Assembly: GCA_947177575.1 (NCBI GenBank)
Contig: CAMWVA010000007.1
Span: 1-50,455, forward strand
Source of the DNA: an uncultured Porphyromonadaceae bacterium
GTDB taxonomy: Bacteria > Bacteroidota > Bacteroidia > Bacteroidales > Muribaculaceae
Reading direction: 5' to 3'
DNA length: 50,455 bases
Below the pieces are notes generated by a model. That model searched no databases. It worked only from the letters and a program-made list of their open reading frames with translations, and was not told the origin of the DNA. Of this stretch, positions 1 to 50,455 are shown piece after piece. Within the stretch, counting starts at the first letter, position 1, and each line of letters opens with the position of its first letter. The position numbers and the translations under genes were made by a program.

Positions 1-462
1 TATGCCGGACCGGCTGTGTCTCCTTCGGCTTTTAATATGGGCCGCTTTGTCAGAGCGGTTGAGAACGGAGAGGCTGATGTTTTTATGGAATTGCTGAAAA
101 GTCTTTTTGCCTCCGTTCCTTACGAGCAGGTGCCGAAAGTGGGTGAGAAGCGTGCTCCCGACTATGAGGTACATTACCAGAATCTGTGTCTGATGCTTTT
201 TCATCTTATGGGTCTGTACGTCAGAACCGAGATGCGAACATCTTCGGGGCACATAGATGTACTTGTAGAGACACCGCGCTATGTCTATATCATCGAGCTG
301 AAAGTACGCGGCACTGCTAAGAAAGCCCTGCGTCAGATAGAGGATAAGGGCTACACGATACCTTACGAGGCAGGAGACAGGGAAGTAATACGTATTGGGG
401 CGGTATTCTCATCGCGCACACGTACTCTGCGCGATTGGAAAATTGAAGTGCAGACTAAGTAA
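1..462 (+). CDS. C-terminal part of an AAA-ATPase-like/DUF1703-type protein with PD-(D/E)XK nuclease-like domain (5' truncated)
   Basis: The reading frame is open to the first base of the window, so the gene starts upstream and only about 150 C-terminal residues are visible. These residues match the nuclease-like tail of the Bacteroidetes 'AAA-ATPase-like' family. A block around GHIDVLVE is followed by YIIELKV, giving the D...ExK pattern of the PD-(D/E)XK fold (D in HIDVL, E and K in ELK). The end, with QIEDKGY and a late IGAVFSSRTRTL strand, is also usual for the family. Such proteins are very common in Bacteroidales and have no clear function; defence or mobile-element roles have been proposed. 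A short non-coding gap and a new promoter follow, so it is not co-transcribed with the next gene by necessity. The family call is good, the function unknown. Confidence 0.75.
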   Translation, partial: YAGPAVSPSAFNMGRFVRAVENGEADVFMELLKSLFASVPYEQVPKVGEKRAPDYEVHYQNLCLMLFHLMGLYVRTEMRTSSGHIDVLVETPRYVYIIELKVRGTAKKALRQIEDKGYTIPYEAGDREVIRIGAVFSSRTRTLRDWKIEVQTK

Positions 463-502
463 ATACAAAGTAAGCTCAGAGAGGTAAGGTGAAAAATAAA
501 GG

Positions 503-533
503 TTGTGGCATTGGAGGAAAATAGCTAACTTTG
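503..533 (+). promoter_or_regulatory. Bacteroidetes-type promoter of the 645-11854 gene run
   Basis: The -7 element TAACTTTG lies at 526-533 and a TTG (-33 element) at 503-505, separated by 20 nt, which is the spacing expected for the Bacteroidetes primary sigma factor. Transcription would begin near 540. That makes upstream in-frame starts at 531 implausible and supports the start at 645, with a leader of about 105 nt. Confidence 0.7.
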
Positions 534-644
534 CAGTCTATTATGTCTTGCGTGTTCTGTCGTGAGCGGTTATGTATGTTAAGACGGCCGCAGACTGCCG
601 GGAGCGCAAGGTTTTTGCTACTTAATGTTTTTCATTACTCTCTG

Positions 645-3600
645 ATGATATCTAAACGCTATCAGCTCATAAACAATGTCGGCGGATGGTTCGTGTTTGT
701 CGTGGCACTGATCACTTACTGGCTGACTCTTGAGCCGACCGCTTCCTATTGGGATTGCGGCGAGTTTATAATTCAGGCCGACAAACTTGAAGTAGGGCAC
801 CCGCCGGGCAACCCTATTTTTATGCTGACGGCCAGGTTCTTTGCTAATTTCGCTCCCGATGCCGCTCACATATCGGTCATGGTAAATGCTATGAGCGGTC
901 TGTTGAGTGCTCTGACCATACTGTTACTTTTCTGGACTATTACGCATCTTACGCGACGCCTTGTTGTGAAAGAAGGACAGAAAAAAGAGATTTCAGTACA
1001 GCAATATGTAGCCATTATGGGTGCCGGTCTTGTAGGTTCTCTGGCCTACTGCTGGAGTGATACATTTTGGTTCTCGGCTGTCGAAGGCGAAGTATATGCT
1101 TTCTCATCCTTCTGTACAGCCTTAGTATTCTGGCTGATATTGAAATGGGAAAATCGTGCCGATCAACCCCATTCCGACCGTTATCTCATACTGATAGCCT
1201 ATATCATCGGTGTCAGCGTAGCTGTACACCTGCTTAACCTGCTCTGTATTCCGGCTATTGTATTAGTATTCGCTTACCGTAAATGGAAAGATATGAACCT
1301 TGTGAAGTCACTGATAGCATTGTTCGTATCGTTCGTCATAATCTTCTTTGTCCTCTACGGACTTGTACCGGGCTTTATCAAAGTGGCTCAGCGCTTTGAA
1401 CTGATGTTTGTCAACAGCATGGGCATGAGCTTCAACAGCGGAGCGCTGATATATGCTTTCACTATGGCCGTAGCCTTCGTATGGGCTATCTATGAACTGT
1501 ATCGCGAGAAGTCGGCACCTATGATAAGTGTCTCTTTCCTTGTGGCTACAGCTTTGTCAGGTGTATTTTTTATAGGCAGCGGTGCCTGGATTGGTATTCT
1601 GCTACTTATCGCTCTTGCTATATGGCTGTTCGGTCCGTGGAGCCGTCCGCTGCCTGTTCGTGTCATGACAGTTGTGATGTGGAGTATGGCCGTTATATTT
1701 GTCGGCTATTCGAGCTATGCTCTTATACTGATACGTTCATCGGCCAATACCCCCATGAACCAGAACGCTCCTGACAACGTATTTGACCTTGCATCTTATC
1801 TTAACCGTGAGCAATACGGCGAAAATCCGTTGTTATACGGCGAAACTTTCAATTCGGCTCCGATGAAGCGTGTCGATGGTTATATGCGCGATACTTTAGC
1901 TGTACGTGAAGACGGTAGTCCTGTGACATTGACCACTCCTTACTATTCTTCGGTTATAGAACCCGGAAAAGCTCTGTATGTAAAGGGTGTCAAGGGAGCC
2001 GAACCAAAGTCGGAGTATAATTTCCTTACCGAAAGCGAACGTGCCTCGAATCATGCTCTCGGACAGAAGCGTAACGACTATTACGTGAAGCGTGACTATA
2101 AACCTGAGCCTCGTATGAATCCGGAGCTCAATATGCTTTTCCCACGTATCTATAGCCGCCTACACCGGGATTATTACGCTATGTGGGTAAATCTGGACAC
2201 TATGCCCGACCAGATGGTGACTCTTACAGCTCTTGATACTGACGGAGACCGTGTGCCGGAACTTGATACTAATTCCGAGCCTTACTATAACGAAATAACC
2301 GGTACGCTTAATTACCGTCAGAAGATAGCTTACAAACCTTCTTTTGCACAGAATTTAGCTTACTTCTTCAATTACCAGCTCAACCACATGTATCTGCGTT
2401 ACTTCATGTGGAACTTTGCCGGACGTCAGAACGATATAAACAATCAGTTCGGCGAACTTGATGCAGGTAACTGGATTTCGGGACTTCCTTTCATAGATAA
2501 CTCCCGTCTCGGCGACCAGAGTCTGCTGCCCGATGATCTCGGCAAGAACAACAAGGGGCATAATGTCTACTACATGTTGCCACTTATACTTGGTCTGCTT
2601 GGTCTTGTATGGCAGTCATTTGCCGGACGCCGAGGTATCGAACAGTTCTGGGTGGTATTCTTCCTGTTCTTCATGACCGGTATAGCTATCGTGCTCTATC
2701 TGAATCAGCCACCTAACCAGCCGCGTGAACGTGACTATGCTTTCGCAGGTTCGTTCTATGCTTTTGCTATATGGATAGGTCTCGGTGTACCGGCACTCTG
2801 GCGTCTGTTGCTTATGCTTGCCAGCCGTAAAGATGATGCCCGGATAAAGCTTGATAAGCAAAATCAGATGGAAGAGCCTCTGCAGTCACCCGCTGTTGTT
2901 GACGAACCTACCGCTATAGCTTCCAAATCACGTTATTGTGCTATAGTAGCTGCTATAATAGGTCTTATCATACCGGCGCAGATGGTTAGTCAGACCTGGG
3001 ATGATCATGACCGCTCAGGCCGTTATGCAGCCCGTGATTTCGCAGCTAATTATCTGGAAAGTCTCGAACCCAATGCTATAATATTCTGCAACGGTGACAA
3101 CGATACCTTCCCGCTATGGTATGCACAGGAGGTTGAAGGTATACGTCCTGATGTGCGTATCATTAATCTGAGTTATCTAAACTCCGATTGGTATGCCAAT
3201 CAGTTGCTGATGCAGGCATACGATGCTCCGGCAGTTGATCTGACAGCTACTCCGGCTGATTATGCTTACGGCCGTGCTGATGTTACCGTACTGCCACGTG
3301 AAAACGCACCTGTCGATTTGCTCGAATCTCTGCGTCTTGCCTATAACGGTTACGGCCGTGATACCCAAGGCTATCCGGCGTTGCCAAGTAGTGTGGTCCG
3401 TATACCTGTAGACCGTGCGACAGTTATAGAACGTGGTCTGGTAGCTCCCGGTGACACCGCACGCATAGTGGACGCTATGGCTGTTAATCTGCGTGATACA
3501 CGTTCATTCCGCAGCAAGGGTTATCTGAGTCTTGGTGAACTGCTGATGCTTGATATAATCGCTACTAACGCGGCCGAAGGCTGGAAACGCCCCATCTATT

Positions 3601-4628
3601 GGGCTTCGACTGTAGGTGAAGAATATCATCTCGGTCTGACACCGTATTTGCGTTCCACCGGTATGGCTCTGCAGCTTGTACCTACAGCACAGAATGGTAT
3701 GCCATCGCGAGCAGACCGTGCCTACGATGTCATAACCAAGAAATACCGTTGGGGTGGTGCCGATATAACTGATGGCGAGCATGTACCTTACTTTGATGAG
3801 ACAGCACGTCGTATGCTGATTACCACACGCTCCTCTATGGTAGATTTAGCAAGTGAGCTGATATACGAAGGTGATAAAATTCAGGAATCCGATCCTGCTG
3901 CAGCACAGGCTGAGTACAAGAAAGCGTTGGAGGTAGTTGATCTCCTTGGGCAGCGTCTGTCACAGAAGGTGGCTCCATACGCACTGAGTGTAGGTACTAC
4001 CGTAGCACAGATATACTGTGAACTTGGAGACCCGAACCGTCTTAATGACAAAGCTCTTACAGAACGTGGTCTCGATATGCTTTGGGCTCTGATGGAGCGT
4101 TACGCACCTTATCTGGCTTATCATCGGAATGTGGCTATGTCGTTCCTTAATCCTTCGCTTACTAATGAAAGCCGTATGATACCTTACCAGTTTGACCGTT
4201 TCGTGACGCTTTATACTCAGTACGGCGGCGACAGTAAGAAAGTAGATGCTCTGTTGCAGTCTTACGGCTTTACTGCTCAGGAACTCCGTAACAATTATGA
4301 ACGGCTCTATGGTAACGGCGGTGGAGGTGATTATATAGAAGCAAGTACTTCACCGGATGAGGCCACTCTTAAGGCATACGCCGAGGAGATAGCCCGTTAT
4401 GCCGAAATAGCTAACGAATTGTCAGGCCTGTCAGCCTCTGAATATGCTGCACGCTCTGATGACGAACATCTTGTAGACTCTATGCTTCATCATGCTATAG
4501 AATTCTATTTAAACGAAGGCGGTTCGATAACCGAACTTGAGAAATATGACAATTTCAAAAAGCTCGACCGCCAGCGCAGTCGTCGTCTCGGCGAAGAATT
4601 TATGTCCAATAACCCTGATATGAGGTGA
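645..4628 (+). CDS. DUF2723 (TMEM260-like) GT-C family integral membrane glycosyltransferase
   Basis: The 1327-residue protein has the DUF2723 signature. An N-terminal membrane helix is followed by a loop with YWDCGEF (about residue 35) and HPPGNP, then many hydrophobic helices to about residue 380. A large extracytoplasmic part follows, then a further helix group with NQPRERDYAFAGSFY (about residue 690), and a soluble C-terminal half containing FCNGDNDTFPLWY. The family is related to GT-C enzymes, and the eukaryotic homologue TMEM260 is a protein O-mannosyltransferase. In Bacteroidetes a role in periplasmic protein O-glycosylation is plausible, but the substrate is inferred. The acidic DCGE motif fits the catalytic loop of GT-C enzymes. 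I use ATG 645 because the promoter overlaps the more upstream start and MISKRYQL leads directly into the first helix. The stop overlaps the next start (GTGA). Confidence 0.85.
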   Translation: MISKRYQLINNVGGWFVFVVALITYWLTLEPTASYWDCGEFIIQADKLEVGHPPGNPIFMLTARFFANFAPDAAHISVMVNAMSGLLSALTILLLFWTITHLTRRLVVKEGQKKEISVQQYVAIMGAGLVGSLAYCWSDTFWFSAVEGEVYAFSSFCTALVFWLILKWENRADQPHSDRYLILIAYIIGVSVAVHLLNLLCIPAIVLVFAYRKWKDMNLVKSLIALFVSFVIIFFVLYGLVPGFIKVAQRFELMFVNSMGMSFNSGALIYAFTMAVAFVWAIYELYREKSAPMISVSFLVATALSGVFFIGSGAWIGILLLIALAIWLFGPWSRPLPVRVMTVVMWSMAVIFVGYSSYALILIRSSANTPMNQNAPDNVFDLASYLNREQYGENPLLYGETFNSAPMKRVDGYMRDTLAVREDGSPVTLTTPYYSSVIEPGKALYVKGVKGAEPKSEYNFLTESERASNHALGQKRNDYYVKRDYKPEPRMNPELNMLFPRIYSRLHRDYYAMWVNLDTMPDQMVTLTALDTDGDRVPELDTNSEPYYNEITGTLNYRQKIAYKPSFAQNLAYFFNYQLNHMYLRYFMWNFAGRQNDINNQFGELDAGNWISGLPFIDNSRLGDQSLLPDDLGKNNKGHNVYYMLPLILGLLGLVWQSFAGRRGIEQFWVVFFLFFMTGIAIVLYLNQPPNQPRERDYAFAGSFYAFAIWIGLGVPALWRLLLMLASRKDDARIKLDKQNQMEEPLQSPAVVDEPTAIASKSRYCAIVAAIIGLIIPAQMVSQTWDDHDRSGRYAARDFAANYLESLEPNAIIFCNGDNDTFPLWYAQEVEGIRPDVRIINLSYLNSDWYANQLLMQAYDAPAVDLTATPADYAYGRADVTVLPRENAPVDLLESLRLAYNGYGRDTQGYPALPSSVVRIPVDRATVIERGLVAPGDTARIVDAMAVNLRDTRSFRSKGYLSLGELLMLDIIATNAAEGWKRPIYWASTVGEEYHLGLTPYLRSTGMALQLVPTAQNGMPSRADRAYDVITKKYRWGGADITDGEHVPYFDETARRMLITTRSSMVDLASELIYEGDKIQESDPAAAQAEYKKALEVVDLLGQRLSQKVAPYALSVGTTVAQIYCELGDPNRLNDKALTERGLDMLWALMERYAPYLAYHRNVAMSFLNPSLTNESRMIPYQFDRFVTLYTQYGGDSKKVDALLQSYGFTAQELRNNYERLYGNGGGGDYIEASTSPDEATLKAYAEEIARYAEIANELSGLSASEYAARSDDEHLVDSMLHHAIEFYLNEGGSITELEKYDNFKKLDRQRSRRLGEEFMSNNPDMR

Positions 4629-5278
4629 AACTCCCGGCATTCGCACGTGTGATAGAGCGCCCGCCCCTGTGGTGGCGGGCGCTTTGTCCATTAGGACTCT
4701 TTAGAGTAAAAGGAAACGGTAGAACGGTATATCTGACTTTTGATGACGGCCCTATACCTGAAGTCACACCATGGGTCCTTGACTGCCTTGCCGAACGCAA
4801 TATAAAGGCTACTTTTTTTATGGTAGGTGATAATGCCCGGCGTTATCCGTATCTTGTGAAAGCAGTATGCTCGGCAGGACACACCTTAGGTAATCATGCT
4901 ATGCATCACCTTCAGGGACTGCGCACATCTCTACAGCCTTATGTGGCAGATATAGATGAAGCCCGAACGTATCTTGACACATCGCTTTTCCGTCCTCCGC
5001 ACGGATTTCTGCGTCCTTCACAGGCTAAAGCTCTTGCCGGACGTTATGATATTGTGATGTATGATGTGGTGACACGTGACTACAGCCATCGTCTTACAGC
5101 CGACGAAGTATTCGATAATGTACGTACTCTCGTACGTCCGGGGTCGATAATAGTGTTTCACGACTCTCTGAAGTCCTGGCCGCGACTACGTGAGGCACTG
5201 CCTCGCTCACTTGATTGGCTGTCAGAGCAGGAGTATACTTTCGCTACGCTCAAGCCGACACGATTAACTCAGGTGTGA
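4625..5278 (+). CDS. polysaccharide deacetylase (NodB homology domain)
   Basis: This 217-residue protein is a compact carbohydrate esterase family 4 domain. The motifs appear in order: TFDDGP (38-43, catalytic base and metal Asp), NHAMHH (90-95, metal-binding His pair HxxxH), RPPHG (123-127) and VFHDS (177-181, catalytic His). These enzymes remove N-acetyl groups from peptidoglycan, chitin-like or other amino-sugar polymers; the substrate here is unknown. There is no clear signal peptide. The N-terminus has a mildly hydrophobic stretch (WWRALCPLGLF) that could touch the membrane. The start is GTG, overlapping the preceding stop by 4 nt, so translational coupling is likely. The next gene follows after about 60 nt. 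Confidence 0.9.
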   Translation: MKLPAFARVIERPPLWWRALCPLGLFRVKGNGRTVYLTFDDGPIPEVTPWVLDCLAERNIKATFFMVGDNARRYPYLVKAVCSAGHTLGNHAMHHLQGLRTSLQPYVADIDEARTYLDTSLFRPPHGFLRPSQAKALAGRYDIVMYDVVTRDYSHRLTADEVFDNVRTLVRPGSIIVFHDSLKSWPRLREALPRSLDWLSEQEYTFATLKPTRLTQV

Positions 5279-5337
5279 TTACGTAAAAATATGAAAGGCA
5301 GCTGCTAAATAAGAGATCACTGAAAAATGAGACATTT

Positions 5338-6357
5338 ATGAACGAACACAGCAAAAAAGTCCTTGTAGTGGGTGCCGGCGGCTTTGTCGGCAGTTTCTTA
5401 GTGGAACGTGGTCTCGAATTAGGCTACGAAGTATGGGCCGGTGTGCGTGCCAGTACATCGCGTGTGTATCTGACTGACGAACGTATACACTTTCTTACTC
5501 TCGACTTCGAACACCCCGAGACACTTGCTTCGACGCTGCGTCAGGCATTGCCTGAAGGAGAAAAATGGGATTATATAATATATAATCTTGGAGCTACGAA
5601 ATGTCTGCGTTTCAGTGATTTCTCACGTATAAATTACAATTGTCTGCGAGACTTCACCACTGCGGTCAAAGAAGCAGACATGGTACCGTACAGATTATTA
5701 TATATCAGTAGTCTGTCAGTGATGGGACCGCATGGTGAGCGGACACTTGCACCTATGACAGAGACTATGATACCGATACCGAATACACGTTACGGAGCCT
5801 CGAAGCTAAAAGCTGAGATGTGGTTAGCTACAGCCGGTATTCCGTACATAATATTCCGGTGTACTGGTATCTACGGGCCGCGAGACCATGATTATTTTCT
5901 GATGTTCGAATCGATAGCAAAAGGATTTGATTTCTCTGTCGGCTATCGGCGTCAGGAACTTACTTTCATTTATGTCACTGACCTTGCCCGTGCGGTATAT
6001 ATGGCTTTGGAAAACGGACGTTCCGGAGAAACTTATAATATAGCCGAAGAACGCAGTTATTCGCAGGCTGAGTTCAGACGTATAGCTGCCAAAGCTGTAG
6101 GACGCCGTTTCGTCTTGCCTGTGCGGGTTCCGCTTGCAGGCCTTAAAATTGTATCGGTTATAGCCGAAAAGATTGGAGCTGCCCGTGGTAAACCTTCGAC
6201 ATTGAACAGTGACAAATATAATATTATGGCTCAGCGCAACTGGCGTGCCGATATATCGAAGGCAAAACGTGATTTTGATTTTACAGCACTCACTTCACTC
6301 GAACAGGGAGTGACACAGGCTGTGGAATGGTATAAACAAAACGGCTGGTTGAAATGA
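5338..6357 (+). CDS. NAD(P)-dependent epimerase/dehydratase (extended SDR family)
   Basis: The 339-residue protein starts with a Rossmann dinucleotide-binding motif VLVVGAGGFVGS. It has the catalytic pair YGASK (Y and K four apart, about residues 152-156) preceded by the serine block LYISSLSVMGP. These features define the extended short-chain dehydrogenase/reductase class that acts on nucleotide sugars, steroids or flavonol-like substrates. The substrate cannot be read from sequence. It sits between a polysaccharide deacetylase and a DUF4271 membrane protein, and its stop overlaps the next start (ATGA), so the genes are probably one operon. ATG 5338 lies just upstream of the Rossmann strand, as expected. 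Confidence 0.85.
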   Translation: MNEHSKKVLVVGAGGFVGSFLVERGLELGYEVWAGVRASTSRVYLTDERIHFLTLDFEHPETLASTLRQALPEGEKWDYIIYNLGATKCLRFSDFSRINYNCLRDFTTAVKEADMVPYRLLYISSLSVMGPHGERTLAPMTETMIPIPNTRYGASKLKAEMWLATAGIPYIIFRCTGIYGPRDHDYFLMFESIAKGFDFSVGYRRQELTFIYVTDLARAVYMALENGRSGETYNIAEERSYSQAEFRRIAAKAVGRRFVLPVRVPLAGLKIVSVIAEKIGAARGKPSTLNSDKYNIMAQRNWRADISKAKRDFDFTALTSLEQGVTQAVEWYKQNGWLK

Positions 6358-7313
6358 AACAGACACCGGACAGCACAGCTACGGTAACTGCTACAGCTGT
6401 TGTCAGCCAAAAGCCTGCCGTCGCTGAGTCACCATCTGCGTCTATACCCGCTTCTACCAAATCTGACACTTCTGCTTTGGTTAGGCCTCCGCTTCTGTCA
6501 GCTATGAATGATATAGCTGTATCAGACAGTGTGGCCGTAAATGATACAATTACCATACCGCCAGGCGAGCTCAACGGAGGTATAATGCTCACTCCGCCAC
6601 CGCGTATCGAACTCAAAGGAGAAGGCGGACAGACTCTTGGAATGTCGTTTATACTTCTCGGTCTGTTTGTTATATTCACTACCGTATGTCTGCGTTTTAA
6701 AAATAATGTACGCTATCTACAGGTACTCTGGCGTGACCTTATAGAGATACGTATGCGGCATAATGTGTTTGACGATACGGTACGTGAGACATCCTTCCTT
6801 GTGCTTCTCAATCTGCTGTGGTGTGCCAGTGCCGGTGTACTTCTACACTCACTTGTAACGCTGACATGGAACGACGGCCTGACGGCTGCCGACAGCCGTC
6901 CGCCTTTGCCCGAGTGGTCCCCTTTGCCTATGGCTATTTGTATCGGAGTAGCCACATGTTATACACTGTTCATGTTAGGAGCACTGTGGATAACCGGTAT
7001 GGTATTCACTGACCGAGGTCGCGCTGCACTGTGGGTAAAAGGCTATTCTGCCGCACAAGGACTTCTAAGCTTTATATTCTTTCCGCTGGCCTTACTTTGT
7101 CAGTCGTATCCTGACGAACAGATGACATTCTTGTATGTGGCCGGAGGTGCACTGGTAGTAGCCAAACTCATCTTTATATGGAAGGGTTTAAGGATTTTTT
7201 TCAATCAATTTTCGTCATGGGTCCTTTTTTTGTACTACCTTTGCAGCTTAGAAATCGTCCCATTGATTCTCACTTATATCGCCGCCCTGTTACTTTGTGC
7301 CCTAATGGTCTGA
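6354..7313 (+). CDS. DUF4271 family membrane protein
   Basis: The first ~85 residues are low-complexity and rich in Thr, Ala, Ser and Pro. A helix (MSFILLGLFVIFTTV) follows, then a short soluble segment with the family-typical LLxLN pattern, and about five further hydrophobic helices to the end. This layout and the position directly before hemD are typical of DUF4271 proteins in Bacteroidetes. No biochemical function is established; co-inheritance with hemD suggests a cell-envelope or haem-related role, which is only inference. The ATG overlaps the previous stop by 4 nt. Confidence 0.8.
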   Translation: MKQTPDSTATVTATAVVSQKPAVAESPSASIPASTKSDTSALVRPPLLSAMNDIAVSDSVAVNDTITIPPGELNGGIMLTPPPRIELKGEGGQTLGMSFILLGLFVIFTTVCLRFKNNVRYLQVLWRDLIEIRMRHNVFDDTVRETSFLVLLNLLWCASAGVLLHSLVTLTWNDGLTAADSRPPLPEWSPLPMAICIGVATCYTLFMLGALWITGMVFTDRGRAALWVKGYSAAQGLLSFIFFPLALLCQSYPDEQMTFLYVAGGALVVAKLIFIWKGLRIFFNQFSSWVLFLYYLCSLEIVPLILTYIAALLLCALMV

Positions 7314-7340
7314 AATAACTGGCGCGCAATCAGCAAGAGC

Positions 7341-8099
7341 ATGAAAATCAAGAAAATATTAGTATCACAGCCGCAGCCTTCTTCCGAAAAATCTCCCTAT
7401 TACGAGATAGCGGCCAAGCATGGTGTAGAGATTGTATTCAGACCCTTTATCAAAGTGGAGGGACTCACTGCCAAAGAGTTCAGGCAGTCAAAAATCAATC
7501 TGGCTGACTTTACCGCCGTGATATTTACGGCCAAGACAGCTGTCGACCATTTTTTCCGTCTCTGCGAGGAGACCCGTGTCAGTGTTCCGGACACCATGCG
7601 GTATTTCTGCACCACCGAGGCCATAGCGCTCTATCTGCAGAAATACATAGTCTACCGTAAGCGCAAGATTAGCTTCGGCACATCCGGCAAACTTGACGAC
7701 CCTCAGCTTCTGACAGCTCTCGACAAGAACCACAAGGAAAAGTTTCTGTTCCCTGTCTCGGATGTACATAAAGACAATCTTTCGGTACTTGACCGTCACA
7801 AGATCAATTACACCAAGGCTGTGATGTACCGTACGGTAAGCAATGACTTCACACCCGATGAGCCTTTCGATTACGATATGCTGCTTTTCTTCAGTCCTTC
7901 CGGTATAGCCTCGCTGCAGAAGAATTTCCCGGATTTTGGTAAAGATGGCCAGCCGGTATGTATAGGTACTTTCGGTGCTACCACAGCCAAGGCTGTTGAA
8001 GACGCCGGCCTGCGTCTTGACCTTAAAGCCCCTACAAAGGAGGCCCCCAGCATGACGGCTGCCTTGGAGGAATATCTTGATGCCCATAAGGACGACTGA
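7341..8099 (+). CDS. hemD: uroporphyrinogen-III synthase
   Basis: The 252-residue protein matches the Bacteroidetes form of HemD, the enzyme that cyclises hydroxymethylbilane to uroporphyrinogen III in tetrapyrrole synthesis. The two-lobed fold is visible: ILVSQPQP at the start of lobe one, FTAKTAVDHFF (a substrate-loop segment), FLFPVSDVHKD at the start of lobe two, and LLFFSPSGIASL followed by CIGTFGATTAKAV near the end. The family is poorly conserved, but these segments and the DUF4271 neighbour make the call firm. It is cytoplasmic. The stop is one base before the next start. Confidence 0.9.
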   Translation: MKIKKILVSQPQPSSEKSPYYEIAAKHGVEIVFRPFIKVEGLTAKEFRQSKINLADFTAVIFTAKTAVDHFFRLCEETRVSVPDTMRYFCTTEAIALYLQKYIVYRKRKISFGTSGKLDDPQLLTALDKNHKEKFLFPVSDVHKDNLSVLDRHKINYTKAVMYRTVSNDFTPDEPFDYDMLLFFSPSGIASLQKNFPDFGKDGQPVCIGTFGATTAKAVEDAGLRLDLKAPTKEAPSMTAALEEYLDAHKDD

Positions 8100-8100
8100 T

Positions 8101-11100
8101 ATGCAGAACGTCAACGACAGTGTACTGGGCCGTCTGTATCTTAAAGACACGGCATTCCAGAACCTTATGCAGCGACGTATATTCAATGTCCTGCTCATAG
8201 CCACTCCTTACGATGCCTTCATGATGGAGGAAGACGGGCGTGTCGATGAGCAGATATATTTTGAATATGTATCTCTTAATCTTTCGTCGCCTCCGCGCTT
8301 TACTAAGGTAGCTAACTATGAGGAAGCCTACAAAGCGCTTGAGCAGCAGAAGTTCGACCTCATTATAGCGATGCCCGGTGTTGACCTGAGCGAGACTTTC
8401 GAGCAGGCACGCCGTATTGATCAGCTTTATCCCGAGATTCCTTTTGTGGTTCTAACGCCGTTTTCGAAAGAAGTGCGCCGTCATATCGCCAATGAGAATC
8501 TTGAAGGTGTCGATTATGTATTCTCATGGCTCGGTAATGTGGATTTGATATTAGCTATCATCAAACTTATCGAAGACCGTATGAACGCCGATAGTGACAT
8601 CGGCGAGGTAGGTGTGCAGTGTATTCTGGTTATAGAAGATTCAATACGTTTCTACTCGGCTGTGCTGCCGCATATCTACAAATATCTTCTCAAGCAGTCG
8701 ATGATATTCTCGACTGAGGCTCTCAACGAGCACGAACAGATGTTCCGTATGCGCGGACGGCCCAAGGTGCTTTTAGCACGTGACTATGAAGAGGCTGAAG
8801 CTCTTTATCGCAAATACGGCCGGCATATACTTGGTATTATCAGTGATGTCAGATTTCCGCGTAACGGTGAGAAAGACCCTTATGCCGGTATGGATTTCGC
8901 CCGTATGGTAAGGGCCGAAGACCCGTGTATGCCTATAATCATTGAGAGTCAGGAGAGTGCCAACCGCGAGGAGACAGAGCGTATGGGACTGGAATTTGTC
9001 GACAAAAACTCCAAGACACTTCCCCAGAATCTGCGTCGTGCTATGAGCTACCTGTTCGGTTTCGGCGACTTCATAGTGCGTGACCCTGCCACCGGCAACG
9101 AACTGATGCGTATACACGATCTGAAGGACCTTCAGAAAAATATTTTCAATATACCTTCGGACGCGCTGTTTCAGCACTGTATGCACAACGATATATCACG
9201 CTGGCTCTATTCACGTGCGCTGTTCCCTATAGCCGATGCTATAAGCACCAAGAAATTCACCGAGATAACACAGGCACCGACTGTACGTAAGCTTATATTT
9301 GAGTGTATCGTAAAATACCGCCGTATGAAGAATCGCGGTGTTGTGGCTGTGTTCCGTAAGGACCGTTTCGACCGCTATTCCAACTTTGCCCGTATAGGAC
9401 AGGGCTCGTTAGGTGGAAAAGGACGTGGTCTGGCTTTTATCGACCAGATTATCAAGCGTAATCCTGTGTGTGAGGATTTCGAGGGAATGCAGATTACTAT
9501 ACCGCGTACCATTGTGCTCTGTACCGATATATTCGATGAGTTTATGGAGTCGAATAATCTCTATCCTGTCGGTCTTTCCAACATGTCGGATCAGGAAATA
9601 CTTGACCGCTTTCTTGCTGCCCGGTTGCCTCAGACGCTTATAGATGATTTCAAGGCATTGTTCGAGGTATTTGACAGACCGATAGCCGTACGTAGCTCAT
9701 CGTTGCTCGAAGACTCTCACTATCAGCCATTCGCCGGTGTTTACAGCACCTATATGATACCGCGTCTTAAGGATGTGGATAAAATGCTGCATCTGCTTTC
9801 AGATGCTGTCAAAGGTGTCTATGCTTCGGTATTCTTCGCCGACTCTAAAGCCTATATGAACGCTACAAGCAATGTCATCGATCAGGAGAAGATGGCAGTC
9901 ATACTACAGGAAGTTGCCGGTGAAGATCACGACGGCTACTATTATCCGTCGTTTTCCGGAGTAGGGCGTTCACTTAATTATTATCCCCTTAATGACGAAC
10001 AGGCTGAAGAAGGTGTGGCTGAAGTTGCTGTCGGTCTCGGCAAGTATATAGTTGACGGCGGTATGGCTCTGCGCTTTTCACCCCGGCATCCTGATAAAGT
10101 GCTTCAGACTTCGACTCTCGAATTAGCTCTGCGTGATACTCAGACGATGCTGTATGCCCTACCCTCGAAAGTAGACGGTGAGACACGTTTCACTACCGAC
10201 GACGGTTTCAATATTGTTCGGATTCCGGTAGCTGATGCTTTCAAGAGTGGTGCTCTTAAGTATCTGGTCAGCACGTTCGATGTCAATGACCGTGTGTTGC
10301 GTGACACCGGTTTCGGACCCGGACGTAAGGTAGTGACTTTTGCCAATGTGCTGCGTCAGAAAGTAGCTCCATTAGCTGAAGTCATAGACTTTATGCTCTC
10401 GAAAGGACAGTACGCTATGGGTCGTCCTGTGGAAATAGAGTTTGCCGGCAATCTGAATCCCGATGCTATGTCAAGTAAGTCAAAAGGTACTGTCTACTGG
10501 CTTCAGATGCGTCCTATCGTGGATAAGAAAGAAATGCTCGACGACTCAATAATGAAGGTAGACGACAGTCAGCTTATACTGCGCAGCGATACGGCTCTCG
10601 GTCACGGAGTAATGGACAATGTGCGTTACGTGGTGTATGTCAAGCCACAAACCTTTGACCGTTCGCGCAATCCGGAAGTAGCTGCCGAAATCGAAGCTAT
10701 AAACAAACGTATGGTAGAGAAAGGAGAACCCTACATACTTATAGGCCCGGGACGCTGGGGCTCGTCAGACTCTGCTCTCGGCATACCTGTACGGTGGGCA
10801 CAGATAGCCGGCGCACGTCTGATAGTTGAAAGCGCTTTACCCGGCTATCGTATAGAACCTTCGCAGGGTACTCATTTCTTCCAGAATCTCACCTCATTCG
10901 GTGTGGGCTATTTCACAATTGATCCTACAGCTGGGTCCGGCTATTTTGACAGTGCTTATCTTGACTCGCTGCCTGCCGAAAGTGAGAGTGATGCAGTACG
11001 CATAGTGCGTTTTGACAATCCGCTGACGATTGCTATCAATGGCCGTAAAAGTGCCGGAGTGGTAATGAAACCGGATGTAGCTGCCGACACTGAGGCCGGA

Positions 11101-11112
11101 CATAATGACTGA
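8101..11112 (+). CDS. receiver-domain protein fused to a PEP synthase/PPDK-type ATP-binding domain
   Basis: The 1003-residue protein has an N-terminal receiver-like fold (about 15-165) and a second, apparently intact receiver domain (about 170-315). The second domain has an acidic pocket in VIEDS, a phosphoacceptor Asp in ISDVRF (about 247) and a Lys in VDKNSK (about 300). From about residue 430 comes a PEP synthase/pyruvate phosphate dikinase N-terminal ATP-grasp domain with GGKGRG and AVRSSSLLEDS. GPGRWGSSD is near residue 880. The phosphohistidine swivel domain and the PEP-binding barrel of true PEP synthase are absent, so it is unlikely to make PEP alone; a signalling or phosphotransfer role is inferred. 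I prefer ATG 8101, one base after the hemD stop, over the in-frame 8077 start that overlaps hemD. It is probably in the same operon. Confidence 0.8.
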   Translation: MQNVNDSVLGRLYLKDTAFQNLMQRRIFNVLLIATPYDAFMMEEDGRVDEQIYFEYVSLNLSSPPRFTKVANYEEAYKALEQQKFDLIIAMPGVDLSETFEQARRIDQLYPEIPFVVLTPFSKEVRRHIANENLEGVDYVFSWLGNVDLILAIIKLIEDRMNADSDIGEVGVQCILVIEDSIRFYSAVLPHIYKYLLKQSMIFSTEALNEHEQMFRMRGRPKVLLARDYEEAEALYRKYGRHILGIISDVRFPRNGEKDPYAGMDFARMVRAEDPCMPIIIESQESANREETERMGLEFVDKNSKTLPQNLRRAMSYLFGFGDFIVRDPATGNELMRIHDLKDLQKNIFNIPSDALFQHCMHNDISRWLYSRALFPIADAISTKKFTEITQAPTVRKLIFECIVKYRRMKNRGVVAVFRKDRFDRYSNFARIGQGSLGGKGRGLAFIDQIIKRNPVCEDFEGMQITIPRTIVLCTDIFDEFMESNNLYPVGLSNMSDQEILDRFLAARLPQTLIDDFKALFEVFDRPIAVRSSSLLEDSHYQPFAGVYSTYMIPRLKDVDKMLHLLSDAVKGVYASVFFADSKAYMNATSNVIDQEKMAVILQEVAGEDHDGYYYPSFSGVGRSLNYYPLNDEQAEEGVAEVAVGLGKYIVDGGMALRFSPRHPDKVLQTSTLELALRDTQTMLYALPSKVDGETRFTTDDGFNIVRIPVADAFKSGALKYLVSTFDVNDRVLRDTGFGPGRKVVTFANVLRQKVAPLAEVIDFMLSKGQYAMGRPVEIEFAGNLNPDAMSSKSKGTVYWLQMRPIVDKKEMLDDSIMKVDDSQLILRSDTALGHGVMDNVRYVVYVKPQTFDRSRNPEVAAEIEAINKRMVEKGEPYILIGPGRWGSSDSALGIPVRWAQIAGARLIVESALPGYRIEPSQGTHFFQNLTSFGVGYFTIDPTAGSGYFDSAYLDSLPAESESDAVRIVRFDNPLTIAINGRKSAGVVMKPDVAADTEAGHND

Positions 11113-11854
11113 CGATCTGCTCAACAGCACTGATTCGCTGACAAGTCTCGGAGCTCCGAGACCTGCCGGTGTGCTTGATGTTATGTTACACCCCTGGCGT
11201 ACACTGATGTTGCTGGAGCACATGGCTAAAGACTTGGCTTATATACCGGCTTTACGCGATGGCCTGCGGGAAGCAGCCCTTCTGCTTGATGCACAGCGTT
11301 GTGAGAATGTCGCTTTGTCGGCAAGAAATACAGATATGGCTGTGCGTTTGCGTGAGGCAATAGAAGCACTGACACGCAGCAATGCTGCTCTTGAAAAAGC
11401 TAAAGAGCAGCTGGAGGACTATGAAGCTGTCGATGAGGCTATGAGACAGTTCACCGAGCAGCTTTCGCAGGCTGAGATTATGAAGCATAAGTACGAACAA
11501 CGTATAAGCACACTCAAGACTCAGTTACGCGATGCACGTGAGGCACTTACCGCACTGACCGGTGTAGCTTATGCAGACCCGGATGATCTTCAGATTATTG
11601 ACATGCGCGATTATATACATAATACTGTCAATATTCCTCCCCGTCGACCAGCCTCTTCGGAAGAATCAGCAGATGTGGTACCTGAAGATGTACCGCAGGA
11701 AGAACAGGAAACCGATATGCCGCCGGAACCGCCCGGTCCTATTATGCCTCCCCCGAAACGCCGTCGCAAACCGTCACCTTATCTTCCGCCTGCTTCCGAG
11801 CGACTTCGCACCGATGATTCCGACTGGTGGGTAGACCTGCCTGAAGAACTATAG
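11105..11854 (+). CDS. conserved coiled-coil protein of unknown function
   Basis: I do not recognise a named family. The 249 residues comprise a short N-terminal segment (LDVMLHPWRTLMLLEH), then a heptad-rich region of about residues 50-160 (Glu, Ala, Leu, Lys, Gln) that should form a coiled coil. A Pro/Glu-rich, probably disordered tail follows, with PPKRRRKPSPYLPP and a terminal DDSDWWVDLPEEL. There is no signal peptide or membrane helix. The ATG overlaps the stop of the receiver/ATP-grasp gene by 8 nt and a terminator follows at once, so it is the last gene of that run. Coupling with its neighbour suggests a scaffolding or partner role, which is inference. Confidence 0.6.
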   Translation: MTDDLLNSTDSLTSLGAPRPAGVLDVMLHPWRTLMLLEHMAKDLAYIPALRDGLREAALLLDAQRCENVALSARNTDMAVRLREAIEALTRSNAALEKAKEQLEDYEAVDEAMRQFTEQLSQAEIMKHKYEQRISTLKTQLRDAREALTALTGVAYADPDDLQIIDMRDYIHNTVNIPPRRPASSEESADVVPEDVPQEEQETDMPPEPPGPIMPPPKRRRKPSPYLPPASERLRTDDSDWWVDLPEEL

Positions 11855-11863
11855 GATAAAATG

Positions 11864-11904
11864 ACCCGTATCACTTTTTTTCAGTGATACGGGTTGTTTT
11901 GTTT
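11864..11904 (+). terminator. rho-independent terminator closing the 645-11854 run
   Basis: A perfect 12-bp stem (11864-11875 pairing with 11883-11894, outer bases ACCCG/CGGGT) with a T/C loop is followed by TGTTTTGTTT. It begins 10 nt after the stop of the coiled-coil gene. Confidence 0.85.
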
Positions 11905-11912
11905 ATACGGGC

Positions 11913-11943
11913 TTGTAGATTAATAAAAGAAATACTAAATTTG
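11913..11943 (+). promoter_or_regulatory. Bacteroidetes-type promoter for the 11995 gene
   Basis: The -7 element TAAATTTG lies at 11936-11943 and TTG at 11913-11915, with 20 nt between, identical in spacing to the 503-533 promoter. The leader to ATG 11995 would be about 45 nt. Confidence 0.75.
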
Positions 11944-11994
11944 CCGCAGTATCCTAAAAACTATTGTTCAACTAAAGCTTAACACTCAAAAAAC

Positions 11995-13983
11995 ATGAAC
12001 AAGTCTTTACTCACGATTGCTGCTTTTGCAGCTACACTACCCGTCATGGGCGAGACAGCGGTCTATGATGCTGTCTCATTGGCAGGCAACACCCGTCTGC
12101 AGGGTGTGGAACGCCTTGATGCACCGGCTTTTGCCAAGGGTCTTATGCGTGCTCCCGGTGATGCTCCGAATATCACATGGGGATATTGCGATGAGCCATA
12201 TAACGCTTTACCGCTCGGTACAGGCGAAGTAAAAATGGGTATTCTTATTGAGTCTGCTACTCTCAGCGGTATGGCTGGTAACCAGATAACCGCTCTTCAG
12301 ATAGCTAATCCTGCTGCTCAGGGAAATAACCGTTTTATCAACCCGTGTAGTTCAGTTACTATATGGGTAACTGAAGATCTTAACGGTACCCCTATTGCTA
12401 CTACTGAAGGGTCTCTGGGCTCCGGTGGTTTTGAGTGGTCAACAGTGACTTTTGATACTCCTATAGATATACCTGCTAACGGTGACCTCTTTGTCGGTTA
12501 TACTGTTGATGTACCTACTGACCCTGCTACTTACTGTTATATCTCTGATGGTTATTACACTGGCGGAGAGGGTGCCGGTCTTGTATATTCAGACCGTACT
12601 ATCAATGACCAGAATCAGATTGCTCCCGGTGAGTTAGCCTGGCGTGACTGGGCACCTGCTGCCGGCTATCTGTGTCTGCGCATTGTGGTAGAAGGTGATA
12701 ATCTGCCTATGAATTGTGCACGGCTTGCAGATGCTGCTGTACCCGGCACTGTAGTAAAGGGTGAGAAATTCTCTTTCGATACTACTGTCGTAGGTCAGGG
12801 CGCTAATAATGCTACTGAACTTACCTACCTTATGGAAATTGAAGGTATGGAGCCTCAGACTTATGTGGCTAAGCCTGCCGGTTCTGTTAACTTTAATGAA
12901 GTACAGACAGCTACTGTTGAGTTTACCAGCGATGTGATGGGTGTTAATATTCCCTACACTCTTACTCTTACTCAGGTTAACGGAGTCGATAATCTTTCCA
13001 TATCTTCAGTATCGGGCCTTCTTAATTCAGTAACTGAGGGTTATAAACGTAATGTCGTTTTTGAAGAGTTCACCGGTAACTGGTGCGGTTACTGCGTTAT
13101 GGGTATAGCCGGTATGGAATATATGCGTACTAATTATGCTGATAAAGGCTTTATCGGTATTGCAGTACATGGTCAGAGAGATCCCATGCAGGTAATGGAT
13201 ACTCCCGATATGCCCTATTATGAATTAGGTGCTAACTATATATCAAGTTTCCCGTCGTCATTCGTAAATCGTCAGATGGGAGTAAATGTATATCCTGCTC
13301 CTCCTACTATCGAGGAAGCTTTCCTTAATGTAGTTGATATACCTTCGATTGGCGAAATCAACGCTACATTCACTTATGACAACAAGACAGCCAACATAAG
13401 CACAACTACTACTTTTGGTCTGGATGTTGAGGAGGCTAATTTCAGCGTTGCTTATACAGTTATCGAGGATGAAGTAGGTCCGTATGTTCAGACTAACTAT
13501 ATGGCCGGCCAGCAGGGTGATTACTATGGCTGGGAATCTAAGCCTGCTCAGGTATCAATGAAATTCAATGAAGTAGCTCGCAAATGCTCGAAGCCTATGG
13601 GTATAGAGAACAGTCTGCCTGCATCAGTTGAAAAGGGTGTTGCATACGAATATGCAGAAGAGTTCCGTATGACGGGTGTAAAGACTCCTGCCAACTGCTC
13701 TCTTGTAGCTATGATAATAAACAACAACACTGGTCTGATAGAGAACGCTTGCATAGTTAAAGCTTCAGAGGATACAACAGGTATTGACTCGGTATCAGCA
13801 TCTGCCGCTTCTCTCGCTCAGGGTGGTTACGGCTTTGTTAAGGTAGCTGAGGCCGGAGCCGCTGTTTACACTGTAGACGGTCGCCGTGTAGCTGTAGCTG
13901 CTGAGGCTGGCAACATCGAACTTCCCGCCGGTATCTACATCGTATCAGCCAACGGTCGTGCTGCTAAAGTTGTAGTACGTTAA
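11995..13983 (+). CDS. secreted Omp28-related thioredoxin-fold protein with T9SS-like sorting tail
   Basis: The 662-residue protein has a signal peptide (MNKSLLTIAAFAATLPVMG). A beta-rich N-terminal region (about 30-230) resembles the N-terminus of the convergent 592-aa protein. Next comes an Ig-like segment and then an Omp28-related domain starting VVFEEFTGNWCGYC. The CGYC pair (about residues 364-367) is a thioredoxin-like redox motif. The last ~70 residues, with VYTVDGRRVAV and LPAGIYIVSANGRAAKVVVR, look like a type A T9SS sorting domain, so the protein should be exported across the outer membrane and released or anchored at the surface. Oxidoreductase activity is plausible but unproven. 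It converges with the next gene across a perfect palindrome. Confidence 0.8.
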   Translation: MNKSLLTIAAFAATLPVMGETAVYDAVSLAGNTRLQGVERLDAPAFAKGLMRAPGDAPNITWGYCDEPYNALPLGTGEVKMGILIESATLSGMAGNQITALQIANPAAQGNNRFINPCSSVTIWVTEDLNGTPIATTEGSLGSGGFEWSTVTFDTPIDIPANGDLFVGYTVDVPTDPATYCYISDGYYTGGEGAGLVYSDRTINDQNQIAPGELAWRDWAPAAGYLCLRIVVEGDNLPMNCARLADAAVPGTVVKGEKFSFDTTVVGQGANNATELTYLMEIEGMEPQTYVAKPAGSVNFNEVQTATVEFTSDVMGVNIPYTLTLTQVNGVDNLSISSVSGLLNSVTEGYKRNVVFEEFTGNWCGYCVMGIAGMEYMRTNYADKGFIGIAVHGQRDPMQVMDTPDMPYYELGANYISSFPSSFVNRQMGVNVYPAPPTIEEAFLNVVDIPSIGEINATFTYDNKTANISTTTTFGLDVEEANFSVAYTVIEDEVGPYVQTNYMAGQQGDYYGWESKPAQVSMKFNEVARKCSKPMGIENSLPASVEKGVAYEYAEEFRMTGVKTPANCSLVAMIINNNTGLIENACIVKASEDTTGIDSVSASAASLAQGGYGFVKVAEAGAAVYTVDGRRVAVAAEAGNIELPAGIYIVSANGRAAKVVVR

Positions 13984-14068
13984 GTAACCGAAGTCCTTAT
14001 ATAATAAATCGGGGAGGTATTACGTAATACCTCCCCGATTTATTATATAAGGACTTCGGTTACTTAAC
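13979..14068. terminator. 90-bp perfect palindrome between convergent genes, probable bidirectional terminator
   Basis: Pairing outward from the centre (between 14023 and 14024, in TACGTA), all 45 base pairs match with no loop. The stem core is GGGGAGG/CCTCCCC flanked by AT-rich arms (AATAAATC and GATTTATT), so each strand reads a GC stem followed by a T-rich stretch, as a bidirectional terminator would. The arms run into both genes. The plus-strand stop TAA (13981-13983) and the minus-strand stop (14060-14062) both lie inside the palindrome, read in different frames of the same arm sequence. Perfect symmetry of this length is unusual for a terminator. Confidence 0.75.
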
Positions 14069-15838
14069 TATTACCTTTTCAGTCTTATTTCCTGTCTTAC
14101 GTATATAAAGACCGGGAGTAAGTTCCTGTCCATTCATAAGTATACCGGAAACAGAATATATTTCACTTTGAGAATTGTTTTCTGGTGTGATGAAATCTAC
14201 TCTCGAAGGATCCTCTATCTCTGAAAAGAGAAGATTGGAAGCATTCAGAATAGGACAGTCAGCAGCATTCTGAGAATTGTAATTGCCTATAAAAGCTACA
14301 ATCTGTAGATTCTCGCGTACCCAAACCTGAGAAAGATTAAATTCACAGCTATACTCATATTCGTCACCATTGAATTCAATAGGGTCTCCCCATGTAGAAT
14401 TGACGGCACGGTTAACATGATTATGGATATATTCACCTGCGGCTCCAGCTTGATTTCTGGCCTTGATATTATCCTCGACTATATAGACAGTGATGGTAGG
14501 ATTATCACAAAGCTGTTCAAGAGACTTCGCACCGTTGACTTTGACAGTAAGGTGATTGGCATCTTCGGAATCAATCTCACCGGTGATATTGAGCGATACA
14601 AAAGCCGGTTCGTTAAGAGCTTTGCGCCATGTACCTTCCATCTCGGCAGATGAAGAGGGGCACCATACAGCAGTGTGATCGTTATGAACATCACGGTCAA
14701 CAGCCATAGCCGGAGCATAAGTCTGGCCGCCATCATTGAAAAGCCACAGATAGTTTGCATCGAAAGATGTTGTGAGCCAATCGGTGTAGAAACCCGAGTG
14801 ATGACATATTACCAAAATATCGTTTCGGAATTCCTCTTTCTCCAAAGCATCATGTATATAGTTGCCGACACGGGGACAGTTAGGACACTGCTCGGTGGTG
14901 AACTCCTCAACGATGACACGATGTTTGAAGTCATGCTGTACAATGAGGAAATCCGCTGTCAGGGTATTATCGCTCATATCCTCATCAAGACCTTCGTTGA
15001 TATTGTCAAGTGTGACTGTAACTGATCCGTGGCCGTCACCCATCGACTCTATACCTAAAGGTACCTCAACCGTGAACTCATCGGATTGTCCGTAAGGAAT
15101 ATTACACTCCACGTATGCTGTACCGGTTTTCTCACCGTCAACAAACGCATTTACGTCGAAGCCTGTTACAGTATATGTGGCAAGATTCTGTACAGTACCT
15201 TTTATCTGTATTGTGCCACGGTCGATGATGTAGACATCGGGAGTAACAAGATTGAGGAAAGCGAGATTTACCTTAGGTAAATTGTCACCGCTCACGAGTG
15301 CTTCCACACAGAGTGTTCCTTCATCAGAGTGATCTTCCCAAGGCTCATCACCAAATTTGAGAAAGAATGCATTTGATACCGGAACGGGGAGTATTCCAAG
15401 ACCCTGTGAGGTCTTCTTCTGGAAGAAAGAATAGCCGATATACAGGCCATTTTCATTATCGGAAGGAATATTCCATGGAGTAGAGAATTTTACTTCATTC
15501 CAACCCTTTACAATTTTTGGATCAGAATCGGAAGTTATGGTTTCCTCCACGAGATTCTCTCCATCAAGTTCACTACGTAGCCAGACAGTCAGTTCTTCGA
15601 CATTGAGACGGGAATATAAACCGGCTTTAATACCGTTAATCTGATTACCTCCGTAAGTATTGAGAGTGGAAGCAGTTATATATATTGCTCCGGATACCCA
15701 GGTCTGACTATCGCTACATCTGACATTCTCTGTGGGAATCTGATCCGCACAATATCCGAGATTTACATCGGATATCTGGGCATGTCCGGCCCCATAGAGA
15801 CCAAGACATGCCAAGATAGTGATAATGAATTTTCTCAT
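14060..15838 (-). CDS. secreted Omp28-related thioredoxin-fold protein with T9SS-like sorting tail
   Basis: The 592-residue protein has a signal peptide ending ...AGHA with Gln as the first mature residue, in line with the Bacteroidetes 'Q-rule' for N-terminal pyroglutamate. The N-terminal beta domain (about 22-210) parallels that of the 662-aa convergent protein (both have LGYC or GYCD, NQI and VWL segments). An Ig-like linker follows, then an Omp28/thioredoxin-like domain opening VIVEEFTTEQCPNCP. The CPNC pair is near residues 316-319. The C-terminal SVSGILMNGQ...LTPGLYIRK...VIVK is a T9SS-like sorting tail. The start codon overlaps the preceding gene's stop (TAATG), implying translational coupling with the choice-of-anchor-J gene. 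The function is probably a surface redox-fold or binding protein. Confidence 0.8.
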   Translation of the reverse strand: MRKFIITILACLGLYGAGHAQISDVNLGYCADQIPTENVRCSDSQTWVSGAIYITASTLNTYGGNQINGIKAGLYSRLNVEELTVWLRSELDGENLVEETITSDSDPKIVKGWNEVKFSTPWNIPSDNENGLYIGYSFFQKKTSQGLGILPVPVSNAFFLKFGDEPWEDHSDEGTLCVEALVSGDNLPKVNLAFLNLVTPDVYIIDRGTIQIKGTVQNLATYTVTGFDVNAFVDGEKTGTAYVECNIPYGQSDEFTVEVPLGIESMGDGHGSVTVTLDNINEGLDEDMSDNTLTADFLIVQHDFKHRVIVEEFTTEQCPNCPRVGNYIHDALEKEEFRNDILVICHHSGFYTDWLTTSFDANYLWLFNDGGQTYAPAMAVDRDVHNDHTAVWCPSSSAEMEGTWRKALNEPAFVSLNITGEIDSEDANHLTVKVNGAKSLEQLCDNPTITVYIVEDNIKARNQAGAAGEYIHNHVNRAVNSTWGDPIEFNGDEYEYSCEFNLSQVWVRENLQIVAFIGNYNSQNAADCPILNASNLLFSEIEDPSRVDFITPENNSQSEIYSVSGILMNGQELTPGLYIRKTGNKTEKVIVK

Positions 15839-18800
15839 TATTCTTTCACAATGATTTTAGATGTTTTTACTGAACCGTCGCTATAGGTTGTACGTACGAT
15901 ATTAACACCTTTGACAAGACCTCTTACACGAAGACCGTTAATGTCGTATATCTCTGTTGAGACAGCTTCGGCAGCATTCTCTACGCTATCTACACCGGAC
16001 TCATTGTTCCATTTCTGCATATCGTAGATGAAAATATCATCAAGCTTGAGTACATACTGACCGTTGCAGTCATGGTGGCGGAAGAGCACCGAAATATCCT
16101 GATCTGCATAGTCTGCAAGGTCAATCACATGCTCAACCCATTCGTCAGCAGATTCCTCTTCAAGGGTTTCCGAGAATACAGGCTGGAGATTATTGAGATT
16201 AGCCGGATCCTGAATATCTTCAGGTGCAGCTACGTAGACACTGTAGTGTTCAGCATAACGCTCATGGTGGTGAGAAGCAGCATACCAGCGTAACATAGCA
16301 CCGTCATCAGGAACAGTTACAACAGGCGAGATAAGCCAGTTGTCGGGCTCTATAGCACCCTGATAGAAAGAATAGGAAGTTGAACCGAAGCAGTCATCTC
16401 CATCATGTACCCATTCCGGATTCAGACCCCATAGATTGTAACCGAGATTCCAGCAATCTCCGTCCATATCGGCATCATAGAAAGACCAGCCGTTTCCTTG
16501 GTCCTCTACATCACCGATAAGAAGTATGCCCTCAGCCTCTTTTGTCGAACCGTAGCAGTAAATGTCTACATCACCACCTGTGGTCTTGAAAGTTATGGTA
16601 CCGTCAAATTCACCCTCCTCAGAAGGATAGAACCATACACCTACCTGTGTGGTCTGATTAAACTGTACCTGGCCTGTAGGAACAACTCCATAGAAAGGAT
16701 GACTTGAAACGCAGTCAAGAACTTCAAGAGGTGCGCTACCTGTATTCTTAAGGGTTACAGTAGCGGTAAGATAGCGATTTTCACCTATATAAATAGGACG
16801 TTCGAAGATAACTTCGTTGGTAGTGGCCTCAACGTCATGCTCCTTGAAGTCCTCTACACGGATACGGAAGTTAGAGATTTCCATACGGTCTTTCTCCGAG
16901 ATGATTCCATCACCGTTCTTGCTATAGCGGAAACGGAAGCTATGATTACCTGGTATACTTATCAGATAGGCTCTCCAGAATTCTTCTTTGTCAACACAGT
17001 CTGAACTTGCATCAGTCTGGTTAGGATATACACTCATTGTGCCTGAAGTCATGGGATGAGTCATTTCGATATATCCCATATCGCCTATCCAATAAGCGTT
17101 CTCCGGATCAGGACATGAACCGTTAAGAACACCGTCCCAAGTTATATAGCCGGCTTTGCCTTCAGGGATAGTGAAGTCAATCTGGAACCACGAATCGGTA
17201 ACCATATCATCAGCTTCGCCTGAATTAGCGTTATATGCCACACCGTTTTCAACCTCGAAAGGATAAGACTCATTAGTAGAGAAGGCGGTAACATACTCGG
17301 AGCCTAAAGTGACTACACTTGAGAAGTCTGCCATGCGACGTACGAGAGCTTTTACAACAGCAGTCATATTACCGCCGGTTGTCTCGATAAGAATTTCAGT
17401 CTCATACTGTCCGGCTTCATTGGTACGAAGAGTTACAGGAATTTCAATTGTTTCCAGCAGCTCTGCCTGTGAAGAAGGACATGTGACAGTGAAATTGTCA
17501 GAGGAAGAAGTTACATTGGTAACTTTGAGCGGATTCAGACCCTTGCTTCGGATAACGAGTACACCTTGGGCTTCGATTCCGGTCTCATCTTTAATCATGT
17601 AGTTGCCGAGATTAACCTCAGGAGTCTCAAGCACTGCTGCGTCAGCTTCGGCCGGATTGCAGACGAGTTCAAGGTCATACACATAAAGACCGTTCTTCTC
17701 ATCACCTGTATAAGCGAGACCTTCATACTGGAAACGTACAGAGTGTTTGCCGGGGGCAAATTCAAGAGTTCCGGTGATGTCATCTTCAAGACCGTTGAAG
17801 GTCTGAGCCGGTTCATCGGCGTTGTCAATGAAATAGCCGCCGGCATTCTGATACCAGTAACCTGTATTATTGCTTTGTCCCTTCCATGCGAATACGCCTA
17901 ACTGACCTTCGGGAACTTCAAATTCGATATTGAGTTTGGAAGTTCCGGCACTACCGTTTGTTGTAGAACGCGCTACCTGTGTTCCGTCGGCAATAGTAGT
18001 GATTTCAAACGGATACTCAATATTAGTTGTGAAAGTGAAATCTCCGTTCTTCACAGCAGCAGAGTAGTCAGGAGTAGGTATAGCAGTGGCTGCATAGAAG
18101 ACAATGATAGGCTCGGGAGTAGTATTGTTACCGTCATATTCGAGTGATACCATGCCCTCGAAGTCACCTATTGTTTTGGGAAGGAAGTTAACATTTATCT
18201 CCTGTACCTGACGTGCCGGGATAGTGCCGACTTCAGGTTCAGCTGAGAAAGAGTCGTCGTCAGAATCACATTCGATAGCAAAATCCACCTCGGTATCACT
18301 GACATTGACTACAGAGAACTGATTTGATGTACCTTGATTCACAAAAGAATCTGAAAGGGTATAGCTCTCATTGAAAGCTATAAGTTTAGGTTCATCGGAA
18401 GGAAGAGTCGCATAGAAGCCTCTATATAAAGCCTGCGTACCCATTGTAGTGCCGCCGTCGTTAGTATAGTTCATTATACCGAACGAGGTATCGGTGGTGA
18501 TAGCTTCAAAGTCACCTATTACCTGGAATACAAGCTGGTCCTGAGGAGCAAGTTTCCCATCTTCGGTTACAGTACCGGCAATAAGAACCTCAGTATAGTA
18601 AGTACCGACTGTACCTGCTATTGTGGCAGTATCAAAATTTGATGAAGTTGGAATCGTAATCGTATTGGAGGTAGCGTCGTAGGTACCTGTAATATCATAG
18701 TCAACACCTACGGCCCACTCTGTGGATTGAGCCTCCAGATTAAAAAGACGGCTTATGATTACCTTATCGCCGTCAACACGGATATCAATAGGATAAGTGG

Positions 18801-19095
18801 TAATGTCACCGCCTTCGTAGGAGAAGATATAGCTTTTATGATACTTTTGGGCAGCTACGAAATACTCCTTTGCCGCTGAGTCCTCTTTACGGATAGCACG
18901 CATTTGTGTAGGAAGAGCTGGCCGTGTCGGAGCTGCTGTCAGCGCTTCCGGGGCCGGAAGCTTTTCAAGAGGAAGCTTGAAATTCAAGTTCCATGCGTCG
19001 AAGTTGGCTGGTATTTCAATCACATCAGGCTCCGTAGGAACTGCCCATGATGAAAAACCGATAACTCCGGCGAGAAGAAATGTAGATTTTCTCAT
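15838..19095 (-). CDS. large secreted protein with ASH/Ig-like repeats, choice-of-anchor-J domain and T9SS-like tail
   Basis: The 1085-residue protein begins with a signal peptide (MRKSTFLLAGVIGFSSWA). It contains several beta-sandwich repeats of the ASH/choice-of-anchor-D type (for example SFVNQG...FSVVNVSD and TVTLKNTGSAPLEV). Two related inserts open with FTTNIEYPFEI and FSTNESYPFEV. A choice-of-anchor-J/cleaved-adhesin-like domain lies around residues 860-1030, with WSFYDADMDGDCWNLG, DNWLISPVV and LKLDDIFIYD. The tail EIYDINGLRVRG...KIIVKE is a T9SS-like sorting signal. Such proteins are surface-exposed binding or adhesive proteins; the ligand is unknown. It is the first gene of a two-gene unit with the Omp28-like gene and lies downstream of an AraC-type regulator gene on the same strand. 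Confidence 0.75.
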   Translation of the reverse strand: MRKSTFLLAGVIGFSSWAVPTEPDVIEIPANFDAWNLNFKLPLEKLPAPEALTAAPTRPALPTQMRAIRKEDSAAKEYFVAAQKYHKSYIFSYEGGDITTYPIDIRVDGDKVIISRLFNLEAQSTEWAVGVDYDITGTYDATSNTITIPTSSNFDTATIAGTVGTYYTEVLIAGTVTEDGKLAPQDQLVFQVIGDFEAITTDTSFGIMNYTNDGGTTMGTQALYRGFYATLPSDEPKLIAFNESYTLSDSFVNQGTSNQFSVVNVSDTEVDFAIECDSDDDSFSAEPEVGTIPARQVQEINVNFLPKTIGDFEGMVSLEYDGNNTTPEPIIVFYAATAIPTPDYSAAVKNGDFTFTTNIEYPFEITTIADGTQVARSTTNGSAGTSKLNIEFEVPEGQLGVFAWKGQSNNTGYWYQNAGGYFIDNADEPAQTFNGLEDDITGTLEFAPGKHSVRFQYEGLAYTGDEKNGLYVYDLELVCNPAEADAAVLETPEVNLGNYMIKDETGIEAQGVLVIRSKGLNPLKVTNVTSSSDNFTVTCPSSQAELLETIEIPVTLRTNEAGQYETEILIETTGGNMTAVVKALVRRMADFSSVVTLGSEYVTAFSTNESYPFEVENGVAYNANSGEADDMVTDSWFQIDFTIPEGKAGYITWDGVLNGSCPDPENAYWIGDMGYIEMTHPMTSGTMSVYPNQTDASSDCVDKEEFWRAYLISIPGNHSFRFRYSKNGDGIISEKDRMEISNFRIRVEDFKEHDVEATTNEVIFERPIYIGENRYLTATVTLKNTGSAPLEVLDCVSSHPFYGVVPTGQVQFNQTTQVGVWFYPSEEGEFDGTITFKTTGGDVDIYCYGSTKEAEGILLIGDVEDQGNGWSFYDADMDGDCWNLGYNLWGLNPEWVHDGDDCFGSTSYSFYQGAIEPDNWLISPVVTVPDDGAMLRWYAASHHHERYAEHYSVYVAAPEDIQDPANLNNLQPVFSETLEEESADEWVEHVIDLADYADQDISVLFRHHDCNGQYVLKLDDIFIYDMQKWNNESGVDSVENAAEAVSTEIYDINGLRVRGLVKGVNIVRTTYSDGSVKTSKIIVKE

Positions 19096-19144
19096 ATTAG
19101 GTTTAGTGTTGAAGTTATGGACGGAAGTCCGTTTTTTGATGTCT

Positions 19145-19152
19145 CAAATTTA
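19145..19152 (-). promoter_or_regulatory. -7 element candidate upstream of the choice-of-anchor-J gene
   Basis: Read on the minus strand, this is TAAATTTG, matching the Bacteroidetes -7 consensus and lying 50 nt before ATG 19095. I see no convincing -33 element at the expected distance, so the site may be weak or activator-dependent, which would fit the regulator gene next door. That link is inference. Confidence 0.45.
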
Positions 19153-19203
19153 AGAGTTAAATATGAAATATGTTAAATTATGGACCGTTTAAATCGTAAA
19201 TTG

Positions 19204-20955
19204 TTAATTTAGATTGTCATTTTGATAATTCTGAATGTCGGTATCTATTTTTTTGATATTTTCTCTAAATACTGACGGTGACACTCCGACACGTTGCCGG
19301 AAGAGAGTATAGAAGTTGGAAGGCGAGGTAAAGCCTACTTTTGCACCGATATGTTTCAGCGGCTCGTTGTTGTTAGGGTCGGAAAGAAGTTCGACAGCTT
19401 CATTAAGTCTATACTCATTGACGTATGAGGAAAATGATTTTCCGGCTTTTTCATTTACTACCTGTGAAAGATAAGTACGGTTAGTAGAGAGGATGCCTGC
19501 GGTTTTATCTAATGAAAGGGAACTGTCCCTATAGAGGTGCTCTTCCTTCATTAGTTTTTCAAGCTGTTGATAGAGTTCAAGTGATTTCCCGTTGTTGAGA
19601 CTGCTTGTCGAACGGCTTTCACGGTGCTCGATATTGGCTTTTTCCAACTGTTCGCGTAGATGGCGCTCCTGACGCATATTGTCCAGATAACGACTGATGG
19701 TCTGTTTGTAATCCGTCATTTTGCGGCGGTGATATATTATTCCCCCGACAAGAATCAGAATAAAAATAACGCCTATTGTTGAGAGAATTAAAATTGTACG
19801 TCCGCGCTTAATAATTTCGATACTCTGAGTCGCGTTCTTGCGTTCCTCTTCACTTACCTTATTGCGAAGGTCAAGTATGGCAAATTCTCGTTCTTTCTGT
19901 TCGGAGAAAAGATTAAGAGCTGTCTGTGTATATTTCTTGTAGTAATCCAGACTTCGGGCAAATTCTCCTTTCTCTTCATATATTAGTGAAAGAAGAGTAT
20001 AGATTTCTTTTTCAAAAGTTGTCACCTTATATTTGCCAACCATCTCACTTATATTATTAAGCATATTCAGGGCTTCGTTCAGCCGTTTCTGTCTGACCAA
20101 AAACATGGCATAGCAAAGCCGGGAATATATCTTATCATAGTTTGATGTAGAAGGACTATCCTCAAGACTTAGAAGATAGAATTTTTCCGCCTGCTCAGGC
20201 TTTCCGAGACAGCAATATAAATCACCGCGAAAAGAATTGAGGTAACTTTTCTCACCTTCGAAATCCGCACGGATAGCAAATTCGTTAGCTTCTTCCAAAT
20301 ATTTCAAAGATTCCTCGAACTTTTGATTATTATAAAGATAGTTAGCCATATTACACGCAGTAATATAGCGGTTAGGGAGGTCGCCTATCTCTTTTGACAG
20401 GTCGTATGCTTGTATAGCATACGTCCAGCCTGAGGCATCCAGTTTCTGAAAATAAATACTTGCAACAGCTGACAGAGCGCTCGCTTCCATATTCCGGTCT
20501 GCCAAAGTTCGGGCCGTTTCCAGATTTTCGGAGGCATAGTGTAGTGCTTGCGAGTAGTCGCTGAGAATACGCTGATAATAGGAAGAAAGCGTACGACAAA
20601 CAATCGCATAACTCTGCAGATTAATATTCTTCAGTATTGATACCTCCTTTGTAAGAGCTTCGATACCGGGTGTGAAGTCGGAGGTATCACGCACACAAAT
20701 CAAGGCATGGAGATGTAAGGCTTCGCCTGTTATTTCTTCTTCCCTGTTAGCCTGTGTACGTCCGAGCCGGCGTAATTCATCGGCCTTTTTTTCCAGAATG
20801 TTATAACGTCGTAAGGAAACGGCATTTTCACATTCTTTTATTAGGATTGCCCCCCGTTCACTTATTTCAGCATTAACGTAAAAGGTACAAAGGAGAAAAA
20901 GGAAAGAAACTATATAAATTTTTAAGAGAGCTCTATGATGAAAGGTAAACATCAA
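19204..20955 (-). CDS. TPR - membrane helix - AraC-type HTH transcription regulator
   Basis: The 583-residue protein has an N-terminal signal-anchor helix (about residues 10-28) and a helical TPR-rich region to about 370 (repeats with A-x-Y and ALNML/EESLKYLEEA patterns). A transmembrane helix follows (about 395-417, ILILSTIGVIFILILVGGII), then a coiled-coil linker and a C-terminal AraC/XylS DNA-binding domain. The HTH shows LSTNRTYLSQVVNEKAGKSF and the second helix-turn-helix IGAKVGFTSPSNFYTLFRQRVGVSP. The layout is that of Bacteroidetes sensors that detect a signal outside the membrane and bind DNA inside. It is adjacent to and codirectional with the surface-protein pair, its likely targets. 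The start could be the first or second Met; they are adjacent. Confidence 0.85.
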   Translation of the reverse strand: MMFTFHHRALLKIYIVSFLFLLCTFYVNAEISERGAILIKECENAVSLRRYNILEKKADELRRLGRTQANREEEITGEALHLHALICVRDTSDFTPGIEALTKEVSILKNINLQSYAIVCRTLSSYYQRILSDYSQALHYASENLETARTLADRNMEASALSAVASIYFQKLDASGWTYAIQAYDLSKEIGDLPNRYITACNMANYLYNNQKFEESLKYLEEANEFAIRADFEGEKSYLNSFRGDLYCCLGKPEQAEKFYLLSLEDSPSTSNYDKIYSRLCYAMFLVRQKRLNEALNMLNNISEMVGKYKVTTFEKEIYTLLSLIYEEKGEFARSLDYYKKYTQTALNLFSEQKEREFAILDLRNKVSEEERKNATQSIEIIKRGRTILILSTIGVIFILILVGGIIYHRRKMTDYKQTISRYLDNMRQERHLREQLEKANIEHRESRSTSSLNNGKSLELYQQLEKLMKEEHLYRDSSLSLDKTAGILSTNRTYLSQVVNEKAGKSFSSYVNEYRLNEAVELLSDPNNNEPLKHIGAKVGFTSPSNFYTLFRQRVGVSPSVFRENIKKIDTDIQNYQNDNLN

Positions 20956-20992
20956 AATATAAATGGAGTGAGGATAGAATCTTAATAATTTG

Positions 20993-21000
20993 CAAAATTA
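20993..21000 (-). promoter_or_regulatory. -7 element candidate for the AraC-type regulator gene
   Basis: On the minus strand it reads TAATTTTG, 37 nt upstream of the start at 20955, in an AT-rich gap. No clear -33 partner is visible. Confidence 0.4.
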
Positions 21001-21175
21001 AAAAATTTAAACCGTAAAGTGTAATATTTATACCTTTTTAACAAGCTTCTACAGAATTTATAATCGTATCTCAGAATCTAATTTTTCGTCAAGGACTATC
21101 AATGTGATTAAATCCAAAAGAGACTGTGAAAGGAATGTATTTTCGCTTCAGACAATTTTTTTGATTAAAAACTTT

Positions 21176-23443
21176 ATGAGACTGAACGAAATCGGAATTA
21201 TGTGCAGTGGTAAGGCATTATTGCTGAAACCTGAGGTATATGACCCTTTGCGACCGTGTACAGGAAACGGAAAGGCACGTATAGACGTAAGACGCAGTAA
21301 TGGCGTTATGGTTAGTGCTGAGGGAATTGTTGAAGCTTCGCCTATATGTAGATATAGTGACATAGTATGTGAAAGTGATGATATTGCTTCACTGTCAAGA
21401 CCAAATCTGCCTTTTATGGAATGGGGATTGGTACGTACAGCGATAGCGCCTTATCAGGCGACGGCTCTTAATCTACCTGCCGTGCAATTTACAGTAGATG
21501 TACCGGAAAAAGAAGTGTCACAGGTGGCTGATTATTTAGGTCTGCAAGTAAATTCGGGTATAAATAGGGTTGCGGGTCATGATGTAGAGGGAGTTCTTTT
21601 CGCAGCTTCTGAAACAGCGGAAAAATTACGCGAAGGATGCTTAAGAATATTAGAAGAATACAGAGAAATATGCAGACGTAAGGGTGCTTTCTGTTCACCG
21701 TTTTTTGTTGTTGCTGCTTTGCGTATGAGTGATGGTAGCCATTCCTTAGCTTCAGTTCCTATGCTTATGCAGCCTGTATCGGCTTCTCCTATGGTGCGTA
21801 TAGACAGTGCCGTAGTGTCGAATGGTCGTCTGAGGCTTGAATTGAGTATTATTAATGCTCCATGCCAGCTTATTATACGGGTAGATGAAACGTCAGTTGA
21901 TGACTTAACAAAGCAGCTTGCTACTCATCTTGATATTTTTGTAAGCGAGCAAGCACCGTGGAAGACAGCTACCTATGGAGCTCGGGCACCGGTACTGCGC
22001 ACCTCGGCTGATATTTTTACACATTCCGGCCTGTCAGCTGATTATGGTAGTATCAATCGTCCACAACAGCTTATGAACACAAGTGATACTGTCCCATGTC
22101 TTTATTATCCACGCTCGGACAGAGAGAATCTCGGAGAGTGGTTATGTGGAACAGGCAAATTTTATAAAGTCGGTGAAATTCCTCTTGACAGTATTTCCGG
22201 TTACTGGACTGAAGTTGTTTATGGTGAGTTACCTACAGCAGATGAAACAGCAGCGTTTATTCCAGACTATACTCTTCATACAGAGGTTACTGGCGGCAGA
22301 GTAGAGAGAATCAACGGTCTGACGTGTGTAGTGGCTCCACGGCTGAAACTACCTCATGTCGGCGCTCTGAAGACACTGTTACAGTACGATGACCGTAATA
22401 ACATTGTGGATGTTTCCGAGGGGAGTATAACTGTAACCGGTAGTAAAAACGGTATGTCGGTGCAAAGCAGGTTTAAGGCAGTCGCCGGAAATGACAGCTT
22501 ATGGAAAATAAACATTGAAGTCCTTGAGAATCTTATTTGGATTTTCTATCCTGATTCTGATATACGTAGATTGACTATACAAACTTATAATGATAAAGTT
22601 ACACTGAAACTGCGTCGCCATCGTACACTGTCAGGTGCATATTGGTGCGGATTTCTTAGAGACGCAGATAAAGATAAGGAAACTATGTTGTCGGAGAACA
22701 TAGATATACCTGAAAGTATAGAGTCTGTTTATGAGCTGCCTGGCAGTATGCTTACTTCGCTTGAGGTCTGCGAAGGACTTTTCCCGGCTTCGCGGATACT
22801 CTCTTTCCCGACTCATACAAGACTTATGGGTATCGCGCCCGCTTTACGCAGTATGTCATCAGGCGAGTTGGGCCGCTTTCCTCTTTATGCTTTTACTGAT
22901 ATGGCTGTATGGGCAATCACTCCCACTGAAAATAAGGGTTGGCGACAGGTGCAGCCGATAGCTTTGATAGGATGTGACAATCGCAAGACTATATCGGCCA
23001 CCCACACAGCTGTAGCTTTTACCGGCTACGGCAGTCTGTGGCTGGCCGAAGGAGCGAAAGTGCGTTGTCTGCTGACTTCTGAAATATTGGGCAGTGAGAT
23101 AACAGCAGTACGGTTTGACGCACATCATAACAGACTTATGATAGCTACGGCTGACAGACGTGTGGTTCTGTACTGTTTGGAACGCTACGCGTTGATAGGA
23201 GTAGCTGCACGGGACCATGAGGAACAACGGTGTTTCGTCACTATGCCGATAGAATTACCGTCGGCTTTGTGTGTAAACGGCATAGCCTGTCATGGTAAAC
23301 ATATAGATTATACACGTCTTTATGCAGGTAACAGTGTCAATACCTTACGTTATGTAGCCGGACTCCCCGGTCATAGTCTGCGTCATTTCTCTACTGCTCC
23401 GGTGTCGCTGTTGCATATCGAAGTCGGATTCTCCGAAGTATGA
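21176..23443 (+). CDS. orphan protein resembling Bacteroidetes prophage structural proteins
   Basis: The frame is open from 21104 (a GTG); I choose ATG 21176 as the more credible start, giving 755 residues, but this is uncertain. No enzyme motif or signal peptide is seen. The segments [13 protein letters not shown]...[10 protein letters not shown] in the first third and [18 protein letters not shown]...[10 protein letters not shown] near the C-terminal third resemble, from memory, a large conserved protein of Bacteroidales prophages (phrases such as LYAFTxxGVWAL). The C-terminal part has short beta-repeat-like strands ([27 protein letters not shown]). No other phage genes lie nearby, so it is either a relic or a domesticated gene. 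Its 3' end overlaps the fcl gene tail-to-tail by 61 bp. Confidence 0.45.
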
Positions 23444-24360
23444 GTCAGAAAATCTGCGTATGCAAGGGCTATTCCTTCGTCGAGTTCAGTACGGTATGTC
23501 CAGCCTAAACCGGCAGCTTTGCTTACGTCAAGGAGTTTGCGCGGTGTGCCGTTGGGTTTTGATGTGTCCCAGACTATTTTACCCTCATACCCGACGATAC
23601 GGGCTACGGTCTCTGCTAATTCCCGAATGGTTATTTCCTTACCTGTACCGGCATTTACAGTCTCATTGCCCGAATAGTGATTCATAAGAAAGACACATAG
23701 GTTGGCAAGGTCATCGACATATAGGAATTCACGCAACGGTGAACCGTCACCCCAGCACACCACTTCGGTAGCTCCGCTCACACGGGCTTCATGAAAGCGG
23801 CGTATCAGTGCCGGAAGCACATGTGAATTGCGTGGATGATAATTGTCGTTAGGACCATAAAGATTGGTGGGCATTACAGATATGAAGTCTGTACCGTACT
23901 GCCGGTTGAGATACTCGCAATATTTGAGTCCGCTTATCTTAGCCAGTGCGTATGCTTCGTTGGTCTGTTCGAGAGCTGAGGTAAGCAGACAGTCTTCTGT
24001 CATCGGCTGAGGTGCCAGACGCGGATAGATACATGATGAACCGAGAAATTCCAGCTTACGGCAGCCGTTACGCCATGCAGCATTAATGACATTCATTTCA
24101 AGCATCATATTCTGATACATAAAGTCGGCAGGAGATTCGGAATTAGCCATGATACCTCCGACTTTGGCAGCGGCGAGAAATACATAATCCGGACGTTCGG
24201 CTGCGAAGAATTCATTGACAGCTTTCTGATCAGTAAGGTCAAGTTCAGCATGTGTACGACAAATGATATTGTCGTAACCCTGACGATACAGTTCACGTAC
24301 TATAGCCGAACCTACCATACCGCGATGTCCGGCTACATATATCTTATCATTTCTGTTCAT
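23383..24360 (-). CDS. fcl: GDP-L-fucose synthase
   Basis: The 325-residue protein is a clear GDP-4-keto-6-deoxymannose 3,5-epimerase/4-reductase, making GDP-L-fucose for glycoproteins or capsule. The Rossmann motif is GHRGMVGS (about 11-18). [10 protein letters not shown] is the family block. The catalytic Ser/Tyr/Lys appear in FLGSSCIYP and YALAK, and [27 protein letters not shown] is near-diagnostic (quoted in parts: [20 protein letters not shown]). GDP-mannose dehydratase is not next to it. The last ~20 residues after YADFL exceed the usual family end and are encoded in the region overlapping the convergent phage-like gene. The start overlaps the end of the upstream phosphotransferase gene by 14 nt, so the two are co-transcribed. 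Confidence 0.92.
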
Positions 24361-26446
24361 TATTATCAGATGATTTTAAGACACTATTGTTTTCGTTCGC
24401 TATGCTCATACGGTCTTCTGTAAGACGACTTGTATAGTCCTGCATGAAGGCACGGGCGAAGGTTATCATTCGGTTGACTTCATCAGCATCGTATTCAGTC
24501 GAAGCCGGTACCTTCTGTGGTATATTACTCTGGGATTTGATACTGTGGCCAAGCATATTGTTGCGTAACAACGGATCCAGTGAAATATCATACAGTCCTG
24601 CTATTCCCATCATATCCGCATCGAGTTGTACCATATAACGTGTGCTCATAATCTGGTACATATCGTTTATGAAGTTAATAGCATAAGATGGACCTTGATT
24701 CCATATATCGCGACCTACAGCTACGAAAGGTTTCGGATAGCCGAGCATACCTAATAAAGTAGGAGTAATATCAAATTGCGAAGCTACTGTCTCTTCGACC
24801 AGTCGCGGAGTCAGCGAACCGTCCGGAGTATAGAACATCATCATGATATGAGGCTGCATATAGTCACCATCAAAATCACTGCCTGGCAGATCACGGCATC
24901 CATGATCTGCGGTTATGACGAACAGTGTGTTGTCATACCAGGGTTGTGTGCGTGCTATATCGAAAAACTCCTTTATCGCCCGGTCCTCATATTCCACACA
25001 TCTTTCCAACGAACCGGGAGCAGACAGATAGCCTTCGGTGGCCCAACGTTCCGATACGGTCCAAGGCCCGTGTGGTTTGAGTGTGAACCACCCGGCCATA
25101 AAGGGTTGAGGTAATGTAGAGAGATCGCGGGCCATAAAAGCAGCTACTTCATGGTCATATACTCCCCACTGACCGTCATACTCCGCTTCGGTACCGAAGG
25201 TGTCACGTGTCGTGACGGTTTCGAAGCCCATAACGTGCATAAGGTGATCGATGCCGTATGAACCGTAATTACCACCGAAATAGAATTTGGTAGTGTAGCC
25301 TTCGTCTTTCAGCAGTTGTGCCGGTGAATCGACTATATTATTATTATAAGGTGAGGACAGGTAAAGAAAACTATTGAAAGTAGGGAATCCGGCAAACACA
25401 CCTGTTACTCCCTCGATAGAAGATTTTCCGGTTGCGAAAGCATGACGTAGCGTCAGTGATTTCTGAGCCAATGAATCAAGGAAAGGCATAAGATGACGCC
25501 GTTCATCGTCCATAGGCAGTACGCGCTGTGTATCAAGCCATAGTGTGCCGCCGCTTTCTATAGCTATAAGCACGACATTCTTACGTGTGAAAGGTACTTC
25601 CGGTCGCGGAGTGTGAACAGAAGTACGGACTGCCTTCAGTTCTTTGTCAGTAAAGAAGGTCATAGGCTTTATGGTGTTGTCGCGACTCATGGAGCGTAAC
25701 AGACAGAACGGAGTGTTGAGCACGACATTTATCTGCGAAGGTGATGATACATACCATACAGCGTCACCTATTGCCATAGGGTGGCCGGCACCGACACGTC
25801 CGCGCATAGCTACAAATGTCAGACCGCCTGCTACTATCAGTATAACCCATCGTGCTATAGAAGTAAACCGCTTTGAGCGCCATAACGGTGCTGGCTGTCG
25901 TATACGTATGAACCATACTGTACAGACTACAGATGCTACAGCAAGTAAGCCTAACAGATATGCCCACCAATAGTCCTTTATATATGAGAATATAATACTG
26001 CCCATATTCGGGTCATTCCACATATTAAGGAATGTATGCCAGCGGAGACGTGAACCTGTGAAACGATAGAAAGGTATATCACCGATATTCAATAGCAGAA
26101 GCAACGAATTACATATAACATATACTGTATTCCCTGCTATTATCCAGCCTCGCCTCCATGCCAGAGCTGATGGCCAGAAGCGCATCAGTATAAACAGCGC
26201 GTTGAAATAAGCTAAAGCCGACATGTCGAACCGAAGTCCGAAAAGGGAGACTTTTATAAATTGTCCGAAAGTCATGGCACCGGTAAGGTCGGAGTTATAC
26301 AGATAAAAGCCTGCCCTTGTGAGCCACAGAGCTGTCAGAGCGACAAGAAGCTGTATCAATGTGGCCAGATACAAGGACAGACCCTGTCTGCGGGCCTGAG
26401 GCAGAGTGCCGGAGACCGGAGAAATATGTTGAGGTTTTTGTTCCAT
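24347..26446 (-). CDS. LTA synthase-like sulfatase-fold phosphotransferase (membrane protein)
   Basis: The 699-residue protein has about five N-terminal membrane helices (residues 28-220) and an extracytoplasmic sulfatase-like domain. Metal and catalytic motifs are visible: LIAIESGG (Glu about 297), GKSSIEG (about 340-346, where LTA synthase carries its nucleophilic Thr; here Ser 342) and ITADHGCRD near residue 515. The family transfers phosphoglycerol or phosphoethanolamine-type groups from phospholipids to glycolipids, glycans or proteins. In Bacteroidetes, which lack lipoteichoic acid, the acceptor is unknown. It is the first gene of a two-gene unit with fcl, hinting at a glycan modification role (inference). 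Confidence 0.85.
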
Positions 26447-26514
26447 ATCTGAAATCGGAGGCTGCGAAAGGCTCGAAAACCGGATTTGAAGGCCCTTCAG
26501 CGCTAATATAGATG

Positions 26515-26522
26515 CAAAATTA
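26515..26522 (-). promoter_or_regulatory. -7 element candidate for the phosphotransferase-fcl unit
   Basis: The minus-strand reading is TAATTTTG, about 69 nt upstream of the start at 26446. It lies back to back with the plus-strand promoter of the glycosyltransferase gene. No convincing -33 element is seen. Confidence 0.45.
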
Positions 26523-26541
26523 AGCTTTTTGCTTCATAAAA

Positions 26542-26573
26542 TTGTGAGATAGACGAAAAAACAACTAATTTTG
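26542..26573 (+). promoter_or_regulatory. Bacteroidetes-type promoter for the glycosyltransferase gene
   Basis: The -7 element TAATTTTG lies at 26566-26573 and TTG at 26542-26544, with 21 nt between. The leader to ATG 26596 is only about 15 nt. Confidence 0.7.
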
Positions 26574-26595
26574 CACTCTAACCAATACCTGACCT

Positions 26596-27408
26596 ATGGC
26601 TATATCAGCAGTCATAAACACTTATAATGCTACCGAGCATCTGGAACGCGTCATTGATAACCTGCGTGGCTTTGATGAAATAGTGGTATGCGACATGGAA
26701 TCAACCGATGGCACTCCTGAATTGGCCAAAAGCCTCGGTGCACGTGTGGTTACCTTTCCGAAAGGTGACTACAATTACTGTGAACCTGCTCGTATGACGG
26801 CTATATATGCTGCCCGTTCGCAATGGGTGCTGGTAGTTGATGCCGATGAGCTTGTGACTAACGAACTCAGAGAGTATCTTTATGACTTTATCAAGAATCC
26901 CGGTGCGGTAAAGGGTATATTTATACCGCGTAAAAATCATATCCTCAGTCGTTTCGACCCGTCGAGCTACCCTGACTATCAGTTGCGCTTCTTCGATAAG
27001 AGCTGCGTTAACTGGCCTCCTACGGTACATGCCGTGCCGATTATCAAGGGCGATGTATTGCGTATTCCGCCGGCACGTAAAGACCTTGCACTGATACATC
27101 TGCCGCATAACCTTACGGGGCAGGTGGAACGTACCAATACATATTCTACTGCCGAAGTGGCACGGCGTCTAGCACGTCCGGTGTCGCTTATGGAATTGTG
27201 GTTCAAACCCTGGGTAAGATTTCTTAAGAGTTACATTCTTAAAGGCGGCTGGACAATGGGTGTGGCCGGCTATATTGTGGCCAGAAACAATGCTTACTAT
27301 AAATTCCTGACGCTTGCCAAGATGCATGAGCACAGCGTTATGGCTGAGTTTCACGACCGTTATCGTGCACAGGGCACACACCATAAATCAGGTGCTTCAA
27401 AGCATTGA
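26596..27408 (+). CDS. family 2 glycosyltransferase (WaaE/KdtX-like)
   Basis: The 270-residue protein has a GT-A fold start AISAVINTYNATEHLERV, followed by DEIVVCDMESTDGT and the metal/nucleotide motif VVDADEL (about residues 78-84). A C-terminal region has a membrane-associating stretch (FLKSYILKGGW). The family includes LPS core glucosyltransferases (WaaE) and many Bacteroidetes glycan enzymes; donor and acceptor are not readable here. It acts at the cytoplasmic face of the inner membrane. It has its own promoter. The next gene starts 25 nt after the stop. Confidence 0.88.
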   Translation: MAISAVINTYNATEHLERVIDNLRGFDEIVVCDMESTDGTPELAKSLGARVVTFPKGDYNYCEPARMTAIYAARSQWVLVVDADELVTNELREYLYDFIKNPGAVKGIFIPRKNHILSRFDPSSYPDYQLRFFDKSCVNWPPTVHAVPIIKGDVLRIPPARKDLALIHLPHNLTGQVERTNTYSTAEVARRLARPVSLMELWFKPWVRFLKSYILKGGWTMGVAGYIVARNNAYYKFLTLAKMHEHSVMAEFHDRYRAQGTHHKSGASKH

Positions 27409-27433
27409 ATGTCACAGACTATATGTTACGAAC

Positions 27434-28408
27434 ATGAAACTGTACAAACGTATCATAATGACATTACTGCCAGTCCTTACTATGACAGGTTGTGCGTCTA
27501 CAGGTAGTAAAGTAGCATCCGACAGTGCTGCTGTAGAACCGCAGACTGTACCTCCGCCTGTATTCGAGGCTGACAGTGCATACGCTTATCTGAAACGTCA
27601 GGTGGACTTCGGTCCCCGTGTGCCTAACACTGAGGCCCACCGTCTTACCGGTGAATGGCTTGCTGCGGAACTTGCTCGTCACGGTGCGACAGTAAACGAA
27701 CAGAAAGCCACATTGTCTGCTTTTGACGGTACGCAGCTTATGGCTACCAATATAATGGGACGCTTTAATCCCGCTGCCGATGACAGGGTGTTGCTGCTGG
27801 CTCACTGGGACTGTCGTCCGTGGGCTGATGAAGATCCTGACAGCAAACGTCACAGCGAGGCTGTGGACGGTGCCAATGACGGTGCCAGCGGTGTGGCTGT
27901 ACTCCTTGAGCTTGCACGTCTGATAAAGGAGTCAGGTACTGACAGAGGTATAGATATTCTTTTCCTTGATGCCGAGGACTGGGGAGCTACACACGATGAT
28001 GATTCGTGGGCTTTAGGTGCACAATACTTCATGGCTCATTTGCCTGACGGGGGTAATTATCGTCCGTCAGCTGCTATATTACTTGATATGGTAGGAGGTA
28101 AGAATGCTACTTTCTGTCGTGAATACTTCTCTCAGAAATCTGCTCCGAATATTGCTGATGCTATCTGGGCTACGGCCCGGGCGGCAGGCTATGAGGAGTT
28201 TTTTCCGAATCGTCTGGGAGGTGCAGTCACTGATGACCATGTCCGGCTCATAGAGGGTGGCATACCGGCTATTGATATTATTGATTACCGTCCCGGCGAG
28301 GGCTTCAACCCTACATGGCATACCACAGCTGACAATCTTGATAACATAGACACGGCTACTCTCAAAGCCGTAGGACAGACTCTTACCGACTATCTATTAG
28401 CGCACTGA
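27434..28408 (+). CDS. glutaminyl-peptide cyclotransferase, M28-like lipoprotein
   Basis: Starting at ATG 27434 (an upstream in-frame start would lie inside the previous gene), the 324-residue protein has a lipoprotein signal with lipobox MTGC at about residue 20. The body is an M28-type zinc enzyme of the animal-type glutaminyl cyclase group. It shows LLAHWDCRPWADED, DGANDGASGV (zinc Asp), FLDAEDWG (Glu) and NPTWHTTADN (zinc His). These enzymes convert N-terminal Gln of exported proteins to pyroglutamate. In Bacteroidetes they serve the many exported proteins whose mature N-terminus is Gln, facing the periplasm; the 592-aa Omp28-like protein in this window is such a candidate. M28 aminopeptidase is the alternative, but the RPWADED and WHT blocks favour the cyclase. 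Confidence 0.85.
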   Translation: MKLYKRIIMTLLPVLTMTGCASTGSKVASDSAAVEPQTVPPPVFEADSAYAYLKRQVDFGPRVPNTEAHRLTGEWLAAELARHGATVNEQKATLSAFDGTQLMATNIMGRFNPAADDRVLLLAHWDCRPWADEDPDSKRHSEAVDGANDGASGVAVLLELARLIKESGTDRGIDILFLDAEDWGATHDDDSWALGAQYFMAHLPDGGNYRPSAAILLDMVGGKNATFCREYFSQKSAPNIADAIWATARAAGYEEFFPNRLGGAVTDDHVRLIEGGIPAIDIIDYRPGEGFNPTWHTTADNLDNIDTATLKAVGQTLTDYLLAH

Positions 28409-28465
28409 GTTGTTGATATGATAGTCTTATAAATGGACATAACACAGAAAGACATAATAATACAA

Positions 28466-29758
28466 ATGGATTTCATTGATGAACTTACCTGGCGCGGTAT
28501 GATACACACCATGATGCCGGGTACTGAAGAACAGCTCCGTAAGGAAATGACAACCGCCTATTTAGGTATAGACCCCACAGCTGACAGTCTGCATATCGGT
28601 CATCTGTGTGGTGTGATGATGCTGCGTCACTTCCAGCGTTGCGGCCATAAACCTCTGGCTCTCGTAGGAGGTGCTACAGGTATGATAGGCGACCCTTCAG
28701 GCAAGAGTGCTGAGCGCAACCTGCTTGATGAGGCTACCTTACGTCATAATCAGGAGGCTATAAAGAAACAGCTGGAGCGTTTCCTTGATTTCGAAAGCGA
28801 TGCTCCGAACCGTGCCGAATTGGTCAATAACTATGACTGGACCAAAGATGTCACTTTCCTTGATTTCGCACGTGAGATAGGTAAGCATATTACGGTTAAC
28901 TATATGATGGCTAAGGATTCGGTGCAGAAGCGTCTTAACGGTGAGGCACGTGACGGTCTGAGCTTCACTGAGTTTACTTACCAGCTTCTGCAGGGATTCG
29001 ACTTCTTGCATCTTTATCAGGAGAAGGGCTGTAAGCTTCAGCTTGGCGGTTCTGACCAATGGGGTAATATAACTACCGGTTCTGAGCTGATACGCCGTAA
29101 AACCGGTGGCGAAGTGTATGCACTGACCTGTCCGCTCATAACCAAAGCTGACGGTGGTAAATTCGGTAAGACCGAAAGCGGCAACGTATGGCTCGATGCT
29201 CGTTATACATCACCTTATAAGTTCTATCAGTTCTGGCTAAACGTCAGCGATGCAGACGCCGAGAAATATCTGAAGATATTTACCTTCCTCACAAAAGAAG
29301 AAATTGAAGCTCTTGCTGCCGAACATGCTGCTGATCCCGGCCAGCGTCCTCTGCAAAAGCGTCTTGCAAAAGAAGTTACCGAAATGGTACATGGCGAAGA
29401 AGCATACAAGGCAGCTGTCGAGGCTTCACAGATACTGTTCAGCAACCAAGCACGCGAAGCCCTGTTAGCTCTTGATGAAAAGACACTTCTCGACGTATTC
29501 GAAGGTGTACCGCAGTTTGAGGTATCACGTGCCAACATAGAAGCCGGTGTCCCCTTACTTGACCTTCTTGCTGCCAAGACCTCCGTGTTCCCCTCCAAAG
29601 GTGAAGCCCGTAAGATGGTACAAGGGGGCGGTGTGTCAATCAATAAAGAGAAAGTAACCGACCCTGCTACAGTAATCAATGCCGACAGCCTCCTTGACGG
29701 CAAATACATACTGGTACAACGCGGCAAGAAAAACTACTATCTGCTGCGCGCAGTCTGA
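28466..29758 (+). CDS. tyrS: tyrosyl-tRNA synthetase
   Basis: The 430-residue class I aminoacyl-tRNA synthetase charges tRNA-Tyr. It has [13 protein letters not shown] (HIGH motif), [14 protein letters not shown], the tyrosine-binding Q/D block GGSDQWGNI and KFGKTESGN (the KMSKS-equivalent loop). A C-terminal S4-like RNA-binding domain begins near [15 protein letters not shown] use ATG 28466 ([12 protein letters not shown]) because the family begins at this point; the upstream in-frame ATG at 28433 would add 11 atypical residues. Length fits the family. It follows the cyclase gene after 57 nt. Confidence 0.95.
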
Positions 29759-29805
29759 TTCGTAACTCCATAACATATTCTTGTTACCACTCGTATTCTG
29801 GGTAT

Positions 29806-29856
29806 AGGAGAAGCGACTTAATAAATTGTAAAGCAATTTATTAAGTCGCTTCTCCT
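29806..29856. terminator. long perfect hairpin after tyrS, probable terminator
   Basis: Two 23-nt arms (29806-29828 and 29834-29856; core GGAGAAGCGACTTAATAAATT and its complement, which pair fully) enclose a 5-nt loop TAAAG. It lies 47 nt after the tyrS stop. There is no clean U-tract after the stem on either strand, so the terminator call is tentative; a processed RNA structure or a small mobile palindrome is possible. Confidence 0.5.
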
Positions 29857-30003
29857 CAAATAAAGTTATGCTGATATTCGAATCATCTGACCAATATGCC
29901 AGTATCTGCCAAAGAGCTTTCTAGGCATGTCGTTAGCAAAGTATCGCAAATTGGCATTATCCGAATCTTTAAGCAACAATATAGACAATAGGAATAATAA
30001 TAT

Positions 30004-30011
30004 TAACTTTG
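30004..30011 (+). promoter_or_regulatory. -7 element for the mntA/hepT toxin-antitoxin operon
   Basis: TAACTTTG followed by C, 17 nt before ATG 30028, matches the -7 consensus. The expected -33 position is AT-rich without TTG, so strength is unclear. Confidence 0.55.
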
Positions 30012-30027
30012 CACTCAAATAAGATAT

Positions 30028-30330
30028 ATGCACCTCATTAATGATAATATTCAGAAATTAATTACTTTATGTCAAAGATATAAGGTAAGAAAGCTGTATG
30101 CTTTTGGCTCAATACTTACACCAAGATTTAACGATCAAAGCGACGTAGATATACTTGTTGATTTCAATTCTGAAATAGATCATCATAACTATGCCGATAA
30201 TTTTTTTGACTTCTATTATGCTTTGAAAGCATTATTCGGAAGAGACGTAGACCTCGTAGATGAATCAGCTGTTAAAAATCCATTTTTTAAAGAAGAACTC
30301 GAAGAAACAAAATATCTAATCTATGGATAG
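30028..30330 (+). CDS. mntA: MntA-type minimal nucleotidyltransferase antitoxin
   Basis: The 100-residue protein has the nucleotidyltransferase signature GS(x10)DxD: G27-S28 in AFGSIL and D39-x-D41 in SDVDILVDF, with a further acidic DVDLVDE later. It is the size of MntA antitoxins, which AMPylate the HepT partner to neutralise it. The gene overlaps the HepT gene by 8 nt, the usual arrangement. It is AT-rich relative to the tyrS side. Confidence 0.85.
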   Translation: MHLINDNIQKLITLCQRYKVRKLYAFGSILTPRFNDQSDVDILVDFNSEIDHHNYADNFFDFYYALKALFGRDVDLVDESAVKNPFFKEELEETKYLIYG

Positions 30331-30709
30331 AAAACTAAAGAAATATCTTTCTGACATTCTGTCTTCTATTTTTGAGATAGAATCATTTATGATAGAACGA
30401 CCAAGAGAATATGCTACATTTTGCAATGATACCTTATTTCGTAGAGGAGTAGAAAGAAACATTGAAATCATGGGTGAGGCCATGAATCGTGCTTTAAAAA
30501 TTAATCCAAAATTACCCATTACTTCTGCAAGAAAAATTGTTGACACACGAAATTTTGTTATCCATGCTTATGATTCACTTAGACCTGACATACTTTGGAG
30601 CATCGTAATTAACCATTTACCCTTATTAAAAACAGAGATTGAGACAATCATTACAGACATGGTGCCTACAGAATCAAATGGTAATAGAAAAAGTACGGAA
30701 GAGTGCTAA
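30323..30709 (+). CDS. hepT: HepT-like ribonuclease toxin (DUF86)
   Basis: The 128-residue all-helical protein has the HEPN-type catalytic motif R76-x4-H81 followed by Tyr at 83 (RNFVIHAY). In characterised systems that Tyr is the site of AMPylation by MntA. EIMGEAMNRALK and ARKIVDTRN are typical of the DUF86 family. The toxin cleaves RNA, probably tRNA, in characterised homologues. It is a complete pair with the upstream antitoxin. Convergent to the restriction enzyme gene. Confidence 0.88.
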   Translation: MDRKLKKYLSDILSSIFEIESFMIERPREYATFCNDTLFRRGVERNIEIMGEAMNRALKINPKLPITSARKIVDTRNFVIHAYDSLRPDILWSIVINHLPLLKTEIETIITDMVPTESNGNRKSTEEC

Positions 30710-30784
30710 AACAGTCAATCAGTGTCATGTTACAGCTAATGGTTAAATTCTTTCAATCATTAATTTTAATTATAATTAATAATT

Positions 30785-32371
30785 TTAAATTGCATAAAGG
30801 TGTTTTGCAGATTCGAGGAATTCAATAAAATCCTGAATTTTGTATGGACGTATTTTATTCTTTCCCTTTGACGTAAACGTTACATAGTCAATTTGCCGCT
30901 GACTGTCAGGATAAATGGAAGGAGCAACAAAAATACTTTCTGAATCATCAGTGTACTTTTCTTTAAATTCAGTCAAATGACGCTCTATAGGCCATATTTC
31001 CATAATAGTCTGTGCTCTGCCTTCTGCCATAGTTACTTCTACCAGAATACCTTTAGTCATTTCAAAACATTCAATATCTCCGATTCCTCCTCCGGCAGTT
31101 GAAGTTGGAAGACCTGTGTCATCAGTAGCATAATTAGGAATTACACGAACATGAGGCAGTTTCGATTTAATTGCTAAGGCTGTAAGAAATTCCAAACGTA
31201 CCGGTGCTGCAAGGATACGGAGGACCTCATCTTTGCTTGAATGACGTTTAGCTAAGATATTTAGTTCTTCTTTTATGGATTTCCAGTTATATTGATCAAC
31301 CCAATTCTTTAGAAGTTCCTCACTTTGAGAGGGTGAAACTTCAACAGCTTTAATTGCAAAAAGATTCGGGTCAATATTTGCCATGTAGTCAAAATATGCC
31401 CTTCCGTCAGTAAACTTAGGATATATAGAATAGTGTTCTAATACGTAACTCACTTTTTCATCCTCATTGTGATTTATGTCGATAAACCGGCCTGCACCAC
31501 GGAGTGAGATCAATCCGGTCATACGCATTTTTCTGATGAATTCATCAGGATAATCATGCATTATGGATTTGGCATCAAATTGTTTGTAATTGCCACCCAT
31601 GATTTCATTAATGCAAATATCAAGAATTACTTCGTTACTTGGATTGTAGCGATATTCTTGACGAAGTTGCTTTATTCTGGAATAAAGAGTCTCAGCATTA
31701 TTATCTTTCCAAAAGATAAGGAGCGGAAGTTCTTTACGTGATATACCAACACTGTTAAAATCCGGATCTGCGTTCAGAAGTTTAATGGTTTCCAGAAGGA
31801 GTATAAGAGGAATATTATCATTCAAGACTTTGACGAAAGGATTCTTCCGTTGAGATTTAGCAAAAGCCTGAAGAAATACTTCAGTTTCATATTCAGGATG
31901 AACCTCTTTAACCAAAAGTGTCATTCCTTCCTCGTGAACTTCAAGTACATCAATTAGATGGTGTCCTAATTCCGAGATTTCTATTGGTTCACCAATATTA
32001 AAATAGGCTAATCCTAATTCTTTGCAAAGGTCAAAGATTGTAGCAAAGCGAGACGGATAACCTTTAGCAAATCCAGCTTCTTTATGTTGCTGAGGATTGT
32101 TCTGTATAAGGTATTCTACTTCTTTTGAAGTAAGTAACAAGCGACTGAAGTGGCCTTTAGCAGTTGTTTTCCACTTATCTTTGATGGTTTGTGTTTGTTT
32201 GATTGGTCGGTAAATCCCATAACGAATACATTCAGCCACAATTTCAGAAGCCAGTTCATCATTTAGTGTTTGTCCGTCAAATTTATTGAGGATAAATAAC
32301 ATTTGTTTGAGTCGCCCCGGGTTTCTCATTGTAGTGGTAAAAAGCAGGGGCTTGTATTGTGGAAGCGCCAT
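30785..32371 (-). CDS. AlwI-family type II restriction endonuclease
   Basis: The 528-residue protein matches the AlwI/N.BstNBI-like family of type IIS enzymes (asymmetric site, cleavage outside the site). The N-terminal half begins LFTTTMRNPGRLKQMLFIL with LTSKEVEYLI and TIFDLCKELGL blocks expected of the DNA-recognition part. The C-terminal part has a PD-(D/E)XK-like core with D432 in GIGDIECFEM and E445 in ILVEVTM. Two adenine methyltransferase genes lie directly upstream in the same operon, as expected when each strand of an asymmetric site needs its own enzyme. The site cannot be read from sequence; GGATC- or GAGTC-type sites occur in the family. The previous gene ends 1 nt upstream. Confidence 0.75.
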   Translation of the reverse strand: MALPQYKPLLFTTTMRNPGRLKQMLFILNKFDGQTLNDELASEIVAECIRYGIYRPIKQTQTIKDKWKTTAKGHFSRLLLTSKEVEYLIQNNPQQHKEAGFAKGYPSRFATIFDLCKELGLAYFNIGEPIEISELGHHLIDVLEVHEEGMTLLVKEVHPEYETEVFLQAFAKSQRKNPFVKVLNDNIPLILLLETIKLLNADPDFNSVGISRKELPLLIFWKDNNAETLYSRIKQLRQEYRYNPSNEVILDICINEIMGGNYKQFDAKSIMHDYPDEFIRKMRMTGLISLRGAGRFIDINHNEDEKVSYVLEHYSIYPKFTDGRAYFDYMANIDPNLFAIKAVEVSPSQSEELLKNWVDQYNWKSIKEELNILAKRHSSKDEVLRILAAPVRLEFLTALAIKSKLPHVRVIPNYATDDTGLPTSTAGGGIGDIECFEMTKGILVEVTMAEGRAQTIMEIWPIERHLTEFKEKYTDDSESIFVAPSIYPDSQRQIDYVTFTSKGKNKIRPYKIQDFIEFLESAKHLYAI

Positions 32372-32372
32372 A

Positions 32373-33281
32373 TTAAAAGTTAGTAACCAGTACCTCGTTA
32401 AATTGCTTGATTGTGTTATCGTGAAAACTAATGTAGTTACTTTTTATGGAATGAGAATTATATTGCTTACTCCACTCTATAAAAATATCATTAACTTTCC
32501 CCTTATAGTGAGTAACATTTGAAATTGCAAAGCGAATTCCTTGCGTATTAAATGTATTCAACAATCTGAGTAAACGTCTTTCAGTATCTGGATTCCATAA
32601 TTTGTTATACTCACTAAAGGTAATAAGATAAGGAGGATCCAGATATACTAAATCTTGTTCATTCAGATTCAGACTTTTAAAGAAGTCCTCAAAATCGAGA
32701 GCAGTCCAATGAGTTCGCTTATGGGAATTTAACCGGAAATAAGAGTTCAATGCATTTACTGTATTTTGATTAAAATCTACATTACCCACAGGAAGATTAA
32801 AGTCACCCTTACTGTTGAAACGAATCATTCGATTAAATCCATAGATAAGGAGTAAATATAATAAAAGTGAATCAGAGCAATTACCCTTATTATAATCCGC
32901 TCTCATTTTAGCATACGCTTCTTTATTATATTTAGCAAAATAAGTTTTTACGAATTGACTTTTTAATGCTTGAGGTACTCGATCTTCTTTATAAGAAAAC
33001 GAAAGTCCGTATAAGTTTATAAGATTTTCAACATCAGCAAAGAACTTCTTTTCCTTACCGAGATATGAAAGGAGCATACGATGTATACCTATAACATATT
33101 CGTTAATATCGTTGAGCAGATAATTCTCAGCTTCTACGTTTAGATATACAGACCCTCCGCCAACAAAAGGTTCAACAAATTGTCGGATAGTAGAAGGGAA
33201 ATATGCCTTGATCTCACTTACCAGCTTATATTTATCACCCACATAAAAGAGAGGTGAACGATTTACGTTTAAGTTCTTCAT
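32373..33281 (-). CDS. D12-class N6-adenine DNA methyltransferase
   Basis: The 302-residue protein has the Dam/D12 order of motifs: N-terminal SPLFYVGDKYKLV (SAM-binding motif X), FVEPFVGGGSVYLN (motif I) and YLDPPYLI (catalytic DPPY motif IV). It methylates adenine, presumably on one strand of the restriction site. Its ATG lies 47 nt inside the end of the upstream methyltransferase gene, in another frame, implying coupled translation. Codon use is AT-rich like the rest of the island. Confidence 0.85.
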   Translation of the reverse strand: MKNLNVNRSPLFYVGDKYKLVSEIKAYFPSTIRQFVEPFVGGGSVYLNVEAENYLLNDINEYVIGIHRMLLSYLGKEKKFFADVENLINLYGLSFSYKEDRVPQALKSQFVKTYFAKYNKEAYAKMRADYNKGNCSDSLLLYLLLIYGFNRMIRFNSKGDFNLPVGNVDFNQNTVNALNSYFRLNSHKRTHWTALDFEDFFKSLNLNEQDLVYLDPPYLITFSEYNKLWNPDTERRLLRLLNTFNTQGIRFAISNVTHYKGKVNDIFIEWSKQYNSHSIKSNYISFHDNTIKQFNEVLVTNF

Positions 33282-34614
33282 CTACAGTCGTAATAAATAA
33301 AAGCTCTTTATGGTCGTTAAAATCTGTTTTTCCTGTATTGAAAAATCTGTGAGCACACTCATATACATGTGTGGTACCACATCTTTCAAGTATATGCTTA
33401 ATCTGTGCTAACGAAATTTTATTTTCAGAGGAACTGCTTTTGGAATTGTAAGTATTATTGTAAGAAACCACAATGTATCTGGCATTAAGACTTACAATCA
33501 GGTCTTCAAAAGCATTAATAGCTTTAGTAGTGCAATATCGACTCATATTTTCAGGAGCAGGTTTCATTGCAACACCATATAATTGAGGTTTATCCCACTT
33601 AACCAAGGTTTCATAAACATGATAAAAGCGACAATATTGGCGGGAATTATAAGGCGGGTCAATATAAGCAACATCTGCACGGAGCTCCTTTGCAAGCAAA
33701 TTAGAATCTTGTTTGAATATCCTAATATTTTCGTAGGATTCAGCTTCTATCATTCGCAAACGTAGTGTTTGGTGCTTTATGGGTTTCTTTATGTAGGCAT
33801 CAAAATGGCCAACAGTGTTTGCGTGCTTATCAATATTATATATTAAAGTAGCAATGAGAATGCAATACTCTTTGTCTGTAAGAGCAGATTTGCGTTTTTC
33901 AATATCATCTCTGATATATCCGATAAGTTTTGCTACATTCATTTCAAAATATTTATCTCCGTAATTCTCAGAAAAATAATTATGAGGTAAGTCATTAGGA
34001 TCTATTTCATTATAAAAATCCAAAATATCTCCGATTTTAACTTCATCATAATCGCCATCACTGAAGAATGCTTGGTAAATTATATTATTAGAATAAAGAA
34101 AATCGTTAGTAAAAACATAGTCAAAATTGGCTAACGCTGCCTTGGTTACAACACCGGTTCCCGCAAAGACATCAAAAAAAGTATGAACATCATGAGTCTC
34201 GCTTTTTATAGTGCTCATAATCCAATCAATCAATTTTGCCTTACTTCCGATATAACGCCTGCTTTCAAGCGCAATAGGCTTTGCGAATATAGCCTCAGCG
34301 AATAAAGATAAATATTTCGAACCATAGGTTACTTTGGCTTCCGCTGCCTGTAAAGCTTTAATTGCTATATCATGATCTGATATGTTCAGCTTACTGATAA
34401 TTTCATCACTTTGCTGTTGAATTAACAAAGTAGAGGTATCATCAAAACCGTAGACCTTTGCGAGTCTCAACACCTGGTCTGTTGTAGCAATACGTCTGCC
34501 ATTCTCAATTTTACTTAATAATGTAACATCAATATTCGAAGCTTCACTGACTGATTGAAGAGACAGTTGTTTTTCTTCACGAATGTGACGCAATATGTAT
34601 CCTAGAGTTATCAC
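33235..34614 (-). CDS. XRE helix-turn-helix fused to an N6-adenine DNA methyltransferase
   Basis: The 459-residue protein starts with a Cro/CI-type HTH (about 1-60: ILRHIREEKQLSLQSVSEAS and LLSKIENGRRI). A D12-like methyltransferase domain follows: RRYIGSKAKLIDWI (motif X), FFDVFAGTGVVTKAAL (motif I) and YIDPPYNSRQY (motif IV). It should methylate adenine on one strand of the restriction site. The HTH probably lets it repress its own operon promoter, delaying nuclease expression after entry into a new host; this control role is inferred from known MTase-HTH fusions. It is the first gene of the restriction-modification operon and lies just after a good promoter. Confidence 0.85.
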   Translation of the reverse strand: MITLGYILRHIREEKQLSLQSVSEASNIDVTLLSKIENGRRIATTDQVLRLAKVYGFDDTSTLLIQQQSDEIISKLNISDHDIAIKALQAAEAKVTYGSKYLSLFAEAIFAKPIALESRRYIGSKAKLIDWIMSTIKSETHDVHTFFDVFAGTGVVTKAALANFDYVFTNDFLYSNNIIYQAFFSDGDYDEVKIGDILDFYNEIDPNDLPHNYFSENYGDKYFEMNVAKLIGYIRDDIEKRKSALTDKEYCILIATLIYNIDKHANTVGHFDAYIKKPIKHQTLRLRMIEAESYENIRIFKQDSNLLAKELRADVAYIDPPYNSRQYCRFYHVYETLVKWDKPQLYGVAMKPAPENMSRYCTTKAINAFEDLIVSLNARYIVVSYNNTYNSKSSSSENKISLAQIKHILERCGTTHVYECAHRFFNTGKTDFNDHKELLFITTVDEELKRKSFTSLLCG

Positions 34615-34638
34615 GCTTTATATTTTGGCAATTTTTGA

Positions 34639-34668
34639 CAAAATTACAAAAAAAATTGAGATGCTCAA
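34639..34668 (-). promoter_or_regulatory. promoter of the restriction-modification operon
   Basis: On the minus strand TTTG (34668-34665) is followed after 18 nt by TAATTTTG (34646-34639). The leader to ATG 34614 is about 20 nt, so an HTH protein bound at the start region could block it. Confidence 0.65.
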
Positions 34669-34767
34669 AGCTAATACTCACTTCCGGAGAGCCTGTATAA
34701 TTATAATGTTCCCTAAGTTTTCAGTAGTAGAATCCGGTGTTCTAAAAAGTTATAGCAAAATTGATTG

Positions 34768-34844
34768 TTTGTAGGGACATTACTTTGCGATGTGAAAAGA
34801 GAATCAGATATAACTTTCACATGTCAGAGACATGTCCCTACAAA
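34768..34844. repeat. palindromic repeat unit with nested inverted repeats
   Basis: An outer pair of 13-nt arms (TTTGTAGGGACAT at 34768-34780 and its complement at 34832-34844) encloses an inner 8-nt pair (ATGTGAAA at 34790-34797 with TTTCACAT at 34815-34822). No ORF is inside. The TGTAGGGA core recurs in the MITE-like element at 36651-36783, so both may be traces of one repeat family. It lies between the Sel1-repeat gene end and the restriction operon promoter, at the border of the AT-rich island. Confidence 0.6.
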
Positions 34845-34878
34845 TTATCTGCTATTCATAGTACTGACCAGCAACGAA

Positions 34879-35760
34879 TCAGTCTTCCTCAATGTCATTG
34901 TCTAACTCGTCGGGGTCGTTGTATAAATCGTCTTCCCGCAATAACTCGGCGAGACTATTCCATTCTTTTATCTTATTTTCATAGTGGGCTTTATCCTCTT
35001 CGCTTAGTTCGGGATGTTCTGATGTAAATTCCTCAAAACAATCAGCTATGGATTTGGCTCCTCGCCAGTCACCATAAATGTAAGCTGCTCTGAAGTATTC
35101 GATAGCCTTGTCATAATCTTTCTCACAACCGAGACCGTCGGCATATAGCCAGCCCATACGGTAGGAATATTCTTCCGGTTCAAGAGCTGTAGCCACCTCT
35201 GTCCATTTGAAAAGCTGTGCAAGCCATTCTTTATCATCAAGAGAATTCGGCATAGTCAATTCCCAATAATAGTCACTCAGTTTTCCGGCAGCTTCGGCAT
35301 TGTTATGAGCAATTGACTCATAATATTCAATTCCGATTTCAGGGTCTCCGCCCTGGGCCATATTCATGTAGTAATCACCGAGCCAAAGGCGAGCTGACTC
35401 CTGCCAGCGACTGTCAATCTCAGCGCACTTCTCATAAAAACGCTCCGCATCATATTGGTCATACTTCTGTCTGGAGCCGCCATCAGCCTGATCCGGAGTC
35501 TCAGCATTATCGCACATATAACCAAGCAGGTAATAGCCAAGTCCGTCACCGCCTTCAAATGCTGCTTTCTCTGCAAGTGAAAAGCATTTGTCTAAGTCAA
35601 CATCTACACCTATACCTTCATGATATATATAGGCCATAAGCCCGATAGTTTCCGGAGTCTCCGGAGCACTAAAAATCATCTCGGCAGCCTCCCGGCAAAC
35701 TTCAGGATTCTCCTCGTTGCCGGCAAGCATATCAATAAATTTATCTGTCAGTGTGGTCAT
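34879..35760 (-). CDS. Sel1-repeat (TPR-like) protein
   Basis: About 293 residues from ATG 35760; I reject the in-frame TTG at 35769, which lies upstream of the preceding stop. Two clear Sel1 repeats are visible: GLMAYIYHEGIGVDVDLDKC with LAEKAAFEGG, and GWLYADGLGCEKDYDKAIEYF with RAAYIYG. Degenerate repeats lie between them. Such solenoids bind proteins. There is no signal peptide and the C-terminus is very acidic (DDLYNDPDELDNDIEED). It follows the 274-aa gene after 1 nt and is the last gene of the chaperone/GTPase cluster's strand run. The function is probably an adaptor (inference). Confidence 0.65.
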   Translation of the reverse strand: MTTLTDKFIDMLAGNEENPEVCREAAEMIFSAPETPETIGLMAYIYHEGIGVDVDLDKCFSLAEKAAFEGGDGLGYYLLGYMCDNAETPDQADGGSRQKYDQYDAERFYEKCAEIDSRWQESARLWLGDYYMNMAQGGDPEIGIEYYESIAHNNAEAAGKLSDYYWELTMPNSLDDKEWLAQLFKWTEVATALEPEEYSYRMGWLYADGLGCEKDYDKAIEYFRAAYIYGDWRGAKSIADCFEEFTSEHPELSEEDKAHYENKIKEWNSLAELLREDDLYNDPDELDNDIEED

Positions 35761-35761
35761 A

Positions 35762-36586
35762 TTAGTCAAACCTTACTCGTGGGTTCATCTGTGAGGGTGA
35801 ACGCCACTCAATACCGTATTTATTCTTTAATATATCTTTCTTCGTACTCCAGATACGAAAACAGAGGCCCATGTGACGTGGCACACTCTGGAAACGTTCA
35901 TTCAACTCATCTTCAAGATCATAATAGATTTTTTCCCATTTACGTGTATATTCCACAGGGTCTTTTTTCAGATGGCCGATTTTCGGGTTAACCATAATAT
36001 GGGTAAGCTCCTCCTGAGTAAAAAGCTTGCTGATGGCAGTCTCAAACTCTTTATCCCATTCCTGCGCACGCCATGCGTCGTGCTCAAGAAGAAGGTTAAG
36101 TTTTAAGAGTTTCTTTGCCAAAGGTTTGATTGACTCATCATCCGGATTTTCACGTAATACGCTTCTGACATACATAAACAGAACCCTATACAAAGCGTGA
36201 TTATATACCGACTTTCCAAGAGCAGAACAGAATCTGGGAAGAGTTTCCTTATATATTTCTACTGGAGTCATGTTGTCGTACATCAGGCGTATAACACCGT
36301 TTGCCAATTCCTCCATAGGACGGTAATCATCAAGCTCCTCATACGCCTCAGCGAGAAGCACATAGAGTTGCAGAAGTGTCAGGTCATGACTGTGGTTATA
36401 AGCCTCTCTCTGAAGCATATCAATAAGAGAAGAATAAATGATAATATCCTTCTCATCCACCTCGTCGTCATTATCAGGCAAATTTCTCGGACTTAAGGCT
36501 AACGCCTCGTCCAGTCGTTCATCTATTGATTTTGAAGTGTCACTGACAATATCTTCAACTGTTTTTTTAAATTCGTACTGCTTCAT
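35762..36586 (-). CDS. helical protein of unknown function at the tail of the chaperone-GTPase cluster
   Basis: I do not recognise a family. The 274 residues are mostly helical and charged, with TPR-like A/L/Y spacing in LTLLQLYVLLAEAYEELDDY. The C-terminal part is basic (RIWSTKKDILKNKYGIEW). No signal peptide, membrane helix or catalytic motif is visible. It is paired with the Sel1-repeat gene (1-nt gap) and separated from the GTPase gene upstream by a 200-nt gap carrying a MITE-like insertion, so it may now have separate expression. Confidence 0.5.
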   Translation of the reverse strand: MKQYEFKKTVEDIVSDTSKSIDERLDEALALSPRNLPDNDDEVDEKDIIIYSSLIDMLQREAYNHSHDLTLLQLYVLLAEAYEELDDYRPMEELANGVIRLMYDNMTPVEIYKETLPRFCSALGKSVYNHALYRVLFMYVRSVLRENPDDESIKPLAKKLLKLNLLLEHDAWRAQEWDKEFETAISKLFTQEELTHIMVNPKIGHLKKDPVEYTRKWEKIYYDLEDELNERFQSVPRHMGLCFRIWSTKKDILKNKYGIEWRSPSQMNPRVRFD

Positions 36587-36650
36587 ATCTGTATCCTGAC
36601 GATAAAAAATTTATAGATTAGTAAAACACCGTAAAATCCGGTGTTGCTTA

Positions 36651-36783
36651 TGAGGCTGTTGCAAAACTCAATGACATAATACTTGTAAGGATATATATGT
36701 AATATATTAAATTGATAATCAATTACTTATATCAACATGCCAAAGGCATATCCCTACAAAGAGGGTATTTTGCAACAGCCTCA
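36651..36783. mobile_element. MITE-like element with 16-bp terminal inverted repeats
   Basis: The ends TGAGGCTGTTGCAAAA (36651-36666) and its exact complement (36768-36783) bound a 133-bp AT-rich segment without an ORF, which is the shape of a miniature inverted-repeat element mobilised by a transposase elsewhere. The terminal sequence resembles IS ends seen in Bacteroidales. It holds an ATGCC/GGCAT hairpin and a CCCTACAAA segment shared with the repeat at 34768-34844. I see no clear target duplication. Its right end lies 5 nt from the stop of the GTPase gene and could act as its terminator. A 7-bp hairpin (36625-36645) flanks it on the left. Confidence 0.65.
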
Positions 36784-36788
36784 CGTAA

Positions 36789-39320
36789 TTATATGTCTAC
36801 TCCCAATTTAGCGAGTACTTCCTTCAGTGTTTTCGGATCGGAAATATTCTTGATCGTCGTAACACCGAAGTCTACGTTTCTGAACTTATTGGTAGCCTGG
36901 TTTACAGTCTCAGCCAGACCTAATTCCTCCTCGATATATTGTCTCGGTGTCTTTCCGTCAAGATAACCGAGATCGCTTTTGGTCAGAAGAAAGAAGAAGT
37001 TTATATTCTTCAGTTTCCGTCCATGTTCCTCAAGGATAGAAGTCAGCCGTGAATAGGTACTTGCAGGCGAAGAATGTTCAGACTCGTTACGTGCCTTTAT
37101 CCATGCTTTTGCTTTAGGACTCACACCGGGCATAAGCGGGTCTACCATTGACGGGTCAATGATGAACACTATGGATTCGACATTCTTATAAAACTCCAAA
37201 GCGGTAGGAGTACGTGACACATTCGTATCAAAATTTTCACCTGCAACATCATAGAAGAACAGGTGCCATGGAACAGGTGATAATTTACGTGGCAGCATAA
37301 GCTGAACGGCTTTGAACCACTGACGCTGATCGGTCTGCACATTGGCACCTTTCTTAATACGGTCTGCTATAGCTTGTATCTCAGTATCCGGAGTGGTATC
37401 AGTCTGAGTTGCTTTGGTCTTACGGGTTATAATATCGAGTTCAGAGTAAAGGAAATAGGTCTTGCCGGATGAACGGTGCCCTACAATACCGATGTGTTTC
37501 TCCGTACCGAACGATTTTTTCCCGGTATGCTTCTCCAGATTCTTACAATTCTTACAACGGCGTTTCAGCTTGGCTTTGCCATTAAAAATCATGGTAGGAA
37601 GCCGTCTATAAGTATCAGGATTAGTCTGGTGGAACACTCCGTAAATACCCGGGTGAAGACCTACCGGATGCACATGGTAGTTATCAACCATATAATCAAA
37701 GCCTTTGGTAGACCCGCAGGACGGACACGGGCGTCTGACATTGTATATCTTCATTACCAGCCATTCAATACCCATAAGTATGCCCATAAATATTATAAGC
37801 AGAGTGGCTATAGCCATAAAGATAACAACAGGGCCGACAAACACGATAAGAAGCACATCCCAAAGATCTTTGAATATGTAGAGAGTCCAGTCAAAGAAAT
37901 TGAGATTGTTCATAAAATCGAAACCCCAGTCAACAGAGAGTTGGCCTGCTTTTGCTATAGCTTCTTTGTTAAGAATGATAAGACCGCCTACGATTCCGAA
38001 TATTATTGCGTATATCCAGTTTTCAAAGAAAAAGATAATGGCTAATATAAGCGCTATATAACCTACCCACACGAGTACAATCAGAAGAATCTTGAATAGC
38101 CAAAGTATACCATAGGCCAGTAACCCTACTGCTATTAGAGTCGCCATAGCTGCAAAAAAAGAAACTATGAGGCATCCTGTGAGTATAAGCACATTAATGT
38201 AAGGTTCCTTATTGAACATCCAGAGCCTTTCCATTCTACCTTTTCTATATGGTCGCCATTCATCGAGAGTCTCTGTATTTGCCAAAAACCATCGTATAGC
38301 TATCCACATATACACTCCGGTCAGAGCCAGAATCAGAAGATACAGCACCCATGACGGAGCATTCGACTTTGCATCTACAAGAGCAAAGCGATACAGAATA
38401 CTGTTCCAATAATTCTTTAGAAAACCGGCATTACTATCATTTGTATATTTGACATTGATTTCGGCGGTCTTTGTAGCCAGAACACTTTTGGGTGTTGTAT
38501 ATTCACGCTCAATAGTCTTGACATGTTTACCCCGACTGTTAAGCACGTTGGCTTTAGTCCAGTGACCGAAGGAGTCTATCTCATACTTATAGGTATATTT
38601 ATCAACAGGACTGAGTTTAGTCTTACTATTTTTTTTCTTCTTTCTATTATTACTCTTATTCCATTTGCTTATCTGAATTTCCTTTATGGTTCTACCGTCA
38701 TCGGCATAAGTCACTTCCTGTACATTGAGGTCTTGTGTAACCTTCATTCCGGAAAGAACAGGTTTTTTGGTATCCTTCTTATAATAATAATCGGTAACAC
38801 TCTCCTGTATCTTAGAAGACTTCCAGTCAATTCTCTGTTTGGGCACTTTATAACCATCTCCGACAGTGGTATAAACGAATTCTGTCCTTGGGTATCCACC
38901 TGATGCAGAGTCTGGATTATAGATAATGTTCGACAATTTTCCGTCACGCTCGTAACTTATCTTACCTTTGAAAGGATGAGAGTCTCCTGCAAGTGTCAGT
39001 TGCGGTTTTCCGTAAATGTCGTAAGTGGTTGAAAAGCCTGAAACTTTACCGTCAGGCAGCGAATCTATATCAGTTAGGATTCGGTCTCTATCATCGAATA
39101 CATATACGTGGGTTCCGATTAACTTACCTTTTGCATCATATATACGTTCGATACTTTGAATTACGGAGTCGGAAGCTGTAGGATACAGAAATCTTTTAAA
39201 AGGAACTATATCATCTTTTGCCACGGGCTTGAAATCGTCACCGCAGCCGGTCATACCGATAGCGACCAAGACCAGGCACAACAGCGACCATAGAGGGAGA
39301 GGTTTTATAAATCGCTTCAT
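36789..39320 (-). CDS. membrane-linked TRAFAC-type GTPase with lipoprotein-like N-terminus and YD-repeat-like domain
   Basis: 843 residues. The start has a lipoprotein signal (lipobox GMTGC, Cys 26). Residues about 45-280 are beta-repeats of YD/RHS-like type (ERIYDAKGKLIGTHV, TTYDIYGKPQLTL, TYADDGRTIKEI). About five membrane helices follow (322-346, 373-401, 404-432, 436-450, 486-520). Then comes a zinc-binding pair (CPSC 532-535 with CKNC 589-592). The C-terminal GTPase domain has P-loop GHRSSGKT (614-621), DVAGENF (691-697, switch II) and TKSD (780-783, NKxD equivalent). It resembles the 'double-GTPase' family of conflict systems and the GTPase encoded two genes upstream. An odd number of helices would put the GTPase in the cytoplasm and the repeats outside. 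It is the last tightly spaced gene of the operon. Confidence 0.75.
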   Translation of the reverse strand: MKRFIKPLPLWSLLCLVLVAIGMTGCGDDFKPVAKDDIVPFKRFLYPTASDSVIQSIERIYDAKGKLIGTHVYVFDDRDRILTDIDSLPDGKVSGFSTTYDIYGKPQLTLAGDSHPFKGKISYERDGKLSNIIYNPDSASGGYPRTEFVYTTVGDGYKVPKQRIDWKSSKIQESVTDYYYKKDTKKPVLSGMKVTQDLNVQEVTYADDGRTIKEIQISKWNKSNNRKKKKNSKTKLSPVDKYTYKYEIDSFGHWTKANVLNSRGKHVKTIEREYTTPKSVLATKTAEINVKYTNDSNAGFLKNYWNSILYRFALVDAKSNAPSWVLYLLILALTGVYMWIAIRWFLANTETLDEWRPYRKGRMERLWMFNKEPYINVLILTGCLIVSFFAAMATLIAVGLLAYGILWLFKILLIVLVWVGYIALILAIIFFFENWIYAIIFGIVGGLIILNKEAIAKAGQLSVDWGFDFMNNLNFFDWTLYIFKDLWDVLLIVFVGPVVIFMAIATLLIIFMGILMGIEWLVMKIYNVRRPCPSCGSTKGFDYMVDNYHVHPVGLHPGIYGVFHQTNPDTYRRLPTMIFNGKAKLKRRCKNCKNLEKHTGKKSFGTEKHIGIVGHRSSGKTYFLYSELDIITRKTKATQTDTTPDTEIQAIADRIKKGANVQTDQRQWFKAVQLMLPRKLSPVPWHLFFYDVAGENFDTNVSRTPTALEFYKNVESIVFIIDPSMVDPLMPGVSPKAKAWIKARNESEHSSPASTYSRLTSILEEHGRKLKNINFFFLLTKSDLGYLDGKTPRQYIEEELGLAETVNQATNKFRNVDFGVTTIKNISDPKTLKEVLAKLGVDI

Positions 39321-39351
39321 GTCTTGTTAGTATATTTTTCTTAATTTCTTT

Positions 39352-41562
39352 TCATTTTTTACCGAAGATGCCGGAAAACTTGCGTTTAAGCGATGCGCCG
39401 AATCCTGAATTCTGCTTTATAATATCAGCAATATTACGGTTAGATACCGAGGCAGCGAAACGTTCTATCTCCTCCTTATTTCCTTTAAATATTTTATCTA
39501 TAAGAATTACGACGGCATCCTGGCGGCTTTTGTCACTCGTTAATAGAGGCCAGCGGTAAGTTTCAAACCATTTGGCTAAATATCTGCCTGTACCAATCAA
39601 ATACAGAAAATTCATCTGATTAATGAAGTCTTCCTTCCTCTTGGATTGTTCCAGCCATTTTCTGATTATAGTTTCCGTATATTCGTTGTCCGGTCCATAC
39701 TGAGTAAAAACTTCATTTACCAATTTTGAATCGATACTGTCAGGAATACGTCTGTCAGCAACATCAGTTATAAGCTGAAGTTCTTTGCAAGCCATCTGAG
39801 TCAGCAGTCCCGGACGGTCAAGAAGATTCCTGACCTTATCATCGCGAAGAAGTTCACGTCGGCTATCTGTATCAGTCAGCCAGAATTCAATAATTTCAGG
39901 AAAACCTAATTTGATAAGTTCCTGATCTGACAGAGCGTTGAATGCCTGAAACCAAGTATTCATGTACTGCTTAGGATTATACAGTTCCTTAACAAACTTT
40001 GCCTTATCAGTCATAGGAGAAGCAGCTAAGTCGCTCATTACTTCAACAGGATAATCCGGCTTTCCGGGGACAGCTGTATAAGTCAGCATCTGACGCCATA
40101 CCTGAGGATTCTCGGCCATACGTAATGACTGCATGATTGTAGAATGAGGCACCTTCTGCTCCGATTCATTCAGAATGTACATAGCCGCGTCAAGCCGTTG
40201 GTTTTGCGAAGCATCACGGAACAGCTTATTGAGATATTCAGGATGTGCGAAAAGGCGCTCTGACACAAATCTGACTGACTCCGGAGTGATTCTTATCATA
40301 TCCGGTGTCTCACGACGCAAAGTATTAAGAATATCAAGTCCTTCACGTAGAGTATTGGCAGTGTATTCCGAATAGGGAGACTCGTAGAAATAGTCATTCA
40401 GATAAGTGTTGACCTTATTGTTAAGTAGCGACCGTTCATAACTACTGAGAGAATTTACACGTAGAAGTTGCACGATACGGTCAGCACTCAATTCACCCGG
40501 TCTGATAAAATCATCATGCTTGATAAGCATCGTGGTCCAGTAGGCTAACTCCGGATCTGGCTCATCAAGCCCACCATTGACGCAAAGTGCAATCGTTGCA
40601 TTACGACTAAGACTTATGTTATTATCGGCAAATTCACGTATATGACCAAACAGAGGAGATTCAAGCAGATTAACAGTTCTGGGAACAGAACCGGTATAAT
40701 CAACTACAATAAAAAACTCCTCATCTATGCGGGTAGTGTTCTGACTCGGTACCACAATCATGTCAAGGTCTTCAGGTACACCGGTATAATATAACGTATT
40801 AGCCTGAAATTGCAGATGCTGTGTAAGACTTACAGGAAGTTGTGAAAGAGTGTACAACAGGTCCGGAATCTGTTTGTCTTCAAGGCGTACCACAAGTTTC
40901 TTCGCTTCTGCGGTCTCATCTTTACCTGCATATTTGGAACGGTGCATCGCTGTCAGCAAGCCTAAGGCCACTTCTGTCAGAAAAGTACCGTTTTCATAAT
41001 CAGCCGGAGCGAAAGAAATCTTACCGGAAGGCAAGGGGGCTGGCTCTCCCACAAGAAGAGCGCGTATCTCGGTATTAGCCGGTGTAAGACGTTTATCTGC
41101 GGGGAGAAATTTATCCTGCCTTATCATAGCCGCAAGAGCTGTAATGTCAGGTCGCTCATTAAACACAGCTAAGTGTGCAATGTAATTGGAACCGTCACGG
41201 CGTGCCGAATCAATGTCGGCAAAGAAACCGTAATCACTAACCACATAGAGAGTACGTCCTACTACCCATACTTTCTTTCCATTACTCAGAGTCACTTCGC
41301 GGAATGTGTATAGTGACGGATAACGGTCCTCAATTAATGGAGTAGCCAGAATATCACTCTCCGTAGCCTTCTGAGCTGTGGGCAGAGAATAATTGACCAT
41401 AGCTGACTGCGCAATCTCAGCAGCTTCTTCTGAGGTAAGTCCCCGACTGTGGGTACGCAGACCGAAACCTGAAGCACCGGTATTTATAGATTTCTGAGTA
41501 GAACCCCAGATTATCTGCTCGTAAGGATATTCCTTCGGCCTGAAAGGATCGATAATAGTCAT
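39352..41562 (-). CDS. GTPase-associated protein 1 (GAP1)-like protein
   Basis: The 736-residue protein has at its N-terminus the beta-rich pattern of the GAP1-N module: QIIWGSTQ (about 16-23), GFGLRTHSRGL (32-42) and FREVTLSNGKKVWVVGRTLYV (about 88-108). A long, mostly alpha-helical remainder resembles the GAP1 middle and C-terminal parts. It sits between two related GTPase genes with gaps of 6 and 31 nt. GAP1 proteins were defined by comparative genomics as regular partners of TRAFAC GTPases in NTP-dependent conflict systems; direct GTPase-activating activity is assumed, not shown. No membrane helix or signal peptide. The family assignment rests on recalled motifs and context. Confidence 0.65.
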   Translation of the reverse strand: MTIIDPFRPKEYPYEQIIWGSTQKSINTGASGFGLRTHSRGLTSEEAAEIAQSAMVNYSLPTAQKATESDILATPLIEDRYPSLYTFREVTLSNGKKVWVVGRTLYVVSDYGFFADIDSARRDGSNYIAHLAVFNERPDITALAAMIRQDKFLPADKRLTPANTEIRALLVGEPAPLPSGKISFAPADYENGTFLTEVALGLLTAMHRSKYAGKDETAEAKKLVVRLEDKQIPDLLYTLSQLPVSLTQHLQFQANTLYYTGVPEDLDMIVVPSQNTTRIDEEFFIVVDYTGSVPRTVNLLESPLFGHIREFADNNISLSRNATIALCVNGGLDEPDPELAYWTTMLIKHDDFIRPGELSADRIVQLLRVNSLSSYERSLLNNKVNTYLNDYFYESPYSEYTANTLREGLDILNTLRRETPDMIRITPESVRFVSERLFAHPEYLNKLFRDASQNQRLDAAMYILNESEQKVPHSTIMQSLRMAENPQVWRQMLTYTAVPGKPDYPVEVMSDLAASPMTDKAKFVKELYNPKQYMNTWFQAFNALSDQELIKLGFPEIIEFWLTDTDSRRELLRDDKVRNLLDRPGLLTQMACKELQLITDVADRRIPDSIDSKLVNEVFTQYGPDNEYTETIIRKWLEQSKRKEDFINQMNFLYLIGTGRYLAKWFETYRWPLLTSDKSRQDAVVILIDKIFKGNKEEIERFAASVSNRNIADIIKQNSGFGASLKRKFSGIFGKK

Positions 41563-41568
41563 CGGGAC

Positions 41569-42744
41569 TTATTTTTTGAGAGGAAGTGGAAAATTGAGTT
41601 TATTTAAAATCCACACTAACGGGTCAAGTACTCTGAACGGATTCAGTTCGCCTGTCAGAGTGGTGCCTTTCGGAGCACTACCGAGGGCTGAAACCCCGAA
41701 AAAGCAGACATTCTTATCAGCGTCTTTCCAGTTATTGTCGATATTATTGATGAAGTCCGGCTGTCTCCATACTCTGTCGAGAATACTTTTGAGACTCTTA
41801 CTGTTCATCTCGAATTCCTTGAGATTTATACCGTCGCTCATCAGATAAGGGGAGTTAGTCTTCAGGCCGGCTATAGAACAATCCTGAAATCGCTCATCTC
41901 CGGAAGTAATGTAGTCAATTTTACTGAAAACAACTGCCATAGGTTTTGAGAACATAGCCTTGGCCTCTTCATTACCCTCCTGAAAATGACCTAAGAGAGC
42001 TGATAAAATAGAATCGAAACCGGTATCGGCTTTCGGTTTGCCGAGACGTTTACGCACTGCATCGATATTCTCTGTATCTATAAGGTATAGAATAGCATCC
42101 GATTTGGTAAGAAATTTCACATTCTCGGCAATATTAGCGGTCTGTCCGAAATTCTCACCCGCAGTATCGTAGAACACTAAATGCATTGATTCACCTTTAG
42201 GTGAAGTCAAAGTGAAAATCATCGGGATACGTGAGCGAAAATCGCCTACAGCAGTCTGATCGACACATCTGCTGTTATTATACAGGGGATTGTAAAAATC
42301 ATTCTTATAACGGTTTTCAGTCTGTAATTCGCTTTGTTCGGCCACATTCTTATACTCGAGACCAAGCCGGCCGAGCCTGTTGACATTCCTGCGCAGTTCT
42401 TCTATCAATACTGCTATATAGTTAGACTTACCACTGCTTCGTGCCCCCACGATAGAAATGATTTTACCACCGTTAAGCACCATGTCATTAGGTATCCTGT
42501 TATGACACTTAGGGCAAAGCATCATATAGGTTTTCTTTTTACAGTCAGGACATACTGCTGATTTCGGTGTACCGAATGACAGAAGTCCACGTTTCGGTAC
42601 TATAGCACGTCCCTGAGGATTTACAGGTGTAGGTCTCCAGAAATTTTTATATTTATCATCCTCCACTTTCTTGCAACGACACAGGAAATGTACGTTTGCG
42701 CTGTCGAACGATTCGAAACAATAGGGACAGGTGACTTTACTCAT
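41569..42744 (-). CDS. zinc-ribbon TRAFAC-type GTPase (double-GTPase 2-like)
   Basis: 391 residues. N-terminal zinc-binding Cys pairs are CPYC (6-9), CRC (22-24), CPDC (65-68) and CPKC (77-80). A GTPase domain follows with P-loop GARSSGKS (100-107), DTAGENF (193-199, switch II) and SKID (274-277, base recognition). The YDxAGENF switch and the GxRSSGK[ST] P-loop are shared with the membrane-linked GTPase, so the two are paralogues acting together. It appears soluble. It precedes the GAP1-like gene by 6 nt and follows the 876-aa gene after 12 nt, so all are co-transcribed. Confidence 0.8.
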   Translation of the reverse strand: MSKVTCPYCFESFDSANVHFLCRCKKVEDDKYKNFWRPTPVNPQGRAIVPKRGLLSFGTPKSAVCPDCKKKTYMMLCPKCHNRIPNDMVLNGGKIISIVGARSSGKSNYIAVLIEELRRNVNRLGRLGLEYKNVAEQSELQTENRYKNDFYNPLYNNSRCVDQTAVGDFRSRIPMIFTLTSPKGESMHLVFYDTAGENFGQTANIAENVKFLTKSDAILYLIDTENIDAVRKRLGKPKADTGFDSILSALLGHFQEGNEEAKAMFSKPMAVVFSKIDYITSGDERFQDCSIAGLKTNSPYLMSDGINLKEFEMNSKSLKSILDRVWRQPDFINNIDNNWKDADKNVCFFGVSALGSAPKGTTLTGELNPFRVLDPLVWILNKLNFPLPLKK

Positions 42745-42756
42745 GAGATTTTGAAT

Positions 42757-45387
42757 TTATGGGTTGTTGACTTCCGGTACAATTGTAAGCTGTGAGCTTA
42801 CAGAAAGCTCCACAGGTACGAGACGAAAATATAAATCATCTCCCTTTTCCGAAGGTTCGACAGTTATCTCGGCTTTACCGCTTCGCAAAGCACTGGCCTT
42901 TATAATAGCCGATGCCGGATGATTAATAAGGTCGGCAGGCGGAAAACCATCCTGTACCAGTACCTTCAGATCACATGGCAGATCACCTCCCGGTCCGGAT
43001 AAGGAAAGGATGTACTTGTTTGACTTCAGAAAACCGAATCTCTTTACTTGCGTTACTTTATCGAAGTTGATTATCATTGCCTTCAGAGTGAAGGACTTTT
43101 CGGTGCAAGGTCCTTCAAGAAGGCCTTCGGATGTATCAGCGACAGATTTTACAGACACACTTACAGAACCGCTCCCGTCAGGAACAGAAACATTAAAGAA
43201 TCCGGTCGGACCGGAACGGCTGATTTTCTGGCTGTGTACAGCACCGCCATCTAAGCTCCATTCCACCTTTGCCTGATCTGAAGCACCCCATTTCCATTTT
43301 AATGATATTCCGTTCTGTCCTCGGCTGATCTGAACAGAATCAAGAGCTGATACAGATGATACTTTAACGCCGTCGCCTACCACTCCTATATTCCCGGACA
43401 CAGTAACCGGAATAAAATAGTGTAGTCCGGTGAAATCCTTAGGCACAGTACAACTGTTGCCTGCCACATTAAGACGTTCAGCAGTAAAAGTATCAATTGA
43501 CACCACATCGTTACGGTTGACCTTAAAAGGTTTCGAGGAACGGTAAATGAATACCTGCCCTGTCTTAGGCGTATCCCAGCTAAGGCGGGCGTGAGAATTA
43601 TCTTCACTTAACGACAAAGACACTGCTTTCGGCTTTTCCTGTGGCATGGCACGCATCCTGACAGGATTACCCTTTACTGCACCTCCATGACCATCTCCGA
43701 ACACCGGAGTCAGAGTATAGTTATAAGCATTACCCTTTGAAAGACCGGGATCACGGAACGTCGTTCCGCTTGCAGTGGCCGGAGCTGTACCGTCACGACT
43801 GATTTCCATACCTGTCAGCCCTTTTAAAGGCGGCCATGAGAAAGTGACACTACTCTCGTCAACATTCATAGCAATATCAGCAGGAGCAAGTTGCTGTATA
43901 ATAACGGCCGGTACGGAAGTTGTACCGCAGGTAGCCGACATACGCCCGTTAATTTCTGCAAATACTCCGTAATAATATTCGGTACCGACAGCAGGAGTCG
44001 GGTCGTCAATAATAAGATTGGCTGTTTTGCCTACTACTTTTCCATCTTTCAGGGAAGTAGGCCGTGCTGACTCTCGGCGGACCACCGTATAGACCGCACC
44101 TTCGATAGGAATAGCTTTCCAGCTGATCGAAATAGTCTTATTCGTTACCTTTGCGGTAACAGCCTCCGGAGAAGGTACAGGCATTGAGTCAGCAGTCCGT
44201 TTTATCTTGATCATCAGCTCTTTGATAGCAGGATAGCCTGGCCATAAATCTTCTGCCTGAACCGCTAACTGTGAAGCGATATTAAGATTCTTACGCGCTA
44301 CGGCACTCTCAGCATCCGAAACCAACTGCAGAGCCCGGCGCATTCCTGTAAATGAAAATCCGCATCTTACACAACTCATATCCGCCGGTGCGGATTTCGC
44401 ACCGCATTTAGGACAGGTTATGTCGAGAGGCATGGAACAGTTACGGCAATGTCCGGCCTTACGGTCATTAAGCGCACCACAGAAGCGACATGTCTTTGAG
44501 GTGGCACTTACAGAACCGTCATCATACTGCATACCCAATTCCTGCGCCTTTGCAGCTATCAGACCTTGTGCAAGAGCCAGTTCAAGCCCGTTACGTGTAC
44601 ATTCATCGAGTAATTCCTTGTATAGGTCCGGTGCGATAAACTTTCTGTTTATAGAGGCCATCATGGTCATCTTCTCACCTACAGAATCAAAGCCTGCCTC
44701 ACGCAGAGCTTTGTCATATCCTTTACGCAGATTCTGATCGGAAATAAAATCCTGAATAGCTGACATGAGATGATGAGCCACATCCTTAGCCGGAGTACGC
44801 TGCACATCGACTGAATCAGCACGTGTCTTTGTTGTCAATACCTGTGAAAATCGGGCATGGTCAGCATCAGCAGGTATCCCTAAAAACTGATAAATATTCA
44901 GAAGGCCGAGCTTTTTCAGGTAACTGTTGATAGCATCCATACGTGCTTTGGGCAATGGCTTCACGCCGTCGTCATGAACAGGTTTCGCAACCGGAGCGGC
45001 AGTCCGTACTTTAGCACCTATAATATTCAGAATATCATTGGCAGACAAGCCTTTGGATTTGAATTTTCTTTCTACTGCCGTGAGCGCATCGGCATCGATT
45101 TCCATAGTGCGCTTATCTACGAATGTATTGGCAAAGTCACAAACCTCGCTTTTAAGTTCCTGTAGAATCTCATCGGCCTGAGATGTGATATAGGAAGGTT
45201 CATTCTGCACTCTGTCGATAGCCTGAGTAATGAAGTCGTTGATTTCAGTGTACTGCTCAGGTGTAATCATTCTGCGGTTACGCTTTCCCGTAAGATTCGT
45301 CTGTTCTTTTTTAAGAGCAGCCACAATTTTCTTAAGGTCACGTTCCGAAGGAGAAACTTTGGAAAGAGTAAATATATTATATGCCAT
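42757..45387 (-). CDS. J-like / zinc-ribbon / FN3 multidomain adaptor
   Basis: 876 residues. The N-terminus (1-125) is helical. Residues about 160-230 resemble a DnaJ domain in frame (IYQFLGIPADADHARF ... LMSAIQDFISDQNLRKGYDKAL), but the HPD tripeptide that stimulates Hsp70 is missing. Eight Cys in four CxxC pairs (300/303, 314/317, 325/328, 339/342) make two zinc ribbons. A short helical TPR-like stretch (350-395) is followed by at least three fibronectin type III-like domains (about 405-495, 500-585, 588-690) and a C-terminal beta domain. It is encoded directly after the two Hsp70 genes, so it is a plausible client or targeting co-factor of these. Function inferred from layout. Confidence 0.6.
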   Translation of the reverse strand: MAYNIFTLSKVSPSERDLKKIVAALKKEQTNLTGKRNRRMITPEQYTEINDFITQAIDRVQNEPSYITSQADEILQELKSEVCDFANTFVDKRTMEIDADALTAVERKFKSKGLSANDILNIIGAKVRTAAPVAKPVHDDGVKPLPKARMDAINSYLKKLGLLNIYQFLGIPADADHARFSQVLTTKTRADSVDVQRTPAKDVAHHLMSAIQDFISDQNLRKGYDKALREAGFDSVGEKMTMMASINRKFIAPDLYKELLDECTRNGLELALAQGLIAAKAQELGMQYDDGSVSATSKTCRFCGALNDRKAGHCRNCSMPLDITCPKCGAKSAPADMSCVRCGFSFTGMRRALQLVSDAESAVARKNLNIASQLAVQAEDLWPGYPAIKELMIKIKRTADSMPVPSPEAVTAKVTNKTISISWKAIPIEGAVYTVVRRESARPTSLKDGKVVGKTANLIIDDPTPAVGTEYYYGVFAEINGRMSATCGTTSVPAVIIQQLAPADIAMNVDESSVTFSWPPLKGLTGMEISRDGTAPATASGTTFRDPGLSKGNAYNYTLTPVFGDGHGGAVKGNPVRMRAMPQEKPKAVSLSLSEDNSHARLSWDTPKTGQVFIYRSSKPFKVNRNDVVSIDTFTAERLNVAGNSCTVPKDFTGLHYFIPVTVSGNIGVVGDGVKVSSVSALDSVQISRGQNGISLKWKWGASDQAKVEWSLDGGAVHSQKISRSGPTGFFNVSVPDGSGSVSVSVKSVADTSEGLLEGPCTEKSFTLKAMIINFDKVTQVKRFGFLKSNKYILSLSGPGGDLPCDLKVLVQDGFPPADLINHPASAIIKASALRSGKAEITVEPSEKGDDLYFRLVPVELSVSSQLTIVPEVNNP

Positions 45388-45405
45388 AGCGCAGAATAAT
45401 AATAA

Positions 45406-47481
45406 TTATTTTATACCCATACTGAATTCCTGTGCAATAGAAGAGAAAGCAGCATCGAGCTTATCTACAGATGTTAGAATACTCAGAGAATCTTTCGAAG
45501 ATATTTTTTGTAAAAATTTTTTATCGGCTTTGCCGAAACCTATCGCAGCAATCTGAATACCGTCGGCTTTAGCCTTTTCGGCCTCATCTATTGCCTTGTT
45601 CTTATGATCCCATATACCATCGGTAAGTATTATGAGAATACGATTGTCTGTGGGAGCCTGCAATAACTGTTTATGACATTTCTCAATCGGTTCACACGCA
45701 TTGCCATAACCGATACGGGCGGAATGAGTGTCTTTCTCAATTTCGGCCAATGCTGCCATAGCTTTTTCCGGATTAGACTCAAATGTACAGTAATTCATCT
45801 GTCTGTCTGAGAAACCCTGAAGCGTAATTAAAAAAGAACCTTCCGGTAACTGTCTGATAAACTCGGCAGTAGCCTTACATGCTTTTTCAATAGCACTACG
45901 CCAGCACATTGACCCGGATTCATCAATAGTCACTATTATAGACATCGGTACGAAGTTTGAGGCTTTAGGTGCTTCGTACAGCCAGCTGAGATCGTCTTCG
46001 AGTTCAACTTTTTCTACCTGAAGCTGCCGACCTGTATCGAGCTGCCGACCTTCGACAGAAATTATACCGTTGGCATCATAGCTGTAAGCTATCTCTATCA
46101 CAGCTCCGTCAGGATTATCTACATGTTCAATGCCGTGAAACAGATATTTCCCGACTACAAGGCATTTATCAATATCCGTTGATTCTCCCTGCGTCAGATA
46201 CACTGTCTGGATATTATCACTGCCGCGCCGTGTACGGAACTTAAGCCTGCGTCTGTCGGTGACAGGTATTTCTTTGTTTTTACGTATAATTATGGAATTA
46301 ACGTACTTTGAACCGTCCGAACTTATAGCTACAGTCCCGAGAGAATGACTCATCACATCGGCTATTCTTACTCTGCCGGCCAACTGAAAACGCGGGTCTT
46401 CTTTAGAACGGCCTCCGATAGCACCGAGCGACTCACGGGCCTTCATGGAAGCTACAATAGCTGCTCCGAGAGCTACCGCCTCATCGGCGTTAACTCCTGT
46501 CAAGGGACGTTTACCGGTCATCTCAGCAACCCATTCATATACCATCGGCATTCTTGTGGAGCCTCCCACAAGCAGAGCACCGTCAAGATCATGCCAGCCT
46601 AAGCCTGCTTCCGAAAGAATATTGTCGCATATAACCTGAGTGGTGTGAAGCAGAGTCTTTGTCAGCTCTTCAAACTCGGCACGTGTCACGGTATATTTCC
46701 GTCGCTCGCCGTTGCTGCGTACATTTATCACTGCCGAACTACGGTTTGACAACTGCTTCTTCAGATTTTCCACAGCGAGTGTAAGGTCTGAGAGGCCTTC
46801 CATATCCTCCTCAATATCATAACCGGTATCGGCCATAAACTTACGTGCGAGATGCTTTATGAGCATGTCATCAAAGTCCTTACCACCGAGTTCGTGGTCT
46901 CCTCCTGTAGCCAGTACTTTCAATTGTCCGCTTTCAATCTGAAGTACTGTAACATCGAATGTGCCTCCGCCTAAATCATAGACAAGAATACGGCTTCCTT
47001 CCTGACGATTGATACCATAGGTGATTGCAGCCGCAGTAGGTTCGTTGAGAATAGCTAAAACCTCAAGACCTGCTCTTCGGCCGGCTTCTACTGTCTGTGT
47101 ACGCTGAAAATCGTTGAAATACGCCGGAACTGTGATGACAGCTTTATGCACAGGTCGACCGAGTATCTCTTCGGCGCGTGCTTTAAGATGGGTAAGTAGT
47201 ATTGCCGAAAGCTCCATAGCTGAGAACTCCTTGTCTCCAGCCGTATAAGTATAGTCAGCCTGGCCCATGTAGCGCTTGAAAAAGAGAGCCACATCTTCTC
47301 CAAGTTGCAACATATCTTTAGCTTCGGCACCTGTTTTTACTTCACCGTCAGGCGAAAACCATACTGCTGAGGGAACCAGTTTCTCACCATAGCAATCGGC
47401 CAATACGGCAGGTTTGCCATATTGGTCGATTGTAGCTACAGCAGAATAAGTGGTTCCAAGGTCAATACCTATGAAATCCAT
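45406..47481 (-). CDS. Hsp70 ATPase with von Willebrand A domain in place of the lid
   Basis: 691 residues. Residues 1-~360 are an Hsp70 nucleotide-binding domain with the phosphate motifs DLGTT (7-11), DLGGGT (169-174) and VGGSTRMP (305-312). Residues ~365-495 keep the order of the substrate-binding beta domain (VRIADVMSHSLGTVAI onward). In place of the alpha-helical lid, residues ~512-691 form a vWA domain with the MIDAS motif DESGS (520-524), a following helix and LTDG (Asp 621). vWA domains bind proteins through a divalent ion. The combination suggests a chaperone that recruits or assembles a partner protein. It follows the first Hsp70 gene after 21 nt. Confidence 0.85.
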   Translation of the reverse strand: MDFIGIDLGTTYSAVATIDQYGKPAVLADCYGEKLVPSAVWFSPDGEVKTGAEAKDMLQLGEDVALFFKRYMGQADYTYTAGDKEFSAMELSAILLTHLKARAEEILGRPVHKAVITVPAYFNDFQRTQTVEAGRRAGLEVLAILNEPTAAAITYGINRQEGSRILVYDLGGGTFDVTVLQIESGQLKVLATGGDHELGGKDFDDMLIKHLARKFMADTGYDIEEDMEGLSDLTLAVENLKKQLSNRSSAVINVRSNGERRKYTVTRAEFEELTKTLLHTTQVICDNILSEAGLGWHDLDGALLVGGSTRMPMVYEWVAEMTGKRPLTGVNADEAVALGAAIVASMKARESLGAIGGRSKEDPRFQLAGRVRIADVMSHSLGTVAISSDGSKYVNSIIIRKNKEIPVTDRRRLKFRTRRGSDNIQTVYLTQGESTDIDKCLVVGKYLFHGIEHVDNPDGAVIEIAYSYDANGIISVEGRQLDTGRQLQVEKVELEDDLSWLYEAPKASNFVPMSIIVTIDESGSMCWRSAIEKACKATAEFIRQLPEGSFLITLQGFSDRQMNYCTFESNPEKAMAALAEIEKDTHSARIGYGNACEPIEKCHKQLLQAPTDNRILIILTDGIWDHKNKAIDEAEKAKADGIQIAAIGFGKADKKFLQKISSKDSLSILTSVDKLDAAFSSIAQEFSMGIK

Positions 47482-47502
47482 CTTTCAGTGTAATTAGCAA
47501 GA

Positions 47503-49095
47503 TTATATAAGTTTAATGCCAGTCACCTTAATCTTTTCCTGTGCTTTTTCAACTTCTGAAAGGGCATTCTGAAGCATCACCTCTATATGAGTTGATTTTC
47601 CGTTGCTGGAAGCATCGGTCACATCTACACTCAGAAGACCTGACTTATCAATATTTACAACCACATCAAGCGGTGAATCGGCAGGCAGATTCGGATTAAG
47701 AGGGAGTTCCTGATCAGCCAGTTTAGTGCAAGCATCTTCCGGTACATCCACTTCGTCAGAAAGGTCTTCGTAAAGTTCGATAAGAACAGCCTCCTGATTG
47801 GCTTCTACAGTTGTAGCTTTAAATTCAAAGTGATGAGGTACAGCAGTATTACGCATTACTATATTCTTAATACCGCTTACAAATCTCATAGCTACGGAAC
47901 GGCTCAGAACGTTCTCGATTTCGATCTTTTTCCCTGCGCGGCCTCCTATAGCTCCGAAAATGTTATTAGTTTCCGCAGCAGCTTTGGTTTCCGCATCTAC
48001 TAAAGGTTCACCGGAACCGTCTTCCTTCATAGCGTCACTGAAGGCAGCGAGATTAATACCATATATCGCAGCACCTTTAGCCACACTCTGGTTCGGGTCG
48101 CAGTATTCAATTGGCTTTCCGGGGAATTCAGCTTCGAGACGCTCCTTTACTTGTTTCATCATTGTCGAACCGCCCACAAGCAGAATTTTGTCAAAATCTT
48201 TTACTCCCTTAGCAGCCGCTTTTTCGAGAATATCTTTGGTGAAGCCCATCGTAGTATCAAGAAGGGCCTTAGTCATCTCATCAAATTTCTCGCGTGTCAG
48301 CTCAATACGCTCACTGTTGAATTTAATGATAGTTTTCTCTTTCTGAGTAAGCTGTTTTTTTGCATTCTCGGAACTGAGTTCAAGCTCGCCCATCATGTCA
48401 ATGTCATCACGTACAGATGCCGAGTCCTCGCCCGAAGCAGTACAGTATTCAGAAATCACATGGTCTATGATTTTGTTATCCCAGTCCTTGCCACCGAGCT
48501 CATGATTACCGCCGGTGACAACCATTTGGATTTTACCGTTCTCCACACGGAGCATAGTTATATCGAATGTACCGCCGCCAAGGTCATAAACAAGTACAGT
48601 CTGCGGCTGGTCAACATTGAGACCATAGCTGATAGCAGCAGCTGTAGGCTCGTTGAGGATATCAAGCACGTTAAGTCCTGCGAGTTCGCCGGCTGTCTTT
48701 GTAGCATTGCGTTCTTCCATACCAAAGTAAGCCGGACAGGTGATAACTACGTTTTTCACTTCCTCACCGAGCTGCTCGCTGGCATCTTGTGCAATCTTAC
48801 GCAGAATAATAGCCGATATAGCCTCAGGAGTATATTCCTTGTCAAAAGCAAAAAACTTATAGTCACGTTTACCCATCTGACGCTTGATAACAGAGCAGAC
48901 ATTTACCGGGTCAGTAGCTAATGTCTGTTTAGCCGATTCTCCGACAGAAGCGTTATCGCCCTCTTCAAAAGCTACTACTGAAGGAGTCACCGGAGATGCC
49001 TCGGAATTGGGTACTACCTCTGGTTTACCGAAGTCGTTTACATAAGCTATACAGCTATAGGTAGTGCCAAGGTCGATACCGAAAATCTTTCCCAT
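47503..49095 (-). CDS. Hsp70 (DnaK-like) with truncated lid
   Basis: 530 residues, about 100 shorter than a typical DnaK. The nucleotide-binding domain is complete: DLGTTYS (8-14), NEPTAAA (148-154), DLGGGT (171-176) and VGGST (307-311). The beta substrate-binding domain spans about 390-508, and only a ~20-residue helix remains of the lid. It is therefore a specialised Hsp70, not the housekeeping DnaK. It is encoded between a GrpE-like gene (60-nt gap) and the Hsp70-vWA gene (21-nt gap), forming a dedicated chaperone unit for the downstream GTPase proteins (inference). Confidence 0.9.
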   Translation of the reverse strand: MGKIFGIDLGTTYSCIAYVNDFGKPEVVPNSEASPVTPSVVAFEEGDNASVGESAKQTLATDPVNVCSVIKRQMGKRDYKFFAFDKEYTPEAISAIILRKIAQDASEQLGEEVKNVVITCPAYFGMEERNATKTAGELAGLNVLDILNEPTAAAISYGLNVDQPQTVLVYDLGGGTFDITMLRVENGKIQMVVTGGNHELGGKDWDNKIIDHVISEYCTASGEDSASVRDDIDMMGELELSSENAKKQLTQKEKTIIKFNSERIELTREKFDEMTKALLDTTMGFTKDILEKAAAKGVKDFDKILLVGGSTMMKQVKERLEAEFPGKPIEYCDPNQSVAKGAAIYGINLAAFSDAMKEDGSGEPLVDAETKAAAETNNIFGAIGGRAGKKIEIENVLSRSVAMRFVSGIKNIVMRNTAVPHHFEFKATTVEANQEAVLIELYEDLSDEVDVPEDACTKLADQELPLNPNLPADSPLDVVVNIDKSGLLSVDVTDASSNGKSTHIEVMLQNALSEVEKAQEKIKVTGIKLI

Positions 49096-49155
49096 GTTTA
49101 TTTATGATTTTTGTTATAACAGCCTCCGTTGCCTGAGAGCTGTTGTGATAATTTA

Positions 49156-49947
49156 TTATTTTTTAAGTTTATAAAGCTCCACTTTCTCCTGACGCAGAAT
49201 AGTTCCGTTCCATGCGTATCCGGGACGTATTTTCTTTGCCACCTTTCCGTCAAGTTTAGGATTATCAGTCTCCACCGTTCGTATCACCTGATGCAGTTTC
49301 CGGTCAAAAACCGGATTTTCCTCTTCGCTTATAAGTACATCGACTCCATTGTTCTCAAGCAGGTTTTCAAGATCTGCCGGAATGTTTCTAAGAGCTTTAT
49401 GAAGCTGCTCTGGAGTAAGCTTATCAATGCGCTCAAGAGTTCTGCGGTAATCGTCAAGAATAGATATCGTCTCAAGAACAAAAGGCTTAAGCAGCTTGGC
49501 ATAAAGATCATCTTTATATTTCGCCATTTCCGAGTACATCTTATCGAATAACTCTTCTTTCTGAGTAGCATATTTGAAATTTTCCTCAAGACCCGAACTT
49601 AAAGTCTCAACAGCTGCAGCAAGTGAGTCTATTTTCTTTTCAAGAGATTCGATTTTTGAGTCAATCCCGTAACTTTCGGTTTCAGAAGAACAATTTGTTT
49701 GCAGAGAGTCTTCTTCACTGTTTTCTTTAAGAGTTTCAGCAGTAAAAGTCAGCGTCTCAGGCTCCTCTTTCGGAATGTCATCATAGACAGTGGTTGCCTG
49801 TTCAGATTCAGAATCGGGTTCCTGTTGAACATCGGAGTGTGTATCGGAATTAGGCTGTGACGAAGATTGAGCAGGCTGAAGCACGAAGTCCTCTTCTTCA
49901 TCTTCAATACGATAACCATCGAAGGGAGGGGGCGTGGGAGCGTTCAT
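49156..49947 (-). CDS. GrpE-like nucleotide exchange factor with acidic N-terminal extension
   Basis: 263 residues. The first ~85 are acidic, Ser/Gln/Pro-rich and probably disordered. A long coiled-coil helix (about 88-140, with KIESLEKKIDSLAAAVETL) leads to a C-terminal beta head (about 205-263) in which NPVFDRKLHQVI...GKVAKKIRPGYAWNGTILRQ follows the GrpE pattern of FDP..HQAV, GxV and GY...G..LRPA. GrpE proteins dimerise and release ADP from Hsp70. The gene opens the operon and is followed by two Hsp70 genes. It diverges enough from standard GrpE that the role is assigned by pattern and context. Confidence 0.75.
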   Translation of the reverse strand: MNAPTPPPFDGYRIEDEEEDFVLQPAQSSSQPNSDTHSDVQQEPDSESEQATTVYDDIPKEEPETLTFTAETLKENSEEDSLQTNCSSETESYGIDSKIESLEKKIDSLAAAVETLSSGLEENFKYATQKEELFDKMYSEMAKYKDDLYAKLLKPFVLETISILDDYRRTLERIDKLTPEQLHKALRNIPADLENLLENNGVDVLISEEENPVFDRKLHQVIRTVETDNPKLDGKVAKKIRPGYAWNGTILRQEKVELYKLKK

Positions 49948-50304
49948 AATTATTAATGTATCTGTATATAATTTTATTCAGTTCTATATCCTAAAATGAG
50001 CACTTTATTGAGTGTTTTTAACGCTAAAACTCACCCTAATCAAAGTATATTTCTTCAGCTATCAAAGAACAAAGTCCTTAAATTAATATCAATATAAATT
50101 TCAGTAGAGTTTATTGTAAAAACTCTATATGACTTTTCAAAACATCATACTGAAGACAAAAGATATTTGGATATTGGCAAAGATAATTACAAATTACCAA
50201 ATTATTAACCTAATAATCATTAATTAATGTTAAAACGGAGCCTAAGAGAATATTCAGCCTACTTTCATGAGATATACCGTATCAGCTTTGCTATTTAATG
50301 CAAG
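49948..50304. other. AT-rich non-coding spacer upstream of the chaperone-GTPase operon
   Basis: About 357 nt without a credible ORF. A minus-strand -7-like TATCTTTG lies at 50185-50178, about 230 nt before the GrpE-like start, without a -33 partner at the right distance; no site close to the start is convincing. Two symmetric AT motifs adjoin each other: ATTATTA-ACC-TAATAAT (50201-50217) and CATTAATTAATG (50218-50229), which could be regulator sites. Confidence 0.4.
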
Positions 50305-50455
50305 TCAGCGGAGACGATAAAGCAGGCGTCTGTAGCATGTCTTAAGCCACCATACGAAAGCACGCTGGGCACGACCTTTACCAAGCCATTTTTTACGTAT
50401 AGTAAGAGAAGATGGAAAAGTACCGTTGAAACTGCCCTGTACAGCCGGTGCCGGT
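50305..50455 (-). CDS. C-terminal end of an unidentified protein (5' truncated by the window)
   Basis: On the minus strand a frame is open from the window edge to a TGA at 50307-50305. The 49 visible residues (ending AFVWWLKTCYRRLLYRLR) are basic and aromatic with a helical end. Such a tail would fit a membrane-associated glycosyltransferase, but too little is visible to name a family. The length and reading without stops, plus GC-richer codons than the spacer, support a real gene. Confidence 0.5.
   Translation of the reverse strand, partial: PAPAVQGSFNGTFPSSLTIRKKWLGKGRAQRAFVWWLKTCYRRLLYRLR

Follow-up and report, generated by a model that had tools for sequence, protein, structure and literature searches.

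A seven-gene GAP1/DO-GTPase operon of the HSP70/GrpE class with an Hsp70–vWA fusion in a family probably of Bacteroidota

GAP1-N2 proteins, DO-GTPases, HSP70, GrpE and FNIII–DnaJ proteins are brought together, mainly in actinobacteria and firmicutes, in the work of Kaur et al. 2020 (PMC7159879), consulted here and below in the accessible part of its text. There, approximately 14% of GAP1-N2 neighbourhoods have HSP70 together with GrpE – with a second HSP70, said to lack the peptide-binding domain, in a subset – and the FNIII protein is typically fused with DnaJ or TPR. The defence role of GAP1-N2 systems is a prediction in that part of the article, and no experimental study of any GAP1/DO-GTPase system was found in the literature searched. 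We place the operon described here, with high confidence, among these GAP1-N2-type, GTPase-centric systems, in the HSP70/GrpE class as the accessible text defines it, and regard it as a variant of one bacterial family, probably of the Bacteroidota.

The operon occupies positions 36789–49947 of the window, by which we mean the whole stretch of 50,455 nucleotides analysed, and comprises seven genes separated by gaps of 60, 21, 18, 12, 6 and 31 nt (Table 1). All nine minus-strand open reading frames of the initial annotation, its seven-gene set with gaps of 6–60 nt and its family identities hold up against the frame coordinates and against Pfam and profile matches.

Table 1. Features of the operon and of the two accessory genes, with positions in the window.
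Feature	Coordinates	Strand	Evidence
GrpE-type nucleotide exchange factor, 263 aa	49156..49947	-	Pfam GrpE 65 bits
Hsp70A, 530 aa	47503..49095	-	Pfam HSP70 340 bits; alignment
Hsp70B-vWA, 691 aa	45406..47481	-	Pfam HSP70 386 bits, VWA 46 bits
vWA domain of Hsp70B, residues 515-674	45460..45939	-	Pfam VWA; alignment
J-like/double zinc ribbon/fibronectin-III protein, 876 aa	42757..45387	-	Pfam and PDB profile matches
J-like domain, about residues 163-228, without HPD	44704..44901	-	PDB profile matches to DnaJ
Double zinc ribbon, residues 300-343	44359..44490	-	Pfam DZR
Cytoplasmic DO-GTPase, 391 aa	41569..42744	-	Pfam DO-GTPase2 38 bits
GAP1, 736 aa	39352..41562	-	GAP1-N2 domain at 41155-41520
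Membrane DO-GTPase, 843 aa	36789..39320	-	Pfam DO-GTPase2 35 bits
Helical protein, 274 aa, accessory	35762..36586	-	no Pfam match
Sel1-repeat protein, 296 aa, TTG start, accessory	34879..35769	-	Pfam Sel1 42 bits

The encoded order – GrpE, Hsp70A, Hsp70B-vWA, the J-like/zinc-ribbon/FN3 protein, the cytoplasmic DO-GTPase, GAP1 and the membrane DO-GTPase – is kept, within the reach of each contig, in all nine copies, which come from three or more genera: six complete with open frames, two cut and one broken (the window, L016, the broken L017, and L055–L060). As the identity among these copies goes down to 22–51%, the recurrence of one gene order in such divergent genomes makes the operon more than a chance arrangement, and the survey proposed in the initial annotation thus finds a conserved order, with GAP1 and GTPase proteins that match their families. 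The idea that two operons, one for chaperones and one for GTPases, merely happen to be adjacent, or that the set is an artefact of annotation, has nothing but the unusual combination to recommend it; it is already refuted by the conserved order, the purifying selection on the genes also speaks against it, and we consider its probability negligible. That selection is strong: between the window and L016, dN/dS is 0.016 for the cytoplasmic DO-GTPase (GTPase1), 0.037 for Hsp70A, 0.044 for Hsp70B-vWA, 0.055 for the J-like/zinc-ribbon/FN3 protein, 0.183 for GAP1 and 0.205 for GrpE – six genes, since the L016 copy has no membrane GTPase – and no gene compared exceeds 1. Synonymous sites are saturated between the window and L055, and hence give no dN/dS.

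Two further genes, helical and Sel1-repeat, do lie downstream on the same strand as initially annotated, but they are accessory and fall outside the seven-gene core. The helical gene – whose product has no Pfam family – begins 202 nt beyond the seventh gene and shares 8 nt with the Sel1 gene. Both are present only in the window copy and in L017; they were not found in L055–L060 (phmmer, E 0.01), which cuts a nine-gene unit down to seven, and the L016 contig ends ahead of their place.

At the centre of the operon stand GAP1 and the two DO-GTPases. The window GAP1 matches GAP1-N2 (PF20013) with 21 bits (E 3.7e-4), below the Pfam cut-off of 24, and scores 26 bits in a genome search whose frame includes its neighbours; all 10 related proteins match at E<=1, the best at 5.9e-11, and 3/10 also match GAP1-M. 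Twenty-four of the 27 invariant residues lie within positions 1–261 (nine rows), and beyond the GAP1-N2 domain the protein continues as a variable, probably all-helical C-terminal part; its structure model is of low confidence (mean pLDDT 49, pTM 0.34). Both GTPases clear the DO-GTPase2 (PF19993) cut-off of 27, with 38.2 bits for the soluble and 34.8 bits for the membrane protein, and a DO-GTPase match at E<=1 recurs in 9/9 membrane GTPases. The cytoplasmic protein carries the motifs GARSSGKS, DTAGE and SKID, preceded by N-terminal conserved cysteine pairs of zinc-ribbon type, as judged by sequence. The membrane protein has a lipobox-like start, a variable region (27–320), hydrophobic segments (322–526), cysteine pairs and a GTPase domain (609–803), so that, as in the described class, DO-GTPases with zinc ribbons occur here, one of them having membrane segments. 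The P-loop and DxxGE are kept throughout (10/10 soluble, 9/9 membrane GTPases); the [STN]KxD pattern was not found at its usual position in three of the nine membrane GTPases (L059, L060 and L011), for which GTP specificity is therefore unsure.

The last GTPase had been proposed to be an extracytoplasmic sensor with a YD-like domain. The sensor part of that proposal is consistent with the signal- or lipobox-like start and with the region ahead of the membrane segments, but the YD/RHS label has no Pfam match and was dropped. Against L056, identity is 52/257 in residues 28–320 and 100/236 in the GTPase part; pairwise identities are used, as the L059 and L060 membrane GTPases carry no sequence ahead of position 373. 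The system thus has a constant switch and variable ends. Of a variable effector module, the nine proteins show the variable ends alone: no effector enzyme or pore was recognised with Pfam or PADLOC, the latter giving a single weak P-loop match (mad8, E 9.8e-4).

The protein encoded between the chaperones and the GTPases was rightly called J-like: a profile of its eight members detects PDB structures of DnaJ (best E 4.7e-6), with Pfam DnaJ found in one of the eight (E 0.0053), and the HPD tripeptide is missing from the J-like region of all eight. Its double zinc ribbon scores slightly below the Pfam DZR cut-off in the window protein (25.2 against 27.3 bits) and is matched at E<=1 in 8/8 members. 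Pfam fn3 is found in 3/8, the window protein not among them, and the eight-member profile matches a fibronectin structure (E 1.3e-4). An FNIII-repeat protein that also contains a DnaJ-type domain – by profile, and without HPD – is accordingly part of the operon.

Both Hsp70s consist of a nucleotide-binding domain and SBD-beta, so that a second HSP70 without a peptide-binding domain is not encountered here. The Pfam HSP70 match reaches profile position 507/599 in Hsp70A and 495/599 in Hsp70B; the length of Hsp70A leaves no room for a C-terminal lid, and in Hsp70B the vWA domain lies at the lid position. The alignment – in which the genome's own DnaK is itself truncated at a contig end – extends this to 7/7 Hsp70A proteins without room for a lid and 8/8 Hsp70B proteins with vWA replacing it, the HSP70 + VWA fusion being matched by Pfam in all eight Hsp70B relatives. 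The nucleotide-site motifs, read by eye, are retained, and the VLLLD linker is substituted in 15/15 system Hsp70s. By the same kind of reading, what we take to be the DxSxS metal-site motif of the vWA is retained, and the middle threonine is not.

A dedicated chaperone set, as initially claimed, is borne out by the separate DnaK, GrpE and DnaJ of the genome: the operon GrpE is its second, the other lying at G000:C41, and a further GrpE and DnaJ occur in 6/6 genomes examined (G705 and G636 left out). In a tree of 28 rows, from which the broken L017 copy (also absent from the alignments) and the 1379-aa protein of L010 are missing, the Hsp70A proteins group in a single clade, as do the Hsp70B proteins, and both clades stand apart from host DnaK, which leaves a duplication of host DnaK unsupported; where Hsp70B joins an Hsp70 from a Rhodococcus plasmid, a long-branch warning applies. 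A stretch present in the five Gram-negative-type DnaKs of the tree, presumably the insert that tells the Gram-negative from the Gram-positive type, is missing in 15/15 system Hsp70s and in five Gram-positive DnaKs. A Gram-positive origin of the system Hsp70s is no more than suggested by this, and is partly contradicted by the Variovorax and Nostoc plasmid Hsp70s, whose hosts are not Gram-positive and which also do without the stretch.

The fusion is found in 8/397 genomes of the family, the window genome counted; samples of the order and phylum returned the window's own genome only, in a search that was limited to five first-look candidates per genome (E up to 1e-20) and may have missed further copies. 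Among the best 80 of 570 Hsp70B relatives on viral contigs, the matches listed stop at residue 508 or earlier, before the vWA. There is no sign of mobile carriage, because GAP1 has no relative in phage, viral-contig or plasmid collections. Relatives of the membrane GTPase are likewise absent from plasmids; GTPase1 matches two Rhodococcus plasmids, on the one examined of which no Hsp70 lies near the match.

What the system does is best approached through its surroundings and its parts. The restriction-modification and toxin-antitoxin neighbours noted initially exist at the window copy, but were seen at no other copy scanned: the flanks of seven of the eight other copies (L059 excluded) yield 10 proteins, 8 with a Pfam family and 2 without, none of a restriction or toxin-antitoxin family by Pfam. 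The restriction-modification and toxin-antitoxin stretch of the window also differs in G+C (34%, compared with 44% in the operon and 46% in window positions 1–30000), and the defence-island argument is thus weak; an anti-phage role is plausible, if somewhat short of an even bet. Several other copies are flanked by metabolic or housekeeping genes, which would suit a rather unlikely reading, in which the operon is a switch for envelope stress or maintenance, not defence: damage to the membrane or wall would be sensed by the membrane GTPase through its outer domain, and envelope proteins would be stabilised by the Hsp70 set. The lipobox-like start, the membrane segments and the variable part before them fit such a role, as does a DO-GTPase family protein of some pspF operons predicted to act in membrane-related stress (PMC11237479, in its accessible part); yet the system is rare and patchy within the family, and one copy has decayed (broken frames, L017), as expected of a dispensable accessory system.

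Lid-less Hsp70s, HPD loss and a GrpE private to the system would also agree with a chaperone that holds or assembles a single partner, such as the membrane GTPase or some structure at the surface, the GTPases then serving as assembly checkpoints. The 10 flanking proteins scanned, however, included none recognised as the product of a structural or secretion gene, and the core recurs with differing flanks, which makes a dedicated assembly chaperone improbable.

The explanation we favour, at about an even chance, is a GAP1-N2 HSP70/GrpE-class variant working as a membrane GTPase switch with an Hsp70 clamp. The mechanism as a whole is proposed tentatively, and a gating of the switch by the chaperones, as suggested in the initial annotation, is one possibility. 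The membrane DO-GTPase would be lipid-anchored, its variable domain exposed outside the cytoplasm, and would form with the soluble DO-GTPase a two-GTPase switch whose state the conserved GAP1-N2 domain would read, while recognition surfaces may be provided by the variable helical part of GAP1 and by the J-like protein through its FN3 arms. Once the switch is on, the scaffold would load both lid-less Hsp70s, which as nucleotide-gated clamps would assemble and hold a complex with no refolding; the vWA of Hsp70B might add a second, metal-dependent peptide site, and GrpE would reset the Hsp70s. The target would probably be an invader-derived or damaged-envelope protein. It is quite doubtful that Hsp70B-vWA is a new kind of Hsp70, with a metal-dependent vWA clamp for a lid and a cycle driven by a GAP1/DO-GTPase switch and not by an HPD J-protein; if it were, membrane GTP signalling would gate an Hsp70 assembly machine. 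The fusion physically joins vWA to Hsp70 in a module under strong purifying selection, and raises the question of whether GTPases can control an Hsp70 that has neither lid nor usual linker, and whose J-like partner has no HPD. For systems predicted in 2020, the seven-gene version offers a compact, concrete module with which to test how they work.

Several known systems share parts with the operon. The GAP1-N2 tubulin theme (PMC7159879, accessible text) has a likely Bacteroidota counterpart in G006 and G027 (L010 and L011), with homologues of the GTPase, GAP1 and membrane GTPase in the same order; no GrpE or Hsp70-vWA match was found in those stretches, and L010 has instead a 1379-aa protein without Pfam match and a weakly Tubulin_2-like protein (E 0.0041). 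MoxR-vWA ternary systems (same source and scope) also link an NTPase chaperone to a vWA domain, whereas the nine proteins have no Pfam match to MoxR AAA+. CoCoNuT systems, with Hsp70-like CnuD and a TerY-type vWA (PMC11090510, in the part accessible), likewise have an operon, predicted to act in defence, that unites a GTPase with Hsp70-like and vWA parts; unlike them, the nine proteins have no Pfam match to the McrB/McrC families, and while the Walker A-like motif of CoCoNuT Hsp70 homologues is described as degenerate, the B-like one usually being kept, the nucleotide-site motifs here look kept. Hsp70 and GrpE domains are shared with canonical DnaK–DnaJ–GrpE, from which the system differs in its missing lid, altered linker (VLLLD-type in none of the 15), absent HPD and clades of its own. 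Closest is the HSP70/GrpE theme, which, going by the accessible text of PMC7159879, shares GAP1-N2, zinc-ribbon and membrane DO-GTPases, an FNIII/J-type protein, HSP70, GrpE and, in a subset, a second HSP70; the initial view of an undescribed variant in which Hsp70/GrpE/J replaces MoxR-vWA was thus mostly mistaken. An Hsp70–vWA fusion, an HPD-less J-domain, an altered Hsp70 linker and a Bacteroidota host were not seen in that text, figures aside. The J-like domain here lacks HPD, and where the second HSP70 of the theme is without a peptide-binding domain, Hsp70B has kept SBD-beta and gained a vWA; of the novelty first claimed, the HSP70/GrpE combination was already known, but the vWA fusion may be the new part of the system.

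All nine minus-strand open reading frames proposed in the initial annotation are present, and the tight spacing it described holds as well: the gaps among the first seven genes are 60, 21, 18, 12, 6 and 31 nt, and 202 nt separate the seventh from the last two (helical and Sel1). As the window spans the entire contig C7 of its genome, the operon's upstream side lies ~500 nt from a contig edge. Pfam bears out the proposed identities of GrpE (first gene), two HSP70s (second and third), the VWA domain on the second HSP70 and the GTPases (DO-GTPase2 on the fifth and seventh proteins). It also gives a double zinc ribbon on the fourth protein – scoring just under cut-off – a GAP1-N2 match below cut-off on the sixth, Sel1 on the ninth and no match on the eighth, helical protein; NCBIfam and PADLOC scans yielded nothing decisive beyond Pfam.

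Coordinates of the operon and of related loci
Sequence	Coordinates	Feature
Window	36789-49947	seven-gene operon, minus strand
Window	41569..42744	GTPase1, soluble DO-GTPase
Window	36789..39320	membrane GTPase, second DO-GTPase
Window	30028-34614	nucleotidyltransferase/HepT-like pair, AlwI-type restriction enzyme, two D12 methyltransferases (one with HTH)
L017	2463-12856	decayed operon copy
L059	3-1349	second membrane DO-GTPase, extending past the end of the examined stretch
L060	10634-13105	second membrane DO-GTPase, 824 aa, lipobox-like start
L010 (G006)	7172-20000	other GAP1-N2 system: GTPase, GAP1, membrane GTPase
L011 (G027)	2980-11141	other GAP1-N2 system: GTPase, GAP1, membrane GTPase
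L061 (G314)	1533-4902	GAP1-N2 protein adjoining GTPase1-like gene
L019 (Rhodococcus plasmid)	11598-18594	small Hsp70/GrpE/TPR cluster with FtsK-like gene
L020 (Nostoc plasmid)	8218-14220	small Hsp70/GrpE/TPR cluster with DnaJ gene

Whether the gene order is conserved across genomes, a question the initial annotation raised, is answered by nine copies, which keep it as far as they can be read. Six of the nine show all seven genes in this order and with open frames (the window and the related loci L055, L056, L057, L058 and L059); contig ends cut the operon in L016 and L060, with the remaining part in the right order. In L017 the genes keep their order but the copy is broken: Hsp70A is frameshifted, the J-like gene contains two in-frame stops, and the 3' part of GAP1 has been deleted along with the 5' part of the membrane GTPase gene. 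In the alignments, which exclude L017, identity to the window's proteins is 49-99% for Hsp70B, 51-98% for Hsp70A, 37-98% for GTPase1, 28-93% for the J-like protein, 22-82% for GAP1, 33-81% for GrpE and 33-71% for the membrane GTPase. The helical and Sel1 genes occur, among the copies examined, in the window and L017 only.

The system is rare. When the part of Hsp70B comprising the substrate-binding SBD-beta and the vWA domain (311 residues) was searched against 397 genomes of the host family, 226 gave matches, eight of which – the window genome included – aligned across residues 1-307 or more, at E 3.7e-60 or better and 38-100% identity. Among the other matches listed, the best stood at E 7.7e-7, and each of them covered the query partially, mostly its DnaK-like part. 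When a profile was built from eight such proteins, its only matches within the limit of E 1e-20 came from the window's own genome, among 393 genomes at order level and 395 at phylum level; a four-row GAP1 profile likewise matched that genome alone in 395 phylum genomes. PF20013 was positive in 2 of 296 genomes (the window's own and G314), and the window GAP1 in three of 61 relatives (its own genome, G006 and G027), the last two carrying another system type. L016 and L017 were added by a scan of named genomes, L017 and G705 being counted as one genome (n = 9 copies examined).

The G314 locus, from another family of the phylum, lies on an 8.4 kb contig with no Hsp70 match. G006 and G027 belong to the window's genus; two of the nine membrane GTPases, presumably those of these genomes, have an SH3_3 match. 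The neighbours in L010 are a weak Tubulin_2-like protein and a 1379-aa protein that has no Pfam match but in which an actin/Hsp70-like phosphate motif can be seen by eye.

Both Hsp70s depart from the canonical chaperone. In an alignment to the DnaK of the same genome, itself truncated to 475 aa by a contig end, the 15 Hsp70s of the system all retain the nucleotide-site motifs as judged by eye. They are missing the stretch that follows KRxMG, and their linkers carry other residues in place of VLLLD. Hsp70A ends soon after SBD-beta (7/7), and in Hsp70B the vWA domain begins at the expected position of the lid (8/8), with DxSxS kept in all eight and the window's vWA being without the middle threonine. 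A PDB search with the SBD-beta+vWA profile matched 71 sequences; since each of the best 60 had at most one passing stretch, none of these joins the two domains. Profile comparison shows the J-like domain to be a relative of DnaJ (E 4.7e-6), with other residues at the HPD position in 8/8 proteins; the sole HPD by pattern, at 268 in L058, falls outside it. J-like proteins without HPD exist, such as the regulator Pam16. In each of six host genomes searched there is one additional GrpE elsewhere, together with one or more DnaJ proteins scoring over the cut-off. The Rhodococcus and Nostoc plasmids hold other dedicated Hsp70 sets, whose linkers likewise differ from VLLLD.

The P-loop and DxxGE are present in 10/10 soluble and 9/9 membrane GTPases, and [STN]KxD occupies its usual position in 10/10 and 6/9, respectively, the exceptions being the membrane GTPases of L059, L060 and L011. 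Between the window and L016, dN/dS is 0.016 for GTPase1, 0.037 and 0.044 for the Hsp70s and 0.055 for the J-like protein, rising to 0.183 for GAP1 and 0.205 for GrpE. Synonymous divergence is clear (pS 0.15-0.42), so recency alone does not account for the near-identity of the Hsp70s, which reflects selection. Invariant GAP1 residues cluster within the first 261 positions (24 of 27; 9 rows). The membrane GTPase is identical to L055 and L056 at 177/283 and 52/257 positions in residues 28-320, before the membrane segments, vs 192/237 and 100/236 in its GTPase part; judged by sequence pattern, five of the nine membrane GTPases in alignment A7 have a lipobox-like start. In L060 and L059, the first membrane GTPase, beside the second one, is without the N-terminal region. 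A constant core with variable ends fits a switch that stays the same while its recognition surfaces change, though no dN/dS ratio exceeds 1 among the genes compared between the window and L016.

With these components, their nucleotide motifs, their co-conservation and the loss of canonical coupling features observed, we propose that a membrane-linked GTPase switch would gate a dedicated Hsp70 clamp, lid-less and built upon an FN3/J-like scaffold. The vWA domain may act as a peptide site; the binding partners, and the trigger and output of the switch, are likewise putative. A low-confidence model suggests that the C-terminal part of GAP1 (residues about 303-728) is all-helical. For the class, a defence role is a published prediction (PMC7159879). 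The restriction-modification stretch of the window has 34% G+C vs 46% in window 1-30000.

Systems in which GAP1-N2 occurs with paired DO-GTPases and FNIII proteins have been described by Kaur et al. 2020 (PMC7159879). About 14% of them form an HSP70 and GrpE theme, with a second HSP70 in a subset; it is predominantly actinobacterial and firmicute, and its FNIII proteins are typically fused to DnaJ or TPR. The window operon belongs to this theme, so the earlier suggestion of a variant not yet described is mostly wrong. The text consulted in that paper shows no HSP70-vWA fusion, vWA appearing there in the tubulin and kinase themes, and Bacteroidetes are not among the main GAP1-N2 phyla listed there. 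In the literature searched, these family names recur in one other paper, as a single mention, and nothing more turned up on Hsp70-vWA operons or on experiments testing such a system; passages of PMC11090510, PMC8195603 and PMC11019930 were among the text consulted. Three features make the operon new within this known, predicted class: the Hsp70-vWA fusion, a J-like domain lacking HPD, and hosts that are probably Bacteroidota.
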